Of a stretch of DNA of 64,000 nt, positions 1 through 64,000 are shown in pieces. Under the pieces are notes generated by a model that was not told the DNA's origin, did no database searches, and saw only the letters and a program-made list of their open reading frames with translations. Numbering within the stretch: position 1 is the first letter of the stretch; each line of letters opens with the position of its first letter. The stretch covers positions 434,001-498,000 of the forward strand of contig NZ_AEEB01000017.1 in NCBI RefSeq assembly GCF_000179775.1, given 5' to 3'. This DNA is from Ahrensia sp. R2A130 (GTDB taxonomy: Bacteria; Pseudomonadota; Alphaproteobacteria; Rhizobiales; Rhizobiaceae). The position numbers were made by a program, and so were the translations under genes.

Positions 1-1457
1 ATCTCGAACTGTCCCTCGCCAACCGCCATGGTCTTATCACCGGCGCTACCGGCACGGGTAAAACGGTGTCGCTGCAGATACTTGCGGAAGGCTTTTCCAA
101 CGCTGGCGTTCCCGTGTTCTGCGCCGATGTGAAGGGCGATCTGTCCGGCGTTGCGATGGCCGGTAAGGGCAAGGATTTCCTTGAGAAACGCGCGCAGGAT
201 ATTGGTCTCGAAGACTACGAGTATCAGGATTTTCCCGCGATCTTCTGGGACCTTTTCGGCGAACAGGGCCACCCCATCCGCACCACGGTTTCCGAAATGG
301 GCCCGCTGTTACTGTCGCGCCTGATGGACCTGACGGACGCTCAGGAAGGCGTTTTGAACATCGCATTCCGCGTGGCTGATGACGAGGGATTGCTGCTTCT
401 CGACCTCAAAGATTTGCAGTCCATGTTGGTCAATGTTTCGGAGCGTTCCAAGGAACTTTCCGCAAAGCTGGGCAACGTAAACAAGCAGTCGGTCTCGGCA
501 ATCCAGCGTTCGCTGCTGGTGTTGGAGGAGCAGGGCGGCGACCATTTCTTCGGCGAACCAGCACTTGAGATCGCCGATCTGATGCGGACCACCCGGGACG
601 GTCGCGGTTCGATCAACGTGTTGGCCGCCGACAAATTGATGATGTCGCCACGTCTCTATGCAACGTTTCTCCTTTGGCTTTTGTCGGAACTTTTCGAGGA
701 ATTGCCGGAGGTCGGTGACTCCGACAAACCGCGCCTCGTATTCTTTTTCGACGAAGCACATTTGCTGTTCGACGACGCACCCAAAGTGCTGACCGAGCGT
801 GTCGAGCAAGTCGTCAAACTCATCCGCTCCAAAGGTGTTGGCGTCTATTTCGTCACTCAGAATCCGTTGGATGTGCCGGACGGTGTGCTGGCCCAACTGG
901 GCAACCGCGTACAGCATGCGCTTCGCGCTTACACGCCGCGCGAGCAGAAGGCCGTGAAAACGGCGGCAGAAACTTTCCGCCCGAACCCTGATTTCGATGC
1001 GATGGACACCATCAAAAATCTCGGCGTCGGTGAAGCGCTTGTCTCAACGCTGGAAAAGAAGGGCGTGCCGTCCATCGTGCAGCGCACTCTGATACGCCCA
1101 CCGCAATCTCGCCTTGGCCCGTTGACGAAATCCGAGCGCGCAAAGGTGGTGGCGATGAGCCCTGTCGCTGGTCAGTATGACAAGGCCGTAGATCGCGAAT
1201 CCGCTTACGAAATTCTCGCCAAACGTGCCGAAAAACAGGCCAAGGCCGAAGAAGAGCAAGAGCGTTTGGAAGCGGAAGAAAAAGCACGCGAAACTGAAGC
1301 GCGCGCCGAGGCCCGTAAAAGCCGCAAGAAAAGCCGTGGTTCAGGCCGTCAGACGGTTGCTGAAGCTGCGATTAAATCGGTCACCCGCACAGTTGCCACG
1401 TCGCTTGGTCGCGCCCTTGTGCGCGGTATTCTGGGCAGTCTCAAGCGGGGCTTCTAA
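1..1457 (+). CDS. HerA/YjgR-like ATPase (DUF853 family), 5' end missing
   Basis: P-loop ATPase of the HerA-FtsK superfamily, YjgR/DUF853 branch; the cellular role of this branch is poorly known. The reading frame is open from base 3, and a Walker A motif GATGTGKT is encoded at about 42-65, upstream of the first available GTG at 66. The gene therefore starts left of the window. A Walker B-like [10 protein letters not shown] follows at about 745-775. The last 85 residues are rich in Glu, Lys and Arg (a charged helical tail), as in other family members. The stop overlaps the stop of the convergent dehalogenase gene by 4 bases. Family assignment is firm; substrate and function are not. Confidence 0.85.
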
Positions 1458-2113
1458 AGAAGCTCCGTGAGGTCGGAGATCACGCGGTCGGGCGTGAGGT
1501 CGGCATATTCATCGGGCTGGCCGGTGCGGTTGCACCATACTGTGCCAAAGCGAAATGCCTTTGCGCCCGCGATGTCCCAACGGTTGGATGACTGGAACGA
1601 AACGTCTTCCGGCTGCAGGGCGAACTCATCACAGACCAACTGATACGCCGATGGCACGACCTTGAATTGCCGAAGTCTATGCACCGATATGCTGGCATCC
1701 AAGACATCATCGAGATCGGCAGAGGCTACCGCGGCTGCCAGCATATCTGGGGAACCGTTGGAGAAAATTGCGGTCTTCGCGCCGCTTGCCTGCAATTTGC
1801 CAAGGACGTCGCGCACTTCGCTGTAGGCTTCCAATTCCCAATAGGCATCCAGCAGGTCGTCGCGAACGCTTTTGTAGGCTGATGGAAAACGGGCGAATGC
1901 AAAATCCAGCGCTTGCTGTGTGATTTCCCAGAAATCTACGTAACGCCCCATAAGGGTTCTAACCCACGTGTATTCCAGCTGTTTGTTACGCCACATGTCG
2001 GAGAGCGCCGCGGCATCCGGTCCAAGCTGGTCCGCATATTTACGGACAGCAGAGTGAACATCGAACAGTGTGCCGTAGGCATCGAATACGTAAGCGGCGG
2101 GTGTGTTGGGCAT
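1454..2113 (-). CDS. Type II (S)-2-haloacid dehalogenase, HAD superfamily
   Basis: 219 residues, the usual length for the type II haloacid dehalogenase subfamily, which hydrolyses (S)-2-haloalkanoic acids to (R)-2-hydroxy acids in the cytoplasm. All positions used by characterised L-2-haloacid dehalogenases are present at matching numbers: nucleophile Asp11 and Thr15 in VFDAYGT, Arg42, Ser118-Asn119 in FSNGS, Lys151, Tyr157, and the Ser-Ser-Asn...Asp180 motif. This makes real dehalogenase chemistry plausible, rather than a generic HAD phosphatase. It converges on the upstream ATPase with a 4-base overlap, and the aminotransferase gene diverges from it after 110 bases. Physiological substrate unknown; marine bacteria commonly carry this enzyme. 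Confidence 0.88.
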
Positions 2114-2223
2114 GATTGCGGCTCGGATATTGGCTCAAACCGTACCAAGCCGCGTGTTGGGCCGTTGCGTCAAGGTGATGCGCGGCATAGCGTCGGTTCA
2201 AGCTCATCTGGAAGGACGAACCA

Positions 2224-3087
2224 GTGTCAGAATTTTCCGAAACTTGGACCTACACCGACGATGAATGGCATGAGGGCAATGTGCCGATCATCGGCGCGCG
2301 CGAACACGCATTCTGGTTGGGTTCCAGCGTTTTCGACGGTGCCCGTGCCTTTGAAGGTGTCACGCCCGATCTCGATTTGCATTGCGCCCGGCTGAACAAA
2401 TCTGCGGTTGCTTTAGGTCTTGAGCCGACCAAGACGGCAGACGAAATTACCGCACTTTGCCGCGAGGGCGTGGCCAAATTCGCGCCGGATGCCGCCCTTT
2501 ATATTCGTCCGATGTACTACGCGACGCAGGGCAATGAGGTGGCGGTCGCGCCGCTGCCGGAATCGACCAAGTTCATTATTTCGATCTACGTGACGCCCAT
2601 GCCCGAACCGAAGGGCACGAGCATCACGATCTCACCCTTTCGCAGACCGACTCAGGAATGCATGCCGTTGGATGCGAAGGCTGGGTGCCTTTATCCCAAT
2701 AACGGACGCGCTTTGGTTGAGGCGAAAAATCGCGGTTTCGGTAACGCAGTTCTGCTCGACATGCTTGGCAACGTGGCAGAACTGGCAACATCGAACTTGT
2801 TCATGGTGAAGGATGGTGTCGTCTATACGCCCGCGACAAATGGTACATTTTTATCCGGTATCACACGCCACAGGGTCATCCAATTGCTGGGCGATGACGG
2901 GATGGAAGTGCGCGAAACAACCTTGAAACCGCAGCATTTTGACGATGCTGACGAGATTTTCTCGACAGGGAACTTTGCGAAGGTCATGCCCGTTATCAAA
3001 TATGAAGAGCGTGATCTTCAGCCTGGGCCTGTTGCAGCACGCGCGCGGGAACTCTACTGGAAATACGCATTCGATACCGCCGTCTGA
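2224..3087 (+). CDS. ilvE: Branched-chain amino acid aminotransferase (class IV PLP)
   Basis: 287-residue fold-type IV aminotransferase, expected to transfer the amino group between glutamate and the 2-oxo acids of leucine, isoleucine and valine. The PLP lysine is Lys152 in DAKAGCLYPNN, followed by the family segment GNVAELATSNLF that contacts the cofactor phosphate. The start is GTG at 2224 with a GGA-type ribosome site about 9 bases upstream; no better upstream start is visible. The next gene (superoxide dismutase) begins 36 bases downstream with its own strong ribosome site, so the two may share a transcript. A D-amino-acid or aminodeoxychorismate specificity within class IV cannot be excluded, but length and N-terminus favour a BCAT. 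Confidence 0.85.
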   Translation: MSEFSETWTYTDDEWHEGNVPIIGAREHAFWLGSSVFDGARAFEGVTPDLDLHCARLNKSAVALGLEPTKTADEITALCREGVAKFAPDAALYIRPMYYATQGNEVAVAPLPESTKFIISIYVTPMPEPKGTSITISPFRRPTQECMPLDAKAGCLYPNNGRALVEAKNRGFGNAVLLDMLGNVAELATSNLFMVKDGVVYTPATNGTFLSGITRHRVIQLLGDDGMEVRETTLKPQHFDDADEIFSTGNFAKVMPVIKYEERDLQPGPVAARARELYWKYAFDTAV

Positions 3088-3123
3088 AACCAGTCGGACA
3101 TATTATTTAAGAGGAGACATTTT

Positions 3124-3723
3124 ATGGCTTTTACCCTTCCCGAATTGCCCTATGCCTACGACGCATTGGGCGACTACATGTCGGCAGAAACGCTGGAATA
3201 CCACCACGACAAGCACCACAAGGCTTACGTCGATAACGGCAATAAACTAGCTGAAGAAGCGGGCATGGCCGACAAGTCGCTGGAAGAAATCGTGAAGGCC
3301 AGCCACGGCACCAATGCAGGCCTGTTCAACAATGCAGCGCAGCATTTCAACCACGAGCATTTCTGGCACTGGATGGCCCCGAACGGTGGTGGCAAGAAAA
3401 TGCCGTCTGAGCTTGAAAAAGCTATCAACGGCGATCTCGGTGGCTACGACAAGTTCAAGGCTGACTTCATGGCCGCTGGTGCTACGCAATTCGGTTCCGG
3501 CTGGTGCTGGGTTTCTGTTAAAGACGGCAAGCTGGAAATTTCCAAGACGCCGAACGGTGAAAACCCGCTGGTGCATGGCGCAACGCCAATCCTCGGCTGC
3601 GATGTCTGGGAGCATTCCTATTACATCGACTACCGCAACGCGCGCCCGAAATATCTGGAAGCCTTCGTCGATAATCTCATCAACTGGGACTACGTCGCCG
3701 AGCTCTACAGCAAGGCAAAGTAG
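3124..3723 (+). CDS. sodB: Iron-type superoxide dismutase
   Basis: 199 residues, matching Fe/Mn superoxide dismutases that convert superoxide to hydrogen peroxide and oxygen in the cytoplasm. The four metal ligands are His27 (in LEYHHDKHH), His77 (FNH), Asp160 and His164 (DVWEHSYY). The glutamine in NNAAQ before the second ligand is the position that marks Fe-type enzymes; Mn-types carry this Gln elsewhere. A strong ribosome site (AGAGGAG) lies 8 bases before the ATG. A clear intrinsic terminator follows the stop, so this gene ends its transcript. Confidence 0.93.
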   Translation: MAFTLPELPYAYDALGDYMSAETLEYHHDKHHKAYVDNGNKLAEEAGMADKSLEEIVKASHGTNAGLFNNAAQHFNHEHFWHWMAPNGGGKKMPSELEKAINGDLGGYDKFKADFMAAGATQFGSGWCWVSVKDGKLEISKTPNGENPLVHGATPILGCDVWEHSYYIDYRNARPKYLEAFVDNLINWDYVAELYSKAK

Positions 3724-3744
3724 GCCTGGCAGTTAGACGAATTG

Positions 3745-3773
3745 AAAAGGGGAGCCGCGAGGCTCCCCTTTTT
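3745..3773 (+). terminator. Intrinsic terminator after sodB
   Basis: Ten-base perfect stem (3747-3756 with 3761-3770), GCGA tetraloop, then a T run reaching 3773. The oligopeptidase gene converges from the other side with its stop at 3788. The A tract on the 5' arm makes the hairpin usable in both directions, so it may serve both genes. Confidence 0.9.
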
Positions 3774-3787
3774 GTTGCGGTGTCAGA

Positions 3788-5869
3788 TCAGGCTTTGCCA
3801 GCGCATTTGAGCGCGAAGGCATAGACCAGCGCGACTTCTTCTAGATATGCGAAGCGGCCCGTCTTACCAAAATGGCCGGAGCCCATATTGGTTTTCAGCA
3901 GGATCGTGTTGGCGTTGCCGCTCTTTTCCCGCAGCTTCGCGATCCATTTCGATGGCTCCCAATATTGCACCCGTGGGTCGGTGAGACCCGAAAGAGCGAA
4001 GATCGGCGGATAGGCCTGTTCGACCACGTTGTCGTAGGGTGAATACCCCTGAATGATGGCGAACTCTTCAGCGCTCTCGATGGGGTTGCCCCACTGGCTC
4101 CATTCGCCGGGTGTTAGCGGCAACGTATCGTCGAGCATCGTGTTGAGAACGTCTACGAAAGGCACTTGCGCTATGATGCCTGAGAAGAGATCGGGCGCCA
4201 TGTTGGTGACAGCTCCCATCAGCAACCCGCCTGCTGAACCGCCCATCGCCACAACCTGTCCTTTGGACGTGAAACCTTCCGCCGCGAGATGTTCACCCGC
4301 CGCGATGAAGTCCTGAAACGTGCGGGGTTTACCGGCCTTCTTAGTTTGCTCGTACCAGTTGCGTCCAAGCTCATCGCCTCCACGAATGTGGGCGGTGCAA
4401 TAGACGAAACCACGATCAACAAGGCTCAACCGGTTGGTAGAAAAGCTGGCGGGCATGCCCGCACCGTAAGAGCCGTAGCCGTAGAGCAGGCACGGCGAAG
4501 AACCGTCAAGCGACATATCCTTGCGGTGCAAAACCGTCAGCGGCACCATAACGCCATAACTCGATGGGGCATGGAGACGGCGTACTACGTAATCCGACGG
4601 ATTATGACCCGAGGGGATTTCCTGCTCCTTACGAAGCACGCGCTCGCGGGTGGCCATGTTATAGTCCCACACCTGTGCAGGCGTAGAAGGCGAAGAATAG
4701 CTGAAACGAAGGATATCGGTTTCGAACTCGTAGCCTGAGCGAATTCCCAGAGAATAGGCTTCTTCGTCGAAGGAAACTGTGTGCTCTTCACCGCTTTCCA
4801 GATGCCGAATGACAATTCGGGGCAGAGCATTTTCGCGTTCTTGACGGACCATCCAATTTTTTAGAACAAAGCTACCGTCGAGCAGCACGTCGCTGCGGTG
4901 AGGGACCAATTCCTTCCAGTCGCTCTCGTGCGGTGCGTCGATACTGGCCGTCATGATGCGGAAGTTTTCAGAACCGCCGGAGTTTGTGGTGATGAACAGT
5001 TGGTCGCCATGGGTATCTACGCTGTATTCATGACCAGCGCGGCGCGGTGCTAAGAGGATCGGTTCTGCGGTGGGGTCATCAGCACGCAACAGGCGCACTT
5101 CATCCTCGTCATTTTGACCAGTGCCTATCGCGATCCAACGGCCATCAAGTGAACGATCCAGACCGACATAAAAGCGGGCATCTTCCTCGTTGTAGATGAG
5201 TTGCTCTTCGCCATCATGTGGCCGGTAAAACACTTTGTTTGGCCGATGGTTCTCATCAACCTTCACGTAGAGGTAAGAGCGGGCGTCTGCGCACCAGGCA
5301 AAGCTGCCGACATCTCTGACGAGTTCCGCGCTGTCCTCGCCGCTGGCAAGGTCTCGGATGCGCATATGGTGATATTCGGAACCGTTTGTATCGACGCTCC
5401 AAGCCAGTCGCTCGTGGTCCGGCGAATGGCTCATCATCCCCAATGCGAAATACTCGTGGTCTTTCGCTTCTTTGGGGCCGTTGAATAAAACCGTCTCTTC
5501 ACCACCGTCACGCGGTTCGCGGGTGAAGAGTGGATACTCGGCCCCCTCTTCGTAGCGTGAGGCGTATGACCATTTCCCATGGGGCGATGGCACCGAGGAT
5601 TCATCAGGTTTGATACGGGCTTTCATCTCATCAAACAGTTCATCACGAAGCTGCTGGGTGTCTTCGAATGCGGCCTCTTGATAAGTGTTTTCAGCCTCGA
5701 GATAATCGCGAATATCTTGAGGTAAAGCTGCGGGGTCGCGCATTACCTCTTGCCAATTGTCGGCTCTCAACCAAGCGTAATCGTCGTACAGATCCTGCCC
5801 GTGATATGTGCGTGTTGTCGCCCGTTTCTCTGCTGATGGTGGTGTCAGCGCTGAAAGATCAAAGGCCAT
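3788..5869 (-). CDS. ptrB: Oligopeptidase B-like S9 serine peptidase
   Basis: 693 residues, the usual size for oligopeptidase B, a cytosolic prolyl-oligopeptidase-family enzyme that cleaves short peptides after basic residues. The N-terminal two thirds form the beta-propeller region. The C-terminal alpha/beta hydrolase carries the nucleophile Ser545 in GGSAGG, preceded by HIRGGDELG and followed by DPRVQYWEP and a late SGHFGKTGR histidine motif. All are typical of PtrB rather than of prolyl endopeptidase. Its ATG follows directly on the msrB stop codon (TGAATG), so translation is probably coupled to msrB. Confidence 0.9.
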   Translation of the reverse strand: MAFDLSALTPPSAEKRATTRTYHGQDLYDDYAWLRADNWQEVMRDPAALPQDIRDYLEAENTYQEAAFEDTQQLRDELFDEMKARIKPDESSVPSPHGKWSYASRYEEGAEYPLFTREPRDGGEETVLFNGPKEAKDHEYFALGMMSHSPDHERLAWSVDTNGSEYHHMRIRDLASGEDSAELVRDVGSFAWCADARSYLYVKVDENHRPNKVFYRPHDGEEQLIYNEEDARFYVGLDRSLDGRWIAIGTGQNDEDEVRLLRADDPTAEPILLAPRRAGHEYSVDTHGDQLFITTNSGGSENFRIMTASIDAPHESDWKELVPHRSDVLLDGSFVLKNWMVRQERENALPRIVIRHLESGEEHTVSFDEEAYSLGIRSGYEFETDILRFSYSSPSTPAQVWDYNMATRERVLRKEQEIPSGHNPSDYVVRRLHAPSSYGVMVPLTVLHRKDMSLDGSSPCLLYGYGSYGAGMPASFSTNRLSLVDRGFVYCTAHIRGGDELGRNWYEQTKKAGKPRTFQDFIAAGEHLAAEGFTSKGQVVAMGGSAGGLLMGAVTNMAPDLFSGIIAQVPFVDVLNTMLDDTLPLTPGEWSQWGNPIESAEEFAIIQGYSPYDNVVEQAYPPIFALSGLTDPRVQYWEPSKWIAKLREKSGNANTILLKTNMGSGHFGKTGRFAYLEEVALVYAFALKCAGKA

Positions 5870-6271
5870 TCAAACGTCACCTTCCGGATCAAACTGCATG
5901 GCGATACCGTTCATGCAATAGCGCTGCCCTGTTGGGCGTGGGCCGTCCGGGAAAACATGGCCGAGGTGGCCACCGCAATCTGCGCAGCGCACTTCTGTGC
6001 GTTTCATAAACAGCTTGCGGTCTGTGTGTTCGCTCACCGCATCGGCGTCGATTGGCGCGTAGAAGCTTGGCCAGCCCGTACCGGAATCGAATTTGGTTTC
6101 CGCTTTGAAGAGTGGCTTTTCACAACCGGCGCAGATGAACAAACCGTCACGCTTCTCATCATTCAAGGGGCTGGTGAACGCACGTTCAGTGCCTTCTTCG
6201 CGCAGCACATAAAACTGTTCAGGCGTTAGTTCTTCGCGCCACTGGCTATCTGTCTTGTCGATCTTGGGCAT
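5870..6271 (-). CDS. msrB: Peptide-methionine (R)-S-oxide reductase MsrB
   Basis: 133 residues. Repairs oxidised methionine (R-sulfoxide) in proteins. The zinc site is formed by two CxxC pairs (Cys47/Cys50 and Cys96/Cys99), and the catalytic cysteine is Cys119 in [16 protein letters not shown] and HLGHVF are family motifs. I chose ATG at 6271 because a GAGGAG ribosome site sits just upstream. A longer frame beginning with TTG at 6298 would put that site inside the coding region. Forms a tight operon with the downstream oligopeptidase. Together with sodB nearby, this is a small oxidative-stress neighbourhood, though that may be chance. Confidence 0.93.
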
Positions 6272-6337
6272 AACTTGCTCCTCGCGTTTGCTGCCCAACA
6301 GATAGGCGCGCTGAGGGCACGGAACAACCGACAGGCG

Positions 6338-8071
6338 CTATCGTAGATCGAGCAGATTGACGCTGAGCGCAGCACCTAGAAGAACAGCTAGCCAAAGCAC
6401 CATGGTTCCGGTCGGTTGCAACTGCGCAGCACGCCCCTCCGGCCCGTAAATGCTCTCTAGAAAACTGAACGTTGCTTTGAGCAAAATACCAAAGCCGCGC
6501 GTAATCTCTTCCCAGACTGTGCTGATGAAACGCGCCGTAAAGCCGAAAACTGCCGGAGCAAATACGCGGTAGCTCCAGTCGGTATCAAGATTGATCGAGC
6601 GCTTCTCTTCGGGGAAGAACCCACCGCGCATAAGCAACGCAAAGGCTAGCAGCGCGAACATGAGCAGCTGAAGTTGTCCGACAACATGATCAATCGTGTA
6701 GGGCACATAGTTCACGTCGTAGGGTAGCATGGCGTAAAGCGGCGCAGGAAACACGCCGACGAGGATACAGGCTGCTGCGGTGATGCCCATTGCCAAGAGC
6801 ATATTCATTGGTGCTTCAGCCGGGCGTTTGCCGCTGTCATGGGCGAAGAATGTGAAATAGGGAATCTTGATGCCGGAATGACTGAGAACGCCAGCAGAGG
6901 CAAAAACCAGAATGGCCCAAATCACCGGATACTGTTCTGTCGCGGTAGCGTCCAGAATGAGTGATTTGGCGATGAAGCCTGAGAACAATGGAAAAGCTGA
7001 GATCGACATCGCGCCAACGATACAGAACGTCATCGTCCACGGCATGGTGCGATAAAGTCCGCCGAGTTCTGACGCTTTCGATGTGCCTGTGCGGAACATC
7101 ACCGCGCCTACAGCCATAAACAGCAGTCCCTTGTAGAGAATATGCGCGAAAGCGTGGGAGGCAGTGCCGTTGAGCGCCATTTCGGTGCCGACGCCAACGC
7201 CAACCACCATGAAGCCCAACTGGTTGTTGAGCGAATAGGCAAGAACGCGACGCAAATCATTTTCTATCTCTGCAAAGAAGATAGGGAAGAGCGTCATCAC
7301 AGCGCCGATATAGATCAGCATCTCGGTACCGGGGAAACCGCGGGCGAGGCAGTAGATGGCCATTTTGGTGGTGAAGGCCGACAGCGTCACCGCACCCGTG
7401 ATTGTGGCGGCCGGATAGCTGTCCTGCAGCCAGTTGTGCATCAACGGGAAGGCCGCCTTGATGCCGAAGGCGATAAAGATGAACCAGACGCCCAGCGTCC
7501 ATGTCTCAGGCCCACCGCCAGTCATCTTATCGAACGAAACGTTGCCCTCTGTGCCGTAATAGATGGCGATGCCGGCGATCAGGATAACGCCTGATCCGAT
7601 CTGCCAGACAAGATAACGCATACCTGTCCGGAAAGCAGCCTCTGTACCGCGCTGCCAGATCAGAAAGACCGAAGCGAGGGACGTACCTTCCCAGAAGAAA
7701 AACAGCGTGATGAGGTCACCACAAAAGACGGCTCCGATAGCCGATCCCGCATAGAGCAGCGTAGCCACCTGCTGAACTGTGTCGCGCACATGCCAGGCGT
7801 AGAGAGCAGCCAGAAATGCGGCGAAGGAGAAGATCAGTCCGAAAATGCGCGACAGCGGGTCCATGCGCATCAAAATGATGTCTAGCGTTTCGATCCTGCC
7901 GACACCGAACACTCCGTCCGGGGTGTTCCAGATCATCCAGCCCGCCAGAATTGGCACGACCAATGTTACCGCGAGACGGAACGTAGCCACAGGAATGAGC
8001 ATCACCAGCAGAGCGCCGACGAGAAAAAGCCAGATCGGGCTGGCGCTGAGAACGGTGATGAACTCACTCAT
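6338..8071 (-). CDS. Proton-conducting antiporter subunit (NuoL/M, MrpA/D-like)
   Basis: 577 residues, almost wholly hydrophobic, with the proton_antipo_M type core shared by NuoL, NuoM, NuoN and MrpA/D. Recognisable segments are the charged helix near EIENDLRRVLAYS, the HILYKGLLF lysine-bearing helix and the GLYRTMPWT loop. It should sit in the inner membrane as a channel module of the Mrp-type complex encoded upstream. It is the last gene of a ten-gene minus-strand operon, with its ATG overlapping the end of the small membrane protein gene. Without the C-terminal MrpA extension it is not a full MrpA; the corresponding parts occur as a separate gene (12299-12853). Exact subunit equivalence is uncertain. 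Confidence 0.82.
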   Translation of the reverse strand: MSEFITVLSASPIWLFLVGALLVMLIPVATFRLAVTLVVPILAGWMIWNTPDGVFGVGRIETLDIILMRMDPLSRIFGLIFSFAAFLAALYAWHVRDTVQQVATLLYAGSAIGAVFCGDLITLFFFWEGTSLASVFLIWQRGTEAAFRTGMRYLVWQIGSGVILIAGIAIYYGTEGNVSFDKMTGGGPETWTLGVWFIFIAFGIKAAFPLMHNWLQDSYPAATITGAVTLSAFTTKMAIYCLARGFPGTEMLIYIGAVMTLFPIFFAEIENDLRRVLAYSLNNQLGFMVVGVGVGTEMALNGTASHAFAHILYKGLLFMAVGAVMFRTGTSKASELGGLYRTMPWTMTFCIVGAMSISAFPLFSGFIAKSLILDATATEQYPVIWAILVFASAGVLSHSGIKIPYFTFFAHDSGKRPAEAPMNMLLAMGITAAACILVGVFPAPLYAMLPYDVNYVPYTIDHVVGQLQLLMFALLAFALLMRGGFFPEEKRSINLDTDWSYRVFAPAVFGFTARFISTVWEEITRGFGILLKATFSFLESIYGPEGRAAQLQPTGTMVLWLAVLLGAALSVNLLDLR

Positions 8072-8417
8072 CGCCGAACTCCTTCAGACCAAGCTTGCGG
8101 GCCGGGTAATCTTCAGAATCTACAGCGCCTTCGCCGTAATAGTCTTCCGGACGGCCAAGCAGTTTCTTCAAAACCTTGGTCGCAAAAATGATGAAGGCGA
8201 AAGCGAGAAAACCGAAAATTCCGTAGAAGGCCGGTAGGGTTTCTATCTCGAACTTGCCATGGCGATGATATAACAGATCGAAGACTGCAAGTGCTGCGCA
8301 GATCGCCACGAGTCCCCAAGTCAGCTTCTTGCGTACGGCATCGCTCTCGGTCAGCAGCAACAAGCGGCTCAACGCAGAGAAACGTGATGTGTCTTCGTTT
8401 TTATCAGGAGGCGTCAT
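8064..8417 (-). CDS. Small membrane protein of the antiporter operon, unknown function
   Basis: 117 residues starting at ATG 8417, 4 bases downstream of the preceding stop and overlapping the next gene by 8 bases. The N-terminus is charged and soluble. Two transmembrane segments lie at about residues 30-48 and 62-82. A polar acidic tail follows, with a PEDYYGEGAVDSEDYPARKLG-like run of Asp, Glu and Tyr. I do not recognise the family. Tight coupling on both sides suggests an accessory or assembly subunit of the antiporter complex. Not seen in canonical MrpA-G operons. Confidence 0.75.
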   Translation of the reverse strand: MTPPDKNEDTSRFSALSRLLLLTESDAVRKKLTWGLVAICAALAVFDLLYHRHGKFEIETLPAFYGIFGFLAFAFIIFATKVLKKLLGRPEDYYGEGAVDSEDYPARKLGLKEFGDE

Positions 8418-8421
8418 AGAG

Positions 8422-9903
8422 TCATTGCCCCGGAACGTTGGTAATCGGGATGAGGAATTCCTCAATCGTACCCGCATAGAAGAAGATGAGCAGGCAGCAG
8501 ACGGCGGTGATGCACGGCGGAACCACGCAGAACAACGGCGCTTCCTGAATACGTTCGCGCCACGGCACACCATCCTGCACCACACCGCCACCGTAAAAGC
8601 CTCTGGCGAAGATGGGCAGAAGATAGACCACGTTGAGCAGAGACGACAGAATCAGAACGCCGACTACGATCTGGTGGTTCGTTTCAGCGGCGGTGATGAG
8701 CAGCAGCCATTTCGACCAAGAGCCTGCCAATGGCGGGAGCCCGATGATTGAAAGCGCACCGATACCGAAGGCGAGATATGTGAACGGCATCTTGCGGCCC
8801 AAGCCGTTCATGTCGCTGATCTCGGTCTTGTGCGTGGCCACGTAAATCGCGCCTGCACACATGAACAACGTTATCTTACCGAAGGCATGCGTAACGATGT
8901 GCAACGCACCGTCCAGCGCACCTGTCGTGGTGGCAAGTGCTACGCCGAGCGTGATGTAGGACAGTTGGCTGACCGTTGAATAGGCAAGGCGCTTTTTCAA
9001 ATTGTCCTGCGCCATGGCGATGAGCGAGGCGATAATAATCGTACCGGCAGCAACCCAGACCAACCATTCCGATGATCCTGTGGAGTAGAGGTTATCAATG
9101 CCGAAAATATAGATGCCGACCTTCAGGATCGAGAACACACCAGCCTTCACAACGGCGACCGCGTGCAGCAACGCGCTAACGGGCGTCGGTGCCACCATTG
9201 CTGCTGGTAGCCACGCATGGAACGGCATGAGTGCAGCCTTACCGATGCCAAAGGCATAAAGACCCAGCAAAATCCCCATGAACAGCGGTGAAATTTGTCC
9301 GTTGAACACGCCACCCGGCGTGAACTGCATGGTGCCGGTGATGCTCCACGTCCACACGATAGCAGGCAGCAGGAAGAAGATGCTCGTGCCCATCAAGATG
9401 CCAAGGTAGATACGCGCGCCACGAATGGCTTCCGGTGTGCCTTTATGGGCAACCAACGGGTAGGTCGAGACGGTGAGCAATTCGTAGAAGAGGAACAGTG
9501 TCAGCAGGTTGGCGGAATATGCGATGCCTAAAGCTGCAAAAATGGCGAAGGCAAAGCATGCGAAGAAACGCGCGTGGTGCTTCTCGTTGTTCCCGCGCAT
9601 GTATCCGACGCCGTAAATATGGGTCAGCACCCACAGCGATGATGCGACCAGCGCGAACATCAAGCCGAGGCGTTCGATTTCGAAGGCAAAAGAGATGCCG
9701 GGTGCAAAGTCGACGAGATTCAGACTAAACTTCGCGCCATCCTCTAGCGCAAATGCCATCGACAATACCGTCGCAAACAGCGCCAGCGTTGCCGCGAAAG
9801 TCAGGCCATCGCGTAGATTGTGTTGGTTCTTGAGCAGCAGACACATGATGCTGGCTGCAAGCGGGATAACCAGCGACAGGATCATAAGAGTGTTGGGAGA
9901 CAT
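8422..9903 (-). CDS. Proton-conducting antiporter subunit (MrpD/NuoN-like)
   Basis: 493-residue polytopic membrane protein, the second of three NuoL/M/N-like subunits in the operon. It has the family helices around LLTLFLFYELLTVSTYP (the glutamate helix), AALMPFHAWLPAAM and the HAFGKITLFMCAGA lysine helix. The PTPVSALLHAVAVVKAG motif is typical of MrpD and NuoM. Its ATG (9901-9903) overlaps the stop of the upstream subunit. Expected to exchange protons with sodium or another cation in the inner membrane as part of the complex. Confidence 0.83.
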   Translation of the reverse strand: MSPNTLMILSLVIPLAASIMCLLLKNQHNLRDGLTFAATLALFATVLSMAFALEDGAKFSLNLVDFAPGISFAFEIERLGLMFALVASSLWVLTHIYGVGYMRGNNEKHHARFFACFAFAIFAALGIAYSANLLTLFLFYELLTVSTYPLVAHKGTPEAIRGARIYLGILMGTSIFFLLPAIVWTWSITGTMQFTPGGVFNGQISPLFMGILLGLYAFGIGKAALMPFHAWLPAAMVAPTPVSALLHAVAVVKAGVFSILKVGIYIFGIDNLYSTGSSEWLVWVAAGTIIIASLIAMAQDNLKKRLAYSTVSQLSYITLGVALATTTGALDGALHIVTHAFGKITLFMCAGAIYVATHKTEISDMNGLGRKMPFTYLAFGIGALSIIGLPPLAGSWSKWLLLITAAETNHQIVVGVLILSSLLNVVYLLPIFARGFYGGGVVQDGVPWRERIQEAPLFCVVPPCITAVCCLLIFFYAGTIEEFLIPITNVPGQ

Positions 9904-11429
9904 CAGCGTCCGACCTCCCCGACGATAGTTGCATCACCGAGATAACCGCCTTCCAGCATGCTGCGGGCGGCAACTTCGCTGATGGACAGAATGGCGTTTG
10001 CGTCGATGCCGAAATAAATCGTGGCGATAATCAAAACCCAAGTCGGAATGAGCAAAGAAAGCGGTGCCTCGCTGACATCACGACCGGCAGGAACCGGTTT
10101 CATGTAAAGCGTTTCGACAATGCGCCAGACATATATGACGGCGATGAGGGATGAGGCCACGATGAGCATAGAAATCGGCCACCAGCCTTTTTCAAAAGCT
10201 GCAAAGAGCAACTGCCATTTGGATACAAAACCCGCTGTTGCGGGAACGCCGATTAGTGACAAGCCGCCGATAACCATCGCAGCGCCGGTCCATGGCATCT
10301 GTCGACCAATGCCCTCCATGTCGCGCACCAATGGGCTGCCGATCCGATAGATGATTGCACCAACTGCTAGGAACAACGCGCCTTTGGTGACGGCGTGGTT
10401 GAACAGATGCGCCATGGTGGCCGTCGTCCCTTCAACGCTCACAAGGCCGATGCCAAGCAACATGTAACCGATCTGCGCAATGCTGGAAAAAGCGAGCAAA
10501 CGCTTGATGTTAGCCTGATAGACAGCGACTGCGGAGCCAACAAACATGCCCAACACGGCGAGCGGCATAACGATGTATTCCAGCAGATCGAGCTCGAAGA
10601 CAAACTTGACCGAATAGACCGAGAACATGAACCGCATCAGCACATAGATCGCGACCTTAGTGGATGTAGCGGCAAGGAAGGCTGAAATTGAAGATGGTGC
10701 AAAAGCGTAAGCGCCGGGCAACCAGCGGTGAAGCGGGTAGATCGCGACCTTCAGACCCATCCCGATGACGAGAAATGCGAACGCGGAACGAACCGTGCGG
10801 TTCTCTTCCATGCCGGATAGTTTCTCAGCCAGGTCCACCATATTAAGCGTGCCGGTGGCCTGATAAATCATGCCCAGACCGATGACGAAGAACGTCGCGC
10901 CGATAGTGCCAAGAATCAGGTAATCATAGGCCGCTGATAGCGCTCGTTTGTCGTTCTTTGCGCCGAGAGATACCAGCACATAGGTCGCCAATGACGATAT
11001 CTCGAGGAACACGAAAACGTTGAATGCATCGCCTGTAATCGTAACACCCAATAAGCCTGTCAGACAAAGCATCAGGCATGCGTAGAACAGTGTATGATGG
11101 CGTGTTGCTATCTCTTGGCGGATGGTTTCGCGGCTGTACGGCAGAGTGATGAACGCCATCGCCGATACTATGACCAAGACCAGGGCATTGGCTGCATCAA
11201 CGCGGTACTCAATGCCTATAGGAGGAGCCCAACCACCCATCGCGTATGATAAAACTGTCCCGTCTTTTACGGCCATCAACAAAATGAGCGCGCATAATAG
11301 TGAAAGTCCGCTGGCGATCCATGCAATCGCGAACGCAAACGTTCTGTAGCCAACAATAACCGCGAGTGGGCTCGCAAAAAGCGGCACCAAAACGACACAT
11401 ACGATTGCCAGATGAACCCAATCGGACAT
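9903..11429 (-). CDS. Monovalent cation/H+ antiporter subunit D-like
   Basis: 508 residues from ATG 11429 (a GTG one codon upstream is possible). The NuoM/MrpD-type core includes FVFLEISSLATYVLV, the AIYPLHRWLPGAYAFAP motif with PSSISAFLAATSTKVA, and a HLFNHAVTKGALFLAVGA lysine helix. It directly follows the subunit C gene with an ATGA stop/start overlap, the position mnhD occupies in standard operons. This is therefore the best candidate for the true MrpD. Inner-membrane, about 14 helices predicted by eye. Confidence 0.85.
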   Translation of the reverse strand: MSDWVHLAIVCVVLVPLFASPLAVIVGYRTFAFAIAWIASGLSLLCALILLMAVKDGTVLSYAMGGWAPPIGIEYRVDAANALVLVIVSAMAFITLPYSRETIRQEIATRHHTLFYACLMLCLTGLLGVTITGDAFNVFVFLEISSLATYVLVSLGAKNDKRALSAAYDYLILGTIGATFFVIGLGMIYQATGTLNMVDLAEKLSGMEENRTVRSAFAFLVIGMGLKVAIYPLHRWLPGAYAFAPSSISAFLAATSTKVAIYVLMRFMFSVYSVKFVFELDLLEYIVMPLAVLGMFVGSAVAVYQANIKRLLAFSSIAQIGYMLLGIGLVSVEGTTATMAHLFNHAVTKGALFLAVGAIIYRIGSPLVRDMEGIGRQMPWTGAAMVIGGLSLIGVPATAGFVSKWQLLFAAFEKGWWPISMLIVASSLIAVIYVWRIVETLYMKPVPAGRDVSEAPLSLLIPTWVLIIATIYFGIDANAILSISEVAARSMLEGGYLGDATIVGEVGR

Positions 11430-11860
11430 CACGATTCCGCTTCCCCGGGAATATGCCGAGGCGTCACGCCAGCTTCTTCGGCTGCAATCAAATGGTCCTG
11501 ATGCAAAACCGCGTCCTCTTCAATTGTGCCGTACACCTCGTTAATTCGAACGATAAGGGCGAGGCCAAGAGACGTCGTGGCGATGCCAACAACAATTGCG
11601 GTCAGTATCAATACGTGGGGCAGGGGGCTGGAATAAACGTAGTCGGGGTTGTCGCCAAAGATCGGCGCTGTACCGCCTGCAACTTTGCCCATTGAAATAT
11701 AAAGCATAAAAACCGCGGCCTGAAAGAGATTCAGGCCAACGATTTTTTTCAAGAAATTGCCGCGTGCGACGACGACGTAAAGCCCCGTCATCATAAGGAC
11801 GACAAAGAACCAGTAGTTCATGTGCCCGAGCACGAATTCCAGATTGATGAACTGCTCCAC
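11429..11860 (-). CDS. mnhC: Cation/H+ antiporter subunit C (MrpC/MnhC, NuoK-like)
   Basis: 143 residues with three hydrophobic segments and the NuoK-like signature GLNLFQAAVFMLYISMG, then LTAIVVGIATTSLGLAL. NuoK/MrpC proteins form small three-helix subunits carrying a membrane glutamate or equivalent. I kept the GTG at 11860 because an AAGGA ribosome site lies 8 bases upstream; ATG at 11821 would give a shorter protein. The C-terminus is a 30-residue acidic polar tail. Coupled to the D subunit by overlap. Confidence 0.87.
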   Translation of the reverse strand: MEQFINLEFVLGHMNYWFFVVLMMTGLYVVVARGNFLKKIVGLNLFQAAVFMLYISMGKVAGGTAPIFGDNPDYVYSSPLPHVLILTAIVVGIATTSLGLALIVRINEVYGTIEEDAVLHQDHLIAAEEAGVTPRHIPGEAES

Positions 11861-11861
11861 G

Positions 11862-12302
11862 CTACCAGTCCTTATCGTCTATAGAGCCGGAACGACCAGC
11901 AAACGCGTAATAAACCGACAACATGACCGCGAAGACGGCCAAGCCTACGCCGACCTCAACTGCGATAATTCCGTAGTGTTGGGCTGCGATGGGGTAAGGT
12001 CCCAATTGGCCATAGTTCAAGAAATTGTCGCCGAATATCATGCCAAGCACGCCTGTTCCGCCATACATTAGGACGCCAACAGCCATAAGCCGGTGGATCA
12101 CATGGTCCGGAAATTTCGCCCGAAGCTGTCGCAAGCTGAAAATTGTGCCGTATAAAATAAAACCAACCGCGAAAATAACACCGGCCTGAAAGCCGCCACC
12201 GGGACCGAAGTCGCCGTGGAACTGCACATAGAGTCCGTACAAGAATATCGGCGCGATCAGGATTCGGGCTACAACCCGTAAAATGAGATGGTGATCGTTC
12301 AT
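11862..12302 (-). CDS. mnhB: Na+/H+ antiporter subunit B (MrpB/MnhB)
   Basis: 146 residues of the MnhB family, marked by the LYGLYVQFHGDFGPGGGFQAG segment near residues 18-40, followed by FILYGTIF and GVLGMIFGDNFL. Four transmembrane helices are apparent. Its start overlaps the upstream MrpA-C-terminal gene (ATGA). Part of the hydrophobic core of Mrp complexes; the isolated subunit has no known activity. Confidence 0.9.
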   Translation of the reverse strand: MNDHHLILRVVARILIAPIFLYGLYVQFHGDFGPGGGFQAGVIFAVGFILYGTIFSLRQLRAKFPDHVIHRLMAVGVLMYGGTGVLGMIFGDNFLNYGQLGPYPIAAQHYGIIAVEVGVGLAVFAVMLSVYYAFAGRSGSIDDKDW

Positions 12303-12853
12303 CGGTCGCTCCCACCCTGACGGCGACGTCTGCGGCCCAAGCCACTGAGCAAGAGAACGACCCCAATCCCTGCGGTGAAAACCACTACGACTTCACCGAA
12401 TGTATCGAAGCTCCGGTAGCTGGCCAAAACGGCCGTCACGATATTGGGTACGTCGATTTCAGATGGCGTTCGCTCAATGTAGCCTGCCGCCACGCCGGAA
12501 ATAACGGGTGCAGTAGGATCGCCAAAATTTGGCATGTCCAGTGTGCCGTAGATCAAAACACTGCCTGTCAGAACAACAACCGCGAGAGGGGTCCAACTGC
12601 TCGTGCGGGTTGGTGTTTCACTCCGCGCGGTCAAAGCGATGGTGCTCAGCATCAAGACGGTGGAAATACCAGCGCCGACGGCCGCCTCAGTAAAGGCAAC
12701 ATCCACCGCGTCCATAACGATGAACAGCAGCGCTGCAAGAAGCGAGAACACCCCTGACAACATGACAACCGCAAATAGCCGCGTCATGAACACGATGGCG
12801 ATAGCTGTTGTCACAAGTAGGGTGAACAGCAGTAGCGTGAGAGCAAGTTCCAT
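12299..12853 (-). CDS. MrpA C-terminal-like subunit (DUF4040; MbhD-MbhE fusion)
   Basis: 184 residues. The first half has the DUF4040/MbhD pattern AFTEAAVGAGISTVLML. The second half has SYRSFDTFGEVVVVFTAG, typical of MbhE and of the C-terminal end of MrpA. It is thus a free-standing version of the domain that canonical MrpA carries fused at its C-terminus. Four to five helices. The last residues are strongly basic (RRRRRQGG). Overlapping start/stop on both sides ties it to mnhG and mnhB. Confidence 0.85.
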   Translation of the reverse strand: MELALTLLLFTLLVTTAIAIVFMTRLFAVVMLSGVFSLLAALLFIVMDAVDVAFTEAAVGAGISTVLMLSTIALTARSETPTRTSSWTPLAVVVLTGSVLIYGTLDMPNFGDPTAPVISGVAAGYIERTPSEIDVPNIVTAVLASYRSFDTFGEVVVVFTAGIGVVLLLSGLGRRRRRQGGSDR

Positions 12854-13284
12854 CAGGTTGCCTTGCTTTTCGTTTTCTTCGTCGCTGGCTTTTCGGATGG
12901 TGCTTTTCGTTTGCGTTTCGAAACAGGCTCACCGGCTCTCAACTTCGGCTCCTTCCGTGCTGTTTCGTCCACGACAAGCGAACGCGGCCTTGAGCCTGAT
13001 GCGAATGCAGCATTGGCAACAGCATGCGATGCGGTCGGGCCTGTAATCAGCAGAAAGAGTACGATTGCGATGAGCTTGACCGTTACGAGCGTAAGTCCCG
13101 CCTGAAACATCATACCAAACAAGATGAGGCCAAGGCCCGCGCTGTCGATGATCGATGCGGCGTGCAGACGTGCCCAGAAATCACCCAATCGCAGTAATCC
13201 CAAAGAGCCGATGAACAGGAAAAAGCCTCCTGTAATGAAGCAAATCCAGCTGATTATTTCGACTGCTATCTCAAGCATCGCCAT
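12853..13284 (-). CDS. mnhG: Cation/H+ antiporter subunit G (MrpG/MnhG)
   Basis: MrpG family, three helices, with the characteristic GSLGLLRLGDFWARLHAASIIDS segment around residues 28-50. I start it at ATG 13284 (143 residues), which overlaps the mnhF stop slightly; ATG 13278 is equally possible, and the frame continues upstream to 13329. The C-terminal 45 residues are unusual: a basic tail rich in Lys, Arg and Pro (RKRKAPSEKPATKKTKSK) not needed for the MrpG fold and probably cytoplasmic. Confidence 0.87.
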   Translation of the reverse strand: MAMLEIAVEIISWICFITGGFFLFIGSLGLLRLGDFWARLHAASIIDSAGLGLILFGMMFQAGLTLVTVKLIAIVLFLLITGPTASHAVANAAFASGSRPRSLVVDETARKEPKLRAGEPVSKRKRKAPSEKPATKKTKSKAT

Positions 13285-13579
13285 CACCGCTGTTCGTTCC
13301 CACCATCTCGGAATCTTCAGGTGCATCACCCAGACGGCGATAACGGAAGAATTTCAGCACAGCTATCGTACCGACAAAATTGATAAGAGCGTAGAGGAGC
13401 GCGATATCCAAAAATTCAGGTCGTTCAGCCAAAAAGCCCATTGCCGCGATAAGTAGGACGGTAGCCGTGCCAAACACGTTGAGCGCCAATACCCTGTCAT
13501 ACAGTGTGGGCCCAACGAATAAGCGGATCAGCATCATCACCATACACAGGATGATCAGCAGGTTGACGAAAATCATCAT
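13271..13579 (-). CDS. mnhF: Cation/H+ antiporter subunit F (MrpF/MnhF)
   Basis: 102 residues with three transmembrane helices and the family motif VGPTLYDRVLALNVFGT. ALLYALINFVGTIAVLKFF matches the third helix of MrpF. The ATG (13579; another at 13576) overlaps the mnhE stop. The C-terminus is polar and acidic. Small MrpF subunits stabilise the complex and are required for antiport in characterised Mrp systems. Confidence 0.9.
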   Translation of the reverse strand: MMIFVNLLIILCMVMMLIRLFVGPTLYDRVLALNVFGTATVLLIAAMGFLAERPEFLDIALLYALINFVGTIAVLKFFRYRRLGDAPEDSEMVGTNSGDGDA

Positions 13580-14064
13580 GCCGGCGCCTCATCTTGTGCT
13601 GGTGCAGACTCGCTTGATGCATCTACCGTTTCAAGATCGCAGACCCTGCGAGCCATAGCCGAAAGACCATCCATATCTCCAGCTTCTTCGTTCAGTGCAT
13701 GAACAATGAATCGACCGGGTTCGGTCTCTACGGTTATCGTACCGGGTGTAATCGTGATCGAGTTCGCGTAGAGCATTTTCGCAAAATCGCATCGCTGCTC
13801 ACTCTTCACATATAACAGTCTTTGATCATCGCCCCGATCTTTGGATAAAATGACCTTTGTCACTGCCCAGTCGGCTTTGCCAATTTCGAACACCAGCCAG
13901 AACACGTACCGCGCCAACGCAAATGGGCGCATATTGGATAAAAAGCCGCGTTCCGGAACTAAGCCCAGCCGATATATAAGCCAAACGGACACCACGCTGG
14001 AAAATACGCCAAAGCCAATTATCAACGGCCTGTAGATCCCGGATAACAGGAGCCAAAGCGTCAT
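13576..14064 (-). CDS. mnhE: Cation/H+ antiporter subunit E (MrpE/MnhE)
   Basis: 162 residues and the first gene of the operon. Two N-terminal helices are followed by a soluble MrpE domain with the landmarks YANSITITPGTITVE and FIVHAL. The C-terminal 25 residues are low-complexity and acidic (Ser, Ala, Glu, Asp). It is transcribed away from mucR; the promoter must lie in the 398-base shared intergenic region. Confidence 0.9.
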   Translation of the reverse strand: MTLWLLLSGIYRPLIIGFGVFSSVVSVWLIYRLGLVPERGFLSNMRPFALARYVFWLVFEIGKADWAVTKVILSKDRGDDQRLLYVKSEQRCDFAKMLYANSITITPGTITVETEPGRFIVHALNEEAGDMDGLSAMARRVCDLETVDASSESAPAQDEAPA

Positions 14065-14462
14065 AAGGCCAATGGTGAGTAAGGCTGAGCGAAGGATAGC
14101 GAGGGTTCCGTTTCCCTGTGTGTCACTACGACTTTTCCCATTGCGTGCCGCAGGTCAAGCGCAAGTGTGGCGAAACCAAATTTTGCTTTAGCAAGGACAT
14201 TTCAGTAACGGTCGTTTCCTGCCGATGGCACACACAATTGCCCGATTTAGGGTAAATAAATTTTGACACGTATTGAAGCGAATATTTTTGACTATTTTGG
14301 AATACATCGTTGATATTAGTTGTGAGTGTCAAATACATCGCGTTGCTTGACAGTGCGAAGCAAGCGGCCTAGTTGCCGCATAAATCTGTTCGGTTCCCTC
14401 TCTAATCAAGAGGTTGTTTCGTCAAGCTTTTAAATCGAATTCCTCGAAGGAAATATATCTCA
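14065..14462. other. Divergent intergenic region between mnhE and mucR
   Basis: 398 bases without a convincing gene. The right half is A+T-rich with several TTGAC motifs, as expected for a MucR/Ros-regulated and possibly autoregulated promoter region. I see no RNA gene or long repeat. It should contain the start sites for both the antiporter operon (leftward) and mucR (rightward). Confidence 0.7.
14347..14375 (+). promoter_or_regulatory. Candidate sigma-70-type promoter of mucR
   Basis: TTGACA at 14347-14352, a 17-base spacer and TAGTTG at 14370-14375, about 88 bases before the mucR ATG. The -35 is perfect and the -10 weak, as is common in alphaproteobacteria. Inferred from sequence only; other TTGAC motifs lie nearby. 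Confidence 0.5.
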
Positions 14463-14876
14463 ATGGAAAATTATGAAGTAGAAGACGACAGCGTGATGTT
14501 AGGACTCACAACGGAAGTTGTCTGTGCATATGTTGGCAACAATCCGATTGCTGCATCCGATCTCGCTGGTTTAATAAAAGAGGTGCACGGTGCCCTTCAC
14601 GGGCTGCAGGCTCCGGCGCCCGAGCCTGAGCCAGAAAAACCCGTACCAGCCGTATCGATCCGTAAGTCGCTAAAAGACGACTATCTGATCTGCCTGGAGG
14701 ATGGGAAGAAATTCAAGTCGCTGAAACGGCATTTGAAAACCCACTACGATCTCTCCCCCGAACAATACAGAGAGAAGTGGGGCTTGCCGTCAGATTATCC
14801 AATGGTCGCGCCGAACTACGCCGCAGAGCGCTCTCGGCTTGCCAAGAAGATGGGGCTTGGCCGAAAGGCCAGCTAA
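14463..14876 (+). CDS. mucR: MucR/Ros-family zinc-finger transcriptional regulator
   Basis: 137 residues, the standard length. The C-terminal half carries the prokaryotic zinc finger with Cys77, Asp80, His90 and His94 (C-x2-D-x9-H-x3-H, the variant in which Asp replaces the second cysteine), then YDLSPEQYREKWGLPSDYP, the family hallmark. The N-terminal part (TTEVVCAYVGNNPI) is the oligomerisation region. MucR proteins are H-NS-like silencers that bind A+T-rich DNA and control exopolysaccharide, motility and cell-cycle genes in Rhizobiales. An AAGGAAAT ribosome site precedes the ATG, and an intrinsic terminator follows 54 bases after the stop. Confidence 0.94.
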   Translation: MENYEVEDDSVMLGLTTEVVCAYVGNNPIAASDLAGLIKEVHGALHGLQAPAPEPEPEKPVPAVSIRKSLKDDYLICLEDGKKFKSLKRHLKTHYDLSPEQYREKWGLPSDYPMVAPNYAAERSRLAKKMGLGRKAS

Positions 14877-14930
14877 TCAAGGCAAAATACCATTCAGCTT
14901 TGTCTAGAAAACTGAATTTAACATACTAAA

Positions 14931-14959
14931 CCGTCCGGCGCTTGTCGGGCGGTTTTTTT
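14931..14959 (+). terminator. Intrinsic terminator after mucR
   Basis: Seven-base stem CCGTCCG/CGGGCGG (14931-14937 with 14946-14952, one G-T pair), an eight-base loop, then seven Ts. It separates mucR from the gafY-gafZ unit, which therefore needs its own promoter. Confidence 0.88.
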
Positions 14960-15030
14960 ATGTAACTGAAATTTATCGGCTTTTCTGAATCATACACAGA
15001 GCGGAGAAAACTTTCCCCTTTTGTTCTTTT

Positions 15031-15052
15031 TATAGGATAATGGTCCTATAAT
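15031..15052 (+). promoter_or_regulatory. Palindromic operator overlapping the gafY -10 box
   Basis: Perfect inverted repeat TATAGGA-N6-TCCTATA at 15031-15050. It overlaps a perfect -10 hexamer TATAAT at 15047-15052, 30 bases before the gafY ATG. The -35 region is poor (TTGTTC or TTCTTT). The geometry suggests a dimeric repressor blocking this promoter, but the binding protein is unknown. Confidence 0.6.
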
Positions 15053-15081
15053 TACGTGACTTGAACGATGAGGGTTCGTCT

Positions 15082-15663
15082 ATGAATGGGAAGTTGAAAT
15101 CGAGAAGTGTTGGTTTCCTGAATGAGCGGTCTTCCAAAGGGCCGCTGCAATTGCATCACGCAGGAGATGAGGTCACGCCATTTGCGCCTATTAACCCAGT
15201 AGGGCGTTATTCGCCGCTGCGCGCTGATCCCAATATTTTCCGGCTCGAACCGTCTCTCGACCTTGAACATTTGGGCACTCGACAGCGCGACCATTCCGGC
15301 AATTACCGTAATGCGGTGTGCAGCTTATGCAGCAGGACTGTCGCAATCGCTCTCCAGGTTTCGCTGGACGCATTGAATTCACCGGATCGGGAAAACGGTG
15401 AAACGTCCAAGGCACGACAGATTGCAATGTATCTAAGCGCAACGATGTTCAACTTGTGCGCAACCGAAGTTGGTCGGGCATTCAAGCGGGATCGTACCAC
15501 CGTGGCCTACGCTTTGGAGCGAATCGAAGAACAGCGTGAAGACCCGGAGTTCGATTTTATTCTGGTGCAACTGGAGGACCTTCTCAGTGACGCCCGCCAT
15601 GCCATATCCCTGTGCTACGATTACTTTGATGGTGGTAGCGTCAGAATTCTGGAGGAGGTGTAG
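15082..15663 (+). CDS. gafY: GafY-like gene transfer agent activator with DnaA-type DNA-binding domain
   Basis: 193 residues from ATG 15082, which has GAGGG 8 bases upstream (a TTG at 15061 is less likely). The C-terminal half, about residues 110-150, resembles DnaA domain IV: ARQIAMYLSATM..., then EVGRAFKRDRTTVAYAL, the helix-turn-helix with the DnaA signature (D-R/H-T-T-V). Replication-initiator function is excluded because domains I-III are absent. Rhodobacter GafA joins a DnaA-like domain to a DUF6456-type domain. In Caulobacter these are two adjacent genes, gafY and gafZ, that together switch on the GTA. Here the partner follows after 2 bases. The name is inference from domains, order and the GTA cluster nearby. 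Confidence 0.72.
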   Translation: MNGKLKSRSVGFLNERSSKGPLQLHHAGDEVTPFAPINPVGRYSPLRADPNIFRLEPSLDLEHLGTRQRDHSGNYRNAVCSLCSRTVAIALQVSLDALNSPDRENGETSKARQIAMYLSATMFNLCATEVGRAFKRDRTTVAYALERIEEQREDPEFDFILVQLEDLLSDARHAISLCYDYFDGGSVRILEEV

Positions 15664-15665
15664 TT

Positions 15666-16454
15666 ATGGATGCATCTTCAAACACAAAACTCGCGGTCAG
15701 AATTCTGGAATTTCTGTCCCACCACGCGTGTGTCACCAGCAAACCATTTCTTGAAGCAACCGATTCTGTCGAGCATCGCGTTATTCTAACCGCGGATAAC
15801 AATCGTTCGATGGTTGCCACGACTTCCGCGATTTCCGTTTTGGAAGCTGCTGATGTGCTGCGCTTGGACGGATCGGATATCTCACTTACGGCTATTGGCA
15901 AAGCGCGAGCTCGCCGGGCGAAAGCCGTGTTGGATGGCGCACGGGACGGCGGCTTTGCAGAGCAACATCAAAAACGCCGGGCAACCAACATCAATGTGAA
16001 CGGAGCAACCACCAGTGTCTGTGTGGATGACCATGAGTCCCCGTTGTCACGGCTCAGACTACGTAAGGGAAAAGACGGCGCCCCTTGGATTGACGATGCG
16101 GCTTACGCGGCGGGAGAACGGCTGCGTTTGGACTTCACCCGGGCCCAGTTGATGCAGAAGGTAACGTCCAGTTGGGATCCAACATCAGGCTCACGCCAGA
16201 GAGGCGGTGCTGGCGGAAAGGCGGAACTTGGTGACAACGCTATAGATGCACGCGCACGACTTGAAGCTGTCCGTCGTCAACTGGGTGACGATCTGTGTGG
16301 TGTTGCGTTGGATGTGTGCTGTTATTTGAAGGGGTTGCAAACCGTTGAGCGGGAACGGTCTTGGCCACCTAGGTCAGCAAAACTGATGCTGCGCACTGCA
16401 TTGGTGATTTTGTCGAACCACTACGGAACAAAAGCTGGGCATCAGTCAAACTAA
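15666..16454 (+). CDS. gafZ: GafZ-like DUF6456 protein, partner of GafY
   Basis: 262 residues. The N-terminal part (residues 1-80) looks like a winged-helix domain (LAVRILEFLSHHACVTS..., SVLEAADVLRLDG). The C-terminal part (about 120-255) is the DUF6456 domain, starting SPLSRLRLRKGKDG and continuing AAGERLRLDFTRAQLMQKV. This domain forms the C-terminal half of GafA, the direct GTA activator reported to contact RNA polymerase omega in Rhodobacter, and corresponds to Caulobacter GafZ. It starts 2 bases after the gafY stop with the ribosome site GGAGG inside the end of gafY, so the two are co-translated. The convergent sufE gene ends 3 bases away. Biochemical role inferred. Confidence 0.72.
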   Translation: MDASSNTKLAVRILEFLSHHACVTSKPFLEATDSVEHRVILTADNNRSMVATTSAISVLEAADVLRLDGSDISLTAIGKARARRAKAVLDGARDGGFAEQHQKRRATNINVNGATTSVCVDDHESPLSRLRLRKGKDGAPWIDDAAYAAGERLRLDFTRAQLMQKVTSSWDPTSGSRQRGGAGGKAELGDNAIDARARLEAVRRQLGDDLCGVALDVCCYLKGLQTVERERSWPPRSAKLMLRTALVILSNHYGTKAGHQSN

Positions 16455-16457
16455 AGC

Positions 16458-16880
16458 TCAGCTGGCTGCTGCTATGGCCTTTATACGATCCACCATGGCG
16501 CGCAGTCCGTTGGCGCGTTGTGGTGTGATGTGTTCTTCAAGTCCAATCTTCTGGAATGTCTCACGCTCATCAAGCGAAAGTATTTCAGACGGCGTTCTGT
16601 CTGAGAACAAAGCCAGTGTCACAGCCACCAGTCCGCTAACGATATGGGCGTCTGATGCTCCTCGGAACTGGAGTAGCCCACCCGCTTCTTGAGAAGTAAC
16701 CCACACTTGGCTGACACAGCCCTGAACTTTGGTTCTATCGTTTTTCAACGCATCATCCAGCGGAGTAAGCGCGCGGCCCAGTTCGATCAGGTAGCCATAG
16801 CGGTCGTCCCAATCATCAAGAAACGAGAAATTCTCGATGATTTCATCGATATCGGTGTCGAGGGTAAGTGCTGATGACAT
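16458..16880 (-). CDS. sufE: SufE-family cysteine desulfuration protein
   Basis: 140 residues. SufE accepts persulfide sulfur from the cysteine desulfurase SufS and passes it to the SUF iron-sulfur assembly scaffold. The acceptor cysteine lies in KVQGCVSQVW; DWDDRYGYLIELGR is the N-terminal family motif. I used ATG 16880; a GTG at 16901 would add seven residues, and neither has a strong ribosome site. Stands alone here, apart from other suf genes, as is common in Rhizobiales. Confidence 0.92.
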   Translation of the reverse strand: MSSALTLDTDIDEIIENFSFLDDWDDRYGYLIELGRALTPLDDALKNDRTKVQGCVSQVWVTSQEAGGLLQFRGASDAHIVSGLVAVTLALFSDRTPSEILSLDERETFQKIGLEEHITPQRANGLRAMVDRIKAIAAAS

Positions 16881-17021
16881 GGTGTCGTTTTCGCGTTTCA
16901 CTTTGGCCCAGCGTTAACGACAGTCAGTCGACAGGCCAAGTGGGCAGTTTGTCCAATTCCACGGGCTGCCGGCAGCTCACTTTGGAATTGCTGATTAAAA
17001 ATCTCGCTAAAATTTTCATGT

Positions 17022-17036
17022 TTAGTTTTCCGTTAA
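17022..17036 (+). promoter_or_regulatory. CtrA-like box upstream of the DivJ-like kinase
   Basis: TTAG-N7-TTAA at 17022-17036, one mismatch from the CtrA consensus TTAA-N7-TTAA, lying 68 bases before the kinase start. A second, weaker half site (TTAA...GCTAA) occurs about 30 bases upstream. Such imperfect sites occur by chance in A+T-rich DNA, so support is modest. Confidence 0.35.
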
Positions 17037-17103
17037 ACGGCATGTGGCAACCTGTTCGTTGAAAGCGGCTCACCAAATGGCTGGGCTTCCGTTTCGAGGA
17101 TAA

Positions 17104-18798
17104 GTGTTGCGTTCCTTCGTTTCTCATAATTGGCTTAGCGGCCTAAGTGCACGGCTGTCTGCCTGGCTCAGGTCGCGTCAGGCCGCGACAGTCGGACTTG
17201 CTGGCATCGGTTGTGGGCTTGCTGCGACGGCTGTTGCAGCGGGTCCAGCTGCCGTTCCAATACTATCGCTTCTTGCAATTTTGCCGCTGGAAGCTGCCTT
17301 AACAGGCAGCCGTAAGGCTATGTGGTGGGCTACGGTATCTTCGTTGTGCGTTGCTGCGGCTTCAGTTTTGTTGATGCCGATCATTGGTTCGAATTTTGGA
17401 AACGCTTCGACGTTCACAACGGCGACAATCATTGCTGGATTGGCTTATCTCGCTCATTTCGCGACGCGACTTATCGGTCGCAAAGATGCTTCCGCTGAGC
17501 GCGAACGCAGCTTGATCGAGCGTGCTGATTTGCTGGCTGATCACTCCAACGAGATGTTGATGCGTCTCAATCGCTCGGGCCATGCAGCTTTTGTTTCCAA
17601 AGCTTCTGTTCGGCTATCCGGTCACGAACCTACGAGCCTTCACGGCGCAGGTTTGTTGGAAGCAATGCATGTTCAGGACCGTGTGGTATTTCTCAAGGCT
17701 GTCAACGACAGTGTGGCAAGCCGTGCGTGCGTTTCTACTAAGGCGAGACTGCGTGTTCGCGGGCACAGCGACGTTCTGTGGCGTGAGTTTGCCATTATAC
17801 TGCACCCACCGATCAAGAGCCGTGAACTTGTTGCAGTTTGGCACGACAATACCCGAGTTGGGGCATTGGAAGATCGTTTGGATGCGATGGATGTTGCAAC
17901 GCTTGAGCGTGGCGAATCCCAAGCGAAGAAGTTCGCCCAGATGAGTCATGAGTTGCGCACCCCGCTCAACGCAATCGGTGGTTTCTCGCAGCTGCTGGCA
18001 TCCGGTGTCGCAGGGCCGCTAACGACCGACAAGCAACGCGAATATGTCGCGTTAATCCAGCAGTCGAGCGATCATCTTCTACAAATTGTCGGCGATCTAC
18101 TCGATGTCTCGCGTATCGATCAAGGGCATTTCGAGCTTGATGTAGCGGCCTTCGATTTCGTTGAAATGGCGCAATCAACAACCGCTATGATGCAGGCGGA
18201 AGCCATCGCTGCAGACATAGACCTTGTCTGCGATATGCCCAAAAGCCTGGCTGCTGTGGTTGGTGATCGCCGCGCTTGCCAGCAGGTGCTGATCAACCTG
18301 CTTTCAAATGCCATCAAGTTTTCTCCCGCCGGTTCCAGCGTTCGCCTGACCGCGCGGCGTCATGGTCGTTTCGTGAAAATCCGCTGTAGCGATTTCGGTA
18401 TCGGAATGACGCGTGAATTTATCGATCAAATCGGCCGACCCTTTATGCAGGCACAACCAGCGTCCGAAGGCGGTCCAACCGGTTCAGGCCTTGGCGTTTC
18501 TGTCGTGAAAGGCCTTGTGGAGCTTCACGGCGGCCAGATTCATTTTGACAGCAAACCGGACGAGGGAACGACGGTTACCGTCATGCTGCCTTTCCGTAGC
18601 GCCTCGGCAAAGCCGGTTCCCGCAGATGCCAAGACCCGTGTTTTGCGTATCGGCACCCCGCGATTGGCAGCTTCCACCGATGAGGCAGATACCAACGCCT
18701 CAGAAATCGAAAATACGGGCCCCGAAAATACGGAACCCGAAAACCAGACGTCCTCAATTCAGACGCAAGGAGAATCCAGTGCACGCGTATCAGCCTGA
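17104..18798 (+). CDS. Membrane sensor histidine kinase, DivJ-like
   Basis: 564 residues from GTG 17104. The N-terminal 120 residues contain several hydrophobic segments (about 28-110). A PAS-like region follows (about 140-260), then the HisKA H-box with His282 in SHELRTPLNAIGGFSQ. The ATPase domain has an N-box (QVLINLLSNAIKFS), the G1 box FGIGM and the G2 box GSGLGVSVVKGL. The C-terminal 65 residues are low complexity, with Pro/Glu/Asn repeats. The H-box is of the DivJ/PleC type that acts on DivK-like regulators, and position next to sufE with a membrane N-terminus fits DivJ of Rhizobiales. A PleC-like kinase lies at 53.6-56.0 kb. The specific name remains provisional. Its end overlaps the next gene by 20 bases. 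Confidence 0.72.
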   Translation: MLRSFVSHNWLSGLSARLSAWLRSRQAATVGLAGIGCGLAATAVAAGPAAVPILSLLAILPLEAALTGSRKAMWWATVSSLCVAAASVLLMPIIGSNFGNASTFTTATIIAGLAYLAHFATRLIGRKDASAERERSLIERADLLADHSNEMLMRLNRSGHAAFVSKASVRLSGHEPTSLHGAGLLEAMHVQDRVVFLKAVNDSVASRACVSTKARLRVRGHSDVLWREFAIILHPPIKSRELVAVWHDNTRVGALEDRLDAMDVATLERGESQAKKFAQMSHELRTPLNAIGGFSQLLASGVAGPLTTDKQREYVALIQQSSDHLLQIVGDLLDVSRIDQGHFELDVAAFDFVEMAQSTTAMMQAEAIAADIDLVCDMPKSLAAVVGDRRACQQVLINLLSNAIKFSPAGSSVRLTARRHGRFVKIRCSDFGIGMTREFIDQIGRPFMQAQPASEGGPTGSGLGVSVVKGLVELHGGQIHFDSKPDEGTTVTVMLPFRSASAKPVPADAKTRVLRIGTPRLAASTDEADTNASEIENTGPENTEPENQTSSIQTQGESSARVSA

Positions 18799-19567
18799 TC
18801 GTCTCAAGTCCGCCCCCACCCGTGATGGCGGTTTCATAAATGACATTTTGTGCGCTCACCCCGCCTTGCTGGGTGGAGCGGCGATGTCGGTTGTCATGAT
18901 GGCAGCCATCGTAACAAATGCTGTGTGGTATCAGCCGGGCAAACATCCTGCGCCGTTGTTCTCCACTCGCGTTGCTGCGGTGGAGCCCACCAGCAAATCT
19001 GTTCCTGCAATCAAGACAGTCAAAACCACCTCGGTTAATCCGGCTACCAAAGTGGTGACTGCTGAGGACGCGGCTTCCCGTGAGGTTTTACGCGAAGTGC
19101 AGACAGCTCTGTCCGTTCGCGGCTATTACGGTGGCAAGCTGGACGGGGTCTATGGTTCTCGTACCCGCAAGGCGATCACTGCATTTCAAACCGATACCGG
19201 TCTTGCAAAGGACGGAAAGCCCAGCGTCCGTTTGCTGACACAGATTCTGATGTCCGCCTCTGCTCAGACCGACCGCGTACCGCTTCCCAAGGCACCGAAG
19301 GTTGCCAGTGTAAAGCCGGTGCCCATTCAAACTGTTTCGATAACAAGCACAGCTCCGCAAGCGGCACCGGCTGATGGTTTGGTTGCGCGTATTCAATCCG
19401 GCCTAAAAGCTTACGGGTATGAAGAACTTCAGGTCGATGGTAAGATGGGCCAGCAGACAGCGACAGCAATTCAGCGCTTTCAGCTTGATTACGGCATGAA
19501 AATCACTGGTGAGCCATCCGGCGATGTTCTGCGTAAGCTAACCGAAATCGGTGCCTTCCAAGGCTAA
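18779..19567 (+). CDS. Membrane-anchored peptidoglycan-binding protein
   Basis: 262 residues from GTG 18779, chosen because AAGGAG lies 5 bases upstream; it overlaps the kinase stop by 20 bases. A single transmembrane segment at about residues 27-53 is followed by a Pro/Lys/Thr-rich linker and two PG_binding_1 repeats: about 100-145 (VQTALSVRGYYGGKLDGVYG) and about 200-256 (GLKAYGYEELQVDGKMG). Probably a periplasmic wall-binding protein anchored in the inner membrane. Coupling to the kinase suggests a shared role in cell-cycle or envelope control, but no enzymatic domain is visible. Confidence 0.85.
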   Translation: MHAYQPDRLKSAPTRDGGFINDILCAHPALLGGAAMSVVMMAAIVTNAVWYQPGKHPAPLFSTRVAAVEPTSKSVPAIKTVKTTSVNPATKVVTAEDAASREVLREVQTALSVRGYYGGKLDGVYGSRTRKAITAFQTDTGLAKDGKPSVRLLTQILMSASAQTDRVPLPKAPKVASVKPVPIQTVSITSTAPQAAPADGLVARIQSGLKAYGYEELQVDGKMGQQTATAIQRFQLDYGMKITGEPSGDVLRKLTEIGAFQG

Positions 19568-19587
19568 TATTAAGCAAGCAGACAGCC

Positions 19588-19950
19588 ATGTTTCTCCGCA
19601 TAAAGAGCGAAATTTGGGTGTCTGCGCTATTGCGCAGAGCGCGGGGTGCAGGTGCATTCGCGACCGTCCTGCATAGCGGAGCGGAAGAGGCTGGCGCTAT
19701 ATTTGTTGTGGTGAACCGGGGCGGCTTGCGCGGGAGCTATGACCTCTATGCGCCAGCACCCCAGAGCCTGACTGTTGATGATGACACAAATGCTTACGAC
19801 CGGCGTTTCGAGCAACGTCTTGAAGGTGTTGATGAGGGCGCGATCAACAATGCTCTCGCATCAGAGCGTCGGTTCGATCCTGATCTGTGGGCGATTGAAA
19901 TCGAAGATCGTGACGGCCACGCATTCATCGATGTAATCAGCGAATTCTAG
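19588..19950 (+). CDS. DUF1491 family protein
   Basis: 120 residues matching DUF1491, a small soluble family nearly restricted to alphaproteobacteria. Landmarks are the N-terminal RIKSEIWVSALLRRA, EEAGAIFVVVNR in the first third and RRFDPDLWAIEIED near the end. Function unknown. It follows the peptidoglycan-binding gene by 20 bases and is probably in the same operon. The stop overlaps the stop of the convergent DUF2336 gene (palindromic CTAG). Confidence 0.88.
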   Translation: MFLRIKSEIWVSALLRRARGAGAFATVLHSGAEEAGAIFVVVNRGGLRGSYDLYAPAPQSLTVDDDTNAYDRRFEQRLEGVDEGAINNALASERRFDPDLWAIEIEDRDGHAFIDVISEF

Positions 19951-21170
19951 CCGAAACGACGCGTATCCAACTGTGTCTCTGCTGCTGATGCCGGGCGCGC
20001 CTGCGTTCCGATATGGCGTTCTCGCAGGCCATCGGTATCCGCTGTTGCGGGCATATGGTCAGTTGACGTAGCAAGTTCAGCTTTCGGCCATTGTTCGATA
20101 GCTTCCAAGCAGCTTTCCGGTGTCAGGGTCGCGTAGAAGCGGACTGCGCGCATAGCGTTTTGTACGGACAGACCAATCGTTGGATGAGCAAGAATCTGAA
20201 TGCGGTTCGCTTGCCCTTTTTCTACCTTGGCAGCTTTTAGCGTCACTGCGAGCGTGTCGCCGCTGTCGTCTTCCATCACCTGATGCGCAGACGTGAGATC
20301 TATCCCATAACGTTTCATCATGATGGTGCAGATCGCCTGCCGGTTGCTTGTGCGAGAAGCTTTTTCCATGGCTTCTCCAAAATCCCAATCAGGTGTTTCG
20401 ATGGCTGGAGCAAGCGGCGGAGGTGCAATGTCTAGTCGGCCGCCGCGTGCGGCTGCTTGCAACAAGTCTTGTTGTGCGCTGCTCTGCTGTGAGACTTCGA
20501 TATGCGCTTCTGCCACTTCAAAGAGCGAAATCGCCTCGGCTGAAGTTTCTTCTTGAACGACCTCCAGTGCTGCCGCGATGGTGCTGGTATTCATCTGCGT
20601 TGTGCTGATTTGCTGATCTTGAAGCGAAATAGCGCTTGATGATGCGACCGCATCAATTGATGAGCGGGTTGCAAGAATTGGGAAGGCTTGGTTGGCCTTT
20701 AAATACTGATTCACTGTTTCGTCATTCAAAGCGCGCAATGCACCAACGACGGTAGCACCTAGATCGGGTCGCATCGCGATTGCAGCGCAATGGTTGCTAC
20801 CTTCAGTGTTGATGAGGGTCAGCAGATCTAGCTGGGACAGCGACTGCGAGTTGCGCAACATCGGCAAAGCAACGTCCAATGTGTCATAGGCAAATTTGAG
20901 CACGAGTTCGCGCGGCGCAAACGGACAGAATGCCAACAGGCGGGCAACCATCTGCCTGGTTGGTTGGGTCACTGAACCGATGAGCAGCCCGAACGCCTCA
21001 ATGTATTGGTTATGGCTAAGGCGATCGCCGCTATTGGTATCGCAAAAGCGATTGGTCGCCAGCATTAACAATTCGTCATGGCTCTGTGGCTGGGAGCGCA
21101 GTCCGTTTTGCTCAGACTGCAAGTGGGAAATTGCGGGATCGAACTGCTGTGCCATGCGCGGGATATTCAT
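19947..21170 (-). CDS. DUF2336 domain protein
   Basis: 407 residues from ATG 21170. The N-terminal two thirds are helical, with HEAT-like segments (SDRLSHNQYIEAFGLLIG-like, CPFAPRELVLKFAYDTLDVALPML), characteristic of DUF2336 proteins of alphaproteobacteria. The middle is Ser/Gln/Ala-rich. The C-terminal 120 residues form a second helical region (TSNRQAICTIMMKRYGIDL). No enzymatic motif. A perfect CtrA box lies 38 bases upstream, suggesting cell-cycle-dependent expression. The biochemical role is unknown. Confidence 0.78.
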   Translation of the reverse strand: MNIPRMAQQFDPAISHLQSEQNGLRSQPQSHDELLMLATNRFCDTNSGDRLSHNQYIEAFGLLIGSVTQPTRQMVARLLAFCPFAPRELVLKFAYDTLDVALPMLRNSQSLSQLDLLTLINTEGSNHCAAIAMRPDLGATVVGALRALNDETVNQYLKANQAFPILATRSSIDAVASSSAISLQDQQISTTQMNTSTIAAALEVVQEETSAEAISLFEVAEAHIEVSQQSSAQQDLLQAAARGGRLDIAPPPLAPAIETPDWDFGEAMEKASRTSNRQAICTIMMKRYGIDLTSAHQVMEDDSGDTLAVTLKAAKVEKGQANRIQILAHPTIGLSVQNAMRAVRFYATLTPESCLEAIEQWPKAELATSTDHMPATADTDGLRERHIGTQARPASAAETQLDTRRFG

Positions 21171-21207
21171 CAAAGAATGCGGTTACCGCACCATGCTGCG
21201 CGTCTCG

Positions 21208-21222
21208 TTAATTTGCGGTTAA
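21208..21222 (-). promoter_or_regulatory. CtrA box upstream of the DUF2336 gene
   Basis: Perfect TTAA-N7-TTAA, extended on the right to TTAACCAT (21219-21226), the form seen in rhizobial CtrA sites. It lies in the 75-base gap just upstream of the DUF2336 start, where a regulator could control that promoter. The match is exact, but binding is inferred. Confidence 0.6.
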
Positions 21223-21245
21223 CCATAATCAACCGGCAAGCAGGT

Positions 21246-21830
21246 TTAGTTCTGTGAGGATGTGTCCGTCTCGGAGGTGTCTGCAAAATCAGCCTGTTCG
21301 CATTTAGCCTGTCCAAGGAATCTGCTGACTTCTTCGCGCCAACTTTCGTCTTGTTGAAGGGCACGGATGAGGACGAAACCTGTTGTAGCCGTGGATTCAA
21401 ACAGCACCGCGCGATCTGTTTCAGCGGGCGGGTTCTTACGGATTTGTGCCATTTGAATGGGGTTCACGACGAGCAGCAGCAGCTTCCGTTCAATGGCAGT
21501 GCGGTCGTTGAAGGAGTAAATATTGCGGCCCTTGCGGTCGAAGATCGCAACGGACCAGAATGGCAGGTCTCCATCCGCCGTGACTCGAAGCGGCGCTTGA
21601 GACAGATCAAAACGGCACGCTGCAATTCCAAAAGCCGGGTCGACATTGGGCAGGTCTGTGTTCAGTCGCCCAGGTTCGCTGACCACGGAAAACTGCCATG
21701 GCTCACCGCGTTGCTCTAGCTTCGCCCAAGCATCTTTAGCGGCATATGACGGGATCAAAAGCACGATCATGATATGCACGATGCCTGCAAGAACCAGCCC
21801 AACCACTCCGGCATAAATGAGACGGCGCAT
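21246..21830 (-). CDS. DUF1254-like membrane-anchored protein
   Basis: 194 residues. One N-terminal transmembrane helix (LIYAGVVGLVLAGIVHIMIVLLI) is followed by a periplasmic domain with DPAFGIAACRFDLSQAPLRVTADGDLPFWSVAIFDRKG-type features of DUF1254/DUF1214 relatives. The C-terminal 25 residues are polar, with two cysteines. It starts immediately after the DUF1214 stop (TAAATG), so the two are translationally coupled and probably partners. Function unknown; the arrangement beside the PBP1A gene points to the envelope. Confidence 0.75.
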   Translation of the reverse strand: MRRLIYAGVVGLVLAGIVHIMIVLLIPSYAAKDAWAKLEQRGEPWQFSVVSEPGRLNTDLPNVDPAFGIAACRFDLSQAPLRVTADGDLPFWSVAIFDRKGRNIYSFNDRTAIERKLLLLVVNPIQMAQIRKNPPAETDRAVLFESTATTGFVLIRALQQDESWREEVSRFLGQAKCEQADFADTSETDTSSQN

Positions 21831-22481
21831 TTAGCAGGCCACCCTTTTGAGGGACGGCATATCTATACCGTTTAACGCACCGGTGCCGGTTAGTGGCGTA
21901 TCGTAAAACCGCATCAACACGATGAAGAACCCTGCACCCGACGTCTGCAACCAATCTCCTGAGGACAGACCAGGACCAATGGCGATATCTACAGCGCCCG
22001 TTTGGTCGCGAAGCAATTGACCCGATGTCAGTACGGTCGCATCTGTTGCCACCGTTTGAGCAGCGCTCTCATCCAATCGTTGGTAGGTGAGGGTCCAAAG
22101 GCGGGCAGGCGGAGTTTGTCCCTGCAGTCGGTAACTGCACTGTGGACGTAGCTTACGGTCCGCTTCATCTGCTCTGATAACGAACGACAAGCCTTCCGCC
22201 GCACCCAGTGGTATTTCGCCACCAGCAGCAACGCGGGCCTTGGTGTAAGGGTCTGAATCAGGACGCCCTGAAGATGGCCATGACGTCCATTGACCGACAC
22301 TTGCAGCACCTATGCCTTGGTCTGTTCGAATGGTCGCCCACGATATTGCACCGCCAACACCAAGGCCGAGCAACACAACGATCATGAGTTCCAAAGATCC
22401 TTTCAACGCGACAGGCCTAATCGTTCGAATCGACGAAACGTCACTGTTGCGTTGTGTCGGCAGGTTCAGCCGATGCCGCAA
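21831..22481 (-). CDS. DUF1214 domain membrane-anchored protein
   Basis: Up to 216 residues with one N-terminal transmembrane segment (LELMIVVLLGLGVGGAISW), then a periplasmic DUF1214 domain ending RFYDTPLTGTGALNGIDMPSLKRVAC. The first start (22481) overlaps the 3' end of the PBP1A gene by 41 bases. An internal ATG at 22385 would place the helix at the very N-terminus and also has a GGA upstream, so the start is unsettled. DUF1254 and DUF1214 are often fused in one protein elsewhere; here they are two adjacent genes. Confidence 0.78.
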   Translation of the reverse strand: MRHRLNLPTQRNSDVSSIRTIRPVALKGSLELMIVVLLGLGVGGAISWATIRTDQGIGAASVGQWTSWPSSGRPDSDPYTKARVAAGGEIPLGAAEGLSFVIRADEADRKLRPQCSYRLQGQTPPARLWTLTYQRLDESAAQTVATDATVLTSGQLLRDQTGAVDIAIGPGLSSGDWLQTSGAGFFIVLMRFYDTPLTGTGALNGIDMPSLKRVAC

Positions 22482-24636
22482 TTTTTGACGGGCCGACAGG
22501 CGCAGCAGACGTGGTGCGAAGAGGTGCTTCGGGCAATGGTGACGCTGCCAGTAGTTGCTGCTCTAGCTCTCCCAGCATTCTAGACATGGCAAGTGAAAGC
22601 GGTTTTTGGCGAGCGATATTGACCGGTACATCTGCTGGGGCATCGCTTGAGGCAACTGGTGTTTCTCCGCCGTCTTTTCTCTTTTCAGGTTCCACAAACG
22701 GCAGTGGCTTCAGCTCAACATCGGCATGGGCATAGGTCATGAATTTCTTCCAGGTCATAGCTGGAAGTCGACCTCCAGTCAGACGTTTTGTGGGCGTGTA
22801 GTTGTCATTACCAAACCAAACTGCTGCGGTGTAATTGCCGGTGTAACCAACGAACCATGCGTCGCGGTAAGCCTGAGTGGTTCCGGTTTTGCCTGCCGTC
22901 TTAATGCCGTCCAGCTTAGCGCGGCGCCCCGTTCCCCATTCCGGCACCTGCGATAGCATCAGGTTCATTTTACCTGTCGCATCTTCTGAAAGAACGCGAA
23001 CTGGTTTGGTTCCATCGCGGCGGAAATCGTAGAGCAACTGACCGGCTTTGTCGGTCACCTGTGTGATTGTATGTCGGTTGGTGGTCATGCCGCCTGACAT
23101 GAATACGCCGTAGCCAGTTGCCTGGTCCATCACTGTCATTTCGTTGGTGCCCAATGGCATCGCCGGTTCAGCGGTGAGCGGTGAGTCGACGCCCATTTTT
23201 TGAGCGAGTTCAACGATAGGGCCACGACCCAGTTGAGCGGCGATACGAACTGGCACGGTATTGATCGACTTCACGAGAGCCGTCGTCAGGCTGATCCGAC
23301 CGAAGCTTCTGTTGTTATAATTTTTCGGCGTCCAGCCACGAATGGTAATCGCTCCACCAGAAACGACTTGATTGGGACGCATGCCGCGCTCCATCGCGTA
23401 GGCATAGACGAATGGTTTGAAGGTAGAACCCGGTTGACGTTGAGCGCGCGTCGCCTTGTTGAACTGGTTTTGGCCGTAGTCAGTGCCGCCGACAATTGCG
23501 CGAACAGCCCCACCATTTTCGATCACAACCATTGCCGCTTGGTCGGCATTATACTCTTCGCCGTACTGGCGAATGTGGGACAGCACGGCGTCATCGGCCG
23601 CAGTTTGCAGGCTTGGGTCGAGCGTCGTTTTTGCAATGAATGTGTTCGTTGGAAATGTCGCTGCCAGATCTTTCACCTTCTCAAATGCATAATCTACGAA
23701 GAAGTCCGGCGAGTCCTTCTTATCACGTTCAACAGCGGTTGCAGGCTGGCGGCGCGCCTGAATAACTTGACCCTCTGTCATGAAGTCGGCCTGAACCATG
23801 TTGGTTAGCACCTCGTTGGCGCGGGCGCGGGCGGCTGGAAGGTTGATGTGAGGTGCGTATTTGGCGGGAGCTTTGTAAAGTCCGGCCATCATTGACGCTT
23901 CCGCAAGGTTCACATCGCGAATGGACTTGTTGAAATAGAACTCTGCCGCTGCTGCTGCACCGAACGCGCCGCCACCCATATAAGCGCGGTCGAGATAAAG
24001 CTTCAAAATCTCTTTCTTGCTCAGATTATATTCGAGCCAAAGGGAAAGAAACGCTTCTTTGATTTTGCGGCTCAGTGTCCGCTCGTTCGTCAAAAACAGG
24101 TTCTTTGCCAGCTGCTGCGTGATCGTTGAGCCACCTTGAACCACGCGGGACGCGCGGGCGTTTTCGACCATCGCGCGGACGAGTCCGAGGAAGTCGATGC
24201 CGATATGCTCGAAGAAACGCCTGTCTTCGGTCGCCAACACGGCTTTCACGAAGTGATCCGGCAGATCGTCTATTGGAACTGCGTCACTGTGCAAGATCCC
24301 GCGACGGCCGATCTCGTTGCCAAAGCGGTCGAGAAAAGTGACCGAGTACTCGCGCTGCTCGCGCCAGTTTTTCTCTGTTTCATCAAAGGCAGGCTTTGCT
24401 AGCGCTAGCATCAACAGAGAGCCAGCCACGCCCAGCGTCAATGCTTCGCAAGAAAGTTCGACCACGCCCTTTTTGAAGCCCGTCACGCGAAAGCGGCGGA
24501 AGAAAATGGTCAAGGATTCCCACCACTCGCCGCCGCCAGCCTTGAAGCGGTACATGGCGTCATCGACGGACGAGTCAAAACCCATCAGCAGGTGTGACAG
24601 GCTCCATTTTCGTTTTGGTGCGAAAGGATCACGCAT
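22441..24636 (-). CDS. Penicillin-binding protein 1A (glycosyltransferase/transpeptidase)
   Basis: 731 residues, a class A PBP that polymerises and cross-links peptidoglycan at the outer face of the inner membrane. A cytoplasmic N-terminus and one helix (about residues 68-85) come first. The GT51 domain has the catalytic ATEDRRFFEH and GGSTITQQLAKNLFL. The transpeptidase domain has SxxK in PGSTFKPF, SxN in KSINT and KTGTT. The C-terminal 80 residues are Pro/Ala/Ser-rich and disordered-looking. Upstream, ycgN is divergent. Rhizobial homologues are annotated variously as PbpC or MrcA, so I give no symbol. Confidence 0.93.
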   Translation of the reverse strand: MRDPFAPKRKWSLSHLLMGFDSSVDDAMYRFKAGGGEWWESLTIFFRRFRVTGFKKGVVELSCEALTLGVAGSLLMLALAKPAFDETEKNWREQREYSVTFLDRFGNEIGRRGILHSDAVPIDDLPDHFVKAVLATEDRRFFEHIGIDFLGLVRAMVENARASRVVQGGSTITQQLAKNLFLTNERTLSRKIKEAFLSLWLEYNLSKKEILKLYLDRAYMGGGAFGAAAAAEFYFNKSIRDVNLAEASMMAGLYKAPAKYAPHINLPAARARANEVLTNMVQADFMTEGQVIQARRQPATAVERDKKDSPDFFVDYAFEKVKDLAATFPTNTFIAKTTLDPSLQTAADDAVLSHIRQYGEEYNADQAAMVVIENGGAVRAIVGGTDYGQNQFNKATRAQRQPGSTFKPFVYAYAMERGMRPNQVVSGGAITIRGWTPKNYNNRSFGRISLTTALVKSINTVPVRIAAQLGRGPIVELAQKMGVDSPLTAEPAMPLGTNEMTVMDQATGYGVFMSGGMTTNRHTITQVTDKAGQLLYDFRRDGTKPVRVLSEDATGKMNLMLSQVPEWGTGRRAKLDGIKTAGKTGTTQAYRDAWFVGYTGNYTAAVWFGNDNYTPTKRLTGGRLPAMTWKKFMTYAHADVELKPLPFVEPEKRKDGGETPVASSDAPADVPVNIARQKPLSLAMSRMLGELEQQLLAASPLPEAPLRTTSAAPVGPSKIAASAEPADTTQQ

Positions 24637-24725
24637 GGCCTTTGTGGAGGCTCCGTTCCATAAGGGGCAATGTTTTGGCGGTCAGTCGCCTATTAATCGG
24701 ATATTTCGATGGCAGGAGCAAGCGC

Positions 24726-25226
24726 GTGAGCGGCACCAAACCCGTTCAAAGTGAACGTCCGTACTGGGAAAGCGTGCCACTGGCAGAAATGTCACAGGAG
24801 CAATGGGAGGCTTTATGCGACGGCTGCGGACGATGCTGCCTGCAAAAGCTGGAAGATTGGGACACGGGCGAGATCGCGTTTACAAATGTCGCCTGCCTGC
24901 TGCTGGACGGCGATACCTGCCAATGTCGCGATTACGAGAACCGCTTCGATACCGTGCCTGACTGCGTGCAGCTTAAGCCAAGCGACATCGGCCAATATGC
25001 ATGGCTCCCGCCCACATGTGCATATCGTTTGCTTGATGAGGGAAAAGCATTGCGACCTTGGCACCCGCTGATCAGCGGGGATCCTCAAACGGTGCATGAA
25101 GCTGGAATTTCTGTTTCGGGGCAGACTGTTAGCGAGGAGGGGCTATCAATCGAAGAGTGGGAAAAATACATTGTAGGGTGGCCCAATGTAGATAAAAAGG
25201 AAAAAAATCATAAAATAGGAAAATAG
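24726..25226 (+). CDS. YcgN family cysteine-cluster protein (UPF0260)
   Basis: 166 residues from GTG 24726 with AGGAG 8 bases upstream. The family's zinc- or iron-binding cysteine cluster appears as LCDGCGRCCLQKLED near residues 30-45, followed by CLLLDGDTCQCRDYENR and PDCVQL, the usual YcgN arrangement. Function unproven. The gene ends 3 bases before the -35 element of the GTA promoter, and the last codons are strikingly A+T-rich (Lys/Asn/Ile), acting as an upstream element for that promoter. Confidence 0.88.
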   Translation: MSGTKPVQSERPYWESVPLAEMSQEQWEALCDGCGRCCLQKLEDWDTGEIAFTNVACLLLDGDTCQCRDYENRFDTVPDCVQLKPSDIGQYAWLPPTCAYRLLDEGKALRPWHPLISGDPQTVHEAGISVSGQTVSEEGLSIEEWEKYIVGWPNVDKKEKNHKIGK

Positions 25227-25229
25227 GCG

Positions 25230-25264
25230 TTGACTGCGGTGCGGTCGTCGTGTAGTCTTAAGAC
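25230..25264 (+). promoter_or_regulatory. Promoter of the GTA structural operon with palindrome at -10
   Basis: TTGACT at 25230-25235, 17-base spacer, TAGTCT at 25253-25258. An A+T-rich stretch lies directly upstream and a TGCGG direct repeat in the spacer (25235-25244). A perfect 10-base palindrome GTCTTAAGAC (25255-25264) covers part of the -10 and the likely start region, a possible operator. No other promoter of this quality is visible before the GTA genes. Confidence 0.65.
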
Positions 25265-25347
25265 ACAATCGGAGAACTGGGCCACTGGCGCTTCGATACA
25301 CAACAAATTGCCTGTCGGCGCTTCACCATCTGGTGCGGCGCTTTTTT
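25265..25347 (+). ncRNA. Putative short leader RNA of the GTA operon
   Basis: If transcription starts about 6-7 bases after the -10, an RNA of about 80 bases would end at the terminator at 25318-25347 without reaching g1. The segment holds three direct copies of GGCGCTT (25287, 25317, 25337). GCGC is self-complementary, so the first copy could pair with the second and prevent the terminator from forming. I do not recognise a known small-RNA family. Confidence 0.45.
25318..25347 (+). terminator. Leader terminator or attenuator ahead of GTA g1
   Basis: Stem of GCGC (25318-25321 with 25338-25341), a 2x2 internal loop, CACC/GGTG (25324-25327 with 25332-25335), an ATCT loop, then six Ts. It lies 41 bases before the g1 start and downstream of the operon promoter, so full-length transcription must read through it. 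Confidence 0.65.
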
Positions 25348-25388
25348 ATGTCCGGCATTACCAAATCAATTCATTGATAGGAGCGACC

Positions 25389-25838
25389 ATGAAGCAGCCT
25401 AACAGGCATAAATGGTTGGCCGCTCGACGTTTGCACGAAGCTTACGGTGTCGATCATCACGTTATTGCCGATGTTGCCGACACGACCTTAGCCGCGATCC
25501 GCTATCGCGCATCAAGCGAAGGATGGGGCCACCCTGGCATGGCCTTCGCGCTTCATGCGCGGCTGCTGAAACTCGTTGAGGCGCAGTTCGACCGCATCGC
25601 CAACAGTGATGAAAGTATCGAGAAAACTGCCCGTGCAACTGCGTCGGTGGCGAAGATCGTCGAGGATGCACTCGATCACGATAACAAAGAACGCGAGAAA
25701 TTTGCCAATGATCGATACGCCGATGACAAAAACGGCAGTGACGATGACTGGCGGAAAACTTTCCTCGCGCGAGTGGAAGATGCAGCTCGGGCAGAATGCG
25801 AAGACGGAAACGGGAAACAGCCTCTTAGCGCCATTTGA
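25389..25838 (+). CDS. GTA gp1-like small terminase
   Basis: 149 residues from ATG 25389, with TAGGAG at the proper distance; the frame is open further upstream but would cross the promoter. The N-terminal part (HKWLAARRLHEAYGVDHHVIADV..., ASSEGWG) looks like a small-terminase helix-turn-helix. The middle is helical (suited to oligomer formation) and the C-terminal third strongly charged with Asp/Lys/Glu. In R. capsulatus, g1 encodes the small terminase that supports headful packaging with little sequence specificity. Assignment rests mainly on position directly before the large terminase. Confidence 0.72.
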   Translation: MKQPNRHKWLAARRLHEAYGVDHHVIADVADTTLAAIRYRASSEGWGHPGMAFALHARLLKLVEAQFDRIANSDESIEKTARATASVAKIVEDALDHDNKEREKFANDRYADDKNGSDDDWRKTFLARVEDAARAECEDGNGKQPLSAI

Positions 25839-27087
25839 GCTGGCGAACCAAACCGAAGCGGAGGGATTTTGGCCGCCAAAGGCGCGGCTGTCGCAACTCC
25901 CACCTGAAGGAAATTGGTCGACGTGGTTGCTGATGGGCGGGCGCGGTTCCGGCAAGACCAGAACTGGTGCCGAATGGGTGAAAGGCATGGTTCTCGGTCA
26001 AGACTGGTGCACGCTACGTGCTGTTGGAAGCATTGCGCTTGTGGGTGAAACATATGCGGATATCCGCGAAGTTATGGTGGATGGCGAGTCCGGTCTGTTG
26101 GCTATTCATGCCTCCAATGAGCGCCCGATCTTTGTCAGTTCGCGGCGGCGTCTGGAATGGCAAAACGGAGCGGTAGCACAGCTGTTTTCATCCGAAGATC
26201 CGGATGGCTTGCGTGGGCCGCAATTTGAAATTGCCTGGTGCGATGAATTGGCGAAATGGAAAAACGCCGAAGCGACATGGGACACACTTCAACTTGGTCT
26301 TCGATTGGGTAATTGCCCCCGTCAGGTTGTCACAACAACACCAAAAGCGGTGCCTTTGCTGAAACGGATCATCAACGATCAAGCCACGGTGATTTCGCGC
26401 ATGAGAACGGTAGAAAACGAGGCGCACTTGGCTCCCAATTTTCTGGATCGCGTCACCAAGCTCTACGGCGGCACGTCGCTAGGCCGTCAGGAACTCGACG
26501 GTGAATTGATCGAGGATCGCGAAGACGGTCTTTGGTCACGTCCCATGTTGCAGCGGTGCCGTGTTCGCAAACATCCACCGCTGCAGCGTATCATCGTTGC
26601 CGTCGATCCACCGGTGACCGGCCACGCGCATTCCGATGCATGCGGTCTGGTTGCCGTGGGGCAGGGCGAGGATGGACAAGCCTATATATTGGAGGACCGG
26701 ACGATTGGGGCGGTGTCGCCGGCCCGATGGGCTGCGGCCGCTGTCGCGCTGTACAGGCGGTTGGGCGCAGACCGTCTGGTCATCGAAACCAACCAGGGCG
26801 GCGACATGGCCGAAAGCGTTCTGCGCGCAGTCGATCCTGATCTGGCGATCAAACAGGTGAAGGCAACACGGGGAAAATGGTTGCGGGCCGAGCCCGTAGC
26901 TCACCTTTATGAGCGGGGGCTGGTCCACCACGTCGGGCCGCTGCCAGAACTCGAAGACGAAATGTGCGACTTCGGCCTTGATGGCCTCAGTCGTGGATCA
27001 TCTCCAGACAGGCTCGATGCGCTGGTCTGGGGACTGACGGAATTGATGCTCAAACGGACGGGCTCGCCGCGCGCGCGCTCCATCTGA
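25780..27087 (+). CDS. GTA large terminase (gp2)
   Basis: 435 residues from ATG 25780, overlapping the g1 end by 59 bases (ATG 25744 is an alternative). The ATPase domain has Walker A GGRGSGKT with Lys59, and a Walker B-like AWCDELAKW followed by a TTTPKAVPLL coupling motif. The C-terminal RNase H-like nuclease shows acidic positions in VAVDPPVTGHAHSDACG, VIETNQGGD and SPDRLDALVWGLTEL. It powers and cuts host DNA during packaging into particles. All catalytic landmarks are present, so the gene looks functional. Confidence 0.93.
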   Translation: MQLGQNAKTETGNSLLAPFELANQTEAEGFWPPKARLSQLPPEGNWSTWLLMGGRGSGKTRTGAEWVKGMVLGQDWCTLRAVGSIALVGETYADIREVMVDGESGLLAIHASNERPIFVSSRRRLEWQNGAVAQLFSSEDPDGLRGPQFEIAWCDELAKWKNAEATWDTLQLGLRLGNCPRQVVTTTPKAVPLLKRIINDQATVISRMRTVENEAHLAPNFLDRVTKLYGGTSLGRQELDGELIEDREDGLWSRPMLQRCRVRKHPPLQRIIVAVDPPVTGHAHSDACGLVAVGQGEDGQAYILEDRTIGAVSPARWAAAAVALYRRLGADRLVIETNQGGDMAESVLRAVDPDLAIKQVKATRGKWLRAEPVAHLYERGLVHHVGPLPELEDEMCDFGLDGLSRGSSPDRLDALVWGLTELMLKRTGSPRARSI

Positions 27088-27135
27088 CGACACGGCAGGC
27101 AGCTTTTCGCTGCTGCCCAACAACAGGAACATTTT

Positions 27136-28341
27136 ATGAAACATCCGTTCCGCTGGTTCGCGCCGGCGCGATCCGGCACGTCTGCCGGTCACCAGATTGA
27201 AGAAAAAGCAGCAGCGCCCATGAATTCGGCAATGTTTGCGATAGCTGGTTCCGGCACGGCCATCTGGTCGAATGCCGACTACGCCACAATGGCAAAGCGT
27301 GGCTACATGTCGAACCCGGTCGTCTATCGCTGCATCAGGCACATTGCCCAAACCGCCGCTGCTGTGCCTCTTCTGGCCTATGATGGCGCACAGGAGCTCG
27401 ACACCCATCCAGCGCTCGATCTGCTGCGGCGCCCCAATGAGCGTCAAGGCGGTTCGGATTTTATGGAGGCGCTGATCGGGCATCTTCTGGTGTCCGGCAA
27501 TGCCTATATTCACGGTGCCGCTATTGATGGCGCTCCCCGTGAACTGCATCTTCTGCGTCCCGATCAGGTCGTTGCAACCACAGGCCGTGATGGCTGGGTG
27601 ACGGGTTACGAACACACCAGTGGCACGGCCCGCACCCGATACATGGCTGATGAGGCTGATGGCTGGTTGCCGGTTCTCCATATTGCGCTGTTCCACCCAC
27701 TTGAGGACGCGCAGGGTTTTGCACCGCTTCAAGCTGCGCTGACCGCGCTAGATGTTCACAACGCCGCCAACCGCTGGAACAAGGCGCTGCTGGACAATTC
27801 AGCCCGTCCATCCGGCGCGCTGGTTTATAGCGGTGGCCATGATGACAACCTGACCGACGAGCAATTTTCTCGTCTCAAATCCGAACTGGAAGATGGATAT
27901 ACGGGAACAGCAAGCGCTGGCCGACCTTTGCTCCTCGAAGGCGGTCTCGATTGGAAACCAATGGGGCACAGCCCCAAGGATATGGACTTCATCGAAGCGC
28001 GAAACGGTGCTGCGCGAGATATCGCGCTCGCCTTCGGCGTACCGCCAATGTTGCTAGGAATTCCCGGTGACGCGACCTACGCCAATTACCGCGAGGCCAA
28101 TCGCGCATTTTTACGTCATACGATGGTGCCAACGCTATCGCGCATTCTGGATGGCCTGTCCCACTGGCTTGCCCCCCGCTTCGAGGGCGGGCTGCGCCTG
28201 GCCATGGACGAAGACTGTATCGATGGTCTCGGCGAGGACCGGCAGGCCATATGGGATCGACTGAAAGACGCGGATTATCTGACCGATGATGAGAAACGCG
28301 AGATGTTGGGCTTCTCGCCAATGTCGGAGGCCACAAAATGA
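27136..28341 (+). CDS. GTA portal protein (gp3, HK97 family)
   Basis: 401 residues of the HK97-type phage portal family, the dodecameric ring through which DNA enters and leaves the head. Landmarks are SNPVVYRCIRHIAQTAAAVPL near residues 58-80, RPNERQGGSDFMEALIGHLLVSGNAYI, WNKALLDNSARPSGALVY and, later, FGVPPMLLGIPGDATYANYREANRAF. An AGGAA ribosome site precedes the ATG. The stop overlaps the protease start (ATGA), leaving no room for the small g3.5 gene found here in R. capsulatus. Confidence 0.93.
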   Translation: MKHPFRWFAPARSGTSAGHQIEEKAAAPMNSAMFAIAGSGTAIWSNADYATMAKRGYMSNPVVYRCIRHIAQTAAAVPLLAYDGAQELDTHPALDLLRRPNERQGGSDFMEALIGHLLVSGNAYIHGAAIDGAPRELHLLRPDQVVATTGRDGWVTGYEHTSGTARTRYMADEADGWLPVLHIALFHPLEDAQGFAPLQAALTALDVHNAANRWNKALLDNSARPSGALVYSGGHDDNLTDEQFSRLKSELEDGYTGTASAGRPLLLEGGLDWKPMGHSPKDMDFIEARNGAARDIALAFGVPPMLLGIPGDATYANYREANRAFLRHTMVPTLSRILDGLSHWLAPRFEGGLRLAMDEDCIDGLGEDRQAIWDRLKDADYLTDDEKREMLGFSPMSEATK

Positions 28342-29009
28342 CCGCTGCACCGGAAATCAAACGCAGCGTCCTGCGTGTCGAAGAACTATCCGAAAACGGC
28401 ACCTTCAGCGGTTACGCCAGCCTTTTCGGTAAAACCGATCTTGGGAAGGATCGCGTCGAACGGGGTGCATTCCGCAAATCGCTGAAAGTCCGAGGCGTCG
28501 CAGGCGTCCGCATGTTGTACCAACATGATCCGGCAAGTCCCATAGGGACATGGCTCGACATTCGCGAGGATGCGAAAGGGCTTCTGGTAAAGGGGCGCAT
28601 TGTCGAAGACACGCCTCGTGGTGCCGAAGTTCTGACTCTCATGCGCGCTGGTGCGGTGGACGGCTTGTCCATCGGTTTCAAAACGATCCGCTCGAAGCCC
28701 GCAGGGCAGGCAGGCGTGCGCTCAATTCTCGAAGCCGATCTTTGGGAAATTTCTATCGTGACCTTCCCGATGCTGCCGCAAGCGCGGGTATCGCAAGTCA
28801 AATCGGGTGCCGGACAGGCTTTGCCGTCCGTTCGCACCTTCGAACGCTGGCTCACGCGGGATGCTGGGCTGTCGAGAAGTCAGGCGAAGACGATCATCGC
28901 CAAGGGCTTCGTCCACCTTTCGGGTCAGCGGGACGCTGCGCCTACTTCAGCCGATATGGCCGCCAGAATTCGGCAGGCCACCGCGCTGATGCAATCTCAC
29001 CGCACATAA
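28338..29009 (+). CDS. GTA prohead maturation protease (gp4)
   Basis: 223-residue HK97-type prohead protease (peptidase family U35) that trims the capsid protein's N-terminal scaffold during head maturation. The catalytic histidine is in YQHDPASPIG and the serine in DGLSIGF, with TFPMLPQA after the core. The last 70 residues (FERWLTRDAGLSRSQAK...) are a helical extension common in GTA versions. Start overlaps the portal stop by 4 bases. Confidence 0.92.
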   Translation: MTAAPEIKRSVLRVEELSENGTFSGYASLFGKTDLGKDRVERGAFRKSLKVRGVAGVRMLYQHDPASPIGTWLDIREDAKGLLVKGRIVEDTPRGAEVLTLMRAGAVDGLSIGFKTIRSKPAGQAGVRSILEADLWEISIVTFPMLPQARVSQVKSGAGQALPSVRTFERWLTRDAGLSRSQAKTIIAKGFVHLSGQRDAAPTSADMAARIRQATALMQSHRT

Positions 29010-29034
29010 CGAAATTGAACAGGACGTGTTGCAC

Positions 29035-30291
29035 ATGACCGCACACCACACCGCCGCCCCCGAAACGAAAATGGGAACTGGTACAGACGTCGCCGAAGCT
29101 TTCGACGACTTCATGATGGCCTTCGAGGCCTTCAAGGAAACCAACGACGAGCGCCTCGCGCAAATCGAAACACAAGTCACCGCCGATCCGGTAACCGAAG
29201 AAAAGATGGCCCGGATCGACCGCGCTGTCGAAGACCATAAACGCCGCCTCGACAACATGCTGCTGAAAAGTCAGCGACCATCTCTGTCGTCCGGTGGCGT
29301 TGTCACCAGCGCAGCGCAGATGGAGCACAAATCGGGCTTCCACTCTTACATGCGAAACGGCTCCGATCATGGCCTTCGCGGGCTGGAAGAGAAGGCGATG
29401 TCCGTCTCATCCGACCCCGATGGCGGCTACCTCGTGCCGGAGGAATTGTCGACCGAGATCGGTCGTCGCCTTGCTGCTATCTCGCCCATCCGCTCGATTG
29501 CCAGCGTTCGTGAGGTCTCCGGCAACGTCTATAAAAAGCCGTTCGCATCCACCGGTCCGGTGGTCGGCTGGGTCGGCGAAACGGAGGCTCGGGCAATCAC
29601 CGCGTCGCCGTCGCTGGCCGAACTGCAGTTCCCGACAATGGAACTCTACGCCATGCCGGCAGCAACTTCTGTGTTGCTGGAAGATACGGCCATCGATCTA
29701 GACCGATGGATTGGCGAAGAAGTCGAAGTGGCGTTTGCCGAGCAGGAAAGCGCTGCCTTCATCAACGGTGATGGCGTCAATAAACCTACAGGCTTCTTGA
29801 GCGCCTCGCAGGTTGATGAGACCAACTGGTCATGGGGCAATCTCGGCACCATCGCCACGGGCGCTGCAGGTGAGTTCGATCCGGCAACAGGTGCCGACGT
29901 GCTGGTGGATACGATCTACGCGCTGAAGGCGGGCTACCGTCAGAACGCCAGCTTCGTGATGAACCGCCGAACCCAGGCGGAAATCCGTAAGTTGAAAGAC
30001 GCCGATGGAAACTACCTGTGGCAGGCTCCGGCCATGCCGGGCACTGCAGCGATGCTGATGGGCTTCCCGGTCGTTGAAGCGGAAGACATGCCGGACATTG
30101 CCAACGACGAAACGGCAATCGCCTTCGGCGACTTCCGTCGCGGTTACCTCGTGGTGGACCGGACCGGCGTTCGCGTGTTGCGCGATCCGTATTCTGCAAA
30201 ACCCTACGTGCTCTTCTACACCACCAAGCGTGTTGGCGGCGGTATTCAGGACTTCGATGCCATCAAACTGGTGAAATTCGGCACGGCGTAA
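29035..30291 (+). CDS. GTA major capsid protein (gp5, HK97 fold)
   Basis: 418 residues from ATG 29035 (AGGA 10 bases upstream; a GTG at 29026 is too close to it). The first 100 residues form an acidic coiled-coil delta domain expected to be removed by gp4. The HK97 major capsid core follows, with DPDGGYLVPEEL, GWVGETEARAIT, SAAFINGDGVNKPTGFL, FVMNRRTQAEIRKLKDADGNYLW and GFPVVEAEDMP. Forms the icosahedral shell. Base composition and codon choice look more biased here than in the distal tail genes, in line with high expression. A double hairpin follows the gene. Confidence 0.94.
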   Translation: MTAHHTAAPETKMGTGTDVAEAFDDFMMAFEAFKETNDERLAQIETQVTADPVTEEKMARIDRAVEDHKRRLDNMLLKSQRPSLSSGGVVTSAAQMEHKSGFHSYMRNGSDHGLRGLEEKAMSVSSDPDGGYLVPEELSTEIGRRLAAISPIRSIASVREVSGNVYKKPFASTGPVVGWVGETEARAITASPSLAELQFPTMELYAMPAATSVLLEDTAIDLDRWIGEEVEVAFAEQESAAFINGDGVNKPTGFLSASQVDETNWSWGNLGTIATGAAGEFDPATGADVLVDTIYALKAGYRQNASFVMNRRTQAEIRKLKDADGNYLWQAPAMPGTAAMLMGFPVVEAEDMPDIANDETAIAFGDFRRGYLVVDRTGVRVLRDPYSAKPYVLFYTTKRVGGGIQDFDAIKLVKFGTA

Positions 30292-30306
30292 GCCCCTCCC
30301 ACTTGC

Positions 30307-30392
30307 GGTGGATCGGGTTCTAGAACCCGCCCGATCCACCTTCCGTGCCGTCAGACGGCCCTGCTTTCGCATGTCGAGAGTGGGGCCGTTTT
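30307..30392 (+). terminator. Tandem hairpins and intrinsic terminator between capsid and connector genes
   Basis: First hairpin: perfect 11-base stem, 30307-30317 with 30330-30340, also containing the palindrome GGGTTCTAGAACCC. Second hairpin: ACGGCCC/GGGCCGT (30355-30361 with 30383-30389), extended inside by CTTTCG/CGAGAG, then a T run to 30392. The second has every feature of a rho-independent terminator, yet sits inside the operon. Likely a partial terminator that boosts capsid over downstream products. Confidence 0.8.
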
Positions 30393-30436
30393 TGTTTTCA
30401 GAAACGGGTTCCCATCAATTTCGGGAGAAAGATCAC

Positions 30437-31009
30437 ATGACCACAGCCATAATCACGCCGCCTGCACTGGAGCCGTTAACGCTCGCAGATGCGAAACTGC
30501 ATTTGCGTATCGAACATGCCGATGAAGACGACTTCATCACTCAAACCATCGCTGCCGCCCGTCAGTATGTCGAAGCGGTTACTGGCGAACGCATGTTGAC
30601 CCAAGCCTGGCGGCAATACGTTTCCGACTGGCCGTCCAACCGAGGCGTGCGTCTGGAAATTTCGCCGGTCCAATCTGTAGTGGCCGTCACTGCATTCGAC
30701 CGTGAAGGTGTGCCTCATCAGATCGCGCCGGAAGACACGGAACTCGTGCGCGGCAGTCGCCCGCAACTGTTGATGTTTTCCGCAAGCGTCGATCCGAGTT
30801 TGGCGGCAAATGGTCTGGAGATCGATCTGACGGTCGGGCAGGGCGACCTTCCCACGGATGTTTCGCCCGCACTGCGACAGGCCGTCGCGATGCTGGTAGC
30901 CCATTGGTACGAATTTCGGGGCGCCGTCTCGCCATCGCAACAGCCCGTATCGCTGCCCGCCGGTCTCGACGCGTTGCTGCGTCCCTTCAAACGTGTGGGG
31001 CTGACATGA
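30437..31009 (+). CDS. GTA head-tail connector (gp6-like)
   Basis: 190 residues from ATG 30437 with GGGAGA upstream. Matches the head-tail connector family (gp6/phiE125 gp8-like): PLTLADAKLHLRIEHADEDDFI at the N-terminus and AARQYVEAVTGERML, QAWRQYVSDWP, SPVQSVVAVTAFD, then LRQAVAMLVAHWYEFRGAV. It forms the adaptor ring beneath the portal. It starts 45 bases after the intra-operon terminator. Stop overlaps the next ATG. Confidence 0.88.
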   Translation: MTTAIITPPALEPLTLADAKLHLRIEHADEDDFITQTIAAARQYVEAVTGERMLTQAWRQYVSDWPSNRGVRLEISPVQSVVAVTAFDREGVPHQIAPEDTELVRGSRPQLLMFSASVDPSLAANGLEIDLTVGQGDLPTDVSPALRQAVAMLVAHWYEFRGAVSPSQQPVSLPAGLDALLRPFKRVGLT

Positions 31010-31341
31010 GCCGAACTTTTCACGATCCCGGTGCGCTGAACCACCGTATGGGCCTGGAAAGTTTGCTCGAAACCGCTGACGGTATCGGCTCGCTCGACAA
31101 GCAGTTTCAACCGGTGGCTACCGTATGGGCTGCCCTCGAACCGAAGCGCCATGATGAACGCCTGCTCGCGCAACAGATCGACGAACAGGGTAGTCACATC
31201 ATCACAATCCGCTTTCGACCCGACGTGGCGACCGGTTGGCGCTTTGTGGAAGGCGACCGTTCGTTCGAGATCGTCGCCATCACCGACCCCGACGAGCGAC
31301 ACCGCTATCTGCAATGCCATACGAAGGAGGTCGCTCGATGA
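31006..31341 (+). CDS. GTA head-tail adaptor / head closure protein (gp7-like)
   Basis: 111 residues in ATGA overlap with both neighbours. It has the SPP1 gp16/HK97 head-closure pattern: an N-terminal GALNHRMGLESL..., TVWAALEPKRHDE, ITIRFRPDVATGWRFVEGDRSFEIVAITDPDERHRYL and a short end. These small beta-barrel proteins close the connector after packaging and receive the tail. Confidence 0.87.
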   Translation: MSRTFHDPGALNHRMGLESLLETADGIGSLDKQFQPVATVWAALEPKRHDERLLAQQIDEQGSHIITIRFRPDVATGWRFVEGDRSFEIVAITDPDERHRYLQCHTKEVAR

Positions 31342-31577
31342 ACCTGTCGTTGAAATTGACCGCCAATTCGCTGTCGCGTGCGTTGACGCAGCTGACAAAA
31401 ACACCTGCCTTCGATGACGCCATGGAAACTGCGGCTAACGAAGCTGCTGATCGCCTCGAACCGTCTTTGGCAGCATCAGGCAGCGATTTTCAGCCGCGCA
31501 TTGTGTCGAGCGCTAACGGTCCTGTTCTCAAGGCCGCCGCAACCGATGCAGCTATTGTGCGCGAGGTGCTGACATGA
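31338..31577 (+). CDS. Small GTA protein between head closure and tail terminator
   Basis: 79 residues with start and stop each overlapping a neighbour by 4 bases, strong evidence that it is translated. N-terminus LSLKLTANSLSRALTQLTK, then an acidic helix EAADRLEPSLAASG. Position and size suggest a reduced HK97 gp10-like neck protein, which is usually longer (over 100 residues). I cannot prove that from sequence. No motif indicates enzymatic function. Confidence 0.7.
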   Translation: MNLSLKLTANSLSRALTQLTKTPAFDDAMETAANEAADRLEPSLAASGSDFQPRIVSSANGPVLKAAATDAAIVREVLT

Positions 31578-31990
31578 AGGATGCAACTCTCGCTGTTCAT
31601 AAGGCAGCGTACCAAGCGCTTTATGCCGACACCGACCTACAAGCCGAACTCGGTGGCGCGCGTATTTTTGACCGGGTGCCGGAACGCGCCCGCCCGCCTT
31701 ACGTCGTTCTGGGTGATGCGCGCAGCGACGACTGGAGCACCGCGACCGAAGGCGGCGAAGCCATCGTTTTCTTCGTTCACATTTGGACCCGCAGTGGTCA
31801 CCGGCGCGACAACCATGCGCTGCAGGCCCACGCAAAACGCATCCTCACCGCAGATGGCCTGACCATCGAAGACCACCATCTCGTGGCGCAACGCTATCAG
31901 TTTTCCGACACGAGACGCGACCGCTTGCACGGTTATCTGCACGGCGTGCTGCGTTTTCGTGCGGTTACCGAACCTGTGACCAACATCTGA
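31574..31990 (+). CDS. GTA DUF3168 protein, tail terminator (gp8-like)
   Basis: 138 residues of DUF3168, the tail-terminator/tail-completion family that caps the tail tube. Landmarks are ALYADTDLQAELGGARIFDRVPERARPPYVVLGDARSDDW-type segments in the first half and HIWTRSGHRRDNHALQAHAKRIL in the second. ATGA overlap with the preceding small gene; the tube gene follows after 24 bases. Confidence 0.9.
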   Translation: MKDATLAVHKAAYQALYADTDLQAELGGARIFDRVPERARPPYVVLGDARSDDWSTATEGGEAIVFFVHIWTRSGHRRDNHALQAHAKRILTADGLTIEDHHLVAQRYQFSDTRRDRLHGYLHGVLRFRAVTEPVTNI

Positions 31991-32014
31991 TCCCACCACA
32001 TTCAGGAGGCCATC

Positions 32015-32431
32015 ATGGCTGCCCAAAAAGGAAAAGATCTTCTGCTGAAGATCATCGACCCCATCTCACAACTTCCCACCACGGTTGCTGGAATGCGAAG
32101 CCGACGCATCGCATTCAACGCTGAAAGTGTCGACGTGACGGATTTCGAAAGCGCCGGTCGCTGGCGTGAACTGCTGGCAGGCGCAGGGGTTCAACGCGCT
32201 GCGATTTCCGGCTCCGGCATATTCAAAGACGCTGCGTCCGACGCGAAAATCCGCACGCAGTTTTTTGCTGGTGCGGTCACGCGCTTCCAAACCGTATTGC
32301 CGGACTTCGGCACGCTCGAAGGCGACTTCCAGATCGTATCGCTAGAGTACGGCGCGGAACATAATGGCGAAGTGACCTTCGACATGTCGCTGGAATCTGC
32401 AGGTGCGATCACCTTCACGGCAGCAGCCTAA
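32015..32431 (+). CDS. GTA major tail protein, TP901-1 family (gp9)
   Basis: 138 residues of the TP901-1 major tail tube family. Landmarks are AAQKGKDLLLKI, TVAGMRSRRIAFNAESVDVT, AGRWRELLAGAGVQ and SGSGIFKD. The C-terminus is a Thr/Ala-rich strand. A full AGGAGG ribosome site stands 6 bases before the ATG, in keeping with a high-copy structural protein. Its stop shares one base with the next start (TAATG). Confidence 0.93.
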   Translation: MAAQKGKDLLLKIIDPISQLPTTVAGMRSRRIAFNAESVDVTDFESAGRWRELLAGAGVQRAAISGSGIFKDAASDAKIRTQFFAGAVTRFQTVLPDFGTLEGDFQIVSLEYGAEHNGEVTFDMSLESAGAITFTAAA

Positions 32432-32778
32432 TGGTGAACCGTCATCGTGGAGAAATACCCGCACGGCTGGACGGCCGCGATTGGACCATGTGTTTGACAC
32501 TTGGCGCGTTGGCAGAGTTGGAAGCTGCATTCGAAGCTGATGATCTGCAAACGCTCGCCGAGCGTTTTTCAAAAGGCAAGCTTCGCGCGCGAGATCTGAG
32601 CCGCATCATTACAGCCGGGCTGCGCGGGGCAGGGCACTTGGTCGAGCTGGAAGAGGTAGAGCAGATGCAGGCTGACGGCGGCGCAATCGGCTTCGCGCGA
32701 CTGGCTGGCGAACTGCTGCAAGTCACCTTTGGCGAACCCTTCGATGAAAATAATGTTCAGGCAAAAGTCATTGGCTGA
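32431..32778 (+). CDS. GTA tail chaperone-like protein (gp10)
   Basis: 115 residues of the gene transfer agent family found only in GTA clusters (gp10-like, tail assembly chaperone group). Landmarks are GEIPARLDGRDWTMCLTLGALAELEAAF and LRARDLSRIITAGLRGAG. Begins within the stop of the tube gene. Its end overlaps the following chaperone gene in a different frame, as in phage G/T tail chaperone pairs. Confidence 0.88.
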   Translation: MVNRHRGEIPARLDGRDWTMCLTLGALAELEAAFEADDLQTLAERFSKGKLRARDLSRIITAGLRGAGHLVELEEVEQMQADGGAIGFARLAGELLQVTFGEPFDENNVQAKVIG

Positions 32779-33004
32779 GCCGCAACCGTTTCCATGGGCT
32801 GAAGCCATGGCCTTCGGCTTCGGGCGCTTGAAACTTTCATCGGCTGAATTCTGGGCACTCACCTTACCGGAACTGGCAGCTGCTATGCGCGCTTACGGTT
32901 TGGGTGAGCCAAATACTGTCGATCGAGACTGGTTGAATGGGGCGCTCAAAGACCACCCTGACCCGCAGCCAAACATCACTATGGGAGATGAATATGACCG
33001 ATGA
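32744..33004 (+). CDS. GTA tail assembly chaperone (gp10.1, rcc01693-like)
   Basis: About 86 residues in a frame shifted relative to gp10, overlapping it by 35 bases. Recognisable as the phage tail assembly chaperone of GTAs by PFPWAEAMAFGFGRLKLSSAEFWALTLPELAAAM. The start is uncertain (ATG 32744 or 32753, TTG 32729), and none has a clear ribosome site, so it may be translated by coupling or frameshifting from gp10. The following tape measure gene overlaps its end by 11 bases. Confidence 0.8.
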   Translation: MKIMFRQKSLAEPQPFPWAEAMAFGFGRLKLSSAEFWALTLPELAAAMRAYGLGEPNTVDRDWLNGALKDHPDPQPNITMGDEYDR

Positions 33005-33575
33005 TGAATTGGCCGTCACCATACCGGTAAAGGCTGACATAGCACCGTTTTCGGACGCCTTGGGCAGTCTGGAAAAGCAGAGCGACCGTTTCGGCCGCGC
33101 CTTTTCCAGTAGCCTCAAATCCGCTGTCACCAGTGGGCGCAGTTTCAACGACACGTTGAAAGACATGGCACTGCGCATGAGTTCCATCGCGTTGGATGCA
33201 GGTTTCAAACCTCTTGAGAACCTGGCGTCGGGGTTATTCCAGAACCTTGCCTCAGCTCTCGTCCCATCTGGTTTCGGTGGGGGCGGGGGAACACCCGCAA
33301 TCACGCCGTTTGCAAAAGGTGGGATCGTCGCTTCGCCCACTTTTTTCGGCTCCGGCGGCAGCGTTGGGTTGATGGGTGAGGCAGGTGCAGAAGCCATTAT
33401 GCCGCTGTCCCGCGGCAGCGATGGCAAGCTGGGTGTGAAGATGCAGGGCGGCTCTGCTCCCGTGAATGTGACGTTCAACGTGTCCACCCCGGATGCCACC
33501 AGCTTCCGGCGGTCGCAGTCGCAGCTGTCCGCAATGCTCGCCCGCACTGTCGGTCGCGGTCAGCGCAATCTCTGA
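32994..33575 (+). CDS. GTA tape measure protein (gp11)
   Basis: 193 residues from ATG 32994 (GGGAG upstream; ATG 32988 is possible). Very short for a tape measure protein, as is normal in GTAs with short tails. The N-terminal helix region (PFSDALGSLEKQSDRFGRAFSSSLKSAV...) is followed by a Gly-rich stretch (SGFGGGGG), then the FAKGGIVASPTFF...GLMGEAGAEAIMPLSRGSDGKLGV motif that ends many tape measure proteins. Sets tail length. Confidence 0.9.
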   Translation: MTDDELAVTIPVKADIAPFSDALGSLEKQSDRFGRAFSSSLKSAVTSGRSFNDTLKDMALRMSSIALDAGFKPLENLASGLFQNLASALVPSGFGGGGGTPAITPFAKGGIVASPTFFGSGGSVGLMGEAGAEAIMPLSRGSDGKLGVKMQGGSAPVNVTFNVSTPDATSFRRSQSQLSAMLARTVGRGQRNL

Positions 33576-33593
33576 TTTGAAAAGGGCGCAACG

Positions 33594-34247
33594 ATGCCTC
33601 TCGACAACCAATTTCACGATGTGCGGTTTCCGACCGACATCGCGCTTCAATCCAGCGGCGGCCCGATGCGGGAGACGCGAATTGTAACGCTCGGCTCAGG
33701 ACGCGAACAGCGCAACCAGCGTTGGGCGCGATCCAGACGCCGGTTCGAAGCGGGGTATGGCGTGAAAGACATGGAGGCTTTGCGCCGTGTCGTTGCTTTC
33801 TACGAAGCAAGGCGTGGACCGCTTCACCCGTTCCGCTATCGCGATCCACTGGACTGGAGCACTGCTGCTGAGGGGCAACCTATAAGCAGCGATGACGAAT
33901 TGTTGGGTGTTGGCGACGGTGTGCAAACTTCGTTCGTGCTTTCGAAGGCCTATGGCGAAGAGGCGACATCAGCCTATCGACGGTCAATCGATCTGCCGAC
34001 ATTGAGCACGCTTGTGATCGCTGTCGATGGTGTTGCGTCAACTCTAGACCAGGACTTCGACGCCGACCTGACACCGGGAACGGTCACCTTTCGGCAAGGG
34101 CATGCTCCGCCTGAGGGAGCCACTGTTACCGCTGGTTTCGAGTTCGACGTTCCGGTGCGGTTCGAGGCTGACGAATTGATGGTCAATCTGGCCGCGTTCA
34201 CCGCAGGCGAGGTGCCGTCCATTCCACTCATGGAGGTTCTGCTGTGA
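33594..34247 (+). CDS. GTA distal tail protein, DUF2460 (gp12)
   Basis: 217 residues of DUF2460/TIGR02217. Landmarks are FPTDIALQSSGGP, GREQRNQRWARSRRRFEAGYGVK, VVAFYEARRGPLHPFRYRDPLDW and the end AFTAGEVPSIPLMEVLL. The protein forms the distal tail ring linking tube to baseplate. Its stop overlaps the GTG start of gp13 (GTGA). Confidence 0.92.
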   Translation: MPLDNQFHDVRFPTDIALQSSGGPMRETRIVTLGSGREQRNQRWARSRRRFEAGYGVKDMEALRRVVAFYEARRGPLHPFRYRDPLDWSTAAEGQPISSDDELLGVGDGVQTSFVLSKAYGEEATSAYRRSIDLPTLSTLVIAVDGVASTLDQDFDADLTPGTVTFRQGHAPPEGATVTAGFEFDVPVRFEADELMVNLAAFTAGEVPSIPLMEVLL

Positions 34248-35125
34248 GAGCGTTTTCACCTGAACTAACAAGCCATCTGTTCAAGGATGCAACGACACTT
34301 TGCACCTGCTGGATCGTTCGACGGCGCGACGGTGCCGTGTTGGGCTTTACCGATCATGATGCACCATTGGATGTTGATGGAACCCGCTGCGAAGCGGCCA
34401 CTGGTTTCGAGCCGACCACGGCAGTAACCGAACTCGGACTGGCACCCGACAACCAGCAGATTGCTGGTGCGCTAAGCGCAGACGCCATTTCCTCTGAAGA
34501 CTTGCAACTTGGCAGATATGATGGAGCAAATGTTGAGGTCTGGTTGGTGAACTGGGCGCGTGCTGATAGTCAAAAACACCATCTTCGCACCTTCATTTTG
34601 GGTGAGGTTGTACGTTCGGGTGCTGCTTTTTCCGCCGAGCTTCGCGCCTTGGCGAGCTTGCTCGACCAACCGATTGGACGAACGTTCAGCCGCAGTTGTG
34701 ATGCAACCGTTGGGGACAGCAGATGCGGTGTCGACCTCTCCGACAGCCGGTTCCGTTTTGAGGCTCAGGTAATATCTGTCACCGATCGCCTAACAGTAGA
34801 AATAATTGACCCGATCAGCTTCGATGACGGCTGGTTCTCAAACGGCAAATTGCGTTGGGTATCGGGGAGGAATTCCGGCACGTCGAGCGAGATTTCCCGT
34901 CACGTCGGCAAACGCATTTCGTTGTGGCAAGCACCCGCGTTTCCACCTTCTTCAGACGATCAATGTGTGCTCACGGCAGGGTGCAACAAGACATTCGCGC
35001 AATGCCGTAACCGTTTTGAAAACGGCGATAACTTTCGCGGTTTTCCCCATATGCCCGGTGGCGATCTTTCGCTTGGCTACGCTGATCGTGACACGCTGCA
35101 TGACGGTTCGCCTCTCGTCGTCTGA
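34244..35125 (+). CDS. GTA baseplate hub protein, DUF2163 (gp13)
   Basis: 293 residues from GTG 34244, the DUF2163 family. The N-terminus LTSHLFKDATTLCTCWIVRRRDG and DAISSEDLQLGRYDGANVEVWLVNW are typical. The C-terminal part has conserved cysteines (SCDATVGDSRCGVDL, LTAGCNKTFAQCRNRF) ending ENGDNFRGFPHMPGGD. The four-cysteine set is where the R. capsulatus structure shows an iron-sulfur cluster in the hub; all four appear retained here. Confidence 0.9.
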   Translation: MRAFSPELTSHLFKDATTLCTCWIVRRRDGAVLGFTDHDAPLDVDGTRCEAATGFEPTTAVTELGLAPDNQQIAGALSADAISSEDLQLGRYDGANVEVWLVNWARADSQKHHLRTFILGEVVRSGAAFSAELRALASLLDQPIGRTFSRSCDATVGDSRCGVDLSDSRFRFEAQVISVTDRLTVEIIDPISFDDGWFSNGKLRWVSGRNSGTSSEISRHVGKRISLWQAPAFPPSSDDQCVLTAGCNKTFAQCRNRFENGDNFRGFPHMPGGDLSLGYADRDTLHDGSPLVV

Positions 35126-35145
35126 TCTACTCTTTAGGAGTTTCT

Positions 35146-35610
35146 ATGAAAAATCATGAAGTGGGCGAGCGCGTCGTTGCAACGGCGCGCCAATGGCTAG
35201 GCACGCCCTACATCCATCAAGCCTCTGTAAAAGGTGTCGGTGCAGATTGTATCGGGCTCATTCGCGGGGTCTGGCGCGAGGTGGAAGGCCAAGAACCACA
35301 GCAACTGCCGAACTATTCTAGCACATGGTCAGATCCCACGGGCCAAGAAGACCTGTTGGTGGCCGGATACACTCACTTTCGTGAAGTGGCATTTGGTGAA
35401 GATCAGCCGGGCGATGTGCTCATTTTCCGTATGCGCCGCGGCTCGGCTGCAAAGCATGCTGGCATTCTGTCGAGCAGCCGTCACTTCATTCATGCTTACG
35501 AAGGCAACACGGTCGTAGAGAGTGCATTATCCTCTTTCTGGTCTGATCGCATAGGCGGTATTTTCCGCTTTCCTTCATCTGTTTGTAGCGATGTGAAGGA
35601 GCCAGACTAA
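35146..35610 (+). CDS. GTA NlpC/P60 cell wall peptidase (gp14)
   Basis: 154-residue NlpC/P60 cysteine peptidase of the phage tail type. Catalytic Cys35 in GADCIGLIRG, His104 in AKHAGIL, and a third polar site at His116 (HAYEG). Expected to sit at the tail tip and cut recipient peptidoglycan during DNA entry. TAGGAG precedes the ATG, and the stop overlaps the gp15 start by one base. Confidence 0.93.
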   Translation: MKNHEVGERVVATARQWLGTPYIHQASVKGVGADCIGLIRGVWREVEGQEPQQLPNYSSTWSDPTGQEDLLVAGYTHFREVAFGEDQPGDVLIFRMRRGSAAKHAGILSSSRHFIHAYEGNTVVESALSSFWSDRIGGIFRFPSSVCSDVKEPD

Positions 35611-38600
35611 TGGCCACACTCGTACTTCAAACCCTTGGCGCAACTGTTGGTACTGCTTTGGGCGGGCCGATTGGTGGTGCGATTGGGAGCGCACTTGGTG
35701 CGACTGCAGGCTCCGCAATAGATCAAAGGCTATTCGGTCCGGGTGACCGAAGTGTTCAGGGCCCGCGTCTGGATTCCGTTCGCATTCTCACGTCGCGAGA
35801 AGGTGCACCAATTGCACGCGCATATGGGCGAACCCGTATCGCGGGTGAAATCATCTGGGCAACGCAGTTGCAAGAAGTGCAGACCGTTCAGCGACAGAAG
35901 AGCGGCGGCAAGGGCAGCGCGCCAAAAACCACCACAACGACGTATACATATCTTGCCAATTTCGCGATCGGTCTGTGCGAAGGGCCGATTGGTGGCGTTG
36001 GCAGAATTTGGGCTGACGGCAAGTTGCTGGAACAAACGGGTGCAACAATCCGGGTTCACAACGGCGATCAGCAGCAGCTTCCCGACAGTCTGATAGAAGC
36101 GAAGCAGGGAAGTGGCGCTGCGCCTGCCTATCGCGGCACGGCATACATTGTGTTCGAGCGACTTGCGCTGGAGCGCTACGGCAACCGCATTCCCCAAATC
36201 TCGGTCGAAGTGCTGAATGCAATTGGTGACGTCGAAAAAAGCCTGCAGGGAGTCAATTTAATTCCGGGGGCGACAGAATTCGGTTACGATACGCAACCGG
36301 TAATTGAACGTGTAGATGCGGTGGAAAGCCGCTCGCTGAACGTCAACCAAACCGTTGCGACGACCGATTTCCTAGCCAGTATAGATGCTTTGCAAGCAAG
36401 TGTTCCAGGGATCGAGCAAGTGGCGCTTGTCGTATCCTGGTTCGGTGATGACTTGAGGGCCGGACAATGTAGCGTGGCACCGCGCGTTGAAGTCCCAGCG
36501 CGCAACATCACGTCCGGCCAAGGATGGTCTGTCGCGGGTATAGGTCGCCAGGATGCACGAACTGTGTCGCAGATTGAAGGTCGACCGGCCTATGGCGGAA
36601 CGCCAAGTGATGGTTCGGTGCTTCGCGCCATCGCCGAATTGAAACGTCGCGGCTTACGTGTGGCTCTCAATCCGTTTGTGCTGATGGATGTTCCTGCTGG
36701 TAATGAACTACCGGCACCGGATGGAAGTGCATCCCAACCGGCCTTTCCGTGGCGGGGTCAAATTACCTGCGATCCGGCTGAGGGTATTGCAGAAACAGTC
36801 AACAAAACCGCCGCCGCTCGTCAGCAGGTTCAATCTTTCGCAAGTCAGAATGAGTGGTCCTATCGCCGCCTGATTCAGCACTACGTTGCGCTCGCTAAAC
36901 TGGCGGGCGGCGTGGATGTGTTTATTATCGGTTCCGAGATGCGTGGGCTAACTCATGTCCGCGATGACAACGATGCTTTTCCCTTCGTGGAAGAACTGCG
37001 GTTTCTTGCAGCCCATGCAAAGCAGGAACTGGGAGCGTCTTGCACCGTCACATATGGTGCTGATTGGAGCGAGTATTTCGGCCATCAACCTGATGATGGT
37101 TCCGGCGATGTATTCTACAACCTTGATCCGCTCTGGGCTGATCCATCAATCGACGCGGTGGGTATCGACAACTATCTGCCGCTGACCGATTGGCGTGATG
37201 CTGGCGATCCGGTTGATGCCTTAAGATCAGTTTCCGATCCAGAATACCTAGCCGCAGGTTTTGCTGGAGGTGAGGGCTTCGACTGGTTTTACGCTTCTGA
37301 AGTAGATCGCAAGGCAGGGCAGCGAACGCCCATCACGGACGGCCTTGGCAAGCCATGGGTTTATCGACCAAAGGACATTCGTTCGTGGTGGGAAAACGAA
37401 CATTATGAGAGGAGAAATGGCACCGAATTAGCTGGCTCTTCATCCTGGGTGCCTGAATCCAAACCCGTCATCTTCACCGAATACGGATGCCCCGCCATTC
37501 ATAACGGGACTAACCAACCTAACGTTTTCTTTGACCCGAAATCCGACCAAAGCAGCTTTCCCTACTTTTCGTCTGGCAGTCGCGATGACGCCGTGCAGCG
37601 CGCGTATTTAAGGGCTACCAACGTCTATTGGAGCAATCTGGACAACAATCCACAATCGACAAGCTTCAACGGTTCGATGGTCGATCTGTCGCGAAGTCAG
37701 GCATGGGCATGGGATGCAAGACCGTTCCCAAATTTCCCACTCGATGACGAACTTTGGAGTGATGGAGCAAACTGGCAGCGCGGCCATTGGTTGAACGGCC
37801 GCATGGGTGGTATCGCCATGGCAGATCTGATTGTTGATCTGTTGCGTCGCAGCGGAATAGAAAACTACGATGTATCGAGGCTGGAAGAAGTTGCCGACGG
37901 TTATATCGTTGCAGAAACCGGCTCGGTTCGTGCCGCAATCGAAGTCCTCATCGAACTTTATGGGTGGGACGTATTCGAAGATGCCGGCGTCTTGAACTTT
38001 GTCTCGCGTGGAATCATCGAACCTGCTCTAATCGGTGATCACGAAATTGCATCGGTTGAGGTTGACCGGGCTCTGGTCGAATACTCCATCGAACAGGAAA
38101 GCGAGTTACCTGCCACGGTCCATCTTCAAGCTATCGACGGTCTTGAAGATTACCAAGAGGTACAGCGCAGCGCGCGCAGGATTGATAGCGCTTCATTGAG
38201 GCAGCAATCTTTTTCTGCCCCGATTGTAGTTGATGCGATGCAGGCAGAGCGACAACTGTTGCGTTGGCTACATGACGGTTGGACGGGAAGGCACTCGGTC
38301 ACATTTGCTTTGCCACGCTGGTATCAGAATCTCACCGTTGGTGATCTCATAACTTTCGCTTCAGACGAGGGCGGTCGGATTTATCGAATTGCGCAGGTTG
38401 AAGAAGGTGATGTGCTGGAGGTCACGGGGCGCGCTACCGAATTTCCACGTCTTACTTCGACGACCGCTGCAGATGAAGTCCGAAAATATTCCAGTCGTAA
38501 CCCAGCCACCAAACCGCTCGTCCGCTTTCTTGATTTACCTGTGTTGCCTATAAGCGCCGGTGCCTCAGGCAACTGGGTTGTTGCGACCAGTCGTCCGTGG

Positions 38601-39443
38601 ACCGGCGCTCTAAGCGCCTTTGCGTCACCAACCTCCATTGACTTCGACTATCGCGGTGCGATTGAGCAACAAGCAACTGTCGGGGAAATACAAGAAGGCG
38701 CAGCGGGTTGCGGTACTATCTCAAGATGGGACGATGCTGCACGGCCCGTCATAACATTGTTCACCGGAACGCTCTCATCTGCGGAAACTACCCAGGTGCT
38801 TGCAGGTGGAAATGCAATAGCTGTGCGCCACCAAGAAGGTTGGGAAATCGTACAGTTCCAACAAGCCGAGCTGGTTGCCGACAGCAGATGGAGACTGTCC
38901 CGCCTGCTACGCGGGCAAGCGGGCACCGAAGCGCTCGCATTGAACCCTTTGCAAGCTGGTCGTGATGTTGTGTTGCTTGATGGCGCGCTAACACCGTTGC
39001 CGATTGCGGACAATGAACTGGGCCTGGCCCTTAATTGGCGCGTTGGCTCGGGTGATAACCCGCTTAGCGACGCGTCTTTTACAGGCGCTTCTTACGTTTC
39101 TGGGTACCGAAGTGTGACGCCGCTTAGTCCCGTCCATCTTAAAATTTCCGGTTCTGAAACCGATGGCTTTTCTACTAGCTGGATAAGGCGGGATCGCAGT
39201 GACGTCGGTGACTGGAATGCGGTCGAAACGGCAATGAGCGAAGTGGAAGAGCGCTACAGCGCGACGTTACTTTTTGCATCAGGTGCTGAAATTACCCACG
39301 ACATACAGCAATCTGAAACAGTGTTTTCTGCTTCTGAAATATCGTCCAAAACTCAGTCAGGCGACAGTGTCTCCGGCTTCCGGGTCGCGCAAATGAGCAC
39401 CAGCTACGGTCTTGGCGACCCTGCATTTCTTACAATCAACTAA
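35610..39443 (+). CDS. GTA tail fibre/host recognition protein with TIM-barrel domain (gp15)
   Basis: 1277 residues, typical of the giant GTA 'megatron'. The N-terminal 30 residues are Gly/Ala-rich and hydrophobic (GGPIGGAIGSALGATAG). A tail-associated region follows to about 400. The GTA TIM-barrel domain (about 430-740) shows FIIGSEMRGLTHVRDD, YGADWSEYFGHQPDDGSGDV and FTEYGCPAIHNGTNQPN. A phage-tail_3 region covers about 790-950 and a beta-rich Rcc01698-like C-terminus follows. It forms the baseplate megatron ring and tip and probably binds the recipient. No frameshift visible. Confidence 0.93.
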   Translation: MATLVLQTLGATVGTALGGPIGGAIGSALGATAGSAIDQRLFGPGDRSVQGPRLDSVRILTSREGAPIARAYGRTRIAGEIIWATQLQEVQTVQRQKSGGKGSAPKTTTTTYTYLANFAIGLCEGPIGGVGRIWADGKLLEQTGATIRVHNGDQQQLPDSLIEAKQGSGAAPAYRGTAYIVFERLALERYGNRIPQISVEVLNAIGDVEKSLQGVNLIPGATEFGYDTQPVIERVDAVESRSLNVNQTVATTDFLASIDALQASVPGIEQVALVVSWFGDDLRAGQCSVAPRVEVPARNITSGQGWSVAGIGRQDARTVSQIEGRPAYGGTPSDGSVLRAIAELKRRGLRVALNPFVLMDVPAGNELPAPDGSASQPAFPWRGQITCDPAEGIAETVNKTAAARQQVQSFASQNEWSYRRLIQHYVALAKLAGGVDVFIIGSEMRGLTHVRDDNDAFPFVEELRFLAAHAKQELGASCTVTYGADWSEYFGHQPDDGSGDVFYNLDPLWADPSIDAVGIDNYLPLTDWRDAGDPVDALRSVSDPEYLAAGFAGGEGFDWFYASEVDRKAGQRTPITDGLGKPWVYRPKDIRSWWENEHYERRNGTELAGSSSWVPESKPVIFTEYGCPAIHNGTNQPNVFFDPKSDQSSFPYFSSGSRDDAVQRAYLRATNVYWSNLDNNPQSTSFNGSMVDLSRSQAWAWDARPFPNFPLDDELWSDGANWQRGHWLNGRMGGIAMADLIVDLLRRSGIENYDVSRLEEVADGYIVAETGSVRAAIEVLIELYGWDVFEDAGVLNFVSRGIIEPALIGDHEIASVEVDRALVEYSIEQESELPATVHLQAIDGLEDYQEVQRSARRIDSASLRQQSFSAPIVVDAMQAERQLLRWLHDGWTGRHSVTFALPRWYQNLTVGDLITFASDEGGRIYRIAQVEEGDVLEVTGRATEFPRLTSTTAADEVRKYSSRNPATKPLVRFLDLPVLPISAGASGNWVVATSRPWTGALSAFASPTSIDFDYRGAIEQQATVGEIQEGAAGCGTISRWDDAARPVITLFTGTLSSAETTQVLAGGNAIAVRHQEGWEIVQFQQAELVADSRWRLSRLLRGQAGTEALALNPLQAGRDVVLLDGALTPLPIADNELGLALNWRVGSGDNPLSDASFTGASYVSGYRSVTPLSPVHLKISGSETDGFSTSWIRRDRSDVGDWNAVETAMSEVEERYSATLLFASGAEITHDIQQSETVFSASEISSKTQSGDSVSGFRVAQMSTSYGLGDPAFLTIN

Positions 39444-39469
39444 TCCGAAACCTATAAAAGGAGATCACT

Positions 39470-39676
39470 ATGACTGAATCTAAACCTTGGTATCTATCCC
39501 GCACAATTTGGGCATCTCTTGTCGCCGTGGCGGCTGCATTGTCGTCGGCATTCGGGCACACGGTTGATGACGGGATGCAAACTCAACTTACTGAAGCTGC
39601 AATGCAGATCGTTGCCGTTGGAGCATCGCTCATCGCCGTGTTTGGAAGGCTGGCAGCCACATCAATCATTGAATGA
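39470..39676 (+). CDS. Holin-like small membrane protein
   Basis: 68 residues. Two hydrophobic segments (about 10-30 and 44-60) flank a short polar turn; the N-terminus TESKPWYLSRTIWASLVAV resembles small phage holin-like proteins of Rhizobiales phages. AAGGAG lies 7 bases before the ATG. It begins 26 bases after gp15. In R. capsulatus the GTA lysis genes are unlinked from the structural cluster, so a linked holin candidate is notable. Function inferred from size, topology and place. Confidence 0.65.
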   Translation: MTESKPWYLSRTIWASLVAVAAALSSAFGHTVDDGMQTQLTEAAMQIVAVGASLIAVFGRLAATSIIE

Positions 39677-39713
39677 CAGTTCCATTGGCGCCTTTGCAGC
39701 GCTGCTTAAATGG

Positions 39714-39887
39714 ATGCTTGATATCCTGCGCCGCCATTGGCGGCGCAGGTTTGAAGCCGAAGGGAGAAAGCGTGCATTGGCCAGAAAGCGGCAGGCTCAG
39801 AAAATCCGTAAGGCTATTCGTGATAGCACTGGGCGCAGCGGCAGTCTCAAGCTGCGCGAAGATGACGGTTTCAAGCGGGATGATTGA
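39714..39887 (+). CDS. Cationic micro-ORF overlapping the lipoprotein gene
   Basis: 57 residues, extremely basic and helical (MLDILRRHWRRRF... then Lys/Arg/Gln/Ala repeats, DDGFKRDD end). It overlaps the lipoprotein gene in another frame over 116 bases. No transmembrane segment is clear, so it does not look like a classic inner-membrane spanin. No good ribosome site. It could be a real small gene of the lysis-like cassette or an open frame shadowing the lipoprotein gene. Confidence 0.35.
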   Translation: MLDILRRHWRRRFEAEGRKRALARKRQAQKIRKAIRDSTGRSGSLKLREDDGFKRDD

Positions 39888-40038
39888 CGACTGCGCGTTG
39901 TTTCAACCAATCATGTGGAGCGCAGCAGATAGTGATGAAACTCTGCGACAAGTACGGGAGCACAATGCGGTTTGGACAAATTTGTGCGGCCCTCGTTCAT
40001 CGACGGTTCAGCTAGAGCCTGCTAACGATACATTATGA
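39772..40038 (+). CDS. Rz1-like small lipoprotein
   Basis: 88 residues from GTG 39772, chosen because AGGGAG stands 5 bases upstream. A basic n-region (SGRLRKSVR) and hydrophobic stretch lead to a lipobox VSSC with Cys28, leaving a 61-residue mature lipoprotein with two further cysteines. The segment DCALFQPIMWSAADSDETL, then REHNAVWTNLCG, resembles the small lipoproteins that accompany phage holins (Rz1-like outer spanins). The open frame extends upstream to ATG 39673, but without ribosome site or signal logic. The next gene starts in the stop codon (ATGA). Confidence 0.65.
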   Translation: MHWPESGRLRKSVRLFVIALGAAAVSSCAKMTVSSGMIDDCALFQPIMWSAADSDETLRQVREHNAVWTNLCGPRSSTVQLEPANDTL

Positions 40039-40256
40039 AAACTCGTATTGCCCTTTCCGCATTATTTGCGTTGACGCTCATCCACGCCACACCCGGTCAT
40101 GCCGATGTGTGCGGGCAAAAGGCTGCTGCCTATGCCGCTAGCTCCGGCGCTAGCGTTCTTGCAGTGCGGGATACCGGCTCTTCATGCCGCGTAACCGTCC
40201 TCATTCCTTCCAGCACTGGTGCGCCGAGGCGTAAAACGGTTACGCTGCGCAAGTAG
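40035..40256 (+). CDS. Small periplasmic protein, FeuN-like
   Basis: 73 residues. A Sec signal peptide (MKTRIALSALFALTLIHATPGHA) is followed by a 49-residue mature domain with two cysteines and a PepSY-like core (SVLAVRDTGSSCRVTVLIPS, then RRKTVTLRK). In Sinorhizobium the small periplasmic protein FeuN is encoded directly before feuP and inhibits the sensor FeuQ. Position, size and export fit that role here, but the match is by context rather than detailed homology. Starts in ATGA overlap with the lysis-like lipoprotein gene. Confidence 0.6.
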   Translation: MKTRIALSALFALTLIHATPGHADVCGQKAAAYAASSGASVLAVRDTGSSCRVTVLIPSSTGAPRRKTVTLRK

Positions 40257-40297
40257 CCACGCTTTCGCTTCAGTCGAAGAAGTAAGGACCATCATGC

Positions 40298-40948
40298 ATG
40301 CGCATTCTTGTCGTTGAAGATGATCGCGATCTCAATCGCCAACTCGTCTCTGCGCTAGAAGAGGCAAGTTACGTGGTGGACTCTGCAAGCGACGGTGAAG
40401 AAGGTCATTTTCTCGGTGATACCGAACCCTATGATGCGGTAATCCTTGATGTAGGCCTTCCTGAACTCGACGGCATTAGCGTGTTGGAGAAATGGCGGCG
40501 GGGCGGGCGATCAATGCCTGTTTTGCTGCTCACCGCCCGCGACCGCTGGAGCGACAAAGTTGCTGGCATTGATGCTGGTGCTGATGACTACGTCGCCAAA
40601 CCATTTCACATGGAAGAGGTCCTTGCCCGCTTACGCGCGCTGATCCGCCGCGCAGCAGGTCATTCCAGTGCAGAGATAGAAATTGGAAAAGTGCTCCTTG
40701 ATACGCGCCAGTCTCGCGTTTTCATGGACGGGACGCCGGTAAAGCTAACGTCCCACGAGTTTCGGCTTCTGTCATATTTGATGCACCACAAGGGTGAAAT
40801 CGTTTCCCGGACCGAGCTCATCGAACATCTATACGATCAGGACTTCGATAAAGATTCCAACACGATTGAGGTCTTCGTCGGCAGGCTGCGCAAGAAACTG
40901 CATAGCGATGTCATCGAGACTGTACGAGGTTTAGGCTACCGCGTTTGA
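40298..40948 (+). CDS. feuP: OmpR/PhoP-family response regulator, FeuP-like
   Basis: 216 residues. The receiver domain has the acidic pocket near residues 8-9 (VVEDDRD), phospho-acceptor Asp in VILDVGLPELDG and Lys in DYVAKPFHMEE. A winged-helix DNA-binding domain follows (LTSHEFRLLSYLMHHKG, SNTIEVFVGRLRKKL, VRGLGYRV). The gene lies directly before a PhoQ-like kinase and the ccm operon, the genomic site of feuPQ in rhizobia, where the pair controls export and osmoadaptation genes. TAAGGA precedes the ATG. Confidence 0.82.
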   Translation: MRILVVEDDRDLNRQLVSALEEASYVVDSASDGEEGHFLGDTEPYDAVILDVGLPELDGISVLEKWRRGGRSMPVLLLTARDRWSDKVAGIDAGADDYVAKPFHMEEVLARLRALIRRAAGHSSAEIEIGKVLLDTRQSRVFMDGTPVKLTSHEFRLLSYLMHHKGEIVSRTELIEHLYDQDFDKDSNTIEVFVGRLRKKLHSDVIETVRGLGYRV

Positions 40949-40980
40949 CGAAAGGCGGCGAGACCCAAACTGTAGGTTCA

Positions 40981-42378
40981 ATGTCGCTGGCACTGCGGCT
41001 AACCTTGTTCATCGGCATGTGGCTTGCTGTTGCGCTTATTCTGACCGGGCTTGTGCTTTCGGCACTATTTGCAGCAAACGCGCGCAACAATTTTCGTGAC
41101 CTATTGCAAGCACATGCGCTTAACATCATTGCGGTAATTAATGTTGGCGATGATGGTCAGTTGAACGGTCTGCCCGATCTTGGCGATCCTCGTTTTCGTC
41201 AACCGCTCTCCGGTTGGTATTGGGCTGTTTCCAAGGCAAATTCCTCTGACGTGTTGCTTCTGCGATCCCCCAATCTTCCTGACACATTTCTCGAAACGGC
41301 CCCGGTTGCCGCTCCACCATTCGATGACCGCTTCAGTAGAAGTTACCGCATGGATGTTGCTGGAATTGGCATGATCCGCAGGCTTGAAAACCAACTGTAT
41401 TTTGGAGAGGGCGACGAACTTTATCAGGTGCTCGTCGCGGGTAATGTGGCGGATGTAAGCGAAGCCATCTTTGAGTTTAATAGCCGCCTCATAGCGGCAT
41501 TTACGGTCCTCGCTATAATTTCCTCTATAGCTTCTTGGTTCATAGTAAGACTGGGTCTTCGCCCGTTGAACCGCACCACCACAGCCTTGGCTGCCCTTCG
41601 CGAAGGACGGTCTGAAACCGTAGAAGGGCCATTTCCTGCTGAAGTTGCACCGCTCACAAAAGAATTGAATGCGTTGCTGGACGCGAACGCTTCGGTGCTA
41701 GAGCGCGCGCGAACCCAAGTCGGCAATCTCGCGCATGCTTTGAAAACACCATTGGCTGTTTTGAAGAATGAAGCCGAGGCCTCCAAGGCTCCAGAAATGC
41801 AGCTAGTCTCGCAGCAGGTCGAGGCGATGACCAACCAAATCGGCACTTATCTGGAGCGGGCAAATATCGCAGCCCAGCGAGGCGTCATCAATTCCCGCAC
41901 TCCAGTCGGACCTCTCGTTGAGCGTATCGTCTCAGTTATGGGCAAACTATTTCCCGATACGAACTTCACCGTGACGAACGAAGCACCTCAGGCATTGTTT
42001 CGAGGTGAGGAGCAGGATCTCGAAGAGGTCTTGGGCAATTTACTCGAGAATGCTGCCCGTTTTGCTGATAGATTGGTCGAAATTTCGGTATCCCCGCATC
42101 ATAAAGATAACGGGCAAATTATCCTGTCTGTCGAAGATGACGGTCCCGGAATGACCGACGATGAAATGAGCGAAGCAACCGCTCGCGGTAAACGGTTCGA
42201 CGAACTCTCAGCCGGTTCAGGCCTCGGCCTATCCATCGTCAGAGATATTGCTTTAGAATATCGAGGAAGCCTGTCTTTGAGCCGAAGCACGAATGGCGGT
42301 TTGCGCGCTGCCGTTTTTCTGCCAAGTGCGGGCGTCACAAAGCCTCCTGAAACTTCGCATTCCAAGAAAGCCGGCTAG
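40981..42378 (+). CDS. feuQ: Sensor histidine kinase, FeuQ/PhoQ-like
   Basis: 465 residues from ATG 40981 (TTG 40945, overlapping the feuP stop, is an alternative). Two transmembrane helices (about 12-35 and 160-183) enclose a periplasmic sensor domain; a HAMP-like linker follows. His252 lies in the PhoQ-type box GNLAHALKTPLAVLKNEAE. The ATPase domain has LGNLLENAARFAD, DDGPGM and GSGLGLSIVRDIALEY. Should phosphorylate FeuP, with the small upstream periplasmic protein as candidate inhibitor. Confidence 0.82.
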   Translation: MSLALRLTLFIGMWLAVALILTGLVLSALFAANARNNFRDLLQAHALNIIAVINVGDDGQLNGLPDLGDPRFRQPLSGWYWAVSKANSSDVLLLRSPNLPDTFLETAPVAAPPFDDRFSRSYRMDVAGIGMIRRLENQLYFGEGDELYQVLVAGNVADVSEAIFEFNSRLIAAFTVLAIISSIASWFIVRLGLRPLNRTTTALAALREGRSETVEGPFPAEVAPLTKELNALLDANASVLERARTQVGNLAHALKTPLAVLKNEAEASKAPEMQLVSQQVEAMTNQIGTYLERANIAAQRGVINSRTPVGPLVERIVSVMGKLFPDTNFTVTNEAPQALFRGEEQDLEEVLGNLLENAARFADRLVEISVSPHHKDNGQIILSVEDDGPGMTDDEMSEATARGKRFDELSAGSGLGLSIVRDIALEYRGSLSLSRSTNGGLRAAVFLPSAGVTKPPETSHSKKAG

Positions 42379-42384
42379 TTCAAG

Positions 42385-42792
42385 ATGCGCCACGCACTAT
42401 TCATAATTCTGGCAGGCTCTTTGGTCCTAACCTCTTGCACCGGCTTCGGACGAACATCGCCCGATACATCGCTGACAAATGGTGCGGATGATCAGCAAGC
42501 CCTCATCGCTCGCGTAAACCCAACCATCACAAAGGGCTTATCCCGACCTGAAAAAGATGTGCTGGCGGACGCGGAGTCGAGGGCTCTCAACTTCGCGCAA
42601 GCAGGTGATCCCGTGCGATGGGTCGGGGACAATTCAAAAACCAAAGGTGAAATTCGCGCGCAAGCAACGTTTCGTGTTGGTGGTAACACATGCCGCAAGT
42701 TTTCCCATGTGGTCACAACCGATGGCGAAACACGGCGCGGCAGTGCAACCGCCTGTCGTCAGGGCGATGATAGCTGGCAATTGATAACGTGA
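42385..42792 (+). CDS. RT0821/Lpp0805-type surface lipoprotein
   Basis: 135 residues. The lipoprotein signal ends in the lipobox LTSC, mature N-terminal Cys18. The mature part ends with a small beta domain (NTCRKFSHVVTTDGETRRGSATACR, DDSWQLI) typical of 17 kDa surface-antigen relatives, with a disulfide-capable cysteine pair. Begins 6 bases after the kinase stop, so part of the feu transcript. Function unknown, outer-envelope location likely. Confidence 0.78.
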   Translation: MRHALFIILAGSLVLTSCTGFGRTSPDTSLTNGADDQQALIARVNPTITKGLSRPEKDVLADAESRALNFAQAGDPVRWVGDNSKTKGEIRAQATFRVGGNTCRKFSHVVTTDGETRRGSATACRQGDDSWQLIT

Positions 42793-42862
42793 TGACGCTC
42801 GTGTGTTCGGGCGTGATACCTGGTCGCGTTGCCATCCTCCACAGCTGGGATATGTCCTGATC

Positions 42863-43981
42863 ATGACCTTTTGGATCATCGTACTCGCCATGCTTTTGAT
42901 CGCTGCACTTTTCGTGCTGCGGCCGATGCTGCGTGCTGTTCCCGTTGAGCAGGCTGAAGAGGTGACCGCTACCGACATCTATCGTGCCGAATTGCGTGAG
43001 CTGAACGATCGCATCGCCAGTACCGATGGCGATAGTGATGTGTTGGAAGCCGAGCGTGTCGAACTGGCTCGGCGGCTCTTGGCGGCTGAAGATGATTTGA
43101 AGAACCGGCAAACTGCGTCGGGAGCAACGAGATCGTTACGCTGGGCAAGCGTTGCTTCTATTTTGGCAGTCCCGGCTTTAGTTTTGCCGGCTTACTTGTC
43201 GATTGGGTCGCCGGGTTTGCCCGATGCACCGCGTCTCGATCCTTCCAGTGTTAATCTCGCCGGACAATCGGTCGACCAGATGGTTTTGATAGCAGAGCGA
43301 CACCTTGCCAAAAATCCCGACGACATTCGTGGCTGGAAAGTTCTGGCGGAGACTTATGGCCGGTTAAACCGCCCACTTGGTCGAGCGCGAGCACTGCGCC
43401 GTGTGGCAGAGCTTGGTGAAGACACACCGTTTCTGAAAAGTGAGTTGGGTGAAGCTCTCACTGTTGCCGCAGGTAATATTGTAACCGGCCCGGCCAGACG
43501 TTTGTTTGAAAAGGCGCTTGCGGAAGAGCCCACACAACCCAAGGCCAATCTTTATATGGCTCTTGCATTGGAGCAGGACGGCAGGGTTGGTGAAGCGCTA
43601 ACCCGCTGGAAGGCGCTGCAAGCCACACGCCCTGAAGATCAACGCTTTCAGCAACTTGCTGCGGCGAGCATTGCGAGACTAGAAGCTCGCGTTCCGAGTA
43701 AGCGTGCCGGTGAAATAGCAGCTTTACCTCAAGCTGAACGTCAGTCGATGATCGAAAATATGGTTGAAGGTCTTGCTGAACGTCTCAATGAAGAGCCTAA
43801 CGATTTCCAAGGTTGGGTGCGCCTCATTCGCTCTTACAACGTTTTGGGCCGCGACGCTGAGGCGCAGGCAGCGTTCGGCAAGGCAGTCACAATCTTTGCT
43901 GAAGATCAAAGCAATGTAGGAAATTTACAGAATCTGGCCAAGTCCCTCGGGCTAAAGCCTGCCGAAAAGACGGATGGATGA
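42863..43981 (+). CDS. ccmI: Cytochrome c maturation TPR protein CcmI
   Basis: 372 residues from ATG 42863. Two transmembrane helices (about 2-20 and 95-115) flank the leucine-zipper-like cytoplasmic loop (ATDIYRAELRELNDRIA...). A periplasmic TPR domain follows (AERHLAKNPDDIRGWKVLAETYGRL, EKALAEEPTQPKANLYMALALE) that binds the C-terminus of apocytochrome c and hands it to CcmFH. Known as CycH in rhizobia. First gene of ccmI-E-F-H, all joined by 4-base overlaps. Confidence 0.92.
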   Translation: MTFWIIVLAMLLIAALFVLRPMLRAVPVEQAEEVTATDIYRAELRELNDRIASTDGDSDVLEAERVELARRLLAAEDDLKNRQTASGATRSLRWASVASILAVPALVLPAYLSIGSPGLPDAPRLDPSSVNLAGQSVDQMVLIAERHLAKNPDDIRGWKVLAETYGRLNRPLGRARALRRVAELGEDTPFLKSELGEALTVAAGNIVTGPARRLFEKALAEEPTQPKANLYMALALEQDGRVGEALTRWKALQATRPEDQRFQQLAAASIARLEARVPSKRAGEIAALPQAERQSMIENMVEGLAERLNEEPNDFQGWVRLIRSYNVLGRDAEAQAAFGKAVTIFAEDQSNVGNLQNLAKSLGLKPAEKTDG

Positions 43982-44424
43982 GCATGACAAGGCGGACGAA
44001 CAGGCTGATATGGATCGGCGTAATTGGTATCGTTTTGGCAGGAGCCGTTGGTCTGTCGATGTTCGCGTTGCGAGAGGGCATTTCCTTCGCACTTTCGCCG
44101 AGCGAGTTGAAAGCGGCATCTGTTGGGCCGAAACAGAAGGTTCGACTATTCGGTTTGGTTGAAGAAGGGTCCGTAAATCGTGGCAACGGGTTGGATGTCA
44201 GCTTCGTGCTCACCGACACCGATGAAACCATCAAGGTCAGTTACACCAACATTCTGCCCGACCTGTTTCGCGAGGGGCAAGGCATTATCACGGAGGGCGT
44301 TCTTGGTGCCGATGGCACGTTTATGGCTGACACGGTTCTGGCCAAACATGATGAGAATTATATGCCCGAAGGTATGGCCGAGAAACTGAAAGAAAAAGGC
44401 GTCTGGAAGGAAGCTGCAAAGTGA
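43978..44424 (+). CDS. ccmE: Periplasmic haem chaperone CcmE
   Basis: 148 residues. One N-terminal membrane anchor (about 10-30), an OB-fold and the haem-binding His124 in LAKHDENYMPEGM, where the covalent histidine-haem bond forms before transfer to apocytochrome c. Equivalent to rhizobial CycJ. ATGA overlaps with ccmI and ccmF. Confidence 0.95.
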   Translation: MSMTRRTNRLIWIGVIGIVLAGAVGLSMFALREGISFALSPSELKAASVGPKQKVRLFGLVEEGSVNRGNGLDVSFVLTDTDETIKVSYTNILPDLFREGQGIITEGVLGADGTFMADTVLAKHDENYMPEGMAEKLKEKGVWKEAAK

Positions 44425-46397
44425 TTGTAGAACTTGGTCATGTCGCGCTTTTGATCGCCTTCGCTCTGGCGGTGATTCAGTCAGTGGTGCCTGTTTGGGG
44501 CGCTTATATCGGCGACCGGAAGATGATGGCTTCTGCCGATTCCAGCGCAATGGGCATTTTCGTTTTCACCGGGTTGTCTTTTTGCGCGCTGATGTGGGCC
44601 TACCTCCAGTCTGATTTCTCGGTCGTCAACGTCTGGCAGAATTCCCACAGCGATATGCCGACATTGTTCAAGGTAACTGGCACTTGGGGCAACCATGAAG
44701 GTTCGATGCTTTTGTGGGTGCTGATTCTCGCTCTATTTGCAGCAGCCGTTAGCGTATTGGGCGGTAATTTGCCGGAGAAGCTGCGGGCTAACGTTCAGGG
44801 CGTTCAAGCGTGGATGCTAGCGACATTTCTTGCGTTCATCATTTGGACGTCCAACCCGTTTGAACGCCAGCCGACAGCAATCGAAGGGCAGGATCTAAAC
44901 CCGATCCTTCAGGACATCGGTCTCGCGATCCATCCGCCCATGCTTTACCTCGGATATGTCGGTTTCTCGATCACATTCGCCTTCGCAATCGCTGCACTGC
45001 TTGAAGGCCGGATTGATGCGGCTTGGGCACGTTGGGTGCGCCCTTGGGCTTTGATCGCTTGGGTATTCCTTACCGCTGGTATCGCGATGGGTTCTTACTG
45101 GGCTTATTACGAACTCGGCTGGGGTGGCTGGTGGTTCTGGGATCCGGTCGAAAACGCGTCCTTTTTGCCTTGGCTTTCCGGGACAGCGTTACTCCATTCA
45201 GCGCTGGTTATGGAAAAGCGCGATGCGCTGAAAATCTGGACGGTCTTGCTCGCTATTCTGACGTTCTCCCTGAGTCTACTTGGTACATTTTTGGTCCGCT
45301 CGGGCGTTCTCACGTCAGTGCATACATTCGCGTCTGACCCTTCGCGCGGCCTCGTCATTTTGGCAATTCTCGCCGTCTTTGTTGGTGGTTCTTTGGCACT
45401 GTTTGCTGTGCGCGCTAACAAGCTTGAAGCGGGTGGTCTGTTCGCTCCGGTTTCGCGTGAAGGCGCGCTCGTCCTCAACAATATATTGTTGTCGACTGCG
45501 GCGGCCACGGTTCTGCTCGGCACGCTCTACCCTGTTGTATATGAGGCGATTACCGGAGCAAAAATCTCGGTCGGCGCTCCATTTTTCAACCTGACTTTCA
45601 TTCCGTTGATGATTCCGCTCATTTTGGCTCTGCCATTCGGACCGCTGCTGGCTTGGAAAAAGGGAGATATTCTCGGCGCGGCTCAGCGTTTGGTTTTCGC
45701 TGCGGTTGTCGGCATTTTGGCGATGGTGCTCGTGCTGGGCTTCACGCGGGGGGGCTCAATCCTTGCGCCTGTGATGATCGCGATTGCCGTCTGGCTTATG
45801 GTCGGTTCGTTTGCTGAACTTGCCCAGCGCGCTTCTTTCCGCACTGCTGGATGGAGCACAGGATTACGCCGTCTCGCCGGTACGCCGAGATCGGTTTATG
45901 CCACTGCATTCGCCCATTTCGGTGTCGGCGTTACGATGCTGGGTATTGTTGTAGTGACAGCTTACGAGACCGAGACCGTAACTGCGCTCAAACCGGGAGA
46001 AACGGTCGAAGCAGGTGGCTATACATTGCGCCATGACGGTTATGTCGACGAGCAAGGCTCGAACTTCCAGTCCCAAGGCGCCCGTCTAACGGTGTTCCTC
46101 GATGGAGAAGTTGTTGCTGAAGCTTTCCCGACGAAACGCTTCTATCCAGCGCGTCAGATGCCAACCAGTGAAGCATCAATCCACACTTTCGGCTTCTCAC
46201 AGCTCTATTTCGCATTGGGAGACTTACAACCGGGTGGCGCAGTGACGTTGCGCATATGGTGGAAGCCCTACGTGACACTCATCTGGTATGGCGCAGTGAT
46301 CATGTCGTTTGGCGGTCTTTTGTCTCTCACAGGGCGACGCAAACGTTTGGCGAAGAAGGCGGCCAAGCCATCGCCAAACGCGGTCCCTGCAACATGA
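44421..46397 (+). CDS. ccmF: Haem lyase subunit CcmF
   Basis: 658 residues with about 14-15 transmembrane helices. The haem-handling WWD domain is the tryptophan-rich GWGGWWFWDPVEN motif near residues 230-242. Flanking histidines (TGTWGNHEGSMLLW, ALLHSALVMEKRDAL) and the C-terminal periplasmic region before the last helix match CcmF/CycK. Works with CcmH and CcmI in attaching haem to apocytochromes at the outer face of the membrane. Start overlaps ccmE by 4 bases (GTGA). Confidence 0.95.
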   Translation: MIVELGHVALLIAFALAVIQSVVPVWGAYIGDRKMMASADSSAMGIFVFTGLSFCALMWAYLQSDFSVVNVWQNSHSDMPTLFKVTGTWGNHEGSMLLWVLILALFAAAVSVLGGNLPEKLRANVQGVQAWMLATFLAFIIWTSNPFERQPTAIEGQDLNPILQDIGLAIHPPMLYLGYVGFSITFAFAIAALLEGRIDAAWARWVRPWALIAWVFLTAGIAMGSYWAYYELGWGGWWFWDPVENASFLPWLSGTALLHSALVMEKRDALKIWTVLLAILTFSLSLLGTFLVRSGVLTSVHTFASDPSRGLVILAILAVFVGGSLALFAVRANKLEAGGLFAPVSREGALVLNNILLSTAAATVLLGTLYPVVYEAITGAKISVGAPFFNLTFIPLMIPLILALPFGPLLAWKKGDILGAAQRLVFAAVVGILAMVLVLGFTRGGSILAPVMIAIAVWLMVGSFAELAQRASFRTAGWSTGLRRLAGTPRSVYATAFAHFGVGVTMLGIVVVTAYETETVTALKPGETVEAGGYTLRHDGYVDEQGSNFQSQGARLTVFLDGEVVAEAFPTKRFYPARQMPTSEASIHTFGFSQLYFALGDLQPGGAVTLRIWWKPYVTLIWYGAVIMSFGGLLSLTGRRKRLAKKAAKPSPNAVPAT

Positions 46398-46837
46398 AGA
46401 TCGCCATCGCATTTCTGATGGTTTCTATGAGTTGGATGAGTGCTTTCGCCCAACCTGCGCTCGATACGGCGCAACACGAAAGGGCTAAAGCGCTCTACAG
46501 TGAGCTGCGCTGCGTCGTCTGTCAGAACCAGTCGATTGGTGAGTCCGATGCTGATGTGGCAAAGGACCTTCGACAGATCGTGTCGGAGCAGATTGCAGCC
46601 GGACAAACCAACTCTCAGGTCAAACAATACCTTGTCGACCGCTACGGAGAATTCATCCTCCTAAAGCCGGTTCTGGCATGGCACACGCTCATTCTTTGGC
46701 TTGCACCTGCTCTGCTTCTGGTGGTTGGCATTGGGTTTGCGTGGAGCAGACGAGGTAAGGCAGAGCCTGAGGCCGTTGCGTCTCTTACGCCAGACGAAGA
46801 GCGGCGCATCGCTGAACTCATTGATAAAAAAAGCTAA
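46394..46837 (+). CDS. ccmH: Cytochrome c maturation thioredoxin-like protein CcmH
   Basis: 147 residues. Signal peptide ending at AFA, a periplasmic helical bundle with the redox motif RCVVCQNQSI (LRCxxCQ), and a C-terminal membrane helix (LILWLAPALLLVVGIGFAW). Reduces the CxxCH cysteines of apocytochromes for haem attachment. Short CycL/CcmL type without the TPR part, which is supplied by CcmI. Overlaps the ccmF stop. Confidence 0.95.
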   Translation: MKIAIAFLMVSMSWMSAFAQPALDTAQHERAKALYSELRCVVCQNQSIGESDADVAKDLRQIVSEQIAAGQTNSQVKQYLVDRYGEFILLKPVLAWHTLILWLAPALLLVVGIGFAWSRRGKAEPEAVASLTPDEERRIAELIDKKS

Positions 46838-46976
46838 ACCGCTGAGAGCGGCAACACTCTATCATTACCAAGCTTTAATTCTATCGCCCCCTGCATTTCA
46901 CAATTGCAGTCCCATCTAAGTGGCGAGGGTCGGACACTACGTGGCCGCACCATTTTGGAATTCAGGAGCTAGAAGC

Positions 46977-48458
46977 ATGAACCCCATCCGTAAAACTTTT
47001 CTCGGCGGCGTTGCCGCAGTCGCTCTAACTGGCGCATTTGTTGCCGGTGGCAATGTCAGCCTTATCCAGCCAGTTTTCGCTGAAGCCGTCAAAGTCGAGG
47101 CACCGCAAGCCCCTAGCTTTGCTGATGTAGTGGAAGCTGTCTCGCCAGCAGTTGTGAGTGTCCGCGTGAAGGCGTCGGTTAAGCCTGCGTCCAACGACGG
47201 CAATCAGCGTGGCTTCCGCGAAGGCTTCGGCAATCTACCCGAAGGTCATCCACTCCGCCGCTTTTTTGAAGATCAGCAGCGCGCCAACCCGCGTCGTGAT
47301 CGCCGTTCCCCCCGCAACTTTGGTACATCACAAGGTTCAGGCTTCTTCGTGTCCGACGATGGTTACGTGGTGACCAACAACCATGTTGTCGCCAATGGCG
47401 ATGAATTCACCATCGTTATGAACGACGGAGTTGAACTCGACGCCAAAATGATCGGTACCGACCCGAAGACAGACCTTGCCGTGTTGAAGGTCGAACGGGC
47501 CGAGAAATTCACCTACGTTGATTTTGCGCAAGGCAAGAGCCGTGTCGGTGAATGGGTGGTCGCGGTCGGCAATCCGTTTGGCCTTGGCGGCACAGTAACC
47601 GCAGGTATCGTGTCGGCTGCAGGCCGAGATATTGGCTCCGGACCTTACGATGATTTTCTTCAGATCGATGCAGCCGTAAACAAAGGCAACTCCGGTGGCC
47701 CTGCCTTTAACCTGCGTGGTGAGGTCATTGGTGTGAACACTGCGATCTTCTCACCATCAGGCGGCAATGTCGGCATTGCCTTTGCTATTTCTGCAAAAAC
47801 TTCCAAGGAAGTCGTTGGCGACCTCATCCGTGAAGGCAGCGTGACGCGCGGCTGGCTGGGTGTCGCTATTCAACCTGTTTCCGAAGACATAGCTGACTCG
47901 CTTGGCCTAGATAGCGCAACTGGCGCCATCGTCTCCGAGGCGAGTCCAGGCAGCCCAGCCGATAAGGCTGGTATGCTCTCGCGCGATGTTATCGTCGCCG
48001 TGGATGGCAAGAACGTCAAAGATGCAAAGGCATTGTCCCGCATGATTGCGGCATATGAGCCGGACGAGATCGTGAAAATCGAGGTTGTCCGCAATGGCGA
48101 GAAACGCGTTATCGACGTCACTCTCGGTACGTTGGATCAACCAAAGGAAGCTGCTGCAGGTTCCAATTCGCAGCCAGATGAAAAAAGCGCTATCGAGCTT
48201 TCTGACTTTGGTATGTCGATCATTCCTGACGAAGATGGAGTTCGAGTTTCCTCGGTCGAACAGAATGGCGCAGCAGCAGAAAAAGGCCTGCGCGTCGGCG
48301 ATCTCATCGTGTCGGTCAACGGTAAGGAAACCAGGTCGGTCACTGATGTCGGTCAAGCGGTTGCGCAGGCGATGGAGGATGACCGCAAGGCAGTGCTTTT
48401 CCAGCTTCGCAACAACGAACGAAACCGTTTTATCGCCTTGCCCGTTAATCAGGGGTAG
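46977..48458 (+). CDS. degP: DegP/HtrA-family periplasmic serine protease
   Basis: 493 residues from ATG 46977 with AGGAG 10 bases upstream. A signal peptide ends near VFAEA. The trypsin-like protease domain has the triad His136 (TNNHVV), Asp166 (KTDLAVL) and Ser239 (GNSGGP). Two PDZ domains follow (about 290-380 and 405-490). Degrades or refolds misfolded periplasmic proteins. The 139-base gap before it suggests its own promoter. Location between ccm and a two-component pair is conserved in rhizobia. Confidence 0.93.
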   Translation: MNPIRKTFLGGVAAVALTGAFVAGGNVSLIQPVFAEAVKVEAPQAPSFADVVEAVSPAVVSVRVKASVKPASNDGNQRGFREGFGNLPEGHPLRRFFEDQQRANPRRDRRSPRNFGTSQGSGFFVSDDGYVVTNNHVVANGDEFTIVMNDGVELDAKMIGTDPKTDLAVLKVERAEKFTYVDFAQGKSRVGEWVVAVGNPFGLGGTVTAGIVSAAGRDIGSGPYDDFLQIDAAVNKGNSGGPAFNLRGEVIGVNTAIFSPSGGNVGIAFAISAKTSKEVVGDLIREGSVTRGWLGVAIQPVSEDIADSLGLDSATGAIVSEASPGSPADKAGMLSRDVIVAVDGKNVKDAKALSRMIAAYEPDEIVKIEVVRNGEKRVIDVTLGTLDQPKEAAAGSNSQPDEKSAIELSDFGMSIIPDEDGVRVSSVEQNGAAAEKGLRVGDLIVSVNGKETRSVTDVGQAVAQAMEDDRKAVLFQLRNNERNRFIALPVNQG

Positions 48459-48602
48459 TCGACCTGCATGAATCGGGGCGCGCGTGAGGTCTCCTCGATC
48501 CTCAACCCCAAGAACGCGCAGTCCCGGAAGCGACGGCAGCGAAAGCTCCGTCGCTTCACTCTCTTCAGCTTTCGCGTTTGCGATAGGAAAAGGAACTTGT
48601 CG

Positions 48603-49283
48603 TTGAAGATACTTCTGGCGGAAGACGATACCATCGTCGCGCACCAATTGACTTTAACGCTTGAGACGGCGGGCCACGAGGTGACGCATGTTGGTGACGG
48701 AGAACAAGGTGAAGCGCGTGCTTCTGCCGCTGAATTCGACGTGCTGATCGTTGATCGCATGATGCCCAAACGCGATGGATTGACTATGGTGTCCAATCTG
48801 CGTTCCCAAGGCGTGAACACACCCGTCCTAATTCTCTCCGCTCTGGGTCAGGTGGATGATCGCGTGGCTGGCCTTCGCGCCGGCGGTGATGATTATCTCA
48901 CAAAACCCTATGCCCAGACGGAGCTTCTCGCGCGCGTTGAAGCTTTGGCCCGTCGTTCCACAGTGCAGGCAACAGAAACGTCCAGCTCCGTTGGAGACCT
49001 TTCGCTTGATCGTTTGTCGCGCAAAGCAGAGCGTTCAGGTGAAGAAATTATCCTGCAACCTCGCGAATATCGATTGCTTGATTATCTCATGCGGCACAGT
49101 GGCCAATTGGTAACCCGCACCATGCTTTTGGAAAACGTTTGGGAGTTGAACTTCGACCCTCAGACGAACGTAATCGACGTGCATGTTTCCAGACTTCGGA
49201 GCAAAATCGATAAGGGTTTCGACAAGCCCCTTCTTCACACGGTGCGCGGCAAGGGGTACCGGCTGGAAGCCTTGCCCGATTGA
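48603..49283 (+). CDS. OmpR-family response regulator
   Basis: 226 residues from TTG 48603, chosen because AGGA lies 8 bases upstream and the receiver domain begins immediately (KILLAEDDTIV). The frame is open up to ATG 48468 and would add 45 basic residues without known domain. Phospho-acceptor Asp in VLIVDRMMPKRDG, Lys in DYLTKPYAQTEL. The DNA-binding domain has LQPREYRLLDYLMRHSG and TNVIDVHVSRLRSKID. Partner of the kinase 27 bases downstream. Target genes unknown; neighbouring degP is a candidate. Confidence 0.88.
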   Translation: MKILLAEDDTIVAHQLTLTLETAGHEVTHVGDGEQGEARASAAEFDVLIVDRMMPKRDGLTMVSNLRSQGVNTPVLILSALGQVDDRVAGLRAGGDDYLTKPYAQTELLARVEALARRSTVQATETSSSVGDLSLDRLSRKAERSGEEIILQPREYRLLDYLMRHSGQLVTRTMLLENVWELNFDPQTNVIDVHVSRLRSKIDKGFDKPLLHTVRGKGYRLEALPD

Positions 49284-49310
49284 TGGGCAGCTATTCGCTG
49301 GGTTTTCTCA

Positions 49311-50666
49311 ATGTTCAAATCCACAGCTGCAAGACTAACGGTGGTCTATACGGTAATCTTTGGCCTGCTTGCTGCTGGTATTGTGGCCTACATTTCAACC
49401 AACACATCGCAGCTGCTGCTCGGCCAATTTCGCACGGCCATTGAGGAAGAGGTATCAAACCTCGACCGTATGAGCCGTCGCGGTGGCCTCGCCCAACTCA
49501 TTAGGTTAATCGAAAATCGAGCACGGCAGCCCGGTGCCAATCTTTATCTCGTCGCTGATCGCTCCGGCAGGATTGTTGCTGGCAACGTTGCGCAAATTGA
49601 TCGCGCATTACTCGCGCAAGATGGTTGGCGCACTGAACCTTTCCCTTACATTGCGTTGGGTAGTGACAGCACGGCCCGGCTTGCGGTCGCGCGTATTTTC
49701 ACACTGCCACAAGGCCTGCGACTATTGGTTGGGCGTGACACGGCAGATGCCGAAAAATTCTCACATATTATCTTTCAGGCAGCCGTCATCGCACTCTCCA
49801 TCATGGTGGTGACCGGCATCGGGCTGTGGTTCTTTATTGGGCGGCGTGGCTTGAAACATATCGAACGTGTTGCCCGCACCAGTCAGCGCATTTCAGCCGG
49901 TGATCTGTCGCAACGGCTTCCACTTTCGGGTTCTGGCGATGAGTTTGATCAACTTGCGGGCATTCTGAACGCTCTCATTTCGCGCATCGAGAAGTTGAAT
50001 TCCGGCGTCACCGAAATGTCTGACGCTATCGCCCACGACCTGCGCACCCCACTCACTCGATTGCGCAGCCTGGCGGATGTCCGCGCCCATTCCGAAGATG
50101 CTGACGATCAAGCTGCATGGCTTGAGATTGTGGAGCAGTCGGACACGATGATCGCGACTTTTGACGCGCTTCTCATGATCTCGCAAGTCGAAGCTGGAGC
50201 GAAGCCTGCCGAGTTTACCACTGTCGATCTAAGCGCAGTCGCAGTCGATGTGTTTGAGCTCTACGAACCGTCTGCGGAAGATGTTGGGGTACAGCTGGAA
50301 ATTGATACAAACGGTCCCGTCGAAGTGTTGGGCAACCGAGCTCTGCTCAATCAGGTGCTGGTAAATCTGCTCGATAACGCGATGAAATACGGTGCTGATG
50401 CCAGCAATCCGGTTGTTACAATCAGCATGCAACGGCAAGGGCAGGAAGCTGTGCTGTGCGTGCAGGACAATGGGGTAGGGGTCCCGTCAAAATACAAAGA
50501 GCGCGTATTCGACCGAATGGTGCGCCTTGATTCCAGCCGGACTGAAGCTGGATCGGGGCTTGGCCTATCTCTTGTTCGTGCAATTGCAGGTTTGCACGGT
50601 GGCAAAGTCGTTCTTGATGACGGCGAACCGGGGTTGATCGCACGGATTAGCTTGCCCCTGAGCTGA
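49311..50666 (+). CDS. HAMP-containing sensor histidine kinase
   Basis: 451 residues. Two transmembrane helices (about 8-30 and 155-180) surround a short periplasmic domain; HAMP follows (FIGRRGLKHIERVARTSQRISAGDLSQRLP). His242 sits in AIAHDLRTPLTRLRSLAD, a CusS/QseC-like box. The ATPase domain has VLVNLLDNAMKYG, DNGVGVP and GSGLGLSLVRAIAGLHGG. Forms a pair with the preceding regulator; signal unknown, envelope stress plausible from the linkage with degP. Confidence 0.88.
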   Translation: MFKSTAARLTVVYTVIFGLLAAGIVAYISTNTSQLLLGQFRTAIEEEVSNLDRMSRRGGLAQLIRLIENRARQPGANLYLVADRSGRIVAGNVAQIDRALLAQDGWRTEPFPYIALGSDSTARLAVARIFTLPQGLRLLVGRDTADAEKFSHIIFQAAVIALSIMVVTGIGLWFFIGRRGLKHIERVARTSQRISAGDLSQRLPLSGSGDEFDQLAGILNALISRIEKLNSGVTEMSDAIAHDLRTPLTRLRSLADVRAHSEDADDQAAWLEIVEQSDTMIATFDALLMISQVEAGAKPAEFTTVDLSAVAVDVFELYEPSAEDVGVQLEIDTNGPVEVLGNRALLNQVLVNLLDNAMKYGADASNPVVTISMQRQGQEAVLCVQDNGVGVPSKYKERVFDRMVRLDSSRTEAGSGLGLSLVRAIAGLHGGKVVLDDGEPGLIARISLPLS

Positions 50667-50685
50667 CGATAGGCACAGTGGCTAA

Positions 50686-53556
50686 ATGAAACAGCCCACG
50701 ATCAAGCCGCATCAAAATGCATTTGATGCCGTCGCTCTCCAGACCCCTGTTCCAGCGTCCTGTCTGGCTAGCAAGGCGCTTAGCGTGGACACTATTCAAC
50801 GCTTAGATGCGCTGGTCGTCGAACCGGACCTCCAGCAATTCCTGAAAGCATGTTGTTCTTGCTCACCTTATTTGAGTGTCCTGATGGAACGGCATCCGGA
50901 TATAATTGCCTTGTGTCAGAGCGGATTTTCAACAGCGCTTGATGCAACGTTGGAACAGCTTTCCAGCAGCGCCTTTGACGATCTAACGGATGTCGCCAAA
51001 AGCCTACGGTTGGCCAAGCAGCGTGGTGCGTTGCTGATTGCCTTGGCAGACCTTGGCGGCTGGTGGTCGGCTTTGCAGGTCGGCGAGGCGATGACGCGAC
51101 TGGCGGATGCCTGTGTGACGCTCGCGGTGCGCACATGCCTTTATCAAGCTCATCTGTCCGGTCGTTTGGCCTTGCCCGATCCTGCCATGCCTGAGCTTGA
51201 CTGCGGCCTGACGATCATTGCTATGGGAAAGCACGGTGCACGCGAACTGAATTATTCCAGCGACATTGACCTGATTGCATTCATTGATCCCCACGCGCCC
51301 GCGATCAGCGATCCTGATGAAGCCGTGTCAACTTTCACCCGCATCATCAAGGCGCTTGTGAAGTTGATGCAGGAGCGAACAGCCGATGGCTACGTCTTCC
51401 GTACAGATCTGCGCTTGAGGCCCGATCCCGGAGCGATGCCGTTGGCCGTGCCGGTGGAAACAGCAATGATCTATTACGAAGCACGCGGCCAGAATTGGGA
51501 ACGCGCCGCAATGATCAAGGCGGCAGCGATTGCGGGCGATGCCAAACTTGGAGCTGAAGTCTTGGACCGGCTGCAGCCCTTTGTTTGGCGCCGTTACCTC
51601 GACTACGCTGCGATTGCCGACGTCCAGTCGATCATGCGCCAGATCCGGTCTCACCGGGACCTCACCGGCCACCTTGCCCCGGGACATAATGTAAAGCTTG
51701 GTCGAGGTGGTATTCGTGAAATCGAGTTCTTCGTCCAGACCCAGCAACTGATTGCTGGTGGCCGAAACGCCAAGCTTCGTGGCTTGAGAACTGTAGAAAT
51801 GCTGCGTCAATTGCGTGACGACCAGTGGGTTATCAAACAAGCGGCCCACGAGCTTGAAGAAAGCTATCAGGTGCTGCGCGACATCGAGCACCGGCTACAG
51901 ATCGTAAATGACGAACAAACCCATATCCTGCCGGTCGATGATGCCGCGAGAACCAACATAGCGGCGCTTTGCGGTTTCCAGAATCTCCCTGACTTTGATG
52001 ATTTCGTAGAAAGCCATTTGCTGCGGGTGGAGCAACATTGTTCGTCATTGTTTTCCGAAACGTCAACGTTGGCAGGAGAGACCGGCACCCTGTCGTTTAC
52101 AGGTGACGAAGCTGATCCAGCGACTATCGAAACCCTGTCAGGTTTGGGTTTCCAGAATGCGGGCCGCGCAACTGACACGATCCGCAACTGGCATTTCGGA
52201 CGCATTCCCGCCACCGCGGATGCACGTGAACGAGCTGCCCTGACGGAGCTCGCGCCGCTTCTCCTTGAGACATTGGGCAATACGGATCAACCCGACCAGA
52301 TGCTGTCCGACTTCGACGGTTTCCTGAGTAATCTTGGCTCCGGTTCGCAGTTCTTCTCGCTGTTGCGCGCTCAACCTAGATTGCTGGAATTGCTGGTTAC
52401 CATTCTTTCCACTGCTCCTCGTATGGCGCAAATAGCGACGCGACGGCCTCATGTTTTTGATGGAATGTTGGAGCCCGGTTTCTTTGAAACCACGCCGGGT
52501 CCCGCACAATGGCGCGAAATGCTGTCGCGAATTCTGCAGGATCTGAAGGGGTATGAAGACGGCTTGGACCGAATGCGTGTTTTCGCTGCAGAACAGCGTT
52601 TCCTTTTGGCGGCGCGCGCACTCTCAGGTCATCTCGACCTTCAATCGATGGGGGCGGCGTTCTCCGACCTTGCGGACACGCTGCTTCTAACGATGACGGC
52701 TTGGGTGAAGCAGGAGTTTGTGCAGCAACACGGCGAGGTGCCGGGCAGTTCGTTCGGTTGGTTAGCCATGGGAAATCTGGGAAGTCGTGCGCTTACAGCT
52801 GCCTCCGATCTCGATCTGATTGCGCTTTACCGTTTTGATTCAGATAGGGATCATTCCGATGGACCTCGTCCGCTTCACGCTTCGCAATATTTCGGACGTT
52901 TCACCCAGCGCATTGTGGCAGCCATGTCGGCAGCTACGGGGCAGGGTGTGTTGTACGAGATCGATATGCGTTTGCGCCCGGACGGCTCATCAGGCCCGGT
53001 GGCGACAAGCCTGCAGGCTTTCGAGCGCTATCATGAGAATAATGCTTGGACCTGGGAAAAGCTTGCACTTAGCCGCGCCCGACCATTGTTGGAAGATGAC
53101 GATGAGTTTCTGGGAGCGATCTCGCAAGCCGTTCAGACGGCTCTGGGCAGCAACAAAACCAGCGCTGAATTAAAGGCTGATGTACTTTCGATGCGTCTGG
53201 AGATGGACGCAGGTCGAGCTCCGAAAAGTGCTTGGGACGTAAAACGTGCCGCCGGCGGCTTGATCGATGTAGAGTTCATCGAGCAAGCTCAAGCCTTGCT
53301 TGCTGTGCGATCTGAGAAGCTGGATATCTCAGAGGCAGGCAAGGCGGACTTAGAGACAGCCGGCACAGTCTATCGCGACATCGTGCAGCTCTTGCGTCTA
53401 TGCGTTGGCGATGAGTGGAACGTCAACGAACAGCCAATTGCCGTTCAGGTCCGTCTTCTTAAGCTGTTCGATTTGCCCGATTTGGGGTCAGCCAGAACGC
53501 ATCTGAAACGCACCACAAAAAGCGTGCGCAAAATCTTTAAAGCCGCTTTGGCGTGA
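50686..53556 (+). CDS. glnE: Glutamine synthetase adenylyltransferase/adenylyl-removing enzyme
   Basis: 956 residues with two nucleotidyltransferase domains. The N-terminal deadenylylase has GARELNYSSDIDLIAF and RTDLRLRPDPGAMPLAV. The C-terminal adenylyltransferase has GSRALTAASDLDLIALY and EIDMRLRPDGSSGPVA. Each is followed by a helical GlnD_UR-like region (GRGGIREIEFFVQ; AAGGLIDVEFIEQ). Controls glutamine synthetase activity according to nitrogen status through PII. Start 19 bases after the kinase gene. Confidence 0.95.
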   Translation: MKQPTIKPHQNAFDAVALQTPVPASCLASKALSVDTIQRLDALVVEPDLQQFLKACCSCSPYLSVLMERHPDIIALCQSGFSTALDATLEQLSSSAFDDLTDVAKSLRLAKQRGALLIALADLGGWWSALQVGEAMTRLADACVTLAVRTCLYQAHLSGRLALPDPAMPELDCGLTIIAMGKHGARELNYSSDIDLIAFIDPHAPAISDPDEAVSTFTRIIKALVKLMQERTADGYVFRTDLRLRPDPGAMPLAVPVETAMIYYEARGQNWERAAMIKAAAIAGDAKLGAEVLDRLQPFVWRRYLDYAAIADVQSIMRQIRSHRDLTGHLAPGHNVKLGRGGIREIEFFVQTQQLIAGGRNAKLRGLRTVEMLRQLRDDQWVIKQAAHELEESYQVLRDIEHRLQIVNDEQTHILPVDDAARTNIAALCGFQNLPDFDDFVESHLLRVEQHCSSLFSETSTLAGETGTLSFTGDEADPATIETLSGLGFQNAGRATDTIRNWHFGRIPATADARERAALTELAPLLLETLGNTDQPDQMLSDFDGFLSNLGSGSQFFSLLRAQPRLLELLVTILSTAPRMAQIATRRPHVFDGMLEPGFFETTPGPAQWREMLSRILQDLKGYEDGLDRMRVFAAEQRFLLAARALSGHLDLQSMGAAFSDLADTLLLTMTAWVKQEFVQQHGEVPGSSFGWLAMGNLGSRALTAASDLDLIALYRFDSDRDHSDGPRPLHASQYFGRFTQRIVAAMSAATGQGVLYEIDMRLRPDGSSGPVATSLQAFERYHENNAWTWEKLALSRARPLLEDDDEFLGAISQAVQTALGSNKTSAELKADVLSMRLEMDAGRAPKSAWDVKRAAGGLIDVEFIEQAQALLAVRSEKLDISEAGKADLETAGTVYRDIVQLLRLCVGDEWNVNEQPIAVQVRLLKLFDLPDLGSARTHLKRTTKSVRKIFKAALA

Positions 53557-53572
53557 GCCAGACAACCTGTCT

Positions 53573-56017
53573 TTAAACGAGCTCTAGCTCTGGTTTTTCT
53601 TCGCTCAGTATCTCGTCCTCATCTGACGCTTTTTCTGCGTCCAGATGCGATGTGCAGTCCAACGGCAGCCTAACGAGTACGGTGGTTCCGATACCTTCAA
53701 TCGAAGAAATATCTACCGACCCTCCGTGCAATTCTGCAAGCGATTTTGCGATTGCAAGACCGAGGCCACTTCCCACGTGGTCGCGCGTCAGTTCAGATGC
53801 TGCCTGTTCAAATGGAAGGCCGATGCGTTCCAGCGCATCTTGCGAAATACCGATTCCACTATCCAGAATTTCCATCTCGACATTGTCGTCCAGCCGGCGG
53901 GCAGAAACCTGAATGCTTCCGCCTTTAGGCGTGAACTTAACAGCGTTGGACAGCAAATTAATCAACACCTGTTTGACAGCACGTCGGTCGGCGATGATGT
54001 CGAGACCAGTTTCGATTTCGGTGGTGACTTGCAATTCTCCATCATCAGCCTGCGCCGCGATGATCCTAAGGGTTTCCTGCAATAGGTCACTAACGGCCAA
54101 TTCTTCGGGGTAGATTTGCATTCGTCCGGCTTCGATTTTTGACATGTCCAGCACGTCGTTGATCACGCCCAGCAGGAAGCCACCTGAGCTTCGAATATCG
54201 TTGGCATATTCCGTATATTTCTCGTTGCCCAACGGCCCGAACATGCCTTCGCGCATAATGTCGGAAAACCCGATAATCGCGTTAAGTGGGGTGCGAAGTT
54301 CGTGAGACATGTTGGCGAGAAATTGCGACTTGGATTTGTTGGCTTCATCAGCCTGTTTGCGCTGTTCATCGGCAAGCAGGCGCTGATCGTCTGCTTCATT
54401 GGCAAACGCCACTAGGTTCTGTTGCATCTTGCGAAGTTCTACGATGGTCGCGAGATGCTCACGCTCGGAATCTTCCAGCTTCGACTGATTACGCTTGATT
54501 TGGGTAATGTCGGTACCAACGGAAACCGCACCGCCATCAAGGGTGGGGCGCTCTGAAATCTGGAACCAGCGTCCGTCGTCCAACTGCGCTTCAAATGTAT
54601 TGCTGTGGTGTTTCTGATTGCGATCCGTGTTGACCTGCGAGCGCATGACAGGCGCCTTACGGATAGCTGCGACGTCTTGCTTGGTAACGCCATGGCGGAT
54701 TGCGGAAGAGGGTAGGTTGAACAGTTGCTGATACTTGCCGTTGCAAAGCACCATACGCTCCTTAGCGTCCCAAAGAACGAACGCTTCAGAGATGTTATCG
54801 ATCGCTTCACGCAGGCGAATGTCTGCATCGCGGCTTTGACGCTTCAATGCTTCCTGTTCACTTACATCGACTGCAATGCCGATGAGGTGTGGTACTGCAC
54901 CACGGTAGTGAACAAGCTCAGCCCGCAGCCGCATGGAAACCCAACCACCAGATGCGTGGAGAATGCGAAAGCGATGGTCGATCTGTCGGCTTGATTCCTG
55001 AAAGGTCTCGTTGGCGATCTGCAGCAGGTTGCGATCGTCAGGATGCAGCAATTCGGCTAGCTCGCCGTAACCCATGGCGCGGCTGCGGCCAGCGCGGCCG
55101 AGCATTTGATGCATCGACGGTGACCATACGATACTGCCTCGCGACAAGTCCCAATCCCACAATCCGCAACGTCCGCGAGCAAGTGCGGTGTCGAACCGCG
55201 CGTTGGTTTCAAAATAAAGGCTTTCCGTTTCCCGGGTCCGTGCGCCTTGCACGAAATAGGCGTAAACGATGATGAGCAGCACCGAGCCGATGGCAAGAAA
55301 CAGCGTGACGTTGACTTTGACTGCTGTCCGCCAGCTTTCAAATAACGATGCGCTTGGGTGAACAAGCGCGACATAACCCGCGATGGTTTTATCAGCGAGC
55401 TCCAGCGGCACGGATGATGCCAGCGCACTTTCAGTTCCGTCAAAGAGTATCGACCGAACGTCTTCCTCCAGCTCTGTGCCTGCCGATTCTACAAAATCGC
55501 GGCCTATTAGTCGGCCCAGAAGAACGCCTTCGACAACTGATCCACCGCCTCTTTGCGCAACGATTTTGCCCGTGCTGTCTGCGAGGTAGATGCTTATGTC
55601 AGGTAGGGCAGATCGTGCTGGAAGCGCGTCGCGCAACACTGCAAGCGCTGCATCGCTGTCTTGTAAGGTCGTGGAAAGTTCCGAGTTAGCGCTTAGTCGT
55701 GACTGGGCAAGTTGCGTGGTGAGAGCAATTTCGGATCGGGCCTGAATTTCGATGTTCGACAGTTCGATCATCAAAGTTTGTGTGCGAACCGCAGCAACGA
55801 GAAGCAATAGACCGCCAATCAACAGCGGTATCAAGCGACGCAGAACCCGTTCTGATGCAAAGAAGCGCATCCAGACAGGTAGGCGTGACGTTTCGTGTGA
55901 TGGGTGAAGACTGAGCAACGGCGACTTCGCCGATGATGCATCGGCCAGTCGATGCATATGCTCTTGTAGAACGCGCAGAAATCCTGCGCGCCCGCCTGCC
56001 GCGTTCGCTTGCTTCAT
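53573..56017 (-). CDS. pleC: Multi-PAS sensor histidine kinase, PleC-like
   Basis: 814 residues. Two transmembrane helices (about 62-78 and 240-258) enclose a periplasmic domain. Two or three PAS domains follow (about 280-400 and 415-520), a coiled coil, then His572 in NMSHELRTPLNAIIGFSDIM. The ATPase domain has QVLINLLSNAVKFTPKGG, DSGIGI and GSGLGLAIAKSLAELHGG. Placement between glnE and pepN is where rhizobial pleC is found. PleC acts as kinase/phosphatase on DivK and PleD-type regulators in asymmetric division. Converges on glnE with only 16 bases between stops. Confidence 0.82.
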   Translation of the reverse strand: MKQANAAGGRAGFLRVLQEHMHRLADASSAKSPLLSLHPSHETSRLPVWMRFFASERVLRRLIPLLIGGLLLLVAAVRTQTLMIELSNIEIQARSEIALTTQLAQSRLSANSELSTTLQDSDAALAVLRDALPARSALPDISIYLADSTGKIVAQRGGGSVVEGVLLGRLIGRDFVESAGTELEEDVRSILFDGTESALASSVPLELADKTIAGYVALVHPSASLFESWRTAVKVNVTLFLAIGSVLLIIVYAYFVQGARTRETESLYFETNARFDTALARGRCGLWDWDLSRGSIVWSPSMHQMLGRAGRSRAMGYGELAELLHPDDRNLLQIANETFQESSRQIDHRFRILHASGGWVSMRLRAELVHYRGAVPHLIGIAVDVSEQEALKRQSRDADIRLREAIDNISEAFVLWDAKERMVLCNGKYQQLFNLPSSAIRHGVTKQDVAAIRKAPVMRSQVNTDRNQKHHSNTFEAQLDDGRWFQISERPTLDGGAVSVGTDITQIKRNQSKLEDSEREHLATIVELRKMQQNLVAFANEADDQRLLADEQRKQADEANKSKSQFLANMSHELRTPLNAIIGFSDIMREGMFGPLGNEKYTEYANDIRSSGGFLLGVINDVLDMSKIEAGRMQIYPEELAVSDLLQETLRIIAAQADDGELQVTTEIETGLDIIADRRAVKQVLINLLSNAVKFTPKGGSIQVSARRLDDNVEMEILDSGIGISQDALERIGLPFEQAASELTRDHVGSGLGLAIAKSLAELHGGSVDISSIEGIGTTVLVRLPLDCTSHLDAEKASDEDEILSEEKPELELV

Positions 56018-56184
56018 CTTGATCTGTCCTACACCTCACCCTGAACCGTAGAACGCGACCACGACACCTCACCAGTGTGTCAGAAACGATTCGCGCTCAC
56101 TTTGAATCGAGCGATTCGCCTTGTCTACCGTTAAATTCAAACTTTGGCGTAACCTTATGACTTTGAAACGAATTGTATCACCGG

Positions 56185-58821
56185 TTATGCAAGCGCGCGG
56201 TCGGCGATCTCTTGGGTGTCGACAGATAGTCCTGTACTTCCAGCAACTTTGGAAAGTGCTTCGCGGGCGTGTTCTGCACGAACCGGTTCCAGCTTCCGCC
56301 AATCGTTCATCAGGCTTAGCAACCTTGCGGCAAGCTGCGGATTTCGACGGTCTAATTCGATGATGGTATCGGCGAAAAGCGCCACGCCCGAACCATCGGC
56401 GCGATGAAAGGCGGTCGGGTTGGATGCCGCAAATGGCGCCAGCAACGCGCGTGCCCTGTTGGGGTTGGACAGTGTATAGAGTGGATGGTTCAGCAACGTT
56501 TCGAATGTTTTCAAGCCTGCCTCGCCCGGCGAAGCTGCCTGCACGGAAAACCATTTATCGATGACCAATGGTTCATCAGTGAACTCGCTAAGAAAGTTCT
56601 CGATAGCTTTGGCACTTTCATCCGCCATGACCGGTGATCGCAGCATCGTGGACAGCGTCGAAAGGCGAACGGTCATGTTCAGGCTTGCACGATGCGTTTC
56701 TACAACTGCGGTCGTGGCCCCCTTTACCTCACTTGCAACAAGCAGCTGCCATAGTGCCGTTGAAAGAGACCGCTCAGCAGCGGCTTGCAGCGGATCTGAA
56801 GACTTTTGGCTCTCATCAAGCTGCAACGCTAACGCGAACCCCGTTTCTCCTAGTGTGCCTCCCACACGTTTCGCCAATTCGGAACGAGCAGCGTAGATCG
56901 CGTCAGGATCAATGTTTGCTTCCAACTCCCGTGCAATGTCACCTTCGGAAGGCAGGGTGATCGCAGCTGCCCTAAACGCAGCCTCAAGCGAATTGTCGAG
57001 TGCTGTTGCTGCGAGCGTTTCAATCAAACGGCTATCGAAATCGAATTTCGGGTTTCCCGCCACTGCAGCCAACTGCTTGAGCGCGAAACCGGAAAGCGCC
57101 TCCCAGCGGTTATATTGGTCGCTGTCATGTGCAGCGCGAACCAGCCGGTCCTCATCGCTTTCGTCGAAGTCCAACCGCACAGGAGCTGAAAACCCCTGCA
57201 AAAGTGAAAGCACGGGCCGTTCGTTGAGGCCGATAAATGTGACGATCTGTTCAGCCTCGTCCAGCACGATTAGACCGCCTGTAACAGCCTCGCTCTCGTG
57301 GCTGGCAGATATCGGCTCGCCTGCGCCCGACATCAATCCGAAGCGCATCGGAATAACGAAGGGCTGCTTGGTGTCCTGCCCGGGTGTTGGTGCGGTTTCC
57401 TGGCTTAGACGCAGTGTGTAGCTTTTCGCGTCGGCATCGTACTCACCACGTGCTGTCACCCGTGGCGTACCGGCCTGCGCGTACCAGCGTTTGAATTGGG
57501 TCAGATCAATGCCTGCGCTGTCTTCGAAAGCTGCAAGCCAGTCTTCCACCACTGCCGCTTCGCCGTCATGACGTTCGAAATACAGATCGGTCGCCTTGCG
57601 GTAGGCTTCCGGCCCGACCAGAGCAGCCAGCATGCGAACCACTTCTGCGCCCTTTTGATAGACGGTCGCCGTATAGAAGTTGTTGATCTCCTTATAAGCG
57701 GCAGGGCGAACCGAATGGGCCAGCGGGCCTGAATCTTCGGAAAATTGTCCGGCCATCAAAGTACGAACCTGTTGGATACGCTGCACGGCGCGCGACCGTT
57801 CGTCTGCTGAAAATTCCTGATCGCGATAGACCGTCAGTCCCTCTTTCAAGCACAGCTGAAACCAGTCGCGGCAGGTGATGCGATTGCCGGTCCAGTTGTG
57901 AAAATATTCGTGGGCGATGATCGCTTCGATATTTGCAAAGTCCGCGTCGGTAGCGGTGCGTTCATCAGCCAACACGTATTTATCGTTGAAGACGTTGAGC
58001 CCCTTGTTCTCCATTGCGCCCATATTGAAATCGGAAACGGCGACGATGTTGAACACATCAAGATCGTATTCGCGGCCATATTTCTCTTCATCCCAACGCA
58101 TGGAACGGATCAGCGAATCCATCGCCCACGCGGCCATCGGTGCTTTGCCGGTTTCGACGAAGATATTCAGATCGACTGCCATGCCGGAGGCGGTGGTGAA
58201 GCTGTCATTCAACACATCCAGATCACCGCCGACGGCTGCAAACAGGTAGCTTGGTTTGGGGTGCGGGTCGTGCCAGTGGGCGAAGTGACGGCCGTCTTTC
58301 GAAGCGCCAGTTTCGCCCGGATTGCCGTTGGATAGCAAGATCGGGCACTGCGCTTTGTAGCCTTCCAATCGCACGTCATAGGTTGCCAGCACATCGGGGC
58401 GGTCTGGAAAGAACGTGATGCGCCGGAAGCCTTGCGCCTCACACTGCGTGCAATACACGCCGTTGGTCAGGTAAAGCCCCATCAGCTTGGTGTTGGCTTC
58501 AGGCGCGAGCGAAGTTTCGATTTCGACCTGAAACTCGTTGGTGGCTGGCAGGTTGGAAACTGAAATTCCGGTGTCATCAAGCGTGTAGTCTGACGCGCTT
58601 AGCTTTTCGCCGTCGACCGAAATCGACACCAGTTTCAGCTCGTCGCCATCCAGCCATAACGGTTCTGACACTGCGATATCCGCCATGCGCTCCACCGACA
58701 ATTTAGCGATGACGTGCGTTTTTTCGGCATGCAGGTCGATATCCAGATTGACGTGGCGAACTGTGTAAGCGGGCGGGGTGTAGTCTTCCAGCCGGATGAC
58801 GGGGGCAGTGTTGGTCCGCAT
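56185..58821 (-). CDS. pepN: Aminopeptidase N (M1 metallopeptidase)
   Basis: 878 residues, typical of the PepN branch. Exopeptidase motif GAMENKG and zinc site HEYFHNW with the downstream glutamate in KEGLTVYRDQEF. C-terminal helical DUF3458-type domain. Removes N-terminal residues from peptides in the cytoplasm. The 167-base gap to the PleC-like gene shows no further frame that I can support. Confidence 0.95.
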   Translation of the reverse strand: MRTNTAPVIRLEDYTPPAYTVRHVNLDIDLHAEKTHVIAKLSVERMADIAVSEPLWLDGDELKLVSISVDGEKLSASDYTLDDTGISVSNLPATNEFQVEIETSLAPEANTKLMGLYLTNGVYCTQCEAQGFRRITFFPDRPDVLATYDVRLEGYKAQCPILLSNGNPGETGASKDGRHFAHWHDPHPKPSYLFAAVGGDLDVLNDSFTTASGMAVDLNIFVETGKAPMAAWAMDSLIRSMRWDEEKYGREYDLDVFNIVAVSDFNMGAMENKGLNVFNDKYVLADERTATDADFANIEAIIAHEYFHNWTGNRITCRDWFQLCLKEGLTVYRDQEFSADERSRAVQRIQQVRTLMAGQFSEDSGPLAHSVRPAAYKEINNFYTATVYQKGAEVVRMLAALVGPEAYRKATDLYFERHDGEAAVVEDWLAAFEDSAGIDLTQFKRWYAQAGTPRVTARGEYDADAKSYTLRLSQETAPTPGQDTKQPFVIPMRFGLMSGAGEPISASHESEAVTGGLIVLDEAEQIVTFIGLNERPVLSLLQGFSAPVRLDFDESDEDRLVRAAHDSDQYNRWEALSGFALKQLAAVAGNPKFDFDSRLIETLAATALDNSLEAAFRAAAITLPSEGDIARELEANIDPDAIYAARSELAKRVGGTLGETGFALALQLDESQKSSDPLQAAAERSLSTALWQLLVASEVKGATTAVVETHRASLNMTVRLSTLSTMLRSPVMADESAKAIENFLSEFTDEPLVIDKWFSVQAASPGEAGLKTFETLLNHPLYTLSNPNRARALLAPFAASNPTAFHRADGSGVALFADTIIELDRRNPQLAARLLSLMNDWRKLEPVRAEHAREALSKVAGSTGLSVDTQEIADRALA

Positions 58822-58904
58822 GATGATGTTCCAAAGCGAGCGCGTATGCAGCCTTCATGCCAAGGAATTCGCCTTAAGTCATCGGGCAACATGGAACGTG
58901 CGGT

Positions 58905-59417
58905 CTACCAGTTCTGGGCGATGGAGGCCGTCGCCAGTCTTGGCGGTGTGGCGTCATCCAAACGGTCCACGACATAAGACGTGACCGTGATCTTGTCGCT
59001 TACGAAGGACTTCAGTCCCGTCATCGAGCCATCGACCTTGATGGTACTGCGATGGCTTAGCGCGAGCCTGCGCCCTTTGCCGGTTACCCGGCCGCCCAAG
59101 GCAGAGCTTGCGCCTTTCAAGCCTTTGGCGTTGTCACCGGTTTGCTTCATCACCAAACGTGCCTGTTGCCGCATTGCACGTGGCCCTTCGCGCAGAGCAG
59201 CCATTGCCGACAGTGCAGCTCTGTCAGAGGCTTCCTGAAGCTGTGATTTCAATTGGCTGTATTGCGAAATTTCCAACGCACCAGCGACACCAATGGCCAT
59301 TGGGAGCGCTGCCGCAGCAAAAATAATCATGACGTTGCCGCGCTCGTTATTGGCAAAGCGGCGCAGAAATTGCCGCCATGGTTTTTGGCGCGTTATCGAC
59401 TTTTTTGTTGCAATCAT
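58905..59417 (-). CDS. Short TadG/TadE-like pilus-associated protein
   Basis: 170 residues from ATG 59417. A basic N-terminus ends [20 protein letters not shown], the TadE/TadG signature with its single hydrophobic helix, then [24 protein letters not shown], which is the TadG N-terminal segment. Typical TadG proteins exceed 400 residues and carry a von Willebrand domain; this one stops after a small beta-rich region. It is either a natural short relative or a C-terminally shortened TadG. No other tad genes are in the window. Divergent from pgi. Confidence 0.75.
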
Positions 59418-59553
59418 CTTGTTGTCTACCCTGCACGGACTTGCCACCCGCAATGCGAATGTGGCTCAACCCCACAAACACTTCACACTCCTTTGTCGCC
59501 TTTTCGCGTTGCAAAGGGGTGCAGCAGTTATTCGCAATTTGAGGCAAGTTATT

Positions 59554-61191
59554 ATGATCGACCCCGCCACCCGCGCTTTGGAAACGGTCCGTGAGCTTTG
59601 GCAAAACAAGCGCGACACCAAGATTGCTGAACTGTTTGATGCCGACTCGGGGCGCTTTGGTGGCTTCTCGACCAGCTGTGGCGATGTTCTCTATGACATG
59701 TCGAAAACACGGCTGGACGATGCTTTGCGGGACGCGCTTCTGAAGGTGGCTGACGCGGCAGATGTTGCGGGTTGGCGTAACCGTATGTTTGCGGGCGAAG
59801 CGATCAACAGCACCGAAGGCAGGGCCGTTCAGCACATGGCGTTGCGAGCGCCGGACGATGCTGAGGTGATAATCGACGGACAAGACGTAATGCCGGACGT
59901 TCGGGCCGTACGCGATGCGATGGCAACATTCGCAACGGGTATCCGCAACGGCTCGATTGCGGGGAAGGGCGGTGCGTTCACCGATGTCGTGAACATCGGC
60001 ATCGGCGGGTCGGATCTCGGTCCTTATATGGTCACCGAAGCGCTAAAGCCTTGGCACGACGGTCCGCGCACGCATTTCGTTTCCAATGTCGATAGCGCAG
60101 ATATTCGTGAAGTGCTGGCGAAACTCGATCCATCAACGACACTGTTCATCGTAGCGTCCAAAACCTTCACCACGCAGGAAACCATGACCAACGCCACGAC
60201 CGCCCGTGAGTGGTTCGTGCAGCGCTGTGGCGAAGAAGCGGTGGGCGCACATTTCGCGGCACTTTCTACCGCTTTGGACAAGACCGCTGATTTCGGTATC
60301 GCGGAAGACCGCACGTTCGGATTTTGGGAATGGGTTGGTGGTCGCTATTCGGTGTGGTCCGCCATAGGCCTATCCGTCATGCTGGCTGTGGGGTCGGATC
60401 GCTTTCGAGAATTTCTCGCTGGCGCCCACGCCGTCGACAAACACTTTCAGCAAGCCGATGGCGCTGGTAATGTGCCGTTGATGATGGCCTTGGTCGGCAT
60501 CTTCCACCGCAATATCTGCGGCTACGACACCCACGCCGTTTTGCCTTACGACCAATATCTCCACCGCTTCCCGGCCTATCTACAGCAGCTCGACATGGAG
60601 TCGAATGGCAAGAGCGTCGGTCGTGATGGCGGGGCGGTGGCCACCGATACCGGTCCGATCGTCTGGGGCGAACCGGGCACGAATGGGCAGCACGCATTCT
60701 ACCAGCTCATCCACCAAGGTACCTCCGTCGTGCCCTGCGATTTCCTTATTGCGGCGAATGCGGTGAACCCGATCGGCGATCACCATGAGAAGCTTGCTGC
60801 TAACGTTTTCGCCCAAGGCGAAGCGTTGGCCAAGGGTAAGGATGAGGCGTCGGTTCGGGCAGAACTGGAAGCCAAAGGCATGGCTGCCGATGAGATCGAC
60901 GCGCTCGCGCCTCACAAGGTTTTTCCCGGCAACCGCCCCAGCTGTACCGTCCTATATCCGCAACTAACGCCATTTGTTTTGGGCCAGTTGATCGCGCTCT
61001 ACGAACACAAGGTTTTTGTTCAGGGCATCATCTGGAACATCAATTCTTTCGACCAGTGGGGTGTAGAACTGGGCAAGGAATTGGCGGGCGGTTTGCTGCC
61101 GCTGGTGAAGAGCGCGGCAGAAGCGAAGGCCGACGAAAACGCTTCTACCGCAGGTCTGCTGAGTGCATTTCACGCGATGAGAAACGCCTGA
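59554..61191 (+). CDS. pgi: Glucose-6-phosphate isomerase
   Basis: 545 residues from ATG 59554 with GAGG upstream. Interconverts glucose 6-phosphate and fructose 6-phosphate. Family signatures are [65 protein letters not shown] and the final [13 protein letters not shown]. All expected catalytic segments are present. The convergent transporter gene ends 28 bases away. Confidence 0.96.
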
Positions 61192-61219
61192 GCGGATTCC
61201 CGCACGACCCTGAAATGAC

Positions 61220-62152
61220 TCATGTATTCGTGTGTTCGCGCCCCTGCGGCGAACGCACCAGCTTCGTGTTGCGAGCCCGTTCACGCTGAACGGTGTAGAG
61301 CGCTGCAGCGATGATCACGACCGATCCGACCCATGTGTACGGCCCGGGTAACGTGTCGAAAATCAGCCAGCCGAAGAACGTCGCGTAGAGCAGCCGTACA
61401 TAGTCCAGCGATGCCAGCACGGAGGCCTCGCCCCATTTATAAGCATAGATATTGCCCATCTGCGCGGCGAAGGACGTGACGCCCATGGCGAGCAACAGCA
61501 CCCACTCCGTGACGGTGGGCCACTGCCAAAAATAGATAGCGGGTATGGCGACACACAGGCCCACGAGAAACGCCTGATAGGCAAGAATTGTGATTGGCTC
61601 ATCGGTGCGCGACAGCAGCCGGATAATGACCATCACCAAGCCCGCTGCGGCTGCACCTGCAAGCGCGTAAAGCGAGTAAGGGTCGAACCCGGAGGAGCCG
61701 GGCTGCACCATCACCAACACACCAAGAAAACCTACGGCAACCGCCATCCACCTCCGCCACCCCACTTGTTCCTTCAGCAGCCAGATTGCAAAAATGGTGA
61801 CGAAGAAGCTCTTCGCAAAACCGATGGCAACCGCATCAGCCAGAGGCATTTCTATGATCGCCGTGAACCCTGCCAGCATGGCGACCAGCGCCAGAGCCAC
61901 GCGAATAATTTGAAGATCGAGCCGGGAGGTCCGCAAGCAACCGGGAAACTCCTTCATCACTTGCGGCATCACAATGGCCATCATCACGACTTGCCGCACC
62001 AGCAGAATTTGCGTCACGTGCAGCCGTTCACCGGCGACCTTCACCAGCAGCACCATGACCGAAAACCCGAACGCGGCAGCGAAGATCATCAGCGAGCCCT
62101 TCACGTTGCCGGGAAGCGCGTGAAAGCGGCGGACTGTGGTTGCAATTGGCAT
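61220..62152 (-). CDS. EamA/DMT-family transporter
   Basis: 310 residues from ATG 62152, ten hydrophobic helices in two EamA repeats. Features include GSLMIFAAAFGFSVMVLLVK in helix 1, AIGFAKSFFVTIFAIWLLKE at the repeat junction, and LASLDYVRLLYATFFGWLIFD in the second repeat. Drug/metabolite transporters export or import small organic molecules; the substrate cannot be told. The frame is open upstream to 62323, but the first transmembrane helix begins soon after the chosen ATG. Divergent from the molybdopterin enzyme gene with about 150 bases between. Confidence 0.85.
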   Translation of the reverse strand: MPIATTVRRFHALPGNVKGSLMIFAAAFGFSVMVLLVKVAGERLHVTQILLVRQVVMMAIVMPQVMKEFPGCLRTSRLDLQIIRVALALVAMLAGFTAIIEMPLADAVAIGFAKSFFVTIFAIWLLKEQVGWRRWMAVAVGFLGVLVMVQPGSSGFDPYSLYALAGAAAAGLVMVIIRLLSRTDEPITILAYQAFLVGLCVAIPAIYFWQWPTVTEWVLLLAMGVTSFAAQMGNIYAYKWGEASVLASLDYVRLLYATFFGWLIFDTLPGPYTWVGSVVIIAAALYTVQRERARNTKLVRSPQGREHTNT

Positions 62153-62301
62153 GAGGCGGATTGATTCCAGCTGAGATGGACGCAGGATGGACCCGCGCCC
62201 CTCGCGGCACAATGCGCCTTGCGTAGGTGAACCAAAGCGTCGAAACTCGATACCGAATATGCAACCGCCAGTGGGCGGGTAGATGATGCGGAGCTTCCAC
62301 C

Positions 62302-64000
62302 ATGAACGCCATGACCCCACCAAAATTCGGACAGAAAGTCGGCATGGGCCAATCGGTTCTTCGCAAGGAAGATGCAGCCTTTATAACCGGCGAAGGCAAC
62401 TACACCGATGATGTGAAGCGCGACGGCGCGCTCCACGCTTACGTTCTGCGCTCGCCCACCGCCCATGCGACCTTCACCATCGAAGACCGCGACACTGCAG
62501 CATCCATGGATGGCGTTAAGCTGGTGCTGACGGCAGCTGACATAGAAGGTCATGGCGGGTTGAAATGCCAGACGGTGCTGAAGCAGGTCGATGGCACCAT
62601 GCACGACACCAAGGATATTCCATTGCTCTGCGACGGTGTGGTGCGTCATGTTGGCGACGCCATCGCTTTCGTGGTGGCTGAAACGGAAGCTCAGGCGCGC
62701 GAAGCGGGCGAGGCCATCGAAGTCGATTTCGACATGCTGCCCACCGTGGTCGATACCGAATCTGCGCTCTCCGACGATGCTGTGCTTGTCTATGACGACA
62801 CGCCAAATAATCTCGCCTTCGAGGTGGAGATGGGCAATGCAGACCGCTCACGCGAGATATTCAAATCCGCGGCCCGCGTGTCCGAACTCAAGCTCATCAA
62901 CAACCGGTTGATCTGCAACTACATGGAAACCCGTGGCTGCGTGGCCGAATGGTCCGATGAAGAAGATCGCTACACGCTTACCGTCGGCTCGCAGGGCGTG
63001 CACAGCATGCGCGATGCGCTGGCGGGCCAATGCCTCAACGTATCACCTGACAAATTGCGGGTGGTAACGCCGGATGTCGGCGGTGGTTTCGGCACCAAAG
63101 TCTTCCCATATCGTGAATATCCACTGGCGCTTATCGCTGCAAAGCGTCTCGGCCATCCGGTGAAATGGCGTTGCGACCGCTCCGAACATTTTGTCGCCGA
63201 TGCCCATGGCCGCGATAACGTGGTGACCATGAAAATGGCAATGGATGAAGACGGTCGGTTTTTGGCGCTCGATGTCGATCTGATCGCAGCCATGGGCGCA
63301 TATCTACACACTTACGGCCCGTACATCCCGACGCTTGGCACAACAATCGGCACCGGTATTTATGACATTGAAGCCTGCGCCTTCCACATTCGCGGCGTCT
63401 ATACTCACACCACCCCGACAGATGCCTATCGCGGCGCAGGGCGTCCTGAAGCGATCTACGCGCTTGAACGATTGGTCGATCAATGCGCCCGCGACATGGG
63501 CGTCGGTCCAGATGAAATTCGCCGCCGTAACGCTATTCCTTCCGACATGCTGCCTTACAAAACACCGTTCGGCCGAACCTACGACACTGGCGAGTTCACC
63601 GCTCATATGGACAAGTGCATGGAGATCGCCGGTTGGGGAGATTTCGACAGCCGCGCAAACGCCGCAAAGACGGAAGGCAAATTGCGGGGCATCGGCATGT
63701 CCACCTATATCGAGGCCTGCGCCTTTGCTGGCTCCGAACCTGCCAAGCTGGAATTGCAGACCGACGGCACGGTGAGACTGCTCATAGGCACCCAATCTAA
63801 CGGGCAGGGCCACCAGACTGCCTACGCGCAATTTGCAGCCGAAGTGCTGAACCTCGACATCGATTCCATTGACGTGCGGCAGGGCGATACAGATGAGTTG
63901 GCGACCGGCGGCGGCACCGGCGGTTCCCGCTCCATCCCGCTCGGGGGTGTATCGGTTAAACGCGGCTCCGAAGCGCTGGCGGAAAAAATTAAGGAAATCG
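62302..64000 (+). CDS. Molybdopterin hydroxylase large subunit (CoxL-like form II), 3' end missing
   Basis: 566 codons from ATG 62302 (GGAG 8 bases upstream), running off the right edge. Xanthine oxidase family: an N-terminal a/b-hammerhead domain (QSVLRKEDAAFITGEGNYTDD) and a molybdopterin-binding domain with VVTPDVGGGFGTK, TDAYRGAGRPEAIYALER and GTQSNGQGHQTAYAQ. The AYRGAGR active-site loop is that of form II CoxL-like enzymes; true CO dehydrogenases carry AYxCSFR. The substrate is therefore probably an organic compound rather than CO. No FAD or iron-sulfur subunit gene is present upstream; they may lie beyond the window. Confidence 0.88.
   Translation, partial: MNAMTPPKFGQKVGMGQSVLRKEDAAFITGEGNYTDDVKRDGALHAYVLRSPTAHATFTIEDRDTAASMDGVKLVLTAADIEGHGGLKCQTVLKQVDGTMHDTKDIPLLCDGVVRHVGDAIAFVVAETEAQAREAGEAIEVDFDMLPTVVDTESALSDDAVLVYDDTPNNLAFEVEMGNADRSREIFKSAARVSELKLINNRLICNYMETRGCVAEWSDEEDRYTLTVGSQGVHSMRDALAGQCLNVSPDKLRVVTPDVGGGFGTKVFPYREYPLALIAAKRLGHPVKWRCDRSEHFVADAHGRDNVVTMKMAMDEDGRFLALDVDLIAAMGAYLHTYGPYIPTLGTTIGTGIYDIEACAFHIRGVYTHTTPTDAYRGAGRPEAIYALERLVDQCARDMGVGPDEIRRRNAIPSDMLPYKTPFGRTYDTGEFTAHMDKCMEIAGWGDFDSRANAAKTEGKLRGIGMSTYIEACAFAGSEPAKLELQTDGTVRLLIGTQSNGQGHQTAYAQFAAEVLNLDIDSIDVRQGDTDELATGGGTGGSRSIPLGGVSVKRGSEALAEKIKEI

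Follow-up and report, generated by a model that had tools for sequence, protein, structure and literature searches.

A split gafY-gafZ pair upstream of a GTA cluster, with a conserved GTA promoter and a candidate operator shared by the two control regions

The window, by which we mean the whole 64,000-nucleotide stretch of Ahrensia sp. R2A130 DNA analysed here, carries two genes on the same strand, gafY before gafZ, separated by two bases (15664-15665) and situated as follows.

14463..14876, + strand: mucR-type regulator gene (PF05443), upstream neighbour of gafY
15031..15050, no strand assigned: candidate gafY operator TATAGGATAATGGTCCTATA, core TAGGA-N6-TCCTA, overlapping a putative -10 TATAAT at 15047-15052
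15082..15663, + strand: gafY, predicted from sequence; DnaA-domain-IV-like DNA-binding protein, 193 aa from ATG
15666..16454, + strand: gafZ; DUF6456 protein, 262 aa, putative anti-terminator by homology to Caulobacter GafZ
16458..16901, - strand: sufE-type gene (PF02657), downstream neighbour of gafZ

An alternative TTG start at 15061 would extend GafY to 200 aa. Profile searches assigned residues 85-148 of GafY to Bac_DnaA_C (PF08299; 52 bits versus a cut-off of 31.5) and residues 120-254 of GafZ to DUF6456 (PF20057; 144.1 bits versus 26.3), bearing out an earlier note on this DNA, which had described two genes 2 bases apart with a DnaA-type helix-turn-helix and a DUF6456 domain. Opposite ends of PHROG 31864 matched the two proteins (E 2e-4 and 0.0065). 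All four solved sequences found for GafY among PDB chains are DnaA, the best at E 6e-8. An AlphaFold2 model of GafZ from 12 sequences reached pLDDT of about 90 at residues 131-160 and 191-250 and was poor over most of the rest; Foldseek returned no significant match to it (best of any kind E 0.4), with sigma factors within the top 50.

The cited papers were available in part, and statements attributed to them refer to those parts. In Rhizobiales, gafA can be split (Fogg 2019, PMC6363796), and the split pair of Hyphomicrobiales is described with mucR upstream and sufE downstream (Sherlock & Fogg 2022, PMC9638019), which is the local order mucR-gafY-gafZ-sufE of the window. Homologues of gafA were reported in 196 of 208 genomes (Kogay 2022). 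Here the two halves are separate ORFs and not a single fused GafA polypeptide. One protein of 314 aa, encoded on an IMG/VR contig (L346), combines a C-terminal DUF6456 over the cut-off with an N-terminal DnaA_C-like helix-turn-helix below the cut-off, as would fit GafY and GafZ being two halves of one ancestral protein. Overall, domains, order and synteny support assignment of gafY-gafZ as the Hyphomicrobiales split GafA, and the earlier proposal that these genes are the GafA halves, present as separate GafY and GafZ, stands. The type of pair was already known, since split gafA, its mucR/sufE synteny and a part in GTA control are in print, as far as the available text goes.

DUF6456 gave a single match in the 3.73 Mb assembly (rated 94.9% complete), and Bac_DnaA_C gave three: gafY, a 610-codon frame whose strong match marks it as the presumed dnaA, and a protein on contig C39. 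The last was considered as a second GafY and rejected; it is surrounded by phage-type genes, with a DnaB-like helicase close by as judged by eye. A C-terminal HWG..DYRP-like tail, kept by 66 of 80 GafZ proteins in a loose test, is missing from the window's GafZ (16395-16454); we dropped the tail as a mark of GafZ function, because the same loose test fails also in 13 of 79 others.

Two observations on related loci are recorded here. Close to gafY, 32 of 80 gafZ loci (motif test; one genome counted twice) encode a small basic protein whose end resembles ERERLKGxRRHWSYDLNRHIALKQALDRL, for example at L008:175-522(-) and L010:2887-3159(+), and in the loci read its gene stands divergently between mucR and gafY; no such gene was found between mucR and gafY in the window. 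Its position is like that of rcc01866 beside Rhodobacter gafA, and homology to rcc01866 was set aside with no convincing family match. The record MW462191.1:64124-88615 (L334), titled 'Bacteriophage sp.', repeats the window's gene order of regulator, gafY-like gene, gafZ-like gene and sulfur-acceptor gene, with annotated resistance genes nearby; as a phage-borne split gafYZ it was rejected, because its genes look bacterial chromosomal.

Downstream of the pair, on the same strand, lie the GTA genes.

25389-39443, + strand: whole GTA cluster, of RcGTA type (terminase, portal, protease, capsid, connectors, tail tube, DUF2460, NlpC, GTA_TIM hub)
25389..25838, + strand: first GTA gene, 149 aa, in the position of Caulobacter gtaT
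25576..39443, + strand: head-tail part of the cluster, terminase frame through hub, by profile matches

The first of these genes had no Pfam or NCBIfam match. The GTA promoter described below begins 8.8 kb after the gafZ stop, in agreement with the earlier statement that a GTA cluster lies about 9 kb from the pair on the same strand. In a family sample of 61 genomes, one per genus, DUF6456 occurs in 50, the terminase in 49 and the GTA_TIM domain in 47; DUF6456 and terminase are both present in 47 and both absent from 9, with DUF6456 alone in 3 and terminase alone in 2, relatedness not being controlled. The 47 genomes with both comprise 9 in which they fall on different contigs and 38 in which they share one, and in 33 of these 38 gafZ lies 9.1-21.3 kb upstream of the terminase on the same strand, measured between matched parts. 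Of the remaining five, two keep the order at separations of 46 and 72 kb, one has it reversed at 76 kb, and two have the genes on opposite strands, 57 kb and 1.76 Mb apart. Across an order sample of 199 genomes, DUF6456 was found in 163 and the GTA promoter pattern in 45, in a list that includes chance matches (the reversed pattern gives, by eye, about 20 in the order sample and 19 in the family sample). Among the matches listed, 46 lie outside the strain's own genome: 29 share a contig with DUF6456, 15 are on other contigs and 2 have no DUF6456 row. Within the 29 same-contig pairs, again among the matches listed, gafZ is 4.3-28.8 kb upstream of the promoter in 28, and 23 are on the same strand. 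Since distance and order are conserved across both samples, the linkage of gafYZ to the GTA is old in the order and no quirk of this strain.

In some relatives the GTA has collapsed to one open frame of 821-1056 codons, in which the ATPase part of the terminase (through a Walker B-like ..WCDE) is fused in frame to the C-terminal GTA_TIM hub (LGCPAVDKG..). Examples are L117 (G004), L118 (G033), L119 (G008), L354 (G282), L355 (G358), G335 C1:893379-895736 and G434 C98:700-2994. Matches spanning the junction occur in at least 7 of 297 family genomes and 6 genera, among the matches listed, and the junction is identical in the five that were read. Other species of four of these genera keep a separate hub, so the deletion probably recurred, perhaps via a short shared stretch. 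Three fusion genomes were checked, and each keeps gafYZ and the promoter.

Between the pair and the first GTA gene, the window has the following predicted control elements.

25216..25229, + strand: box preceding the GTA promoter, TAGGAAAATAGGCG; its left half agrees with that of relatives, and its right half, TCC in most of them, has changed
25230..25258, + strand: GTA core promoter TTGACT-N17-TAGTCT (putative -35 and -10), by pattern and matrix
25235-25246, + strand: candidate GafZ element in the promoter spacer, degenerate in the window (CGGTGCG instead of CGTnACG)
25265..25281, + strand: predicted GTA transcript start region, ACAATCGGAGAACTGGG; conserved, with the start site deduced from sequence
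25317..25342, + strand: intrinsic-terminator-like hairpin of -15.2 kcal/mol with CTTTTTTA directly after it, at +53 to +78 of the leader that precedes the first GTA gene

The promoter is recognisable well beyond this strain. Around the terminase, 26 of 30 family loci have a promoter within two mismatches of TTGAC-NN-CG-NNN-CGGT-N7-TAG, a pattern with no match at that tolerance in 204 kb of control sequence, and 24 of them yield the consensus TAgGAAAAaAnTCC-TTGACacCGTnACGGTGnTcnggTAGGgTTcaGncAcaGTCgnAnAatTGcG. A longer pattern, with one mismatch, precedes the terminase in 40 of the 49 terminase-bearing genomes, 346-1701 nt from the aligned part. Beyond these 40, the promoter matrix scores 39.8 to 76.6 bits in G004, G012, G031 and G059, the G012 promoter being a member of the matrix training set; the matrix scan found no recognisable promoter in three of the 49 (G018, G048 and G060) and only a partial one in G021, and G049 could not be judged because its terminase starts 404 bases into the contig. 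This 67-column matrix was built from 23 other genera with the window left out. It scores 55.0 bits at window position 25215, and the next site in the 64 kb, on both strands, is the gafY box at -27.2. The highest scores were -28 to -40 in five shuffled windows and no more than -30.5 in 30 control loci.

Searching public genomes with the derived pattern gave at least 120 stretches; a terminase lies downstream on the same strand in 61 of 80 listed loci, with 17 too short to tell and 2 having none, and in IMG/VR a terminase follows the pattern in 26 of 27. Positions specified in such a pattern are conserved by construction, and independent support comes from the downstream content and from matrices made without the tested locus. 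By title, the 80 listed public-genome records are Hyphomicrobiales or compatible with it except one, Bacillus subtilis SK6B4 (L232, JAHREI010000009.1), which bears the GTA promoter pattern and is probably a contaminated assembly. One relative, G028, has two further zero-mismatch matches with a similar upstream box away from the GTA (L125, C1:223602, and L126, C24:234733); one of them follows a dnaE-like frame and stands about 3.6 kb before response-regulator-like frames, as read by eye.

The gafY and GTA control regions share a conserved box. It is an inverted repeat, often TAAGAA or TAGGAA-N4-TTCCTA in relatives and TAGGA-TAATGG-TCCTA in the window, with nearly fixed spacing in many genera. 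On the gafY side it covers, in many relatives, a TATAAG read by eye as the gafY -10, 17 bp after TTCACA, and in the window it runs into TATAAT. On the GTA side it abuts the -35 in most relatives read, and in the window its right half is lost. Quantitatively, we used an operator matrix made from GTA promoters only, with the tested locus left out, at 23 loci having both gafY and a GTA promoter, the latter masked. The best remaining site fell no more than 420 nt upstream of the aligned gafY part in 16 of 23 loci, among the top three in 19 and among the top ten in 21; in the other two it ranked 44th and 62nd, and all scanned rows are counted although some low ranks may reflect where the aligned gafY part began. 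The gafY box of the window ranked first of 127,750 positions with the matrix from other genera's GTA promoters. The full 67-column matrix placed the gafY upstream stretch first in 0 of the 22 loci other than the window, and only the operator part is common to both promoters. In a wider set of 48 genomes (without L006, where no gafY was found, and L105, which is too short, and with G039, represented by L014 and L116, counted once), 31 gafY upstream stretches score above the 99th percentile of 980 shuffles, 17 of them above every shuffle; the window's own stretch is just under that percentile (13.0 versus 13.55).

Within the assembly, the exact TAGGA-N6-TCCTA occurs once, before gafY, and 17 other places have one mismatch. 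At this tolerance the box is not enriched, with 18 places versus 33 for the reversed control, and prediction of a regulon in the strain's own genome with AGRAA-N4-TYCYT was dropped for lack of power, with 44 matches versus 43 when the pattern was reversed. RogA is reported to bind two inverted repeats GGAA-N4-TTCC in the promoter region of Caulobacter gafYZ (Gozzi 2022, PMC9632790), and the shared box resembles this site in sequence.

For S24-type proteins the genome has three matches: LexA (named by NCBIfam), one on contig C39 and one on contig C38. The C39 protein has phage-type genes around it and no NCBIfam match. The C38 gene is not lexA, and its contig is not phage-type. Fifteen of the 18 assembly places were read, and one of them, a one-mismatch box at C38:58430-58445, stands just before the start of this S24 gene, ending 3 nt before a TTG and 15 nt before the likelier ATG. 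By simple arithmetic, with 17 places in 3.73 Mb a given 100-nt stretch would be struck about once in 2000 genomes; because boxes with up to one mismatch are fewer than in the reversed control, the case for an operator here rests on position, and it comes from one genome. The C38 protein (L136) matches PF00717 with 82.8 bits, over the cut-off, and HTH_26 with 19.8 bits, just under the cut-off of 22, giving the layout expected of RogA, an N-terminal helix-turn-helix and a C-terminal S24/LexA-like domain. When it is aligned with the genome's LexA alone, at 25% identity, its Ser155, Lys192 and Ala116-Gly117 fall on the corresponding residues of LexA. Caulobacter RogA is reported, in the available text, to be without the key residues (PMC9632790), and because L136 keeps the autocleavage residues we do not file it as RogA. 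The same source has RogA enriched only at gafYZ and CCNA_02002 and not at the GTA promoter. Taken together, we infer that the C38 S24 protein may be the repressor that binds the box.

A bolder version of this idea, which we put forward tentatively and hold to be doubtful, is that a single operator places gafYZ, the repressor's own gene and, in most relatives, also the GTA promoter under one LexA-like and still self-cleavable repressor. DNA damage would in that case induce the GTA directly, and GafZ would then overcome the leader terminator in the manner of lambda Q. If true, much of Hyphomicrobiales would have an SOS-wired form of the Caulobacter circuit.

The same box could instead be the site of GafY itself, which would activate the GTA from beside the -35 and autoregulate gafYZ, with a LexA-like repressor unneeded. 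Boxes at both promoters are what an autoregulated activator predicts, the GTA box does abut the -35, and Caulobacter GafY binds upstream of both the GTA cluster and gafYZ (PMC9632790). Its element there lies at -123 to -113 (PMC11150451), however, and the inverted repeat found here is of the GGAA-N4-TTCC type reported for RogA (PMC9632790). The position over TATAAG in many relatives, moreover, is a place fit for repression, and a copy of the box precedes the S24 repressor gene. GafY has a domain of DnaA type and, to our knowledge, DnaA boxes are not palindromes of this kind. We therefore consider a GafY site unlikely. Still less probable is silencing of gafYZ and the GTA by MucR bound to AT-rich boxes. 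MucR is a silencer at AT-rich sites, and mucR is the upstream neighbour of gafY here and in many relatives; but the box is more than AT-rich, being a defined inverted repeat of nearly fixed spacing in many genera, and mucR genes are generally common, with or without a GTA nearby. A repressor of the LexA/CI type at the shared box remains the reading that we prefer.

For the GTA promoter itself, Caulobacter again offers a precedent: GafZ is reported to act there as an anti-terminator, with a palindromic element located between -35 and -10 (PMC11150451). The spacer reads CGTnACG and then GTG in the majority of 190 distinct promoters, the flanking CG of CGTnACG being fixed by the search pattern; the inner T and A are present in 176 of 190, and not in the window. 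The set used 32 of the 44 distinct order-sample matches outside the strain's own genome, 12 having been dropped by eye as chance or poor matches, and the counts consequently lean towards the consensus. Over the 190 promoters the outer pair of the palindrome showed no covariation (p 0.36), and the inner pair gave p 0.0002 with relatedness not controlled; given the outer-pair value, the palindrome rests on core conservation. Of 38 distinct leaders (three promoters from one genome included), 17 contain a hairpin of -12 kcal/mol or stronger together with a T tract, versus 9.1% of 760 shuffles, and by the same test a strong terminator is absent from 21 of 38. The Caulobacter terminator lies after the first gene (PMC11150451). 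The leader hairpin fits anti-termination by GafZ, although it is not universal.

These observations suggest a model, to which we assign a probability of about 0.7 as a whole, in which the split GafA pair gafY-gafZ acts on the GTA 8.8 kb downstream, under a LexA/CI-like repressor and with GafZ anti-termination in the leader. What the DNA itself shows is the gene pair and its linkage to the GTA, together with the conserved promoter, the box common to both control regions and the hairpin. The repressor would shut the gafYZ promoter through TAGGA-N6-TCCTA over the -10 box and, in most relatives read, would also occupy the similar box abutting the GTA -35; upon its departure GafY and GafZ would be made. 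By analogy with Caulobacter, GafY would then activate the GTA promoter and GafZ would load at the element between -35 and -10, so that RNA polymerase reads through the leader terminator and transcribes the cluster. It is in this sense that we infer a GTA 'switch' in gafYZ. A role of gafYZ apart from the GTA, with promoter conservation as a relic of shared ancestry, is very improbable, even with DUF6456 lacking a GTA terminase in 3 of 61 family genomes and with three genomes retaining gafYZ and promoter beside a terminase-hub fusion, because DUF6456 and the terminase are strongly associated (47 genomes with both and 9 with neither, versus 5 with a single one, relatedness being uncontrolled) and because conservation of promoter and box persists between genera whose GafZ is just 29-40% identical to the window's.

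The shared conserved box in the control regions of activator and particle genes makes the proposed switch testable. GTA genes are common in Hyphomicrobiales, and the promoter and shared box name the few base pairs and the few proteins to examine. Recognisable by sequence alone, the promoter also offers a way to tell a still-wired GTA from a remnant. Anti-termination of the GafZ type may be met here in a simpler setting than in Caulobacter, with the terminator in the leader.

Among known systems, the split gafA of Hyphomicrobiales (PMC9638019) has the same succession of mucR, a DnaA-like gene, a DUF6456 gene and sufE; relative to the available text of that paper, GTA linkage, a Hyphomicrobiales GTA promoter and an operator are additions of the present analysis. 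A search of the literature, with most subscription papers outside its reach, found no Hyphomicrobiales GTA promoter, operator or leader terminator, and as far as that search goes three things go beyond what is in print: the conserved GTA promoter, the box common to the gafYZ and GTA control regions, and the LexA-like protein as a candidate repressor. Rhodobacter capsulatus GafA (PMC6363796) has both domains in the same order and is a direct GTA activator. Unlike the pair, it is a single fused polypeptide, and its central region makes contact with omega (PMC9638019); its gene is usually flanked by lipA and a GMP synthase gene, in contrast to mucR and sufE in the window. For the split pair, an omega contact is not supported: in the available text, omega was not enriched with GafZ in Caulobacter, and GafYZ resemble GafA least in its central region, through which the Rhodobacter protein binds omega (PMC11150451). 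Like lambda Q and Q21, the proposed GafZ mechanism combines a loading element between -35 and -10 with a terminator further down the transcript, although GafZ is described as having no sequence or structural similarity to known anti-terminators (PMC11150451). A further parallel is Caulobacter, where GafY and GafZ were named and where activation by GafY and IHF, anti-termination by GafZ and repression by RogA are described (Gozzi 2022, PMC9632790; Tran & Le 2024, PMC11150451). Both systems have a two-gene activator and an inverted repeat at gafYZ, here a candidate operator; the candidate element between -35 and -10 and the putative early terminator would be further common features. Several features differ from Caulobacter, as its papers were available: the GTA -35 is near consensus and, in most relatives read, adjoined by a similar box; the candidate spacer element has a different sequence; the terminator-like hairpin precedes the first gene, within the leader; and the protein proposed as repressor retains LexA-type catalytic residues.
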